Part shown: positions 1-24,718 of the stretch, piece by piece
How the letters are laid out: every line of letters begins with the position of its first letter
Position numbering within the stretch: the stretch's first letter is position 1
IMG/VR virus record: IMGVR_UViG_3300030451_000383
Span: 23,071-47,788 of that record
Reading direction: 5' to 3' (one strand)
DNA: 24,718 bases
DNA from: a virus
Notes under the pieces: generated by a model
Databases searched by the model: none
Told to the model about the DNA's origin: nothing
Seen by the model: the letters and a program-made list of their open reading frames with translations, nothing else
Program-made: the position numbers and the translations under genes

Positions 1-200
1 AATCTTTACAGAGTCTCCATAAGCAGATATTTCACCAGCATAGTCGGTGTTTGTAATAGCTTCTACTACTGAACTCTTCCTAAAAAAGTTTAAAACCTTT
101 TTAGAATAAATACTAGGTAGGAAGAAACTATTAGTTTGTCCACTTACAGAGTTTGCAAAGTTAGCATTAGTATCGGTTGAGGGTTCAAAATATTGAGCCA
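1..200 (-). CDS. Major capsid protein, N-terminal part (cut by window edge)
   Basis: Reading leftward from the ATG at 200 gives 66 residues starting MAQYFEPSTDTNANFANSVS and continuing off the window. The segments FLPSIYSKKVLNFFRKSSVV and EAITNTDYAGEISAYGDSVK resemble the N-terminus of HK97-fold major capsid proteins of marine podoviruses, from memory of that family. An AAAGGAGAG ribosome site lies about 7 bases before the ATG. It directly follows the scaffold gene, the usual scaffold-capsid order. The protein would form the icosahedral shell. The C-terminal bulk lies outside the window, so length and fold cannot be checked. Confidence 0.85.
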
Positions 201-228
201 TGATACTCTCTCCTTTAAGTTATAATAG

Positions 229-1113
229 TTATTTTATGATTCTGCCTTCTTGCATAGCGTTTGAAATTTCCTCTTCGTACTTATCAAACTCATCCATACT
301 TAAAGCAGCAATCTCCCTTTCGGACCAAACTTTTGCTTGTTTAGGTTCAACACTTGTTGTTTTAGTTGATACCATATCAGCAGCAGATTGTGTCCTAGAA
401 ACTGACTTAGTCTCTTTAGGAATACCCATGCCTATATCTCTTTTAAATAAATCTAAAGCTCTTGAAGCTAAATCGGCATCATTAGCATTTTTATATACCC
501 AATCTTGGATAGCTAAAGGTTGCTGTTTTGCCCACTCATGAAAATCATCGCTGTTTTTAATATCTTCAAAATCAGGATGTCTATCCATTAATCTTTTTTC
601 TGCATCTTGTCGTATTAACTGATTTTCTCTTTCTTGAAGTTTACTAAGGCGTTCTTCTAGAACTTTTGCTTTAGACTCCGATTGCATATGTGCAACAGTT
701 TCTACAACTTCATAAACATCAGGATAATTATTTTTAAACTCTTCTAGTTCTTCTACAGTTTTTGGAGCTTTATATTCAGTTCTATTTTTAGTAGCTTCTT
801 CTAAAAGTTCCTGTTCTCTAGTTTTAAACTCATTAAGTTTATAATCATAATGTTTTTTTAAATCATCATAACGCTTTTTGTAATTTGGTCTTTTATAAGG
901 AGTATCTTTTTTAGACTCCAAACCATTTACATCAACATTATCAGGATTGACTGCTTCTTCTATACTATCAGATTTAAATAATTTATTTTTATCTTCTGGT
1001 TTATCAAAATACAGTCCTTCTGCAGATTCAAAAGATTTTATATCTTCATTATGCCAAGATTTATTTTTATTATAAGGATTTGGCGTTTCCTCTTTTTGGA
1101 CTTCATTAGTCAT
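229..1113 (-). CDS. Scaffolding / capsid assembly protein
   Basis: 294 residues, very hydrophilic and charged, without membrane segments or cysteines. A Lys/Glu-rich helical, coiled-coil-like middle (about residues 75-175, with KKRYDDLKKHYDYKLNEF and VLEERLSKLQERENQL) is followed by a Ser/Thr-rich linker and a C-terminal helix (WSEREIAALSMDEFDKYEEE). This composition and the position immediately before the capsid gene fit a scaffolding protein that organises procapsid assembly and leaves before or during DNA packaging. The start has a good AGGAG site about 8 bases upstream. The call rests on architecture and position rather than a catalytic motif. Confidence 0.75.
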   Translation of the reverse strand: MTNEVQKEETPNPYNKNKSWHNEDIKSFESAEGLYFDKPEDKNKLFKSDSIEEAVNPDNVDVNGLESKKDTPYKRPNYKKRYDDLKKHYDYKLNEFKTREQELLEEATKNRTEYKAPKTVEELEEFKNNYPDVYEVVETVAHMQSESKAKVLEERLSKLQERENQLIRQDAEKRLMDRHPDFEDIKNSDDFHEWAKQQPLAIQDWVYKNANDADLASRALDLFKRDIGMGIPKETKSVSRTQSAADMVSTKTTSVEPKQAKVWSEREIAALSMDEFDKYEEEISNAMQEGRIIK

Positions 1114-1245
1114 TTTCTTTCTCCTAGTCAGGGCTTCATTAACAAGGTAGCTGCGTTGTCGACATGCAGGGCTTGTCTTGTAAAGGTCGCCTCAAGGGTT
1201 ACAATATGATAGAGTGCCTACGCTAATAGGGTAGCTCTATCGCTT
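1114..1245 (-). promoter_or_regulatory. Intergenic leader with stem-loop before scaffold and capsid genes
   Basis: This 132-base gap is the longest in the left arm. It contains a strong imperfect hairpin at 1208-1241: GATAGAG pairs with CTCTATC, and after a three-base bulge CTAC pairs with GTAG. It is not followed by a T-run on the minus strand, so it does not look like an intrinsic terminator. Two direct copies of CAGGGCTT lie at 1129-1136 and 1167-1174. A likely role is RNA processing, message stability or translation control of the highly expressed scaffold and capsid genes; that is inference. Confidence 0.45.
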
Positions 1246-3603
1246 TTAGCTACGGACATAATCATTTTGGACATTAGGATTAACCATATTACCTTTTATT
1301 GTTTTAGACATTTCATCTTCTTTAAGTACATTAGTACCTTGGTTGACTACTTGTGGTTTAGCAATATCAGATAATATTTGTTTTTCCCCACTATCCATAT
1401 GAGGAGTACCTCCGTGCATCATTTCTTGTCTTCCATCTGCAGCAGCTTCAGCTTCTTTCATCATAGACATTAGTTTGTCTTCTCCGATTTCTTTTACAGC
1501 TTTTGCAGTAAAGACAAATTCTCCATCAGACAACCTTGCAGGTATGCTGTCAGAGACTCCTGAACCCGGTCCTTCAACAGGACCAGACCCAGCAAATTCT
1601 TGTGCTACATCTATTACTTTATCAAATAACATTTGTAGCTCTTTATCTTTTTCTAGTTTGGACATAAGCATATCTTCTTCTTCATCATTTAATGCTTCTT
1701 CCATAATAAATTGTGTGTAGTTATCTTCCATTTTTTCATCAGATTCCATAGGTTCTACATTCATAACCATCATCATTTGGTCATCCATAGAACCACCATC
1801 TTCATAACCCATTCTTTCAACTACTTCAGGTACTTCTTTTCTAAGAGCTTCTATTCCCGGACCACCCTCTTTCATGTTTAGTCTATCATACTCTTCAAAT
1901 ATTTCATCTTGAGTCATTTTAGGATTTGCTACATCAATATCTGTTCTATAAATATCAATTAACTTTTTAGCATCTTTTTTAGTATAACCACTAGCTACTA
2001 AAAACATTTCAACATTTGCAACATCTTCTCCATCATCTAACATTTTTATAGCATCTTCCATGTCTATAGTACCTCTACTTGCCATGTCAGTTGAGTCATC
2101 TAAAAGAGATTCAGGACCTTCTTTTTCTCTTAATTTAGCTTTGTTTTTTTCTGCTCGTTTAATAAATTTTTTAACTATTGAACCTAAAGCATAAGATGCT
2201 CTGCCACCTTCAGCAAATCCTTCATCATCTCCAAATCTATTAATTCCTTCTTTTCCTCTAGGAGCAGTTCCTTCTCTTAATACTTTTAGTTCATCTTGAA
2301 GAGATACTAAATATTCACCATCCATACGAAGACTTTCTCTTAAAAATTCTAATTCTTCAGGATTCATGTTTTTATTTTTTCTAGCTTTTTTTAATTCTTT
2401 TCTAAGCTTTTCTGTTTCTCTTAAAGTTCGGTCATATTCCCTTTCAAGTTTTCTAATTTGTGCTGTTCTTGAACCAGCTTCAAATCCTCTTTTAACAATT
2501 CTACCTATTGCAAAAGGTTCTCTTCCTAATAAACCACCTTCATTATTTCTTATTCTTTCCATAATATTTTCAGCACTTGGTTTTACTCCTAACTTTTTTA
2601 ACATAGTTTCTACATCATCTATTTCAAAATCTACACTTAGAATTCTATCTTCTATTTCTAATACTTCATCGTTAAATAGAGCTTTTGTTCTAGGAATACC
2701 TAATTCTTTTATTTTACGCCTTTTTTCATCTTCAAGACTTCTTCTTATTTGAATTAAATTGTCCATTTCATCTTCAAGTTCAACTATTTCTTCTCTAAAT
2801 GATTTGTCTTGAACTTTTGAATCTTTTGTTTTTTTAGGCATACTTTTCATTTTCTTAAGTGCTTTTGAAGCTATTGAGCCTAATGCAAAAGATTCTCTTT
2901 CTAATATACCACCCATATTTTTTTTCATTTTTGAATTTACTCCTTTTTCTTCTAATATATTTGTTAAATTATCAAGTTCAGAATTAATGTCAAAAATTTC
3001 ATCTTTAGAATCTTGTAAATCTTCTAATAATTTATTTTTTTCTTTTGTAGTTATATTTTTTTTATTTAATTCTTTATTTAATCTTATTGTTTCTTTTTTA
3101 GCTTTTTCTCTAAGTTCATATAAACTTTCCATTTCACCTTCAAGATAAGCTATTTGTTTACTAAGTGGCTTATCTCCCATTCTCTCATAATGTATTGAAT
3201 TAATATAATCCCTTAAATGATTTACACCTTTTTTAGCCATTGAACCTAATGCAAAAGATTCTCTTTCTAATAAACCACCAGAAAATTCTGGTCTTCTACC
3301 ACCGGGAGAATAATTTCTAATAGCCTCTAAACTTTCTTCTAGCGTTACTATCATTTCTGTATCGCTTCTTATTTTCTTTTTTAAAGATTGTAGTTCTTTT
3401 TGAGAACCAGTTTTTTTTAATTCATCAAGTTTAGCTAAATCTTCCATATGTTCTTTCATATATGTGTCTAGTTGTTCTGATAAATCAGCTTCCATTTTAG
3501 CTCTTCCGGGTGCTTTAGTTGCACCTTTTCTAAGCTTTAAAAGACCTGCAGCTTTTTGAGCTAATGCACCTACTGCATATTTTTTTCTGTCATCTTTTAA
3601 CAT
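1246..3603 (-). CDS. Large coiled-coil repeat protein, putative virion or internal protein
   Basis: 785 residues between the portal-side small genes and the scaffold. A short motif recurs five times: KYAVGALAQK near residue 8, ESFALGSMAKK near 115, ESFALGSIASKA near 236, EPFAIGRIVKR near 362 and ASYALGSIVKK near 469. The copies are separated by about 105-125 residues of heptad-like, Lys/Glu-rich helix. The C-terminal part (about 676-715) carries a Gly-Pro hinge and SDSIPARLSDGEFVFTAKAV, a segment I recall from marine phage structural-region proteins of unknown function. The start has AAGGA about 10 bases upstream. It may be an ejected internal protein or a connector component; no enzyme motif is seen. 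Confidence 0.6.
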   Translation of the reverse strand: MLKDDRKKYAVGALAQKAAGLLKLRKGATKAPGRAKMEADLSEQLDTYMKEHMEDLAKLDELKKTGSQKELQSLKKKIRSDTEMIVTLEESLEAIRNYSPGGRRPEFSGGLLERESFALGSMAKKGVNHLRDYINSIHYERMGDKPLSKQIAYLEGEMESLYELREKAKKETIRLNKELNKKNITTKEKNKLLEDLQDSKDEIFDINSELDNLTNILEEKGVNSKMKKNMGGILERESFALGSIASKALKKMKSMPKKTKDSKVQDKSFREEIVELEDEMDNLIQIRRSLEDEKRRKIKELGIPRTKALFNDEVLEIEDRILSVDFEIDDVETMLKKLGVKPSAENIMERIRNNEGGLLGREPFAIGRIVKRGFEAGSRTAQIRKLEREYDRTLRETEKLRKELKKARKNKNMNPEELEFLRESLRMDGEYLVSLQDELKVLREGTAPRGKEGINRFGDDEGFAEGGRASYALGSIVKKFIKRAEKNKAKLREKEGPESLLDDSTDMASRGTIDMEDAIKMLDDGEDVANVEMFLVASGYTKKDAKKLIDIYRTDIDVANPKMTQDEIFEEYDRLNMKEGGPGIEALRKEVPEVVERMGYEDGGSMDDQMMMVMNVEPMESDEKMEDNYTQFIMEEALNDEEEDMLMSKLEKDKELQMLFDKVIDVAQEFAGSGPVEGPGSGVSDSIPARLSDGEFVFTAKAVKEIGEDKLMSMMKEAEAAADGRQEMMHGGTPHMDSGEKQILSDIAKPQVVNQGTNVLKEDEMSKTIKGNMVNPNVQNDYVRS

Positions 3604-3605
3604 AA

Positions 3606-3782
3606 TTATTTATCCTTTGCTTTTCCTATATTTAAAGCAAACCAATCAATAATTTTATAAGCTTTACTTACTAAATTATCATCATGTGGTGTTGGTGTTA
3701 ATGCAGCAATCATTGAACAGATTGAAACTATCCATGGTACTACTCCTACTATTTTTAAAATTGTATCTAATAAATCTAACAT
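3606..3782 (-). CDS. Small membrane protein (58 aa), possibly holin-like
   Basis: 58 residues with one clear hydrophobic helix (about residues 11-29, VGVVPWIVSICSMIAAL), then TPTPHDD and a C-terminal amphipathic helix ending in GKAKDK. The ATG overlaps the stop of the upstream 76-residue gene (TAATG), and GAGGAG lies about 6 bases before it. The segment ALTPTPHDD...IIDWFALNIGKAK resembles small conserved phage proteins from structural regions. The size and single membrane span leave a holin or another lysis role possible, but nothing proves it. It sits between the portal and the coiled-coil repeat protein. Confidence 0.75.
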   Translation of the reverse strand: MLDLLDTILKIVGVVPWIVSICSMIAALTPTPHDDNLVSKAYKIIDWFALNIGKAKDK

Positions 3783-4012
3783 TATATCTCCTCTTTTCTG
3801 TTGATTGCTTCTTTAATTTCTAAACTTAAGTTATCCAACCTGCCCAGTAAATTCAGCTTCCCCTGCAACCGGTACATTTCCTGTTCCGATGTTGCCACCA
3901 CCAGTTCCTGTAACGCCAAGTTCTTGAGGTTGTTCAGGTGTTCCTTGTAATCCTCCCATTGGGGATGGTTGACCACCGGGTTGAGCTTCATTGCCATTTT
4001 CTTGTCCAGCAT
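3782..4012 (-). CDS. 76-aa protein overprinted on the portal C-terminus
   Basis: A 76-residue reading frame begins inside the portal gene, shares 182 bases with it in another frame, and ends in a TAATG overlap with the 58-residue membrane protein gene. The product has a family-like look: HPQWEDYKEHL, then a helix with ATSEQEMYRLQGKLNLLGRL. I recall small phage proteins next to portal genes with a similar 'HPxWxxYKxxL...YRLQG' pattern. AGGAA lies about 8 bases before the ATG. The shared stretch is visibly richer in G and C than its surroundings, and the portal tail it overlaps is low-complexity Gly/Pro, as expected when one frame constrains the other. Function unknown; perhaps a portal or head accessory protein. 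Confidence 0.75.
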   Translation of the reverse strand: MLDKKMAMKLNPVVNHPQWEDYKEHLNNLKNLALQELVVATSEQEMYRLQGKLNLLGRLDNLSLEIKEAINRKEEI

Positions 4013-5999
4013 TTTGCATTCCTATTATTTGTGCCATAATAGCTGCTTCTTCAGGGTCATTGAGTATTTCATCAGGGTCTAAATCTAAGCTATAGGCTAG
4101 TTCACTTACGAGTTTAGAAATTTTAACAAATGGTGCGATAGCTGGACTTTGTGCAGTTTGTAAGAACATAGTCAATCTTTGACTTCGTACTTCTTTTTGC
4201 ATCAAGCTATTTGTACCAGTAGCTTTAACTTCTAAATCACCTTCAATATCTAATTCACCTTCATGAAATTGCATATTCCATTGAAAGTAAGATTCTCCAA
4301 GTGGCTTTAATAAAAAGTCATCAAGGTTTTTGATAACAGTTTTAATATTTAAACTAGATGCTCCAAGTAACATTGACATACCAGAAGCAGTTCTTGTCAT
4401 ACTTTGTACTCCTGTTTGTCCATGTGAGTAACTTGGTATTCCAGTTTGTTCATCTGCAAGTTGTCTAAACTTGTCAAACATCATTAAATTTTCTTGTGAT
4501 GTATTAGGAAACTTTAAACCATGTATAGCTTGTCCGGGCATTCCTGCTTGTCTTCTAAATATTTTACCCGGATATATTTCCATACTTTGTCCACCAACTA
4601 AAGCAGACTCATCTACATCAAATACTAACGAACCTGACATTGCTAGATTATCAATAGCCATTCTTGCATGACCATTCATAATCTGTTGTGAATCATCCAT
4701 ATTTTCTGCTACACCAATACCAAAAAAGTTATAAGGATTTCTTTCGTATGGGAAAGCATGATAAGGTATTCTGTATGGAGTAAATGGATTTATTACAGCT
4801 CTTAGTAGTTTAGTTCCACATATCCATGCATTTACTTGTACTTCATCTAAATCATCAACATCATCTGATAATTCTATACCAACTTCTCTTGCATATTCAG
4901 CATCCATAATACCCCAATATTCAAGAACTTCAAAGTTAGTTTGATAATCTTCTTCAGCTTTATTATCATCTCTAATAGCAGATTCATAATCTTTTTCAAC
5001 ATAGTTAGGACCTTGTTGAATACATTCACGAATTGCATCTTCATTAAAGTATGGCATATTTCGTAATTGTCTTAATTGACTACGATTCATTTTGTGCCTA
5101 TGTATTACATATTCACATTCTTCCATTGTTGTTGCTGAAGGGTCAGGATAAAAATCCCAACAACTTACAAACTCTATTCTTGGTACTCTTACTTCTAATG
5201 GATTATATGTTCTATTTCCATTTTCTCCAGCTTCCCATTTATGTAATTTTTTATTAAAATTAAATGGTCCTTTTACAATTCCTGTACCTATTAAAGCAGA
5301 TTCTAAAAGAGCATTTCTTAATTCTGAATTACCATTTGATTCTTCTATTTGGTCATGGATAAGTTTTTCCATTCTTCTTGCAGATTTTTGTGCAGGAGAT
5401 AATTCTAAAGCTTTTGGGTCTGGGCTAGCTCCATTTGATAAAATACCTGCTTCTTCTGCTTGAACTTCAATAGGAGCTTCAAACATACCATTATAAAAGG
5501 TAGCTCCCGGTTTTAAAACTCTACCATCACCTTCATAACCAACATCATAAGGATTATCTATTCTATTTCCTATATCATCTGGTATTGATGTTTCTATATT
5601 AGGCGATGCATTATTTATATCTAAATGTGCTATATCTGTTTCGCCTTCTGGTATTTTAGTTTCGTTAATACCTATTGGAAATTTACCTGTACCAAATATA
5701 ACATCTACTAATTGTCCAAAAGCTGCTAATACTTTTGTTTTTGTAATTTTTACAAATACTCTAGATTTTTCTGATTCTCTAAATTTAACATTTTTAGCAT
5801 ATAAACCTCTATAGTTTTCGTATGCTTTTATCCATCTTTTTTCATTTATATCTCTAGCTGTTTCTGCTCTAGCATATCTACCATTTATAATACCAATAAG
5901 ATTTCTTTCTTGGTCTTCTTCTAATGCTAATGTTTTTCCAGCTTCGCCTTCTACTTCTTCGTAAATGTTGTCAGCGTTTAAAAATGTATTTTCTTCCAT
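3831..5999 (-). CDS. Portal protein
   Basis: 722 residues from the ATG at 5999. It should form the dodecameric ring at the capsid vertex through which DNA is packaged and ejected. Its size, its place right after terL, and segments such as ENMDDSQQIMNGHARMAIDN, YPGKIFRRQ and SMTRTASGMSMLLGASS (stem and wing region of podovirus portals) support the call. The C-terminal 60 or so residues are Gly/Pro/Gln-rich (for example QPGGQPSPMGGLQGTPEQP) and lie over another gene. I placed the start two bases after the terL stop; an in-frame ATG at 6020 would add seven residues. Neither has a good ribosome site, so translational coupling to terL is likely. Confidence 0.85.
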   Translation of the reverse strand: MEENTFLNADNIYEEVEGEAGKTLALEEDQERNLIGIINGRYARAETARDINEKRWIKAYENYRGLYAKNVKFRESEKSRVFVKITKTKVLAAFGQLVDVIFGTGKFPIGINETKIPEGETDIAHLDINNASPNIETSIPDDIGNRIDNPYDVGYEGDGRVLKPGATFYNGMFEAPIEVQAEEAGILSNGASPDPKALELSPAQKSARRMEKLIHDQIEESNGNSELRNALLESALIGTGIVKGPFNFNKKLHKWEAGENGNRTYNPLEVRVPRIEFVSCWDFYPDPSATTMEECEYVIHRHKMNRSQLRQLRNMPYFNEDAIRECIQQGPNYVEKDYESAIRDDNKAEEDYQTNFEVLEYWGIMDAEYAREVGIELSDDVDDLDEVQVNAWICGTKLLRAVINPFTPYRIPYHAFPYERNPYNFFGIGVAENMDDSQQIMNGHARMAIDNLAMSGSLVFDVDESALVGGQSMEIYPGKIFRRQAGMPGQAIHGLKFPNTSQENLMMFDKFRQLADEQTGIPSYSHGQTGVQSMTRTASGMSMLLGASSLNIKTVIKNLDDFLLKPLGESYFQWNMQFHEGELDIEGDLEVKATGTNSLMQKEVRSQRLTMFLQTAQSPAIAPFVKISKLVSELAYSLDLDPDEILNDPEEAAIMAQIIGMQNAGQENGNEAQPGGQPSPMGGLQGTPEQPQELGVTGTGGGNIGTGNVPVAGEAEFTGQVG

Positions 6000-6000
6000 A

Positions 6001-7797
6001 TTAATAACCAAATGTAGCATCTACAGGTTTATACATTTCACGCTTTAGTCCTCTAATTCTTTCTAATGGACTTTCCATTCTTGGTCTGCTCATAATCATA
6101 TAACGCAAAGCATCATAAGCATGGTCAGAAGCATGAGTATCTACATCTTCTGGGTTAGTTTTAGATAATGGTATTGACTGTAATTCTCTTATTAAGTTAG
6201 GACATGTATTAAATATCTGTAACTTAGGTCTACCATTTTCTCTAACTTTTAAATACTCGTGTACTTGTATTTTACCTTGTATTCTGTTCTTATCAGCTCT
6301 TCTTAATTTATGTCCAGCTCTGACAAGAGATTCTCCGACAGTAGGACCAGTTGTTCCTGTATTTGCCCATGCTGCAGTATCTAAAACACCACTAACAGAA
6401 AAAGGGTCTTCTGTCTCCATATCTGTTATTATACTAGCTAATTCAACACCTGTCAAGCCTTTTTTGTATAATTCTCTATAAATTATTAAAGTATTGTCAT
6501 TTATATCCATTATTCCCCATAAACAACAAGATTCTGAAGCATAACCATAGTCAATACCTTTTACTCTTTCCCAATGTAAAGGAAGTGCAAAAGGAGATAT
6601 AACATGTACACTAGGGTCAAATTCTGTAAAAGCTGCACCTTCTGCAACATCCCAATTACCTTCTAGTAATTGTTGTCTTTGTGTAGGAGGTAAAGATTTA
6701 AGCATTTGTTCATAAACTCCATCCTCTGCGAGGTATGGATTGTCTGCTAGTTTAGCTGGTATAAATTTTCTAGTTAACCCATCTTTGCCTATAAAACTTT
6801 TATTATATTCATTAGAATCTACATACCTTTTTTTAACCCAATGAGAACCTACACCACCGGGGTTAGCTGTACAGCGTAAATAAGTTTTTATTTCTGGGTC
6901 AGTAGTACGAAGTCTAGAAGCAAGATAGTTCCAACTAAACTCTGTAGGTAAGTGTGTTATTTCATCAAAGCCTATCCAACTATATGCTTGTCCTTGATAT
7001 CTATATACATCTGCATCTCTTTCTAAGAAACCAAACTCTATCTTTGCACCACTAGGAAAGTTCCATAGCTTTTCTACTTCTCTAAACTTAGCACCGGGAA
7101 ATGCTTGTGGGTATAGTTCACGAGACTTATCAATCATCTCACGAAGTTCTGGCATAGAACGCCTTAATATTAATGCTCTATGTGCTTTTTTGTGAGCATA
7201 GCGTAATGGGTCAACTAACATTGCATAAGATTTACCACCACCTGCTGCACCACCATAAAGTACATCTTTTTCATCAGCAGCTAAAAAGTCTGTTTGTGGA
7301 CCTTCATTAGCATGAAATATTACATTGTTTTCTTGTAATACTTCTTTAATAGAAGGAGATACTTGTTCTAACTGTTCATTAGTTACTATATTAGATGTAG
7401 TTTTTTCTGTAGCTTTTTTAAGTACTTCTTGTTCTGTTTTTATTTTAGATTCTTTATAAGCTATTTTCTTTTTTGCTTTTGCTAGTTCTTTTTTATCTCT
7501 AGCTAGTTTTTGTTTTCTTTTTTGTTCTGGTGAATACCTGTATTTTACTTTAGGTTGTGGAGCTTTTTGTACAATTTTAGATAATCCTACATGACTTATT
7601 TTTCTACCTGTTTCTTCTGTTATAAGTTCGGCTGCTTTTCTTAAAGAATATTCTTGATTAATTACAGATTGTATGTATTGATTGAGTATTTTTAATTCAG
7701 ATTCTATAGGTTTTAGATAACCTTTAATACTACTTAATTCATAACCAAAAGGTATAGTAACGCCTTTTTTCTTTATATAATTTTTAGGTATGGACAT
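6001..7797 (-). CDS. terL: Terminase large subunit with N-terminal HTH-like extension
   Basis: 598 residues. The packaging ATPase has Walker A GGAAGGGKS at 182-190, Walker B YSWIGFDEI with D278-E279, and coupling motif CTANPGG at 309-315. The nuclease domain starts with GIDYGYA (D416), continues with VLDTAAW (D473) and ends with HASDHAYDALRY (D558 region). It pumps and cuts the phage DNA at the portal. About 150 residues precede the ATPase: a possible helix-turn-helix (SLRKAAELITEETGRKISHV, residues 51-70) and a Lys-rich helix (about 90-130). That extension is longer than in many TerL proteins. The ATG overlaps the previous stop (TAATG). Confidence 0.95.
   Translation of the reverse strand: MSIPKNYIKKKGVTIPFGYELSSIKGYLKPIESELKILNQYIQSVINQEYSLRKAAELITEETGRKISHVGLSKIVQKAPQPKVKYRYSPEQKRKQKLARDKKELAKAKKKIAYKESKIKTEQEVLKKATEKTTSNIVTNEQLEQVSPSIKEVLQENNVIFHANEGPQTDFLAADEKDVLYGGAAGGGKSYAMLVDPLRYAHKKAHRALILRRSMPELREMIDKSRELYPQAFPGAKFREVEKLWNFPSGAKIEFGFLERDADVYRYQGQAYSWIGFDEITHLPTEFSWNYLASRLRTTDPEIKTYLRCTANPGGVGSHWVKKRYVDSNEYNKSFIGKDGLTRKFIPAKLADNPYLAEDGVYEQMLKSLPPTQRQQLLEGNWDVAEGAAFTEFDPSVHVISPFALPLHWERVKGIDYGYASESCCLWGIMDINDNTLIIYRELYKKGLTGVELASIITDMETEDPFSVSGVLDTAAWANTGTTGPTVGESLVRAGHKLRRADKNRIQGKIQVHEYLKVRENGRPKLQIFNTCPNLIRELQSIPLSKTNPEDVDTHASDHAYDALRYMIMSRPRMESPLERIRGLKREMYKPVDATFGY
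6428..6456 (-). promoter_or_regulatory. Perfect consensus sigma-70 promoter inside terL
   Basis: On the minus strand TTGACA (6456-6451), a 17-base spacer and TATAAT (6433-6428) match the consensus at all twelve positions. Transcription would start near 6421 and run toward portal, scaffold and capsid. It lies inside terL coding sequence, so it could be an internal booster for the structural genes or a coincidence of AT-rich codons. Confidence 0.5.
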
Positions 7798-8387
7798 TAA
7801 CTAATTTTAGCTTCTTTAACTAATTTTTCCATAAGTTCGCTTCGAGCATCTTTTGCTTCTTTTTTACTAGCATATCCATCAAGTGTTCCCTCTTCTATTA
7901 AAGGTAATAATTGTGATAAAGCTTCATCTCCATCAATAGCTTCGGCTGTTGTAAAACTAATAGTAGGCAGTATATAATATTTATCTTTATATTTTCCAAC
8001 TTCAGTTATTCTATTCCTAATCATTCTCCATAAACCTTTATCTGTTGCATTTTTAAGTTCTACATTTTCGTTATAAGCCATATTAAATTTAGGTTGAAAA
8101 TAATCCATATATAAATCATCAGTTGATTTTGTTCCTTGATTTAATTTTTTTCTTTTTCTTTTATGAAGTCCATGTTTAGCATGTTGTTTACCTGCTCTAG
8201 TAGCAGCTCGTTTCTTTTTATTAGCTCTTGCTAGTTTTGCTCTACCTTTTTTAGTAGATTTTAATCTTTTTATTTGTTCTTCCGGAGCATAAACTTCTCC
8301 AGTTTCACTAGACTTTTTACCACTAGGAGTTCTCCATTTTTGTTTAGTCCATTTTCTAAGACTTCGTTGTGATTTTCTTAAAGCCAT
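7797..8387 (-). CDS. Basic phage protein with TPSGKKSSETGE motif (DUF5872-like N-terminus)
   Basis: 196 residues in two parts. The first 80 are extremely basic (KWTKQKWRTPSGKKSSETGE, then KKGRAKLARANKKKRAATRA) and resemble the DUF5872-type segment of marine phages and some giant viruses, recalled from memory. The rest is an ordinary globular stretch (residues about 90-196). The basic part suggests DNA or RNA binding, perhaps in the virion. There is no ribosome site before the ATG, but a 23-codon frame overlaps the start and may couple translation. Its stop overlaps the terL start. Confidence 0.75.
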   Translation of the reverse strand: MALRKSQRSLRKWTKQKWRTPSGKKSSETGEVYAPEEQIKRLKSTKKGRAKLARANKKKRAATRAGKQHAKHGLHKRKRKKLNQGTKSTDDLYMDYFQPKFNMAYNENVELKNATDKGLWRMIRNRITEVGKYKDKYYILPTISFTTAEAIDGDEALSQLLPLIEEGTLDGYASKKEAKDARSELMEKLVKEAKIS

Positions 8388-8449
8388 TTTTTTATAAACG
8401 CATGTACTTTATCTAAAAATTTTTGTATGTATTGTAATATTATATTCAT
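8378..8449 (-). CDS. Possible 23-aa amphipathic peptide / coupling ORF
   Basis: A 23-codon frame bridges the stop of the 65-residue gene and the start of the 196-residue gene, overlapping the latter by 10 bases. The product (MNIILQYIQKFLDKVHAFIK and three more residues) would be one amphipathic helix. A GGAGG run lies about 11 bases before the ATG. It may act mainly by bringing ribosomes to the next gene, which lacks its own site. Evidence is limited to position, overlap and the ribosome site. Confidence 0.4.
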   Translation of the reverse strand: MNIILQYIQKFLDKVHAFIKKWL

Positions 8450-8450
8450 T

Positions 8451-8648
8451 TTATTTGTAGCCTCCTCCTTTGGCTTTGTATTGTTTAGCTAACATCTGGG
8501 CTTTTCGAGCAGACCATTGCCCGGGTTTACCTCCTTTAGAACCAGCTTTGATTCTCTCGAAAAGCCTCTTACGCATAGTTGGTTTAGTATAATTACCAGC
8601 TTTATTAACTGTAGACTTTTTCTTAGTCTTTCTTTTTTTTACTACCAT
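8451..8648 (-). CDS. Small very basic phage protein (65 aa)
   Basis: 65 residues, rich in Lys and Arg, starting MVVKKRKTKKKSTVNKAGNY and ending AKQYKAKGGGYK. The core TKPTMRKRLFERIKAGSKGG followed by KPGQWSARKAQMLAKQYKAK matches a small family I recall as common in marine phage structural regions, function unknown. The charge suggests nucleic acid binding. The ribosome site AAAGGAG is 7 bases upstream. The gene overlaps the 57-residue gene before it by 26 bases in another frame. Confidence 0.8.
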   Translation of the reverse strand: MVVKKRKTKKKSTVNKAGNYTKPTMRKRLFERIKAGSKGGKPGQWSARKAQMLAKQYKAKGGGYK

Positions 8649-8796
8649 TTTTTTCTCCTTTCTTAAAAATCATATCCCAGTTTTTGTCAAACTCTTCACG
8701 AGTAACATTTCCGGGTTTACCTTGGTTTCTTCTCATAGACAATCTACCTTTTTGTTTATGAAGTGCTTTAAATTTAAGATTTCCTAAATGTGGCAT
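8623..8796 (-). CDS. Small basic protein (57 aa)
   Basis: 57 residues starting MPHLGNLKFKALHKQKGRLS, with REEFDKNWDMIFKKGE near the end and a Lys-rich tail. It fills the gap between iscU (3 bases upstream) and the 65-residue gene (26-base overlap), so the region has no unused space. A weak GGA lies upstream of the ATG. No family recognised beyond a general likeness to small basic virion-region proteins. The frame is supported by fit with its neighbours rather than by a motif. Confidence 0.6.
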   Translation of the reverse strand: MPHLGNLKFKALHKQKGRLSMRRNQGKPGNVTREEFDKNWDMIFKKGEKNGSKKKKD

Positions 8797-8799
8797 TTT

Positions 8800-9234
8800 T
8801 TACATTCCATTGTGAGGATATAAATAATTATGTCTTCTATGAGTTATTTTTTCTTCCCAGTTTTCTATTGCTTTACGAATACTATCTTCTGCTAGTACAC
8901 TACAATGCAATTTAATTGGTGGTAATTCTAATGCAGAAGCTATGTCTTTATCTTTAATAAGTTTAGCTTCTTCTATAGTTTTACCTTTTAACATATCTAC
9001 AAACATTGTAGAAGATGCGATTGCACTTCCACAGCCATATGTTTTAAATTTGACATCTTCTATAATATTATCTTTTAATTTTATTTGTAGTTTCATAACA
9101 TCACCACATGCAGGAGAACCTGTCATTCCTGTAGCAACATTAGGGTCTTTAGGGTCAAACCTTCCAACAGAATGTTTTGCTGGATTGTTTAAAACACTCT
9201 CAAACCTATCAACTACTTTTTGTGAATATGCCAT
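8800..9234 (-). CDS. iscU: IscU-type Fe-S cluster scaffold protein
   Basis: 144 residues that align along nearly the full length with bacterial IscU. MAYSQKVVDRFE at the start, SPACGDVMKLQIK at 40-52, KFKTYGCGSAIASS at 62-75 and ELPPIKLHCSVLAEDSI at 103-119 are close to E. coli IscU as I recall it. The cluster ligands are present: C43, D45, C68, H110 and C111, as is LPPIK, the HscA chaperone-binding motif (LPPVK in E. coli). IscU holds nascent Fe-S clusters made by the IscS desulfurase and passes them on. About ten residues are inserted near residue 14 and a 15-residue tail is added. No IscS, HscA or ferredoxin is seen nearby, so it would use host partners. It lies in the virion arm between small basic protein genes and starts in a TAATG overlap. 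Confidence 0.95.
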   Translation of the reverse strand: MAYSQKVVDRFESVLNNPAKHSVGRFDPKDPNVATGMTGSPACGDVMKLQIKLKDNIIEDVKFKTYGCGSAIASSTMFVDMLKGKTIEEAKLIKDKDIASALELPPIKLHCSVLAEDSIRKAIENWEEKITHRRHNYLYPHNGM

Positions 9235-9311
9235 TATCTAAATAGTTTCCATACTTTATTTATTCTTCCACACTTCATAAACTTGTGTAGTTTATTAAAT
9301 AATCTTACCAT
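9234..9311 (-). CDS. Possible 25-aa basic peptide coupled to iscU
   Basis: A 25-codon frame starts at the stop of the 96-residue gene and ends in a TAATG overlap with the iscU start. The product begins MVRLFNKLHKFMKCGRINK and is strongly basic and amphipathic. iscU has no clear ribosome site, so this frame could deliver ribosomes to it. The exact head-to-tail overlaps on both sides favour real translation; the function of the peptide is unknown. Confidence 0.5.
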   Translation of the reverse strand: MVRLFNKLHKFMKCGRINKVWKLFR

Positions 9312-9595
9312 TTTACTCTATTTGCCCAATATGCTGCAGACATTACTCCTTTAGCAATATTTTTAGCATGTCTAGCTTTAAAAGACTTTCTTTTCTTTTT
9401 CATTTTACTTGATTCACCTGCTTTAGGTTTACCAGCAGTTTTTGCACCCTGTTGTCCAAATCTAATAGTTTTAATTTTGTCGCCTGATTTAGCAACAACA
9501 ATATGAGATTTAGTAGGATGTCCGGGAGTACGCTTGGGTTTATTAAAACCACTTACTCCTGCTCTTGCGAGTCTTGGGTCTTTCTTTTTAGCCAT
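9305..9595 (-). CDS. Small basic protein, DUF6321-like (96 aa)
   Basis: 96 residues, about a quarter Lys and Arg. The segments LARAGVSGFNKPKRTPGHPT, VVAKSGDKIKTIRFGQQGAK and KKKRKSFKARHAKNIAKGVM followed by SAAYWANRVKW form a pattern I recall as DUF6321, found in marine phages. The Lys/Arg-rich C-terminus suggests binding to nucleic acid, but the role is unknown. The ATG overlaps the stop of the 67-residue gene by one base, so the two are likely coupled. Confidence 0.8.
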   Translation of the reverse strand: MAKKKDPRLARAGVSGFNKPKRTPGHPTKSHIVVAKSGDKIKTIRFGQQGAKTAGKPKAGESSKMKKKRKSFKARHAKNIAKGVMSAAYWANRVKW

Positions 9596-9798
9596 TAGTG
9601 TATTGTCCTTTTATTTTCTGGTTCTACTGTAGTAGGGTAAGAAATATCATCATTAACAACAATATTTTCTAGTTCTCCTACGACAACCAATCCATTCTTA
9701 TTAGCTGCTAACTCAGCTTGTTCTAAAGTTGCAGCAATAATATTTGGTCCTGTATAAACATTACCATATATTTCTAGTTCTGTCAAGTATATCTTCAC
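9595..9798 (-). CDS. Hypothetical protein (67 aa), GTG start
   Basis: 67 residues starting with GTG, which overlaps the TGA of the membrane peptide gene upstream (GTGA). The sequence MKIYLTELEIYGNVYTGPNI and AATLEQAELAANKNGLVVVG suggests a small alpha/beta domain. No cysteines or membrane segment. The overlapping start and lack of a ribosome site point to coupled translation with the upstream peptide. No function recognised. Confidence 0.7.
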   Translation of the reverse strand: MKIYLTELEIYGNVYTGPNIIAATLEQAELAANKNGLVVVGELENIVVNDDISYPTTVEPENKRTIH

Positions 9799-9908
9799 AA
9801 TGAATGAAGTATACCTTTACCTATAATCCAACCGACTAAAAACCAAACACAAAACCATACTGGATGGTCTTGAGCAAACTGCCATATTTCATTCAGATAG
9901 TTCTTCAT
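9795..9908 (-). CDS. Small membrane protein (37 aa)
   Basis: A 37-codon frame starts within the last codons of the small terminase gene and ends in a GTGA overlap with the 67-residue gene. The product has a short polar start (MKNYLNEIWQFAQDHP) and a Trp-rich hydrophobic helix (VWFCVWFLVGWIIGKGI), a typical one-span membrane protein. The tight overlaps on both sides and the hydrophobic core make it a convincing gene despite its size. Possible roles are lysis or membrane modification; none is shown. Confidence 0.65.
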   Translation of the reverse strand: MKNYLNEIWQFAQDHPVWFCVWFLVGWIIGKGILHSL

Positions 9909-10296
9909 AGTCTGTCACATCTATAGTTTCTTTTTCTGGTAGTATAAATATACCACCTTGAACATTATGATTTACATCTAATCGTTCTTTTTTACCTAAA
10001 CCAACTCTGTCAAGTATTGTTTGAGCTGCTTGTAGCTTTACATTAGCTTGAGGTAGTGGTTTATTACTTTCTAATACTTCAACAAGTTTAAAAGCTGCAG
10101 AAGGGGCTTCCTTTGCAAGTACATCAGAGGCTAAATCTACTATTTCATGTTTAAGACTTTTAATTACTTGGTAGTGATTTCCTTGGTAGCCTGCAAGCTC
10201 TGCCGAAAGTTTAAGATTTCCTTTAGTCTCTATAAGACTATTTAGAAATAATTCTTGTTTTTCTGTTAGTTTTCTTTTTGTTGTAGGTAAAGACAT
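9889..10296 (-). CDS. terS: Terminase small subunit
   Basis: 135 residues. An N-terminal helix-turn-helix-like region (LTEKQELFLNSLIETKGNLK, then LSAELAGYQG) is followed by a helical stretch with APSAAFKLVEVLES and NVKLQAAQTILDRVGLGKKE. The latter is a recurrent pattern in small terminase subunits, which recognise the packaging site and load the large subunit. It is the first gene of the leftward arm. The ATG sits six bases after a perfect TATAAT, which places the transcript start on or next to the ATG; there is no Shine-Dalgarno site, so translation is probably leaderless. Confidence 0.8.
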   Translation of the reverse strand: MSLPTTKRKLTEKQELFLNSLIETKGNLKLSAELAGYQGNHYQVIKSLKHEIVDLASDVLAKEAPSAAFKLVEVLESNKPLPQANVKLQAAQTILDRVGLGKKERLDVNHNVQGGIFILPEKETIDVTDYEELSE

Positions 10297-10302
10297 ATAA
10301 AT

Positions 10303-10331
10303 ATTATATACTTAAATGGGGCATTTGTCAA
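10303..10331 (-). promoter_or_regulatory. Consensus sigma-70 promoter of the leftward virion arm
   Basis: On the minus strand TTGACA (10331-10326), a 17-base spacer and TATAAT (10308-10303) match the consensus fully. The expected +1 is near 10296, the A of the small-terminase ATG. It is the only strong promoter seen upstream of the packaging and virion genes, which suggests they are read by host RNA polymerase. Confidence 0.85.
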
Positions 10332-10356
10332 GTATTTAAAATAATTAATAAAAGAC

Positions 10357-10385
10357 TTGACAAAATGCTTTTTAATCTATATAAT
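10357..10385 (+). promoter_or_regulatory. Consensus sigma-70 promoter facing right into the non-coding region
   Basis: TTGACA (10357-10362), a 17-base spacer and TATAAT (10380-10385) match the consensus fully. It is divergent from the left-arm promoter, with the two -35 boxes about 25 bases apart, so one protein bound here could affect both. The transcript would start near 10392 and run into a region with no rightward gene for more than 1 kb. Confidence 0.85.
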
Positions 10386-10448
10386 AAGATTAAGTCTGCC
10401 GGGGGTTAAATACATAACCTATAGAGCTGTCCAGCTCTACTTAGCCCC

Positions 10449-10631
10449 TGTGAAGTTTCCAATTAAAAATAGCACAAAATGTTCGACCAGTACATATATA
10501 TATAGGTAGGGGTGGGGTGGCTCTTGCCCCGTGCCTGACAAACTTTAAAAAGTTTGACAAACTTAACAAATCTCTGCAGAAACCTGTTGGGTAAAGTCTA
10601 TAAAGACTTTAAAGACTTGTGAAGTTTCCAA
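10449..10631 (+). repeat. 14-base direct repeat in the non-coding region
   Basis: TGTGAAGTTTCCAA occurs at 10449-10462 and again at 10618-10631, 169 bases apart. Both copies follow a C/T-rich or hairpin segment. The repeat may be a protein-binding site or part of repeated RNA modules. Confidence 0.7.
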
Positions 10632-10753
10632 GATTTGTAGGGTAAATGTGTCGGCATTTTATAACTATTCTAACTCCAAAGAGTTAAGCAGTCTATAACG
10701 ACATAACAAGGCTTTACAGACCATTTAAGCATAGCTAAATGGTATCCTGTGCA

Positions 10754-10860
10754 GTATGTATTTGAGTTCGTATGAAAGCTCTAAAGAGCTTCGCGTAAAC
10801 TTGATGTGTATGTATTGTTCTCATAGGAAAACTCTAAAGAGTTTCGCAGGAGAATGTGTA
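10754..10860 (+). repeat. Tandem hairpin units with compensatory changes
   Basis: Two similar units, 10754-10810 and 10808-10860, share GTATGTATT, a hairpin with a CTCTAAAGAG core, TTCGC right after it, and a TGTGTA end. The stem is AAGCTCT/AGAGCTT in unit 1 and AAACTCT/AGAGTTT in unit 2, a G-C to A-T exchange that keeps the pair. The flanks also pair differently but in the same place: AGTT/AACT in unit 1 and TTCTC/GAGAA in unit 2. This points to selection for RNA structure. Confidence 0.65.
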
Positions 10861-10864
10861 GGAT

Positions 10865-10890
10865 AAAAAAAACCCCTGTGAATACAGGGG
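10865..10890 (-). terminator. Intrinsic terminator of the leftward 93-aa gene
   Basis: On the minus strand CCCCTGT, a four-base loop and ACAGGGG form a perfect seven-pair GC-rich stem followed by eight T. It lies 25 bases after the stop of the 93-residue gene. In the plus direction the stem is followed by CTTTCAG, so it should stop mainly leftward transcription and keep it out of the hairpin region. Confidence 0.85.
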
Positions 10891-10915
10891 CTTTCAGCTA
10901 GGGAGCTAGGTAGGA

Positions 10916-11197
10916 TTAACCAATGTTTACAAGTTTCTTGTAAGACCTCATTGCTTTCAAATCTGCACTAGGCAAAGCCTTCATGCTTAAGATTTTAGCG
11001 ACTTGACCTTGAGAAAGTGGAGCTTTCTTGTCATTCAATCTTGAGAGGTAATGACCATGAATAGTTCCCCATTTGATGTCCTTTGGACATTTTGGAGAAT
11101 TACTGAACTGCGAAGCAATCTTTCTGACCATTCTGTAGCTTGCTACAGCTTTAGGGTTGTCAACAGTAAACGAAGTTTTAGCATTTGAATTTGCCAT
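10916..11197 (-). CDS. Hypothetical protein (93 aa), monocistronic
   Basis: 93 residues, basic, starting MANSNAKTSFTVDNPKAVAS, with PLSQGQVAKILSMKALPSAD near the C-terminus, which could be a small helix-turn-helix. The gene stands alone: a promoter-like pair lies about 60 bases upstream, AAGGA is 9 bases before the ATG, and a strong terminator follows. Such a unit between the divergent arms often encodes a regulator or an early host-takeover protein, but no family is recognised and the role is inference. Confidence 0.75.
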   Translation of the reverse strand: MANSNAKTSFTVDNPKAVASYRMVRKIASQFSNSPKCPKDIKWGTIHGHYLSRLNDKKAPLSQGQVAKILSMKALPSADLKAMRSYKKLVNIG

Positions 11198-11579
11198 AAT
11201 TTTTTTCCTTGCTCCTTTGGAGCATTTTGCTAGGGCGACATTGCCAAAGCTCTTACATAGTAATCCAGCTAACTCTCATTTGTCAAACTCTTTCTCGTGC
11301 GTGATTGTCACGCGTAGAATAATATTCTTCCTGCGACAACAGGCGAAGAAAGTAAAATCACCAAATTTTCAGTCAAAAAAATCAACGAACAATCGAAATA
11401 TTACACATAAAGCATACATACACCTGTATAAAATTTACAAGCTTGGCAGATATGGGATAGGCTAACTAAATTTTACGCGTAAAACACATAAAATATACAT
11501 ATAAAACGCATAAAGTTTATGTATAAATTTGTATTTACACATCTGCCCATAATTAAAATCTTATACTTGCGTTTCCTAC
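11198..11579. other. AT-rich non-coding region with palindrome and short repeats
   Basis: No convincing gene. It holds the leftward promoter at 11257-11286, a hairpin GCGTGA/TCACGC at 11299-11313, and the perfect 14-base palindrome TTTTACGCGTAAAA at 11471-11484. A partial ACACATAAA at 11403-11411 and two copies of AAAACRCATAAA at 11481-11492 and 11503-11514 occur here; another full copy lies at 12083-12094. These could be operator sites for a phage regulator or replication-initiation repeats. A plus-strand reading frame over 11157-11465 was judged spurious. Confidence 0.5.
11257..11286 (-). promoter_or_regulatory. Promoter of the 93-aa gene
   Basis: On the minus strand TTGACA (11286-11281), an 18-base spacer and TACTAT (11262-11257, four of six matches) precede the 93-residue gene. 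The transcript would have a leader of about 55 bases containing GCTCCAAAGGAGC, a small hairpin just before the ribosome site. Confidence 0.6.
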
Positions 11580-11619
11580 TTGACAACAATTCAACAATCC
11601 GTATAATTGATAGGGCAAT
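11580..11619 (+). promoter_or_regulatory. Early sigma-70 promoter with GGGCAAT start element
   Basis: TTGACA (11580-11585), a 16-base spacer and TATAAT (11602-11607) are followed by GGGCAAT at 11613-11619. The GGGCAAT begins exactly 33 bases after the first base of the -35 box, as in three other promoters of this arm. It should start the message for the 22-residue and 118-residue proteins. Confidence 0.85.
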
Positions 11620-11659
11620 CGGCAATGAGGTCGGTTGCAACATTTTGGAGATTTCGATT

Positions 11660-11728
11660 ATGGAAATTATTTTTGGATTTTTATTTGTTCTTGGCTTCGT
11701 GCTTTATACTTTATGGTTGGTGTCCTAA
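11660..11728 (+). CDS. 22-aa membrane microprotein
   Basis: A 22-codon frame with a GGAG site 9 bases before its ATG. The product is almost entirely hydrophobic (MEIIFGFLFVLGFVLYTLW and three more residues), one membrane helix. Its TAA overlaps the ATG of the next gene (TAATG). It is the first frame after an early consensus promoter, so it would be made at once after infection. It may act in the membrane or mainly as a coupling leader. Confidence 0.6.
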   Translation: MEIIFGFLFVLGFVLYTLWLVS

Positions 11729-12084
11729 TGGAAAATTTAGTTCATGCAATTAGCGAAACTCGTATGAAAAGGCTTTTGAACCCTCAAATGTCTGACCATT
11801 TTTATACAGGTTTCAATGGAAAATATGGCTATCGCTTTTATGAAATAAAGGTTGGTAGAAAATGGGTTTACATGAAAAGTAAAGCACATAAAGTTAGAAT
11901 GCCTTTGGCAAAATTTAAGATTAGAGCTTTTCTGCAATGGCGAAAAGATAGTATGGTTCATGCTTCATGCAAACAATATGAAATCACAGGTAAATATTCC
12001 AGACCTAGAGCATGGTGGAAAGATTACGGATTTACATATAACCCTAAATACTTTGAGTATGACCGAAGCAGATTAGCTTGGTAA
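11728..12084 (+). CDS. Hypothetical early protein (118 aa)
   Basis: 118 residues, basic and rich in aromatic residues (for example GYRFYEIKVGRKWVYMKSKA and SRPRAWWKDYGFTYNPKYFE). No family recognised. I chose the ATG at 11728 because it overlaps the stop of the membrane microprotein; the frame is open further upstream but those codons cover the microprotein. High Lys/Arg and Trp/Tyr content would suit binding to nucleic acid or to a host protein. Confidence 0.75.
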   Translation: MENLVHAISETRMKRLLNPQMSDHFYTGFNGKYGYRFYEIKVGRKWVYMKSKAHKVRMPLAKFKIRAFLQWRKDSMVHASCKQYEITGKYSRPRAWWKDYGFTYNPKYFEYDRSRLAW

Positions 12085-12108
12085 AACACATAAATAATAA
12101 ATTTACAT

Positions 12109-12160
12109 GCCCTGTTCCTCTTGACTTCGCTTCTAGCAACTGTTAGTGTAATGGGGCAAT
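12109..12160 (+). promoter_or_regulatory. Early promoter with GGGCAAT element, weak -10
   Basis: TTGACT (12121-12126), then TAGTGT with 17-base spacing (12144-12149) and GGGCAAT at 12154-12160, again 33 bases from the -35 start. GCCCTG lies upstream of the -35 box at 12109-12114. The first 20 bases are identical to those of the promoter at 12981, so one is a duplicate of the other. The -10 matches only half of the consensus. Confidence 0.6.
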
Positions 12161-12194
12161 TAACCAACTGCCGATTGTGGCAAGGAGAAAAATT

Positions 12195-12416
12195 ATGGCG
12201 ATAGCCGTTGACAAACAAAAAGCTGATGAGCTTGAGTACTACACAGACCTTGAAAGCCTTGAGGTTAGGTTTGATGAAATAAAACATGATGAGTATATGG
12301 ACTGCTCTGATGAAAGTCTTGTAGAACAAGACTACCTAGATACTATGGAGTTCTGTTTAGAACTAGAAGCGAATGAAATTATTGATGATGAACAATTTGA
12401 TTATTTGGAGATATAA
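12195..12416 (+). CDS. Hypothetical acidic early protein (73 aa)
   Basis: 73 residues, strongly acidic (for example DCSDESLVEQDYLDTMEF and EANEIIDDEQFDYLEI). A GTG codon lies in frame at 12177, but GGAG at 12184-12187 points to the ATG at 12195. It is the first gene after the 12121 promoter. Small acidic early phage proteins often mimic DNA or bind host enzymes; no family is recognised here. Confidence 0.75.
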   Translation: MAIAVDKQKADELEYYTDLESLEVRFDEIKHDEYMDCSDESLVEQDYLDTMEFCLELEANEIIDDEQFDYLEI

Positions 12417-12419
12417 ATT

Positions 12420-12698
12420 ATGAAAAAACCTTGCGAAAATCCTAATGGTAAATTTTTGAATGCTGTCATTGAAGATAGTAAACGCAGAAAATCTATAAAA
12501 TTTAACAGTCTTGACAAGGCTAAAAGATACCTTAAATCAAAGAGTTATAGGTTTCGTGAAGCCTACAACCACAAAGAAGAAAGGTGTATGCTTTATTCAA
12601 GCTGGAAATTTGGGTGGGTAAAAGTGTCCTCATGCAAAGATTACCTAAATGACACCACAATGGAACAGGGAACTGTTTGGAAAATAATTAAAATATAG
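12420..12698 (+). CDS. Hypothetical early protein (92 aa)
   Basis: 92 residues, basic, with FNSLDKAKRYLKSKSYRFRE and MLYSSWKFGWVKVSSCKDYL. It begins three bases after the preceding stop, with GGAG about 11 bases upstream. A short alpha/beta fold is likely. No known family or motif recognised. Same transcription unit as its neighbours. Confidence 0.7.
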   Translation: MKKPCENPNGKFLNAVIEDSKRRKSIKFNSLDKAKRYLKSKSYRFREAYNHKEERCMLYSSWKFGWVKVSSCKDYLNDTTMEQGTVWKIIKI

Positions 12699-12707
12699 GA
12701 GTAAACT

Positions 12708-12971
12708 ATGGAAAATGAAATGACATATAAAAAATTTATGCAATTACTACATAAAGTTAGACAAGAAGCTGATACAGTAGAAGAAGCATTTGAAAATACA
12801 GATAAATTATTATATAATATTTTAGATAGAGATGATGTAATTAATTTAGTATTAGAATGTTTAACAATAATAGCTCAAAGCGATATACCTATAGAGATAC
12901 TAGAAAATCCTTATGGTGTATTAGATGTCAAAAAAGAGGATAAAAAACCTGATTTAAAAATCGTGCATTAA
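12708..12971 (+). CDS. Hypothetical early protein (87 aa)
   Basis: 87 residues, mostly helical and acidic, starting MENEMTYKKFMQLLHKVRQE, with the apolar segment VINLVLECLTIIAQSDIPIE. GGAG lies 7 bases before the ATG. It is the last gene before the second copy of the duplicated promoter. No family recognised. Confidence 0.7.
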   Translation: MENEMTYKKFMQLLHKVRQEADTVEEAFENTDKLLYNILDRDDVINLVLECLTIIAQSDIPIEILENPYGVLDVKKEDKKPDLKIVH

Positions 12972-12980
12972 ATATTATAC

Positions 12981-13032
12981 GCCCTGTTCCTCTTGACTTC
13001 CGTTTGGATTTGTGCATAATGGTAGGGGCAAT
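12981..13032 (+). promoter_or_regulatory. Early promoter, duplicate of the one at 12109
   Basis: TTGACT (12993-12998), a 16-base spacer and CATAAT (13015-13020), then GGGCAAT at 13026-13032, 33 bases from the -35 start. GCCCTG is at 12981-12986. Bases 12981-13000 are identical to 12109-12128. It should start the RNA that includes the structured leader and the 102-residue gene. Confidence 0.75.
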
Positions 13033-13148
13033 CAAGCAGGGTAGCTTGGTTCATAACAAAAAAACAGTCCTAAACTGTGGAGTATTTAGGCAGGTCTAAC
13101 GGGAAACTCCCTGATTAAATTGTTTCCCACTTATCTTGGAGATATTTT
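13030..13148 (+). promoter_or_regulatory. Structured 5' leader with possible pseudoknot
   Basis: Three hairpins stand in a row: AATCAAGC/GCTTGGTT at 13030-13051 (one G-U pair), ACAGT/ACTGT at 13064-13078, and GGGAAAC/GTTTCCC at 13101-13128. The loop of the second, CCTAA, is fully complementary to TTAGG at 13086-13090, which would give an H-type pseudoknot or a competing hairpin. The ribosome site GGAG follows the third hairpin. This could control stability or translation of the next gene. Confidence 0.5.
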
Positions 13149-13457
13149 ATGAGAAATTTTATTAAAATAAAACTTATTGAATTACTTGGACTAAAAAATT
13201 TATATGTTGAAGTTCAAGAATTAAGAGGAATGATTGAAGAAGTAGACTACAAAGCTGATGAAATAAAAGATGATTTACAGAATGTAGAATACAGATGTGA
13301 TGAAGTTGAAGCAGAAGCAGAAAGACTGTGCGATAATATTGATGATGAAATGCATAATAAATTTGAACAAGCCTATTCTGAATTACAAGACCAAATTGAG
13401 ACTTTCAACAATATGGTTGAGGGATATACTATAACTGTAAAATTAAATAAGGAGTAA
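13149..13457 (+). CDS. Coiled-coil protein (102 aa)
   Basis: 102 residues. After a short apolar start (MRNFIKIKLIELLGLKNLYV), residues about 20-90 form one long acidic heptad-type helix, for example VDYKADEIKDDLQNVEYRCD and DDEMHNKFEQAYSELQDQIE. GGAG lies about 9 bases upstream, just after the structured leader. It is probably an oligomeric helical protein; function unknown. Confidence 0.75.
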   Translation: MRNFIKIKLIELLGLKNLYVEVQELRGMIEEVDYKADEIKDDLQNVEYRCDEVEAEAERLCDNIDDEMHNKFEQAYSELQDQIETFNNMVEGYTITVKLNKE

Positions 13458-13460
13458 AAC

Positions 13461-13670
13461 ATGGCAGATATAAGTTTTCATGGAGTGACTAAAATAGAAG
13501 TTCTTAAAAGAAAAGATTTGGATAACTTTTCAACTAGAGATATTATTATTCACAATGAGGAATATAATGTTGAATTAAGGCGATATGTACCTACTAAAAC
13601 ATGTATAGAGTTGTTTCTTGATAACAAAGAAGCAAGTAAATTAGTTTATAATAAAAGTAAGTGGAGATAA
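13461..13670 (+). CDS. Hypothetical protein (69 aa)
   Basis: 69 residues, starting MADISFHGVTKIEVLKRKDL, with alternating charged and apolar residues suggesting a small beta-rich fold. It starts three bases after the preceding stop with a GGAG site. No cysteine pattern or membrane segment, and no family recognised. Confidence 0.7.
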   Translation: MADISFHGVTKIEVLKRKDLDNFSTRDIIIHNEEYNVELRRYVPTKTCIELFLDNKEASKLVYNKSKWR

Positions 13671-13672
13671 TT

Positions 13673-13858
13673 ATGATAAAAGTATTTAGAGATAGTGAAA
13701 GTTCTAACAAGTTTTTCTATCACTTTAATCTATTTGGATTGAAGTTTAGAATTGCTACTAACACTAGAGGTTTTAATAAGTATGGAACTTATAAAACTAA
13801 TAGAGGTAGAGTAGTAAACTTCGGTAGAAAATATATGTGCTTTATTCCTATGTTTTGA
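13673..13858 (+). CDS. Hypothetical basic protein (61 aa)
   Basis: 61 residues, basic and aromatic, with FYHFNLFGLKFRIATNTRGF and VVNFGRKYMCFIPMF at the end. The frame is open from a GTG at 13661, but GGAG at 13663-13666 sets the ATG at 13673 as the start, two bases after the previous stop. Unknown function. Confidence 0.7.
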   Translation: MIKVFRDSESSNKFFYHFNLFGLKFRIATNTRGFNKYGTYKTNRGRVVNFGRKYMCFIPMF

Positions 13859-13976
13859 AGTGCATAGTCATCAGCAATCAGGAGTATGACTTTAAAGAAG
13901 CTAGAGCTGATAGTAGTTGGCAGACCTGCTTAAAAAACTGCCATTATATTAACAGCTATACATACAGGAGATTATT
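13859..13976 (+). promoter_or_regulatory. Structured intergenic leader with long hairpin
   Basis: No gene in these 118 bases. AGTCAT/ATGACT pair at 13866-13891. A longer imperfect hairpin spans 13905-13957: AGCTG pairs with CAGCT at the base and TGGCAG with CTGCCA near the loop, with partial pairing between. It ends close to the ribosome site (AGGAG) of the 144-residue gene. It may be an RNA processing or translation-control element; no promoter is seen here. Confidence 0.5.
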
Positions 13977-14411
13977 ATGGCAAAACCAATGAGAATATGT
14001 GACCAAGATTTAATTATAAATAAGGTCGTGAAAAGTGTAGAAGATGTAAGAAGAGAAGCTTATGAGAAAGATATTAAATCTCAACCAGAGTGGAAACAGT
14101 TTCTTGCTGAAACTACAAAACATCAAAAAGAATTTGACAGAATTGAAAAGCTTAAAAGTGAATTAAATTCTGCAAGAGATAGCCTTGAAGAAAGAATTAA
14201 AAAGTTTAATAAACAACAAGGTTTTACAGGGTATAACGAGGGTATATGCTATGAAAACTATCACAGAGGTAGACCTAGTATACATATAAATACTACTAGT
14301 TTAGATTGGGAAATTCGACAAGAAATTACTGAAGAAGTAAGATTTTCAGGTATGTCTGGAGATTTTGATGCTAGACAAATGGTTGAAGATTTAGTAGCAA
14401 AGTTTAGTTAA
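13977..14411 (+). CDS. Hypothetical protein (144 aa)
   Basis: 144 residues. The first half is charged and helical (for example KEFDRIEKLKSELNSARDSL), probably coiled coil. The second half, from KKFNKQQGFTGYNEGICYEN to MVEDLVAKFS, looks like a small folded domain. AGGAG lies 8 bases before the ATG. It is the last gene before the strongest promoter of the arm. No family recognised. Confidence 0.75.
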   Translation: MAKPMRICDQDLIINKVVKSVEDVRREAYEKDIKSQPEWKQFLAETTKHQKEFDRIEKLKSELNSARDSLEERIKKFNKQQGFTGYNEGICYENYHRGRPSIHINTTSLDWEIRQEITEEVRFSGMSGDFDARQMVEDLVAKFS

Positions 14412-14419
14412 ACTTTGAC

Positions 14420-14459
14420 TTGACAACGCCCTGCTGTTCGGTTATAATGGCAGGGCAAT
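14420..14459 (+). promoter_or_regulatory. Perfect sigma-70 promoter with GGGCAAT element and inverted repeat
   Basis: TTGACA (14420-14425), a 17-base spacer and TATAAT (14443-14448), all twelve bases matching. GGGCAAT follows at 14453-14459, 33 bases from the -35 start. GCCCTG (14428-14433) and CAGGGC (14451-14456) are inverted copies on either side of the -10 box and could be a repressor site or a strand-opening hairpin. It drives the 92-residue gene and probably several after it. Confidence 0.9.
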
Positions 14460-14481
14460 TCACAACAACAAGGAGATATAA

Positions 14482-14760
14482 ATGACACACAATGACTTAA
14501 AAAAAGGTATGAGAGTTCAGCTAACACCTATACCTACTCTTTCAAGCCAACCTAGATTGGCTACTATCATGGATAACATGAAAGGTATAACTAGAATGGT
14601 TAAAATAGAAGATAAAAATGGATATTTACCAGATATGGGTAGTGTATATGTTAGTGAAATAGAATATGTTTTGTTTCCAGATGATATGCCAGAAAAACTA
14701 GAAGTATCAAAAGCACATCAAAAGAAATTAGATTTATTAACACAAATACATTGGGGGTAA
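14482..14760 (+). CDS. Conserved-looking phage protein (92 aa)
   Basis: 92 residues starting MTHNDLKKGMRVQLTPIPTL, with RLATIMDNMKGITRMVKIED and MGSVYVSEIEYVLFPDD. The Lys-Gly-Met-Arg-Val start and short strands look like a small barrel, and I recall similar small proteins in marine phages, function unknown. AAGGAG is 6-7 bases before the ATG. It is the first gene after the perfect promoter, so strong early expression is expected. Confidence 0.75.
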   Translation: MTHNDLKKGMRVQLTPIPTLSSQPRLATIMDNMKGITRMVKIEDKNGYLPDMGSVYVSEIEYVLFPDDMPEKLEVSKAHQKKLDLLTQIHWG

Positions 14761-14762
14761 AC

Positions 14763-14996
14763 ATGATAGATATACATAGAGAAGTTGTAGAAATATTTGA
14801 TGATAAAATAGAAAATATTACTAAATATAATGGTCAAATATTTGAACTTACAGGGTCAAAAGAAAATAATATTGGTGGATATTATGGAGGTGGACATGGA
14901 GATATTATTAAATATCTTGAAGAAAATAAATTAGATACAGAACAATTACAAGATGTATTATTAGCTCTTGTAAGAGGTTTAAGGGGGCATGTATGA
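14763..14996 (+). CDS. Hypothetical protein (77 aa)
   Basis: 77 residues starting MIDIHREVVEIFDDKIENIT, with a Gly-rich middle (NNIGGYYGGGHGDIIKY) and a helical end. The ATG lies two bases after the preceding stop, with a G-rich ribosome site (GGGGG) overlapping the end of the previous gene. It ends in an ATGA overlap with the next gene. Unknown function. Confidence 0.65.
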   Translation: MIDIHREVVEIFDDKIENITKYNGQIFELTGSKENNIGGYYGGGHGDIIKYLEENKLDTEQLQDVLLALVRGLRGHV

Positions 14997-15190
14997 CATA
15001 TTGGGTAGATGAATTTCATAAACAAACTATGGATAAAGCTAAAAAAGATTTAGAAATACTATACAAAGCAAAGAGTATTATTATAAATAGAATAAATTAT
15101 AATGATGAAAAGTGTGCTTTTTTAGAACTACAATGCAGTAGTGATAAACTTAACAAGTGCATAGAAATAATAGAAGATGAATTACATTAG
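14993..15190 (+). CDS. Hypothetical helical protein (65 aa)
   Basis: 65 residues, charged, probably two helices (FHKQTMDKAKKDLEILYKAK and CSSDKLNKCIEIIEDELH). It starts in an ATGA overlap with the previous gene, so it is probably coupled to it. No motif recognised. GP88-like follows eight bases later. Confidence 0.65.
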   Translation: MTYWVDEFHKQTMDKAKKDLEILYKAKSIIINRINYNDEKCAFLELQCSSDKLNKCIEIIEDELH

Positions 15191-15198
15191 GAGATACT

Positions 15199-15906
15199 AT
15201 GGCTTATAAATTATTAACATTAAATAATCCAAAGATATTAAAAGGTAAAGATGTAGATGATACATACATCAGTTGTGTTATGCATTTCAGACCTATCAAT
15301 ACCAAGATATGTCCATTTCAAGATATAGCTTCTTGTAAAACTGCATGTCTAAATACTGCAGGGCGTGGTGGTATCATCAAAAAAGGAGAAACTACCAATA
15401 GAATACAAGAAGCTAGACAGCGTAGAACTGATATGTTTCTTAATGATTATGAAAACTTTATGGAACTATTGCATACAGAGATTACAAAGTTTTGTAATTA
15501 TTGTTATAAGAAAGACAAAAAACCTGCTGTAAGATTGAATGGCACAAGTGATATACAATGGGAACACAAACTATACAAAGATAAAAATATATTTGAACAC
15601 TTCCCAGATGTGCAATTCTATGACTATACCAAGATACCTACAAGAAAAGTATCACAATACAAAAACTATCATTTGACATGGTCATACTCTGAAGCTAATC
15701 CAAAATATACAGCATGGTATGATAAGATAGCATATAATATTGCAGTAGTATTCAACGGAGCTTTCCCTATATATTTCAAGGGTAGAGAAGTAATCAATGG
15801 CGATGAAAGTGATTTAAGATTTTTAGATAAACAAAATGTTATTGTTGGTCTAAAAGCAAAGGGCAAGGCACGACATGATATGTCAGGCTTTGTCATACAC
15901 ATTTAA
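15199..15906 (+). CDS. GP88-like cysteine-rich phage protein
   Basis: 235 residues. CPFQDIASCKTACLNTAGRG (C38, C46, C50) followed by Gly, together with CNYC at 99-102 and VRLNGTSDIQWE at 111-122, match the pattern I recall for phage 'gene product 88' proteins (Pfam GP88). Function in that family is unknown. The clustered cysteines (also C26) could bind zinc or an Fe-S cluster; this is inference. The strand-helix rhythm and FPDVQFYDYTK suit a barrel-like fold. The ribosome site is GGAG, 7 bases upstream. A structured 180-base gap follows the gene. Confidence 0.75.
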   Translation: MAYKLLTLNNPKILKGKDVDDTYISCVMHFRPINTKICPFQDIASCKTACLNTAGRGGIIKKGETTNRIQEARQRRTDMFLNDYENFMELLHTEITKFCNYCYKKDKKPAVRLNGTSDIQWEHKLYKDKNIFEHFPDVQFYDYTKIPTRKVSQYKNYHLTWSYSEANPKYTAWYDKIAYNIAVVFNGAFPIYFKGREVINGDESDLRFLDKQNVIVGLKAKGKARHDMSGFVIHI

Positions 15907-16084
15907 TGTGTTTACAAGGGCAGAAATACACGAAGAAACAAACTTTAAATAAGTTTCCTAGTGTGAGTAGTCTGAAAGGGATAGCAATATCTGATTAGTG
16001 CAAAGGGTCTGACACTTTGTTAATGAGTAGCTCTCAAACTATGTGGCTACCTGTCCTTTTAAGCATTTTATATAAGGAGATATT
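15907..16084 (+). promoter_or_regulatory. Multi-branched structured leader
   Basis: No gene in this 178-base gap. AAGGGCAG (15916-15923) and CTGTCCTT (16051-16058) can close the whole segment with eight pairs, one of them G-U. Inside are AAACTT/AAGTTT at 15940-15956 within ACAC/GTGT (15928-15964), GATA-GCAA-TATC with a GNRA-type loop at 15980-15991, CAAAG/CTTTG at 16001-16019, and GTAGC/GCTAC at 16027-16050, which stacks directly on the closing stem. This looks like an RNA junction fold. AAGGAG and the next ATG follow outside it. No known riboswitch recognised. Confidence 0.55.
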
Positions 16085-16246
16085 ATGAATGAACAAATAA
16101 AAACATTACTAGAAGATATTAAAAATACACTTGAACACATTGTAGCAAGTGAAGAATGGGAAACTTTAAAAGAAAGGTCTAGTGCTGATGTATTAGCTGA
16201 GCAAATAGATTGGGTATTAGAAAGAAATATTAAAGACAAATTTTAA
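16085..16246 (+). CDS. Hypothetical small protein (53 aa)
   Basis: 53 residues, acidic and helical, starting MNEQIKTLLEDIKNTLEHIV and ending DWVLERNIKDKF. AAGGAG lies 7 bases before the ATG, after the structured leader, which supports real expression. No family recognised. Confidence 0.65.
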   Translation: MNEQIKTLLEDIKNTLEHIVASEEWETLKERSSADVLAEQIDWVLERNIKDKF

Positions 16247-16258
16247 TAAGGAGATAAT

Positions 16259-16432
16259 ATGAAGTGGTGGCAAAAACAACAACCAAACAGCAAGGATTTA
16301 CCATTAAAAATGTATGTGAATGGCGAGTATCATGCTACATTTAACGATATACTTACACTTGATTTTGTTAAATCAGAATTTGAAAGTGCAGGATATACTA
16401 TAGAACTAAAAGGAGATAACAATGAAACTTAA
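16259..16432 (+). CDS. Hypothetical small protein (57 aa)
   Basis: 57 residues starting MKWWQKQQPNSKDLPLKMYV, with VNGEYHATFNDILTLDFVKS, probably a short strand-turn-helix unit. AAGGAG lies about 7 bases before the ATG. It overlaps the next gene by 11 bases, and its final codons contain that gene's ribosome site (AAAGGAG). Confidence 0.6.
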   Translation: MKWWQKQQPNSKDLPLKMYVNGEYHATFNDILTLDFVKSEFESAGYTIELKGDNNET

Positions 16433-16625
16433 ACAAGTAATAGAAATACAAAAAGTATTAGGCAAAACAATACCTGTTGACATGGCAGAGAAATGGGTGT
16501 ATCATAGTGAAAGTCGTGGGGAATGGGTAGACATCATGGAACTAGATGTAATCCATGCGATTAGAATATTAAGAAAACATATTGTAGATATTGAACAAGC
16601 AGAAATGGAGGAACATAATGGATAG
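16422..16625 (+). CDS. Hypothetical protein (67 aa)
   Basis: 67 residues starting MKLKQVIEIQKVLGKTIPVD, helical, with WVYHSESRGEWVDIMELDVI and a Glu-rich end. AAAGGAG lies 7 bases before the ATG. It overlaps both neighbours by about 8-11 bases. Unknown function. Confidence 0.65.
   Translation: MKLKQVIEIQKVLGKTIPVDMAEKWVYHSESRGEWVDIMELDVIHAIRILRKHIVDIEQAEMEEHNG
16477..16505 (+). promoter_or_regulatory. Candidate internal sigma-70 promoter
   Basis: TTGACA (16477-16482), a 17-base spacer and TATCAT (16500-16505), eleven of twelve matches, inside the 67-residue gene. It could feed the following small genes. It lacks the GGGCAAT element and lies in coding sequence, so it may be chance. Confidence 0.35.
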
Positions 16626-16839
16626 ATATAGAGTAGAATTATCATTAAATGTTTGGTCTGATACTGACAAAGGAGCAGTAAAAGTTGCACAAGATATTTG
16701 TGATAAACAAAAAGAAAAGTTTGATAATAGATGTGAGATTATCAAAGTATGTAGTAGTCCCTTTGGTAGAGTAGAGGGAGAAGATATTGTTGCTAAAGTT
16801 TATAGACAGGAGGTATTCAATGAGCAACCAACACAATAG
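16618..16839 (+). CDS. Hypothetical protein (73 aa)
   Basis: 73 residues starting MDRYRVELSLNVWSDTDKGA, with KVAQDICDKQKEKFDNRCEI, a strand-helix-strand pattern. The frame is open upstream of the ATG, but GGAGG just before 16618 fixes the start. It overlaps the previous gene by 8 bases and the next by 20. Unknown function. Confidence 0.65.
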   Translation: MDRYRVELSLNVWSDTDKGAVKVAQDICDKQKEKFDNRCEIIKVCSSPFGRVEGEDIVAKVYRQEVFNEQPTQ

Positions 16840-17011
16840 AAAAGAATTTGAAAAGATAATGCAGGAAGTAGAACAGCTAGACCAAGAGGGTATGCTTGAG
16901 GCAGATATACAAACTGTATCTCAAGTCTATGGATTGCATGAAGATGATGATAGAGATGATATATTATTCTTTATTGCAGAAAGTTTATACGAACATGGGG
17001 TGGTAGAATGA
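16820..17011 (+). CDS. Hypothetical acidic protein (63 aa)
   Basis: 63 residues, acidic and helical, starting MSNQHNRKEFEKIMQEVEQL, with HEDDDRDDILFFIAESLYEH. AGGAGG lies about 7 bases before the ATG at 16820, which rules out the longer frame upstream. It ends in an ATGA overlap with the next gene. Unknown function. Confidence 0.65.
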   Translation: MSNQHNRKEFEKIMQEVEQLDQEGMLEADIQTVSQVYGLHEDDDRDDILFFIAESLYEHGVVE

Positions 17012-17202
17012 CACAATATAAAGATAAAGTTGAAGCACAAAGAAAAAAACTAGAACAAGAAAAATTAGATAACTCAATTACATCTATAGATTGCAGGTAT
17101 GAAAATGGTAAATGGACAAAGATGATTACTTGTTATGGTAATGGTAAACAAGTCACAGAATATAACGATAAAAGAAAAAAGGATAAGATAGAATGGCGAT
17201 AA
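17008..17202 (+). CDS. Hypothetical basic protein (64 aa)
   Basis: 64 residues: a basic helix (KDKVEAQRKKLEQEKLDNSI) followed by strands (DCRYENGKWTKMITCYGNGK). It starts in an ATGA overlap with the preceding gene and overlaps the next by 10 bases. No motif recognised. Confidence 0.65.
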   Translation: MTQYKDKVEAQRKKLEQEKLDNSITSIDCRYENGKWTKMITCYGNGKQVTEYNDKRKKDKIEWR

Positions 17203-17351
17203 GAAAAAAAGTAATACAAAGTATTGACCATGTTAAAAAGGTCACATCACAAGGTACAGGTGGGCGTAGTAGAAAGATTAAAATATCTACAGCTCACATG
17301 AATAAAAATAAAAGAAGAAGTTATAAAGCATATAGAGGGCAAGGAAGATGA
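17193..17351 (+). CDS. Small basic protein (52 aa) with KNKRRSYKAYRGQGR tail
   Basis: 52 residues, about 35 percent Lys and Arg. The end, STAHMNKNKRRSYKAYRGQG followed by Arg, is a pattern I recall in small proteins of marine phages. The charge and Gly-rich loop (TSQGTGGRSRK) suggest RNA or DNA binding. It overlaps both neighbours by a few bases (ATGA with the next). Function unknown. Confidence 0.7.
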   Translation: MAIRKKVIQSIDHVKKVTSQGTGGRSRKIKISTAHMNKNKRRSYKAYRGQGR

Positions 17352-17518
17352 GAGTATTAATTAAATCATACGGAGATGTGAGAATTTTTTATGATAAAAT
17401 TTTTTGTTATAAAAGATATCATGTTTTATGGGAGGGCGAAAATAAACTTGAAACCTATTCAGGTTTATGGTATAATGAAAAACAAGTAATTAAATTAGTG
17501 GAGGATAGATTGCTATGA
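17348..17518 (+). CDS. Hypothetical small protein (56 aa)
   Basis: 56 residues starting MRVLIKSYGDVRIFYDKIFC, aromatic and basic, with SGLWYNEKQVIKLVEDRLL at the end. It is linked to both neighbours by ATGA overlaps, so it is part of a coupled chain. A TTGAAA/TATAAT pair within it is discussed under rejected items. Unknown function. Confidence 0.6.
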   Translation: MRVLIKSYGDVRIFYDKIFCYKRYHVLWEGENKLETYSGLWYNEKQVIKLVEDRLL

Positions 17519-18006
17519 ATATATTTTATTTTTATGATAGTCCAGTAGAAAGTGCGATAGCACAACCTGATAAGATGTTAGTAAAAATGCCATTGGAAAC
17601 AGCACAAATGTTATGCACAGCACATAGAGAAATAGATGGCGATGAGTATGCTGATAAGGTAGGACTATACAAAAGAGCTTATTGGAATCATCCATGTACT
17701 ATATGGGCAAGAGAATCTAAATTAAATTATCTTTGGTTGTATACACACTTCCTAGCTTTAGGTAGCGAGTATAAATTTAGATATGGTAGAGAACATGCAA
17801 GTATAACTAAATTAAAAGAACCTTTAAGAAAGATACCAAACATTACTAAAAAGAGTATGACACCACCTGCACAAGCTATGCCTGATGAGTACAAAAATGA
17901 TGACCCTATCAAAGCATACAGAGATTATTGTACCCATGAAAAACACTACGCTAAATGGGAAAAGGGTAGAGCTAAACCTGATTGGTGGACATTGGAGGTC
18001 GCATGA
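17515..18006 (+). CDS. Conserved phage protein of unknown function (163 aa)
   Basis: 163 residues. KMLVKMPLETAQMLCTAHRE, GLYKRAYWNHPCTIWARES, YTHFLALGSEYKFRYG and QAMPDEYKNDDPIKAYRDYC make a distinctive series of blocks that I recall from a family widespread in phages of several hosts, with no established function. The spacing of His, Cys, Arg and Trp in WNHPCTIWARES looks like an active or binding site, but no reaction can be named. GGAGG lies upstream. It precedes the replication genes, so a DNA-related role is plausible. Confidence 0.8.
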   Translation: MNIFYFYDSPVESAIAQPDKMLVKMPLETAQMLCTAHREIDGDEYADKVGLYKRAYWNHPCTIWARESKLNYLWLYTHFLALGSEYKFRYGREHASITKLKEPLRKIPNITKKSMTPPAQAMPDEYKNDDPIKAYRDYCTHEKHYAKWEKGRAKPDWWTLEVA

Positions 18007-18227
18007 AAGCTACACTAACACGAAAAGAATATAAAGAGTTTAATACTTATGTTGATTTTTTAAATGCAAAACATGGTATAAGTATACCCCATACTGTTGA
18101 AAAGATTGGGGATAAGTTTCTAGTAGAAATGCTAGAGGATATTGATGTAAATAAATTAGATAATTTACTTGACATTGATGTTGATTTGTTGTATAATGCA
18201 ACACAAACAAACGCCAAAAGGAGGTAA
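18003..18227 (+). CDS. Hypothetical protein (74 aa)
   Basis: 74 residues starting MKATLTRKEYKEFNTYVDFL, acidic towards the end (EDIDVNKLDNLLDIDVDLLY). The ATG at 18003 overlaps the previous stop (ATGA) and has GGAGG upstream. Its last third contains a perfect promoter for the SSB-like gene. Unknown function. Confidence 0.65.
   Translation: MKATLTRKEYKEFNTYVDFLNAKHGISIPHTVEKIGDKFLVEMLEDIDVNKLDNLLDIDVDLLYNATQTNAKRR
18169..18197 (+). promoter_or_regulatory. Perfect sigma-70 promoter before the SSB-like gene
   Basis: TTGACA (18169-18174), a 17-base spacer and TATAAT (18192-18197), all twelve bases matching, ending about 30 bases before the SSB-like start. It lies in the end of the 74-residue gene and lacks the GGGCAAT element of the early promoters. 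It would raise SSB and the replication genes. Confidence 0.7.
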
Positions 18228-18229
18228 TT

Positions 18230-18682
18230 ATGGCAGTAATAGAAGGAAAAGCTTACTGGGCTTCAGTAACTACACCAAACACTACTTTTGAACCTGTGTA
18301 TACAGTAGATTTAGTTGTGAATGATGAGGTTGCAAATGATTTTGAGGCTCGTGGCTTTAGAGTAAAAGACTTATCCATAAAGGATGAGCAAGGAGCTTCA
18401 ACAGGTGTTGGAAGAGCCTTAACTATTAAACGAAAAGTAAATGGTCCGAATGGCATGGTCAGAAACGCACCTAAACTTTTCGATAAAAATAAAAATCTCA
18501 TGGATGAAGTAGTTGGGAATGGTTCAACTGTTAAAGTCCAATATAATGAGTGGGAAACTGAAAACAAATTTGGAACATTTAAAGGTTTGGATTTCCAAGC
18601 TATGCAAGTGTTAGATTTAGTTCCTTTAAAATCTCAAGATGGCTCAGAGCTAGACCCTTATGGGGATGGCGAGGAGTTTTAA
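18230..18682 (+). CDS. Single-stranded DNA-binding protein, T7 gp2.5-like
   Basis: 150 residues. GKAYWASVTTPNTTFEPVYT at the start, VGRALTIKRKVNGPNG in the middle, and GSTVKVQYNEWETENKFGTF suit an OB fold. The tail DPYGDGEEF is acidic and ends in Phe, like T7 gp2.5, whose tail binds polymerase and helicase; this is family knowledge. It would coat single strands during replication and recombination. GGAGG precedes the ATG and a perfect promoter lies just upstream. The call rests on position, size, strand pattern and tail. Confidence 0.75.
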   Translation: MAVIEGKAYWASVTTPNTTFEPVYTVDLVVNDEVANDFEARGFRVKDLSIKDEQGASTGVGRALTIKRKVNGPNGMVRNAPKLFDKNKNLMDEVVGNGSTVKVQYNEWETENKFGTFKGLDFQAMQVLDLVPLKSQDGSELDPYGDGEEF

Positions 18683-18683
18683 T

Positions 18684-18938
18684 ATGATTGTAAATATTAA
18701 CAACGAAAATGGAACAACTACATATGATGTTTCAAAAGTTAATGCTGAAAATCTTAGAACTCAAGCTACTGTATTAATAAATAAAGTAGGCACGATTGAG
18801 GTTATATTAGAAGCTTTAAACTTTACCAGTTCTACACACAGGGCAAATCTAGAAGCCCTCTTACAAGATTGTCCTGAATCTTTGGTAGAGAATAAAGAAG
18901 AAGAAGTCACAGAAGAAACAACAGATTCTGAAGACTAA
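18684..18938 (+). CDS. Hypothetical acidic protein (84 aa)
   Basis: 84 residues starting MIVNINNENGTTTYDVSKVN, helical in the middle (ATVLINKVGTIEVILEALNF) with a very acidic end (EEEVTEETTDSED). GAGGAG at the end of the SSB gene lies 7 bases before the ATG at 18684, which I prefer over an in-frame ATG at 18660. Possibly an SSB partner; function unknown. Confidence 0.65.
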   Translation: MIVNINNENGTTTYDVSKVNAENLRTQATVLINKVGTIEVILEALNFTSSTHRANLEALLQDCPESLVENKEEEVTEETTDSED

Positions 18939-19112
18939 TTCGTATCTCCAAGTGAGAGGTGTGCAGAAAAGTGGATAGCACTTAAAGTATAAATCCAGTT
19001 TGATGAGGAACTGATGTTTGTAATTTACAATAGAGAATATATGCTCTGTAAGTTAGACTAGGAGAAATCATATGAACAACGCCTCTCCATTTTAATTCAA
19101 TGAGGGTAAATT
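18939..19112 (+). promoter_or_regulatory. Structured leader before the primase-helicase gene
   Basis: No long gene in 174 bases. Hairpins are AAGTG/CACTT at 18969-18983, CAGTT/AACTG at 18996-19013, and a long one at 19021-19055 where TAATTTAC pairs with GTAAGTTA and AGAG with CTCT. GGAGA (19061-19065) and TCTCC (19084-19088) can pair and would hide the ribosome site of the short leader frame at 19072. It may tune translation of the replication genes. Confidence 0.5.
19072..19095 (+). CDS. Possible 7-aa leader peptide
   Basis: ATG at 19072 with GGAG 7 bases upstream encodes MNNASPF and stops 17 bases before the primase-helicase ATG. Translation of it would open the GGAGA/TCTCC hairpin. It could be a regulatory upstream frame or simply chance. 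Confidence 0.3.
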   Translation: MNNASPF

Positions 19113-20762
19113 ATGGAACAAAATAAATTTGTAAAGTATCATGTGTCATGCCATGAGTGTGGCAGTTCTGATGCTGTATCAGTAAACGAAGATGGCTCGG
19201 CTAAATGTTTTAGCTGTGGCAAATTTTATAGTAATTATGAAAACAAGGTAACACCAATGGAAAAATATAAACAACCGACTACCATTGTAAATCCACATGG
19301 AGGTATATTTGGTAAATTAATTGATAGAAATATCTCAAAAGAAACAGCAGAAAAGTATGGAGTGAAAGTTATTTATGACTCAAATGGTCAAATGGCTCAA
19401 CACTTATATCCTTTTTATATAAACAATGAGCAATGTGCTACAAAGACTAGATATGTAAAAGACAAAAGATTTTCTTTTAATGGTTCTATACAAGGCTCTG
19501 GATTGTTTGGACAAAATTTATTTAAGGAAGGTGGTAAGTATCTTACTATCACAGAAGGAGAATGTGATGCTATGGCTTCATTTGAATTGCTAGGGAGTAA
19601 ATGGGCTTGTGTAAGTATCAAAAGAGGAGCTTTATCTGCAGTAAAAGATATAAAAGAAAGTTTAGAATATGTAGAAAGTTTTGATAATGTAGTGTTATGT
19701 TTTGACAAAGACAAGCAAGGACAGGAAGCTGCACAAAGAGTAGCTACGATTTTAAAACCGGGTAAAGCAAAGATTGTAACATTACCTAATGGCTACAAAG
19801 ATGCAAATGATATGCTCAAACAAGGTAAACATAAAGAGTTTACTACAGCTTGGTGGGGTGCAAAGCTTTATACTCCTAGTGGCATTATTAAAGTATCTGA
19901 TAAGAAAAAATCTTATTTAGATAGAGAAAGAAAAGAAAGCATACCTTTCCCTTGGCAGGGATTAAATAAAAAGTTATATGGTTTAAGGCAGGGAGAACTC
20001 GTAACTCTTACTGGTGGCACAGGACTAGGTAAGTCTAGTGTCACTAGGGAGTTAGAGCATTGGCTTATTAACCAAACAAAAGATAATGTAGGTGTAATTG
20101 CATTAGAAGAAGATTGGAAAAGAACAGTAGATGGTATACTTTCTATTGAAGCAAACGCAAGACTTTACATTGACCAAGAAAGAGAAAAGTTTTCTAAAGA
20201 AACTATCATGCAAATGTTTGATAAAGTATTTGAGGAGGATAGAGTATTCATTCATGCACACTTTGGCACTAATGAGATAGATGACATCTTTGCAAAGCTT
20301 AGATATCTTATAGTTGGTTGTGATTGTAAGTGGGTTGTGGTAGACCATTTACATATGCTTGTTAGTGCTGTGCATGAGGGAGATGAAAGAAGAGCTATAG
20401 ACTCTATCATGACTAGACTTCGTAGCTTGGTTGAAGAAACAGGAGCAGGGTTAATACTTGTGTCACACTTGCGTAGGGTAGATGGAAACAAAGGACATGA
20501 GAATGGCGTAGAAGTTTCTCTATCACATCTTCGTGGTTCAAATAGTATTGGACAATTAAGTGATTGTGTGATAGCATTAGAAAGAAATCAACAGTCAGAT
20601 GATGAGCTTGAAGCAAGAACAACAAAGCTTCGTGTCTTGAAGTCAAGATATACAGGAGATGTAGGCATGGCAAGTTCTTTAATTTATGATAAAGATACAG
20701 GCAGATTATCTGAAAGCGATTTATCAGAGTTTGAGGTAGAGGAAAATGGAAGTAGTATTTGA
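19113..20762 (+). CDS. Bifunctional primase-helicase (T7 gp4-like)
   Basis: 549 residues. An N-terminal zinc ribbon has C13, C16, C32 and C35. The TOPRIM primase core has TEGECDAMA with E148 and VLCFDKDKQG with D198 and D200. The RecA-like helicase has Walker A TGGTGLGKSS at 300-309, the pair EE at 332-333, VVVDHLHML at 408-416 and LILVSHLRR at 447-455, then RGSNSIGQLSD near 474-484. It unwinds DNA as a ring and makes primers for the phage polymerase, whose gene overlaps its end by 17 bases. The C-terminus is acidic (EFEVEENGSSI), as in T7 gp4, where the tail contacts polymerase. GAGGG lies 7 bases before the ATG. Confidence 0.95.
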   Translation: MEQNKFVKYHVSCHECGSSDAVSVNEDGSAKCFSCGKFYSNYENKVTPMEKYKQPTTIVNPHGGIFGKLIDRNISKETAEKYGVKVIYDSNGQMAQHLYPFYINNEQCATKTRYVKDKRFSFNGSIQGSGLFGQNLFKEGGKYLTITEGECDAMASFELLGSKWACVSIKRGALSAVKDIKESLEYVESFDNVVLCFDKDKQGQEAAQRVATILKPGKAKIVTLPNGYKDANDMLKQGKHKEFTTAWWGAKLYTPSGIIKVSDKKKSYLDRERKESIPFPWQGLNKKLYGLRQGELVTLTGGTGLGKSSVTRELEHWLINQTKDNVGVIALEEDWKRTVDGILSIEANARLYIDQEREKFSKETIMQMFDKVFEEDRVFIHAHFGTNEIDDIFAKLRYLIVGCDCKWVVVDHLHMLVSAVHEGDERRAIDSIMTRLRSLVEETGAGLILVSHLRRVDGNKGHENGVEVSLSHLRGSNSIGQLSDCVIALERNQQSDDELEARTTKLRVLKSRYTGDVGMASSLIYDKDTGRLSESDLSEFEVEENGSSI

Positions 20763-22482
20763 TATAGAAACAGATGGGTTAAATCCTACAGTCATCTGGT
20801 GTCTGGTAGCAATAGATGAAACAGGCGATGTTTATAGATATTACGAAGACACTTTAGATGAAGGTATAAAATTTTTACAGAATGCAGATAAAATTATTGG
20901 GCATAATATTTTAGGATTTGACATACCTGTAATTAAAAAATTATATGGTATAGATTTATATAATGCAAACAAAGTGGTAGATACTTTAGTTCTTTCCAGA
21001 CTTTTCAATCCTACAAGAGAAGGTGGACACAGTATAGCTAAATGGGGATATAAATTAGGTTTACCTAAAAAAGATTCTCCAGAATGGACTTGCTTTACTA
21101 AAGAAATGTTAGATTATTGTGAACAAGATGTTGTAATAAATAATAAATTATTTAATTATTTAAAAAAAGAATCTATTGGATTTTCAAAAGAATCAATAAA
21201 TTTAGAACATAAAGTTACACATTTGTTGGAAGAACAAAAACAAAATGGATTTTTATTTGATGATAAAAAAGCTATGATGTTGACATCAGAATTAAGTCTT
21301 AAACTTCAACAAACTGAAGAAAAAGTTCACAAAACATTTAAACCAATATGGATAGATGATAAATTAATTACACCTAAATTAAAAAAAGATGGGCAACTTT
21401 CTAAACAAGGATTGACAGAACAAGAATACACCGATATAATAGAGGGTAGGCTTGAGCAAAAACCTTTCATGAGAAAGACTCTTCAAGAGTTTAATCTAGG
21501 CTCAAGAAAACAAATAGGTCAAAGACTACAAGAGTTTGGTTGGAAACCGAATAAATTCACACCAACAGGACAAGCTATTGTAGATGAATCAACACTTAAA
21601 AAGATTACACATATAAAGGAAGCTCAACTTATTGCAGACTTTTTATTGTATCAAAAAAGATTAGCACAAGTTCATTCTTGGATAGAAGCAGTAGATAAAA
21701 ATGATAATAGAGTTCATGGTTCTGTAATTTCTACTGGTGCTATTACAGGAAGAATGGCACACAGAAGCCCTAACATGGCTCAAGTACCTGCTGTTTACAG
21801 CCCTTATGGTAAAGAATGCAGGTCTTGTTGGACAGTACCAGAGGGTTATAAACTTGTAGGTATAGATGCAAGTGGATTAGAATTAAGAATGTTAGCACAC
21901 TATATGGCTAACGAGGAGTATATAAATGACATTATTAACGGAGACATTCATACAACTAACAGAGAGTTTGCTGGACTTAAATCAAGAGATGAGGCAAAAA
22001 CTTTCATCTATGCACTCATTTACGGAGCTGGAGATGAGAAGATTGGAAGAATCATTAATGGAAGCAAGAATGCAGGTAAACAACTGCGAGAACGCTTTCT
22101 TGGTAGTTTACCAGCACTTAGAACTCTTAAACAACGAGTTGATAGAGCTTCGCAAAAGAAATACTTAAAAGGTTTAGATGGTAGAAAGATAATTATTAGG
22201 CATAAACATGCTGCATTAAACTCTTTATTACAGGGAGGAGGTGCAATAGTTATGAAAAAAGCATTAACTTTATTAGATTTAGACTTGAAATTAAATACGA
22301 TTGATGCTAAAATAGTTGCCAACATTCACGATGAATGGCAAATAGAAGTAAAGGAATCACAAGCAGATTATGTAGGTAGAGCAGGTGTTCAAGCTATAAA
22401 AGATGCAGGTGTATATTATAAAATGCGTTGTCCTTTGGATGGCGAATACAAAATAGGAGGTAGTTGGTATGAGACCCACTAA
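20746..22482 (+). CDS. DNA polymerase, family A (T7-like) with 3'-5' exonuclease
   Basis: 578 residues. Exonuclease motifs: FDIETDGL (D6, E8), GHNILGFDIPVI (D59), YCEQDVV (Y124, D128). Polymerase motifs: A GIDASGLELRM (D374), B RDEAKTFIYALIYGAG (R414, K418, Y422, Y426), C NIHDEWQIEV (H528, D529, E530). It copies the phage genome with primase-helicase and SSB. It is shorter than T7 gp5 (704 residues), and the thumb insertion that binds thioredoxin in T7 is not evident. The residue equivalent to E. coli Pol I F762 is Tyr (Y422), as in T7, which in virus surveys goes with a lytic life style. No DnaJ-like zinc insertion is seen. Confidence 0.95.
   Translation: MEVVFDIETDGLNPTVIWCLVAIDETGDVYRYYEDTLDEGIKFLQNADKIIGHNILGFDIPVIKKLYGIDLYNANKVVDTLVLSRLFNPTREGGHSIAKWGYKLGLPKKDSPEWTCFTKEMLDYCEQDVVINNKLFNYLKKESIGFSKESINLEHKVTHLLEEQKQNGFLFDDKKAMMLTSELSLKLQQTEEKVHKTFKPIWIDDKLITPKLKKDGQLSKQGLTEQEYTDIIEGRLEQKPFMRKTLQEFNLGSRKQIGQRLQEFGWKPNKFTPTGQAIVDESTLKKITHIKEAQLIADFLLYQKRLAQVHSWIEAVDKNDNRVHGSVISTGAITGRMAHRSPNMAQVPAVYSPYGKECRSCWTVPEGYKLVGIDASGLELRMLAHYMANEEYINDIINGDIHTTNREFAGLKSRDEAKTFIYALIYGAGDEKIGRIINGSKNAGKQLRERFLGSLPALRTLKQRVDRASQKKYLKGLDGRKIIIRHKHAALNSLLQGGGAIVMKKALTLLDLDLKLNTIDAKIVANIHDEWQIEVKESQADYVGRAGVQAIKDAGVYYKMRCPLDGEYKIGGSWYETH
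21412..21440 (+). promoter_or_regulatory. Perfect consensus sigma-70 promoter inside the polymerase gene
   Basis: TTGACA (21412-21417), a 17-base spacer and TATAAT (21435-21440), all twelve bases matching, within the middle of the polymerase gene. Transcription would lead into the nuclease genes and the ribonucleotide reductase. It has no GGGCAAT element. Function is not shown; it could be coincidence. Confidence 0.45.
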
Positions 22483-22882
22483 AGAAAAGATGAGTAAGTT
22501 TGACCTTGATTTAAAATATGGTCAGATACGAGAAGATAAAATAGCAGAAATGTTTACTGATAAAAAAATTGAAGTAAAATCTGAAAGAGGTATGTGGATG
22601 AAAACAGGAAACATATGTATTGAATATCAGTCATATGGTAAACCTTCAGGCATAGCTACTACAGAAGCAGATTATTGGTTTCACAATCTTTGTATTGGAG
22701 ATGATATATTTTGTACACTTATATTTGATGTACCTAAACTTAAAAAGCTTATAGAAAAGTTAGACTTTAAAAAGTCTGTTAGTGGTGGAGACCACAATGC
22801 TAGTAGAATGTGGTTAGTAAATGTGCGAAAATTATTTACATCTGATGTATACAAAACATTTGAGGATTTAAAGGATGAGTAA
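22469..22882 (+). CDS. PD-(D/E)XK-like nuclease, putative
   Basis: 137 residues. KYGQIREDKIAEMFTDKKIE leads into EVKSERGMWMKTGNICIEYQ and then KPSGIATTEADYW. The EVK core preceded by a Glu-bearing helix fits a PD-(D/E)XK nuclease fold, and the whole pattern resembles a family I recall beside phage polymerases. It overlaps the polymerase end by 14 bases; GGAGG is 8 bases before the ATG. A role in host DNA breakdown or recombination is likely but inferred. Confidence 0.6.
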   Translation: MRPTKEKMSKFDLDLKYGQIREDKIAEMFTDKKIEVKSERGMWMKTGNICIEYQSYGKPSGIATTEADYWFHNLCIGDDIFCTLIFDVPKLKKLIEKLDFKKSVSGGDHNASRMWLVNVRKLFTSDVYKTFEDLKDE

Positions 22883-23621
22883 TTACAAGTCAGAAGCAGG
22901 TCATTGGTATGACCATAACGGAGAACCTATGTATACTATTATAGGTGCAAATGGTAAAGAAAGAAATACTACTCTTCGTGATGCTAAAAAAGAAGGTTTA
23001 GTACCCTCTGTTACTACTATTATAGGTATAGCAGCAAAACCTTCACTAGAAAACTGGAAGATTACACAAGCTTTAGAAGCTTCTTTAAATGTAGACCAAG
23101 CTGACCCAGAATATATAAACAAATGTAAAAATGCAGGTAGAGAAGTAGGAATGAAAGCTGCAAAACAAGGTACAAAAATACACGCACAAATAGAAAAAGG
23201 ATTTTTAGGTGGAGCTAAAACAAAACCTTATAAAGTTATTAGGTCTTGGTTAGATGCAAACTATCCTAACGAACAATGGATAGCAGAAGATTCTTTCTGT
23301 GCTAACGAGGGCTATGGTGGTAAGATAGATTTGTATTCTAAGTCTGGTATATTTATAGATTTTAAAACTAAAGACAACTTAAAAGGAAAAGACTCTGCTC
23401 GTTTAGTATATGATGAACATGGTATGCAACTGTCAGCTTATGCACAAGGTTGTAATATAGAAGAGCCTGAAAGAATATCTATATTTGTTGACAGAGCAGA
23501 CACAGAATTAGTTTTAACTCATGTATGGGATAAAGAAACACACTATAAACATAAAGAAATGTTTAACAGCTTACTAAACTATTGGAAGCTTGTTAAAAAC
23601 TATGACTCAACAGTATTATGA
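22875..23621 (+). CDS. RecB/Cas4-like PD-(D/E)XK exonuclease
   Basis: 248 residues. Motifs in order: GTKIHAQIEKGF with H103, GYGGKIDLY with D152, FIDFKTK with D162 and K164, and MQLSAYAQG with Q185 and Y189. This H-D-(D)xK-QxxxY series is that of RecB-family exonucleases, which chew DNA ends. It probably does the work of T7 gp6: host DNA breakdown, primer removal and recombination. I see no cysteine set for an Fe-S cluster of the Cas4/AddB kind. It overlaps the previous gene by 8 bases and the next by 4. Confidence 0.85.
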   Translation: MSNYKSEAGHWYDHNGEPMYTIIGANGKERNTTLRDAKKEGLVPSVTTIIGIAAKPSLENWKITQALEASLNVDQADPEYINKCKNAGREVGMKAAKQGTKIHAQIEKGFLGGAKTKPYKVIRSWLDANYPNEQWIAEDSFCANEGYGGKIDLYSKSGIFIDFKTKDNLKGKDSARLVYDEHGMQLSAYAQGCNIEEPERISIFVDRADTELVLTHVWDKETHYKHKEMFNSLLNYWKLVKNYDSTVL

Positions 23622-23881
23622 ATGGAAAAAAAGCAAAACAAATAAGAAAAAAATCAAGACAACTTGTTGTTGACTGGCTTCAAACTATGTTAGTAGATGA
23701 AGAAAGAAAAAAAGTATCGGTCAATAACATTGAAAAGTATTTACCTGATGAAACTCATTTTTATGCTAATAATAAATTAATGGTTTCTGCTTACACACCT
23801 AGGTGGTTTGCACAACGGATTAAAAAGTCTAATAAAAATTTACAGGATATTACATGGCAGGATATAGAAAGCCTAGGATAA
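23618..23881 (+). CDS. Hypothetical basic protein (87 aa)
   Basis: 87 residues, basic at the start (MNGKKAKQIRKKSRQLVVDW), then YLPDETHFYANNKLMVSAYT and PRWFAQRIKKSNKNLQDITW. The layout of helices and Trp/Arg residues suits a small DNA-binding protein. I recall similar proteins in phage replication regions, without known function. It is joined to the exonuclease by an ATGA overlap and to the endonuclease by a 28-base overlap. Confidence 0.7.
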   Translation: MNGKKAKQIRKKSRQLVVDWLQTMLVDEERKKVSVNNIEKYLPDETHFYANNKLMVSAYTPRWFAQRIKKSNKNLQDITWQDIESLG

Positions 23882-24282
23882 TAAGACCAAAAGAAAAAAA
23901 TGTTCCTAAAGGATATGATTCTAAATGGGAACATAAACTACACACTACAATTTTAAAAGATTGGCAACATCATTCTGATAAAGTTTCTTATATAGTAGAG
24001 CATGAATATGAGCCAGACTTTGTAAAAACTATTGGCGATAAAGAATATTTACTTGAAGCTAAAGGTAGATTTTGGGATTATCAAGAATACAATAAATATG
24101 TTTGGATTAGAAAAGCTTTAAAACCTAATCAAGAATTAGTGTTTTTATTTTCTAGTCCATATTCTCCAATGCCACAGGCTAAACGAAGAAAAGATGGCAC
24201 TAAAAGAACTCACGCAGAATGGGCTGACAAAAACAATTTTTTATGGTATAATGAAGACAACTTACCAGAGGAGTGGAAATGA
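23854..24282 (+). CDS. Endonuclease I, Holliday-junction resolvase (T7 gp3-like)
   Basis: 142 residues. SKWEHKL (E26), EYEPDF (D55) and YLLEAKGRFW (E68, K70) match the E-D-E-K catalytic set of T7 endonuclease I (E20, D55, E65, K67). The end, THAEWADKNNFLWYNEDNLP followed by EEW, aligns with the C-terminus of the T7 enzyme. It cuts branched DNA, resolving recombination and replication junctions before packaging. The gene overlaps the preceding one by 28 bases and the next by 4. Confidence 0.9.
   Translation: MAGYRKPRIIRPKEKNVPKGYDSKWEHKLHTTILKDWQHHSDKVSYIVEHEYEPDFVKTIGDKEYLLEAKGRFWDYQEYNKYVWIRKALKPNQELVFLFSSPYSPMPQAKRRKDGTKRTHAEWADKNNFLWYNEDNLPEEWK
24224..24252 (+). promoter_or_regulatory. 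Candidate promoter before DUF3310-like and reductase genes
   Basis: CTGACA (24224-24229), a 17-base spacer and TATAAT (24247-24252), eleven of twelve matches, at the end of the endonuclease gene and about 25 bases before the next start. Position is good for driving the nucleotide metabolism genes, but it is in coding sequence. Confidence 0.4.
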
Positions 24283-24557
24283 AATATAAATTTAATGAAG
24301 ATAAAATTATAGAACTTATAAAAGAAAATATTGATGCTACATATAGTCAACACTATGCAAATGAAAAGTATCAAGCTACGGATATGATACTAGATGCAGG
24401 ACATGGGGAGGGTTTTTGTATGGGAAACATAATGAAATATGCTATGCGATATGGTAAAAAAAGAGGACATAATGATTCAGACTTGTATAAACTTATACAT
24501 TATGCTATAATAGCAATACACATAAATTATAATGATTGGGATGGAGAAATAAAATAA
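24279..24557 (+). CDS. DUF3310-like protein (92 aa)
   Basis: 92 residues. DMILDAGHGEGFCMGNIMKY followed by AMRYGKKRGHNDSDLYKLIH and YAIIAIH resembles the DUF3310 pattern (short helix with a Gly-Asn turn, then RxGKK and a Lys/Leu helix) found in many phages, including the T7 gp1.7 nucleotide kinase. Its place between DNA processing and ribonucleotide reductase suits a nucleotide-related role. GAGGAG is 6 bases before the ATG at 24279; a GTG in frame at 24273 is less likely. The next gene starts in a TAATG overlap. Confidence 0.7.
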   Translation: MKYKFNEDKIIELIKENIDATYSQHYANEKYQATDMILDAGHGEGFCMGNIMKYAMRYGKKRGHNDSDLYKLIHYAIIAIHINYNDWDGEIK

Positions 24558-24718
24558 TGGTTGATGATAAAATAGGAACTAAGCCTTACTTAGGAATTGA
24601 AATAGACTATGATAAAGAAAAACAATTTGATAAATTTAGTCTAGATACACTCAAAGATAGATATTTTTGGGAAGGAGAAACACATGCACAAGAAGCATTC
24701 GCAAGAGCCTCAGTCTTC
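24557..24718 (+). CDS. Ribonucleotide reductase catalytic subunit, N-terminus (cut by window edge)
   Basis: 54 residues are visible before the window ends. LKDRYFWEGETHAQEAFARA followed by SVF matches the N-terminal LxxRYxxxGETxxxxFxRA pattern of ribonucleotide reductase large subunits from phages and bacteria. The enzyme turns ribonucleotides into deoxyribonucleotides for phage DNA synthesis. Class I or class II cannot be told from this part. It starts in a TAATG overlap with the DUF3310-like gene; GGAG lies about 10 bases upstream. Confidence 0.85.
   Translation, partial: MVDDKIGTKPYLGIEIDYDKEKQFDKFSLDTLKDRYFWEGETHAQEAFARASVF

Follow-up and report, generated by a model that had tools for sequence, protein, structure and literature searches.

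A conserved non-coding element between the late and early arms of HMO-2011-type marine phages: a candidate packaging control region with a clade-specific hairpin array

The window analyzed here, a stretch of 24,718 nucleotides from the 53.9-kb viral record IMGVR_UViG_3300030451_000383, contains a region (10386–10864) located between terS, the gene for the small terminase subunit (9889–10296, minus strand), and a minus-strand gene for a protein of 93 amino acids (10916–11197). The assignment of terS is based on weak matches to PHROG 51/2538 and Pfam Terminase_2, and its product is 58% identical to the annotated terS product of HTVC103P. The large-subunit gene terL (6001–7797, minus strand) matches Pfam Terminase_6N with an E value of 4.6e-14. 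Between terL and terS, an IscU/NifU-like iron-sulphur scaffold protein is encoded (8800–9234, minus strand), and DNA similar to this gene is annotated as iscU in a phage record. The relatives of the locus are HMO-2011-type marine phages, i.e., pelagiphages such as HTVC103P, together with the CRP roseophages. One account describes phages of the HMO-2011 type as dominant and widespread marine phages, and makes no mention of noncoding, intergenic or promoter features (PMC9038755). The locus is the switch between a leftward terS/terL arm and a rightward replication arm, and a PolA-type polymerase and primase/helicase proteins are encoded near it.

As stated in the initial annotation, the plus strand is non-coding for more than 1 kb, with no plausible gene starting before 11.5–11.7 kb of the window; the only open reading frame of at least 50 codons inside the region (10357–10509) has a TTG start and spans the promoter described below. 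The convergent 93-residue gene is not universal among related loci, and family and fold searches for a role of its product as an RNA- or DNA-binding partner gave no match. A hairpin at 10868–10895, beside a conserved plus-strand A8 tract, carries its T-run on the minus strand, and is thus a terminator of this opposing gene and not an evident terminator of a plus-strand RNA. A further hairpin, TGCTCC-TTT-GGAGCA, is found at 11210–11224, just upstream of the start of the 93-residue gene and near its ribosome-binding site.

The region is directly preceded by a sigma70-type promoter (TTGACA-17-TATAAT, 10357–10385, plus strand) that scores 12/12, in agreement with the consensus promoter noted initially, and from which a transcript is expected to start near 10392. 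A promoter scoring 11–12/12, about 100 nt before the core element discussed below and pointing across it, is present in 75/75 loci, compared with scores of mostly 8–10 in shuffled flanks. A transcript across the region probably exists and may well fold. Close to its expected 5′ end lies a conserved plus-strand motif (10396–10416, CTGCCGGGGGTTAAATACATA) that is kept in near relatives and appears in a looser form, CCnGGGTTnnATA, in distant ones. A divergent promoter towards terS (10303–10331, minus strand) likewise scores 12/12 in the window, and does so in 64/75 loci; since its −10 element ends only 7 nt from the terS ATG, the terS mRNA may be leaderless. A second perfect plus-strand promoter (TTGACA-16-TATAAT) is located at 11580–11607, just before the early genes.

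Within the 479 nt of the region, seven perfect hairpins that do not overlap (stems of 6 or more, loops of 3–8) are present, at 10422–10439, 10539–10556, 10592–10611, 10671–10686, 10720–10743, 10776–10791 and 10829–10844. The claim of at least seven perfect inverted repeats therefore holds: 300 dinucleotide shuffles of the region contain 0.75 hairpins on average and 4 at most, with 0/300 reaching seven, and 479-nt windows across the 24.7 kb average 1.4, the maximum being this region. The predicted fold of the plus strand has an energy of −137.3 kcal/mol (z = −4.5). Because the minus strand also gives z = −4.5, folding of the single sequence does not separate an RNA from DNA palindromes. Searches of Rfam at gathering and relaxed thresholds gave no relevant match for the region, including GOLLD, ROOL and phage pRNA. 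Elsewhere in the family, a glutamine riboswitch (RF01739, 53 bits, E 8e-9) was found in the contig of a related phage (L063, 5990–6048), some 600 nt past terS.

For comparison, about 200 related loci were considered overall, among them those from two protein-guided scans, which yielded 78 loci with terS and 28 with the neighbouring gene. Loci that contain both genes have 620–1250 nt between the two. Near relatives keep the promoter, the start motif, the core and a variable run of short hairpins with linkers such as ACCAAGATT. In distant loci, the promoter and a stretch AAAATGTnnGA..ATATATA..(G/C run)..TGG..CCTGCC recur upstream of terS, and little else aligns; in annotated phages, DNA similarity to the region was confined to chance matches.

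This universal core occupies 10449–10535 on the plus strand of the window (AAAATGT..GA..ATATATA..G/C run..TGG..CTTGCC). A sequence-only profile of the core, R2, finds it in the window with an E value of 1.4e-12 and matches 94/94 loci overall. In the 54 loci that were not used to build the profile, R2 matches exactly once in every case, always opposite to and upstream of terS, and 53 of these matches are below E 2e-5. The core starts 132–326 bp from terS in the 75 loci where both could be measured. Among cultured phages, the E values are 0.0005 for HTVC115P, 0.0045 for HMO-2011, 0.03 for HTVC103P and 0.04 for CRP-603, and these four best profile matches are all located at the early/late switch, in the expected orientation. 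Two of these phages, HMO-2011 and CRP-603, are exceptions to terminase proximity: their terS is kilobases away, so that the core goes with the switch. A scan with the core pattern returned 68 viral stretches, and terS is present in 55 of 62 newly fetched loci, the second half of the core in 47 of them. In 257 Gb of cellular genomes the pattern has 53 matches, not beyond chance, none of which includes either the second half or the promoter.

Conservation of the core is at the level of sequence. A tree-aware covariation test of our own, written after the R-scape idea with substitutions reassigned along a FastTree tree, detected no significant covariation in the core on 70 or 93 diverse sequences, and RNAalifold found no structure in it on either strand. 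Sequence conservation without covariation is as expected of a protein-binding DNA site. Between the close relatives L038 (3563–3652) and L045 (4487–4574), the G run of the core seems to have been exchanged for its reverse complement (CCCATGGGGTAGGGGTGG versus CCCCTAGACCCCCCATGG), and whole lineages (L049, L058–L061) carry the C-run form. A G-quadruplex or G-rich R-loop as a conserved feature is ruled out by these exchanges.

Six of the seven perfect hairpins belong to an array (10539–10844, plus strand) that, unlike the core, is restricted to the clade of the window: strong folding with 4–5 hairpins per 200 nt is a mark of this clade. As a module confined to this clade, the array appears to maintain its pairing. 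In its 3′ domain (10622–10747, covariance model R1), an alignment of 22 sequences contains 26 double-change cells compared with 8.9 in shuffles (0/500), and the signal is abolished when the pairing partners are slid; the covariance model detects the domain in 34 loci. In the tree-aware test, the two that rank highest among about 7,700 column pairs are paired in the proposed structure, with E values of 0.6 and 1.1 when all pairs are tested and, by our arithmetic, of about 0.002 and 0.003 when only the 24 proposed pairs are. Several hairpins hold their place and pairing with altered bases across the diverse clade, and repeats that change without keeping their pairs, the outcome named initially as refuting an RNA, were not seen for the array in this clade. 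Hairpin number and place vary between close relatives. As for the strand on which the pairing acts, it is not decided by the ratio of G-U to A-C cells in the 3′ domain (24:18), and plus-strand z values are lower than minus-strand values in 14/18 sequences for the 5′ 200 nt and in 13/18 for the next 200 nt.

In other lineages, the slot taken by the array holds DnaA boxes or other repeats. The perfect DnaA box TTATCCACA occurs 30 times in 101 kb of post-core interval, in 15/110 loci and with up to five copies per locus, compared with 7 in 362 kb of flanking genes, a 15-fold enrichment over the flank; 300 permuted 9-mers have a mean of 1.1. In 12/15 box-bearing loci, the first box begins 13–72 nt past the core. 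Six loci (L074, L075, L078, L230, L233 and L234) have two to five perfect boxes just past the core, mostly on one strand; the region of the window itself has no DnaA box. Other repeats in the same slot are ATATGTGATCACAAA, three times at 1402–1525 of L225 (CRP-603), and AACTGTATAAATTTTGTACA, three times at 4504–4625 of L058. The GC skew changes sign at the locus, a change confounded by the switch in gene strand.

A link to packaging is provided by PhiM6, an HMO-2011-like Sinorhizobium phage sequenced from phage DNA, for which PhageTerm analysis of the reads predicts a terminally redundant genome with a pac start that was set as position 1 (PMC6256558). In its record (MH700630), a hypothetical-protein gene in the place of terS begins at 601 and terL at 1082, with none annotated before. 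On the strand opposite to terS, PhiM6 carries GAAAAATATGACGAAAGTGTATACAACTATAAGTACCCCACCCTTGGCCCTGCCTGACCC, with its end about 50 bp from position 1. The 3′ signature of the core, TGG.{1,5}CTGCC.{2,3}CC, has a single match in the 64 kb of PhiM6 examined, at 65–51, on the expected strand and about 55 bp from the pac start. It is expected 0.65 times anywhere in the 64 kb, which by our arithmetic gives about 5e-4 for the pac-start spot, an estimate that applies to a short signature composed after PhiM6 was seen and matched by about 41% of family members. The full core profiles are not significant in PhiM6 (E 0.13 in one search, outside the top matches in another), no clear promoter across the core is found in this phage, and the core signature is absent from CHOED, a distant phage with a terS-like gene.

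Based on these observations, we consider the region to be a pac control region, possibly pac and origin together, in which a universal pac core under a conserved promoter is accompanied by a clade-specific hairpin array, a reading to which we give a probability of about 55%. In this view, it would serve an HMO-2011-like headful-packaging phage as the non-coding locus of control, placed where the late (terS/terL) and early arms meet. The core would act as the pac element, recognised by terminase through the TerS encoded next to it to start packaging. The presence of the core once per locus, opposite to and near terS in 54/54 independent loci, argues for this role, and the position of the core signature near the read-inferred pac start of the distant PhiM6 points the same way. 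By analogy to the spacing in PhiM6, we infer that the first cut would fall roughly 50 bp beyond the core, near 10582 (10572–10592, about 54 bp past TTGCC), with DNA taken up towards terS. Transcription driven by the strong host-type promoter would cross the core and continue into the hairpin array. Compensatory changes appear to maintain this array, which may function within the transcript or as palindromic DNA next to the cut. Since the slot holds DnaA boxes or other repeats in related lineages, replication may also start here, and origin functions are probable in at least some lineages. Several observations count against the pac reading: the match in PhiM6 is to a short signature, with full profiles not significant there; a promoter, which a pac site does not need, is present in every marine locus, whereas PhiM6 has no clear one; the DnaA boxes point to replication rather than packaging; and in HMO-2011 and CRP-603 the core is remote from terS.

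Contigs continue across the locus, as they would for headful genomes with circular permutation; those that end inside the array do so at scattered positions that resemble assembly breaks. A cohesive-end (cos) site is disfavoured because the contigs run straight through and because PhiM6 is reported to be terminally redundant with a pac start (PMC6256558). In one 55.7-kb contig (IMGVR_UViG_3300046167_000092, L091 and L092), the 93-residue gene and a partial array are found at both ends in slightly different versions, an arrangement that probably reflects overlapping strain variants in a circular assembly.

Among other explanations, one that is compatible with the pac reading is a replication origin opened by transcription from the promoter, with lineage-specific initiator sites after the core, in the manner of the transcript-primed origins known in T4 (oriF; PMC3016281) and ColE1 (PMC5043065). 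The enrichment and placement of DnaA boxes, the repeat arrays of other lineages, the skew switch, the conserved promoter and the replication genes nearby would all fit, but the region of the window lacks a DnaA box, boxes occur in a small minority of loci, the skew is confounded, and the change of the core G run to a C run in many lineages argues against a G-rich R-loop. As the explanation of this region, an origin is possible but doubtful; across the phage group, an origin placed here is plausible, and for the phage of the window it is no more than a possibility. A combined packaging and replication start site working through its own transcript, in which early transcription across the core and the folded hairpin-rich RNA would decide between replication and packaging use of the site, we regard as improbable.

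The initial annotation favoured an early structured RNA acting on host or phage regulation. The promoter in 75/75 loci, the folding energy, the compensatory changes in the 3′ domain and the plus-strand folding bias agree with a trans-acting RNA gene of about 480 nt. Such an RNA is nevertheless unlikely: the universal core is without covariation, the array is not kept outside one clade and is replaced there by DnaA boxes or other repeats, the minus strand of the window folds equally well, the G-U to A-C ratio (24:18) does not decide the strand, neither an evident plus-strand terminator nor an Rfam match is present, and the core signature lies at the read-inferred pac start of PhiM6. A free-standing regulatory RNA is thus less supported than a pac control region, and the universal part of the locus is better described by a packaging region or an origin, both named initially as alternatives. 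That the transcript is an early-operon leader, with the core acting in nascent RNA, e.g., as an antitermination signal, is very improbable. The core does lie within about 100 nt of the expected start, and L058 and L065–L074 have a plus-strand gene directly after the region; in the window and most near relatives, however, a convergent gene and a second perfect promoter (11580) intervene before the early genes, and a core without covariation does not suit a signal acting in RNA. The hairpins may also have no function of their own, having arisen through template switching or as small mobile palindromes that the gap tolerates. Their variable number and place between close relatives, and their minimal, often partly self-complementary loops, are in line with this origin, which we hold to be unlikely given that, across a diverse clade, the position and pairing of several hairpins persist while their bases differ.

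In known headful phages, the SPP1-type pac is a non-coding DNA element beside the small terminase gene. Compared by description only, the present locus shares with it the non-coding nature, the terS-adjacent position and the headful mode; to our knowledge, the SPP1 pac sequence is unrelated, and descriptions of it do not place it under such a promoter. The PhiM6 pac region is also comparable, with a read-inferred pac start in the non-coding gap before the gene in terS position and a core-like sequence about 55 bp from that start in the same orientation (MH700630; PMC6256558), but it is very diverged and lacks the clear promoter and the hairpin array. T4 oriF and oriG (PMC3016281) and ColE1 RNA II (PMC5043065) resemble the locus in having a promoter, a non-coding transcript and a downstream unwinding or initiator region. 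R-loop formation or priming, as in these systems, is not in evidence at the locus, and the polarity of the G run is not kept; a primer of the ColE1 RNA II type is not indicated, as the G-rich segment for the hybrid is a C run in many lineages. The T4 origins need no conserved RNA structure. The large ornate phage RNAs GOLLD and ROOL (PMC12286853) are similar in being phage-encoded, hundreds of nucleotides long and rich in hairpins, with function unknown, but differ in that the region has no Rfam match, no tRNA neighbours, and a universal part without covariation.

In the literature, we found no account of the start of packaging or replication in HMO-2011-type phages, and no paper on a pelagiphage noncoding RNA. 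The interpretation of the region as an RNA is corrected by the comparison of loci, in which the hairpins emerge as an addition made in one clade and the older part has the behaviour of a DNA site. An element of about 90 bp, found at the early/late switch of all loci examined and under a conserved promoter, provides one precise place to test the start of packaging and replication. A shared locus for the control of packaging and of replication is suggested by the DnaA boxes that sister lineages carry in the corresponding slot, and the finding matters for where these phages start packaging and replication, and less as a new RNA.

Follow-up and report, generated by a model that had tools for sequence, protein, structure and literature searches.

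Four promoters in a 24,718-nucleotide stretch of viral DNA (the window, meaning this whole stretch) carry the heptamer GGGCAAT at one fixed distance from the −35 box, over the predicted transcription start (Table 1). Judged from sequence, there is about an even chance that GGGCAAT is the initially transcribed segment of σ70 early promoters that have spread as exchangeable cassettes; since relatives keep the tag while swapping other promoter parts, it appears to be a selected 5′ terminus of messages that moves with mobile promoter cassettes. P1 to P4 would be early promoters of the σ70 type, used by the RNA polymerase of the host to express operons of small genes on the early side of a genome resembling those of pelagiphages. 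With +1 placed from the spacing, about 7 bases past the −10 box as in σ70-type promoters, GGGCAAT would span about −2 to +5 and form the conserved 5′ end of early mRNAs, followed by a CAAC-rich leader to which some promoters may add a hairpin ahead of the ribosome-binding site; its retention may reflect promoter escape set by the first transcribed bases together with the need for a defined mRNA leader. The promoters would be paralogous cassettes composed of an upstream block with the −35 box, a core, and the start tag with its leader; trading of these parts among copies and among phages would leave each lineage with its own common start sequence.

Table 1. Promoter features, start elements and predicted structures in the window.
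Feature	Position	Strand	Description
P1 core	11580..11607	+	TTGACA, 16-base spacer, TATAAT
P1 element	11613..11619	+	GGGCAAT, predicted about −2 to +5; present at orthologues
P1 leader hairpin (predicted, 5′-terminal)	11615..11638	+	11615-11623 with 11630-11638; includes GCAAT of the element
P2 core	12121..12149	+	TTGACT, 17-base spacer, TAGTGT (poor −10, only candidate at the right distance)
P2 element	12154..12160	+	GGGCAAT, then TAACCAAC
P2 small possible hairpin	12169..12182	+	TGCC-GATTGT-GGCA, directly before the ribosome-binding site
P3 core	12993..13020	+	TTGACT, 16-base spacer, CATAAT
P3 element	13026..13032	+	GGGCAAT
P3 leader hairpin (predicted)	13030..13051	+	Near the 5′ end; 0/300 shuffles as low
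P4 core	14420..14448	+	TTGACA, 17-base spacer, TATAAT; relatives have or lack this cassette ahead of the same gene
P4 element	14453..14459	+	GGGCAAT, then TCACAACAAC
P4 dyad	14428..14456	+	GCCCTGC-N15-GCAGGGC around the −10 box; right half overlaps GGGC of the element
Divergent promoter M (93-aa gene 10916-11197)	11240..11286	−	TTGACA, TACTAT, shifted GGCAATG 41 bases after TTGACA

The element and its place in the genome

A sequence-only reading had placed GGGCAAT 33 bases after the first base of the −35 box at all four promoters, and this is borne out (4/4, counted from the first T of TTGACA or TTGACT). The −35 and TATAAT-like −10 boxes lie at the 16-18 base separation of σ70-type promoters at P1-P4, the −10 box of P2 being poor; part of one report (PMC3616915) describes poorly conserved −10 boxes for σ70 of Sinorhizobium. 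The TATAAT that the same reading wrote into its scan pattern holds for P1 and P4 but not for P3 or P2. In the window, TTGAC-N27..29-GGGCAAT occurs four times, whereas 1000 approximate dinucleotide shuffles contained it 0.001 times on average and never more than once; about 1.9 copies of GGGCAAT are expected in the window by chance. The whole 53.9 kb record holds eight: the four of P1-P4 are all those on the plus strand, and none of the four on the minus strand is preceded by TTGAC within 45 bases. Chance pairing of TTGAC and GGGCAAT is ruled out by the shuffles and by this record-wide count.

The source is a marine phage, probably one infecting bacteria like SAR11, and its DNA polymerase is closest to that of HTVC115P-type pelagiphages (52.7%). 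Window and relatives together give 41 distinct TTGAC/GGGCAAT copies, supporting a promoter family with the element at the predicted transcript start. The distance is 33 bases in 29 copies, 34 in eight and 32 in four; "exactly 33" thus describes the window but is not a strict rule. The 41 are a subset of 48 from which L052 (plus strand), L207, L210, L212, L214, L215 and L219 were excluded by eye as other sites, several being a promoter that leads into a GGGCAAT...ATTGCCC terminator; L052 (plus strand) was excluded wrongly, as it is part of this family's divergent promoter, and the set is short by one. In relatives, this divergent, minus-strand promoter (M in the window) carries GGCAAT at 35 or GGGCAAT at 33, and of 30 distinct upstream regions 11 have GGCAAT or GGGCAAT at 33-35; the tag therefore tracks transcription and not one strand.

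Searches elsewhere were negative. The HTVC103P and HTVC115P stretches contain one and two GGGCAAT, respectively, no such family, and no common start among the four and three promoter-like sites that passed the filter. An origin of the promoter in the host was rejected: a scan of genome_contigs (one genome per species, 84,980 species) returned 17 scattered matches in unrelated taxa and no family. A looser scan of viral_contigs gave mostly unrelated sequences among the matches listed, and only contigs recurring elsewhere were kept. A nucleotide search of phage records gave no match, no description of this promoter family was found in the open-access literature, and literature matches for GGGCAAT with "phage promoter" were judged unrelated from the title and the start of the abstract.

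Conservation begins near the predicted RNA start

Orthologues of the P1 gene, picked by protein, all have the promoter (18/18), with GGGCAAT in 14 and GGGCAAAT in four. Among 15 distinct P1 promoters (including the GGCATT copy of relative L019), identity is 0.55 for the spacer and 0.48 between the −10 box and the element, against 0.85 within the element and 0.82 over the 12 bases that follow. The value of 0.85 is partly by construction, since the search pattern fixed the allowed forms of the element (all 19 loci fitted); the next 12 bases played no part in selection. The −10 box varies, as do the spacer and the bases just before the tag, while the tag and the following 12 bases hold, so conservation begins approximately at the predicted RNA start and extends past the end of GGGCAAT. 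The proposal that spacers differ and the element itself is selected is upheld by these values and, of the three roles offered for it (start-site code, regulator binding site or shared 5′ end of messages), the last fits best, because conservation rises at GGGCAAT and continues into the leader. The leaders, picked by rule, contain 22 CAAC in 40 sequences versus 6.1 in shuffles, and 161 other gene starts contain 21 versus 12.1, the shuffles preserving base counts only and not dinucleotides. For the alignments, A3 used eight of 12 sequences (L252, L029, L248 and P3 of the window omitted), and A4 comprised eight of the 14 sequences of A1, trimmed, plus L204.

This profile bears on two other explanations. 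The 5′ GGGCAAU of early messages may be recognised by a phage or host protein or RNase that alters their stability or translation; conservation of tag and leader, and not of the untranscribed bases just before them, speaks for such an RNA element, as do the predicted 5′-terminal hairpins at P1 and P3 and, in relatives, small stems ahead of the ribosome-binding site. Leader lengths and structures nevertheless differ among promoters, a search of RNA families gave no match, and there is no candidate binder; we regard this reading as quite unlikely. Alternatively, the element might have no special function, the promoters being young duplicates whose TTGAC and GGGCAAT are kept alike by repeated recombination between copies; drift after duplication, however, would not leave tag and leader intact in orthologous P1 promoters that have lost much of their spacer similarity.

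Predicted leader structures and the dyad at P4

The P1 leader hairpin has a predicted energy of −13.1 kcal/mol (1/300 shuffles as low), with no significant covariation in the stem; the P3-type stem is supported by one compensatory pair, and the small P2 hairpin is not significant by itself (75/300 shuffles as low). A general role of GGGCAAT as a hairpin arm is rejected: the element lies within a stem at P1 but is single-stranded at P4 and largely so at P2, and a common RNA structure therefore does not explain it.

GGGCAAT could instead be an operator, bound over the start by a phage or host regulator that shuts down or modulates the early promoters as a group, a reading that we hold to be unlikely. 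Its fixed place over the predicted start suits such a site, and P4 has a 7-bp dyad, represented in relatives by CTGC/GCAG and by the compensatory CTAC/GTAG. Across the 41 copies, left-right complementarity is 186 against 170.3 when permuted (1/1000, relatedness ignored); the left half inside the spacer alone gives a weaker result (33/1000). Against an operator, GGGCAAT is not palindromic, the longest dyad run at P1-P3 of the window is 4 bp, conservation extends into the leader, and there is no regulator candidate.

Alternative start sequences and exchange of promoter parts

Other lineages have a different start sequence at the same genes, often common to their own promoters. L019, L016 and L017 carry orthologues of the same genes with other sequences at the start, hence GGGCAAT is not required as such. 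This speaks against a universal start-site code, and the absence from close relatives with the same genes, which had been named as evidence against the pattern, is partly found in these three. L019 has the same A-to-T change at P1 (GGCATT) and P2 (GGGCATT) and an altered P3, with flanking leaders still orthologous to those of other genomes. This looks like co-evolution with a factor and favours an operator; it also makes for a very short tract for gene conversion, contrary to what the explanation without function would need. A more speculative and improbable reading is that each lineage marks its early messages with a short start code of its own in the bases transcribed first. A phage factor at the promoter or the 5′ end would recognise this code in trans, and the phage could thereby distinguish its early transcripts from those made by the host or by rival phages; the code would shift in step across promoters, as in L019, and mobile cassettes such as P4 would carry it into other genomes. 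The idea of a reiterative start (GGG at +1) is weakened by sister versions without GGG.

Promoter cores are swapped between identical flanks. L110 and L121 agree, at P2, in 14/14 upstream and 20/20 leader positions with only 41% identity in the core; L024 and L208 share 100% of the core and 20% of the leader. P2 and P3 of the window have 20 bases in common (GCCCTGTTCCTCTTGACTTC: the upstream block, the −35 box and three more), although their cores match different orthologues. Of 22 orthologues, nine have the P4 promoter and 13 lack it; this promoter occurs before three different genes, with two further ones in L286 and L298. It keeps GGGCAAT where the other promoters use GCAACATCAAC (L286, L287, L289-L291), a point against the main reading, and two start sequences side by side in one genome tell against a common operator. 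Clear exchanges with joints at the TTGAC and GGGCAAT blocks, the block common to P2 and P3, and the mobility of P4 would all suit recombination without special function, which we nonetheless find decidedly unlikely.

Comparison with known systems

Stoperators, or repressor operators, are repeated asymmetric sites in phage genomes. GGGCAAT is likewise such a repeated asymmetric site (stoperators being mentioned in part of PMC3203893); unlike them, it has no convincing site away from promoters and no repressor candidate. As described in that source, the Start Associated Sequences of cluster K mycobacteriophages lie at the ribosome-binding site, contain AGGAG and have no known function; they resemble GGGCAAT as short asymmetric repeats that precede many unrelated genes at a constant position, almost always in the same orientation, and in having clade-specific consensus versions (in their case, of extended sequences). 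GGGCAAT differs in lying at the predicted transcription start, 29 (P4) and 41 (P2) bases before the start codon.

The PeSL cassettes of T4-like phages (Arbiol 2010, Comeau 2014; via part of PMC4503421) are described in the titles as composite motifs of promoter and terminator in T4-like myoviruses. On that partial account, both systems have early promoters between genes, recurring as cassettes where small genes are shuffled, and in both one promoter can precede different genes and a given junction can have or lack it (here P4). By comparison, P1-P4 have no terminator-like stem (the five terminator-like sites in 8000-18000 include none at these promoters, the nearest starting at 11210), the repeated block here includes the start-site tag, and this phage, to judge from its DNA polymerase, is not a T4-like myovirus. 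In N25 of phage T5, a strong σ70 early promoter with information in its transcribed region, the initial transcribed sequence modulates escape, as stated in part of PMC12464699; both cases concern near-consensus host promoters in which the first transcribed bases matter (here as a proposal), with the difference that one start sequence is here common to four promoters of one genome and to relatives.

Significance

Little was found in the literature on how these marine phages control transcription. In uncultured genomes, a tag at the start site that is more conserved than the −10 box offers an inexpensive means of locating early promoters, and with GGGCAAT one can test whether selection acts on the bases transcribed first. 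Both the precise swaps of cores and the mobility of P4 show that phages exchange promoter parts as modules.

The GGGCAAT element and its setting

The sequence-only reading had placed GGGCAAT at a fixed distance in four plus-strand early promoters (P1 to P4), and the placement holds: the element lies 33 bases past TTGAC in every case. This arrangement occurs four times in the window, against a mean of 0.001 in 1000 shuffles, while the remaining four copies of GGGCAAT in the record, all on the minus strand, have no TTGAC within 45 bases. For a spacer of 17 bases, the element would span about -2 to +5. Structural genes occupy the minus strand and replication genes the plus strand; P1-P4 are sited where the plus-strand early region begins, amid small genes without clear family.

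Features of the early region and its neighbourhood (P1-P4: first base of the -35 box)
Feature	Position	Strand	GGGCAAT	Remark
Promoter toward packaging genes	10303-10331	-	none	Perfect consensus; back to back with the 10357 promoter
Promoter TTGACA-17-TATAAT	10357		none	Perfect consensus
Possible non-coding RNA	10357-10900			About 500 bases without obvious gene; many short inverted repeats
Terminator-like stem	10868-10895			Downstream of the 10357 promoter
93-aa gene	10916-11197	-		Own promoter
P1	11580	+	11613	
Leader ORF	11660-11728			Hydrophobic, 22 residues; separates P1 from the 118-aa gene
P2	12121	+	12154	
P3	12993	+	13026	
P4	14420	+	14453	Dyad around -10
Promoter of Gp2.5-like (ssDNA-binding) gene	18169-18230		none	Consensus; CA-rich leader GCAACACAAACAAACGCC

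The 10357 promoter and its first bases (TTAAGTG...GCCGGGGTT) are found again in many TerL relatives, and an Rfam search of 10357-10900 gave no match. The 118-aa gene starts immediately after the stop of the leader ORF; one relative (L246) is devoid of this ORF and P1 goes directly into the gene. The promoter and CA-rich leader of the Gp2.5-like gene recur in relatives.

Recurrence and conservation

Among the matches listed, drawn from TerL relatives and pattern matches, 48 promoter-element instances were found and 41 kept, with a spacing of 33 (29 copies), 34 (8) or 32 (4); the kept copies also share a TTYC.C block immediately upstream of -35 and CAACAA after the element. To prevent selection by the element, orthologues of the first (P1) gene were chosen by protein: 14 of these 18 loci carry GGGCAAT and four GGGCAAAT, two of the loci (L248 and L250) being on one contig. 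That contig (55743 bases) holds two unlike P1-gene copies with promoter near its opposite ends, one with GGGCAAT and the other with GGGCAAAT. Across 15 distinct P1 promoters (duplicates merged; the L019 copy included as L283), identity is 0.71 in the 12 bases upstream of the core, 0.55 in the spacer, 0.65 in the -10, 0.48 between -10 and element, 0.85 in the element and 0.82 in the following 12 bases; conservation climbs at the expected RNA start and extends past GGGCAAT into the leader.

Among 30 distinct upstream regions from relatives of the 93-aa gene, 11 have GGCAAT or GGGCAAT 33-35 bases past TTGAC, five, including that of the window, have GGCAATG at 40-41, and 14 have nothing that fits, with the proviso that some matches start after the first residue, so that the region taken as upstream may be displaced.

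Start sequences differ among lineages, and promoters inside one genome tend to agree. This follows from L019, where the same three gene families as in the window stand behind the promoters and the starts are GGCATT, GGGCATT and GGCATCA, from L016 (GCAACATCAACTAAC, twice), from L017 (CCATTCAAC and CCATCAAC) and from L035 and L036 (three promoters with CTCAACAA or CTCCAACAA). Exceptions to the agreement are L286, L287 and L289-L291, which have a GGGCAAT P4 alongside GCAACATCAAC promoters, and L024 and L029, which use GGGCAAAT at P1 and GGGCAAT at other promoters. A looser trait common to these promoters is a CAAC-rich leader (40 leaders chosen by rule contain 22 CAAC, with 6.1 expected from shuffles; 161 other gene starts contain 21, with 12.1 expected).

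Exchange of promoter parts

Among 440 promoter pairs of equal spacing, nine have leaders at least 90% identical with cores at most 55% identical, and three have cores at least 85% identical with leaders at most 50%. At P2, L110 and L121 agree in 14/14 upstream bases and 20/20 leader bases with cores at 41%; L024 and L208 have wholly identical cores and leaders at 20%. Of 22 orthologues of the gene behind P4, nine carry this promoter, which occurs there in two upstream contexts; in L286 and L298 it precedes other genes. Since parts are exchanged and P4 is variably present and found before other genes, the promoters are regarded as cassettes, which either recombination between copies or replacement from other phages may have produced.

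Leader structure and the P4 dyad

In P1-type leaders, with window P3 counted among them, the extreme 5' end has a more stable predicted fold than shuffled sequences (for 9 of the 11 leaders, no more than 5 of 300 shuffles reached so low an energy), but covariation in the P1 stem is not significant. P3-type leaders have small predicted stems ahead of the ribosome-binding site, singly non-significant (11 to 122 of 300 shuffles); jointly they show one compensatory pair and 95.6% paired cells, a level reached in 7 of 500 shuffles. P2 and P4 leaders have almost no predicted structure. As predicted structure differs among these types, the element is not one RNA fold.

At P4, a dyad (GCCCTGC-N15-GCAGGGC) flanks the -10 box; seven base pairs match in eight of nine distinct cores, CTAC/GTAG versions included, the pairs being read by eye. 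Because its left half sits upstream of the start, the dyad is a DNA feature, unless transcription reads through from P3. A putative regulator acting at P4 is a fair idea; window P1-P3 have no such dyad.

Classification, host and proposed role

Among the closest known systems are the PeSL cassettes, the repeated early promoter-terminator cassettes of T4-like phages. P1-P4 work partly alike, but the terminator stem and the T4-like phage are both missing, and for that reason they are kept out of the class. On other marine viral contigs (L207, at 7878 on the minus strand, L212, L214 and L210; L093, L104 and L150), a terminator-like hairpin begins at promoter +33 (GGGCAATC...GATTGCCC, or GGTTGCCC, then a T-run); there the promoter leads immediately into a terminator.

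The window is positions 23071-47788 of a 53.9 kb IMG/VR record, whose remainder encodes CsgG, FecR, Hsp20 and an adenylate/guanylate cyclase domain. A curli region of this kind has been described in uncultured podovirus pelagiphages (PMC9599517), and the phage's DNA polymerase is closest to those of pelagiphages HTVC115P, HTVC103P and HTVC104P (51-53%); on these two grounds, the host is likely SAR11-like. Similar, non-identical copies of the cyclase, Hsp20 and FecR-like genes lie at both record ends (L221:3-2090 and L223:3409-6178), reflecting either a real duplication or the assembly of two strains.

Place, recurrence, conservation and exchange are shown; the start site, the host and the function are inferred. 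The best-supported explanation, in which we place about even confidence, is that the early promoters would be read by the host polymerase, with GGGCAAT as the initially transcribed segment, which may have been retained for promoter escape and leader function and spread through cassette exchange.
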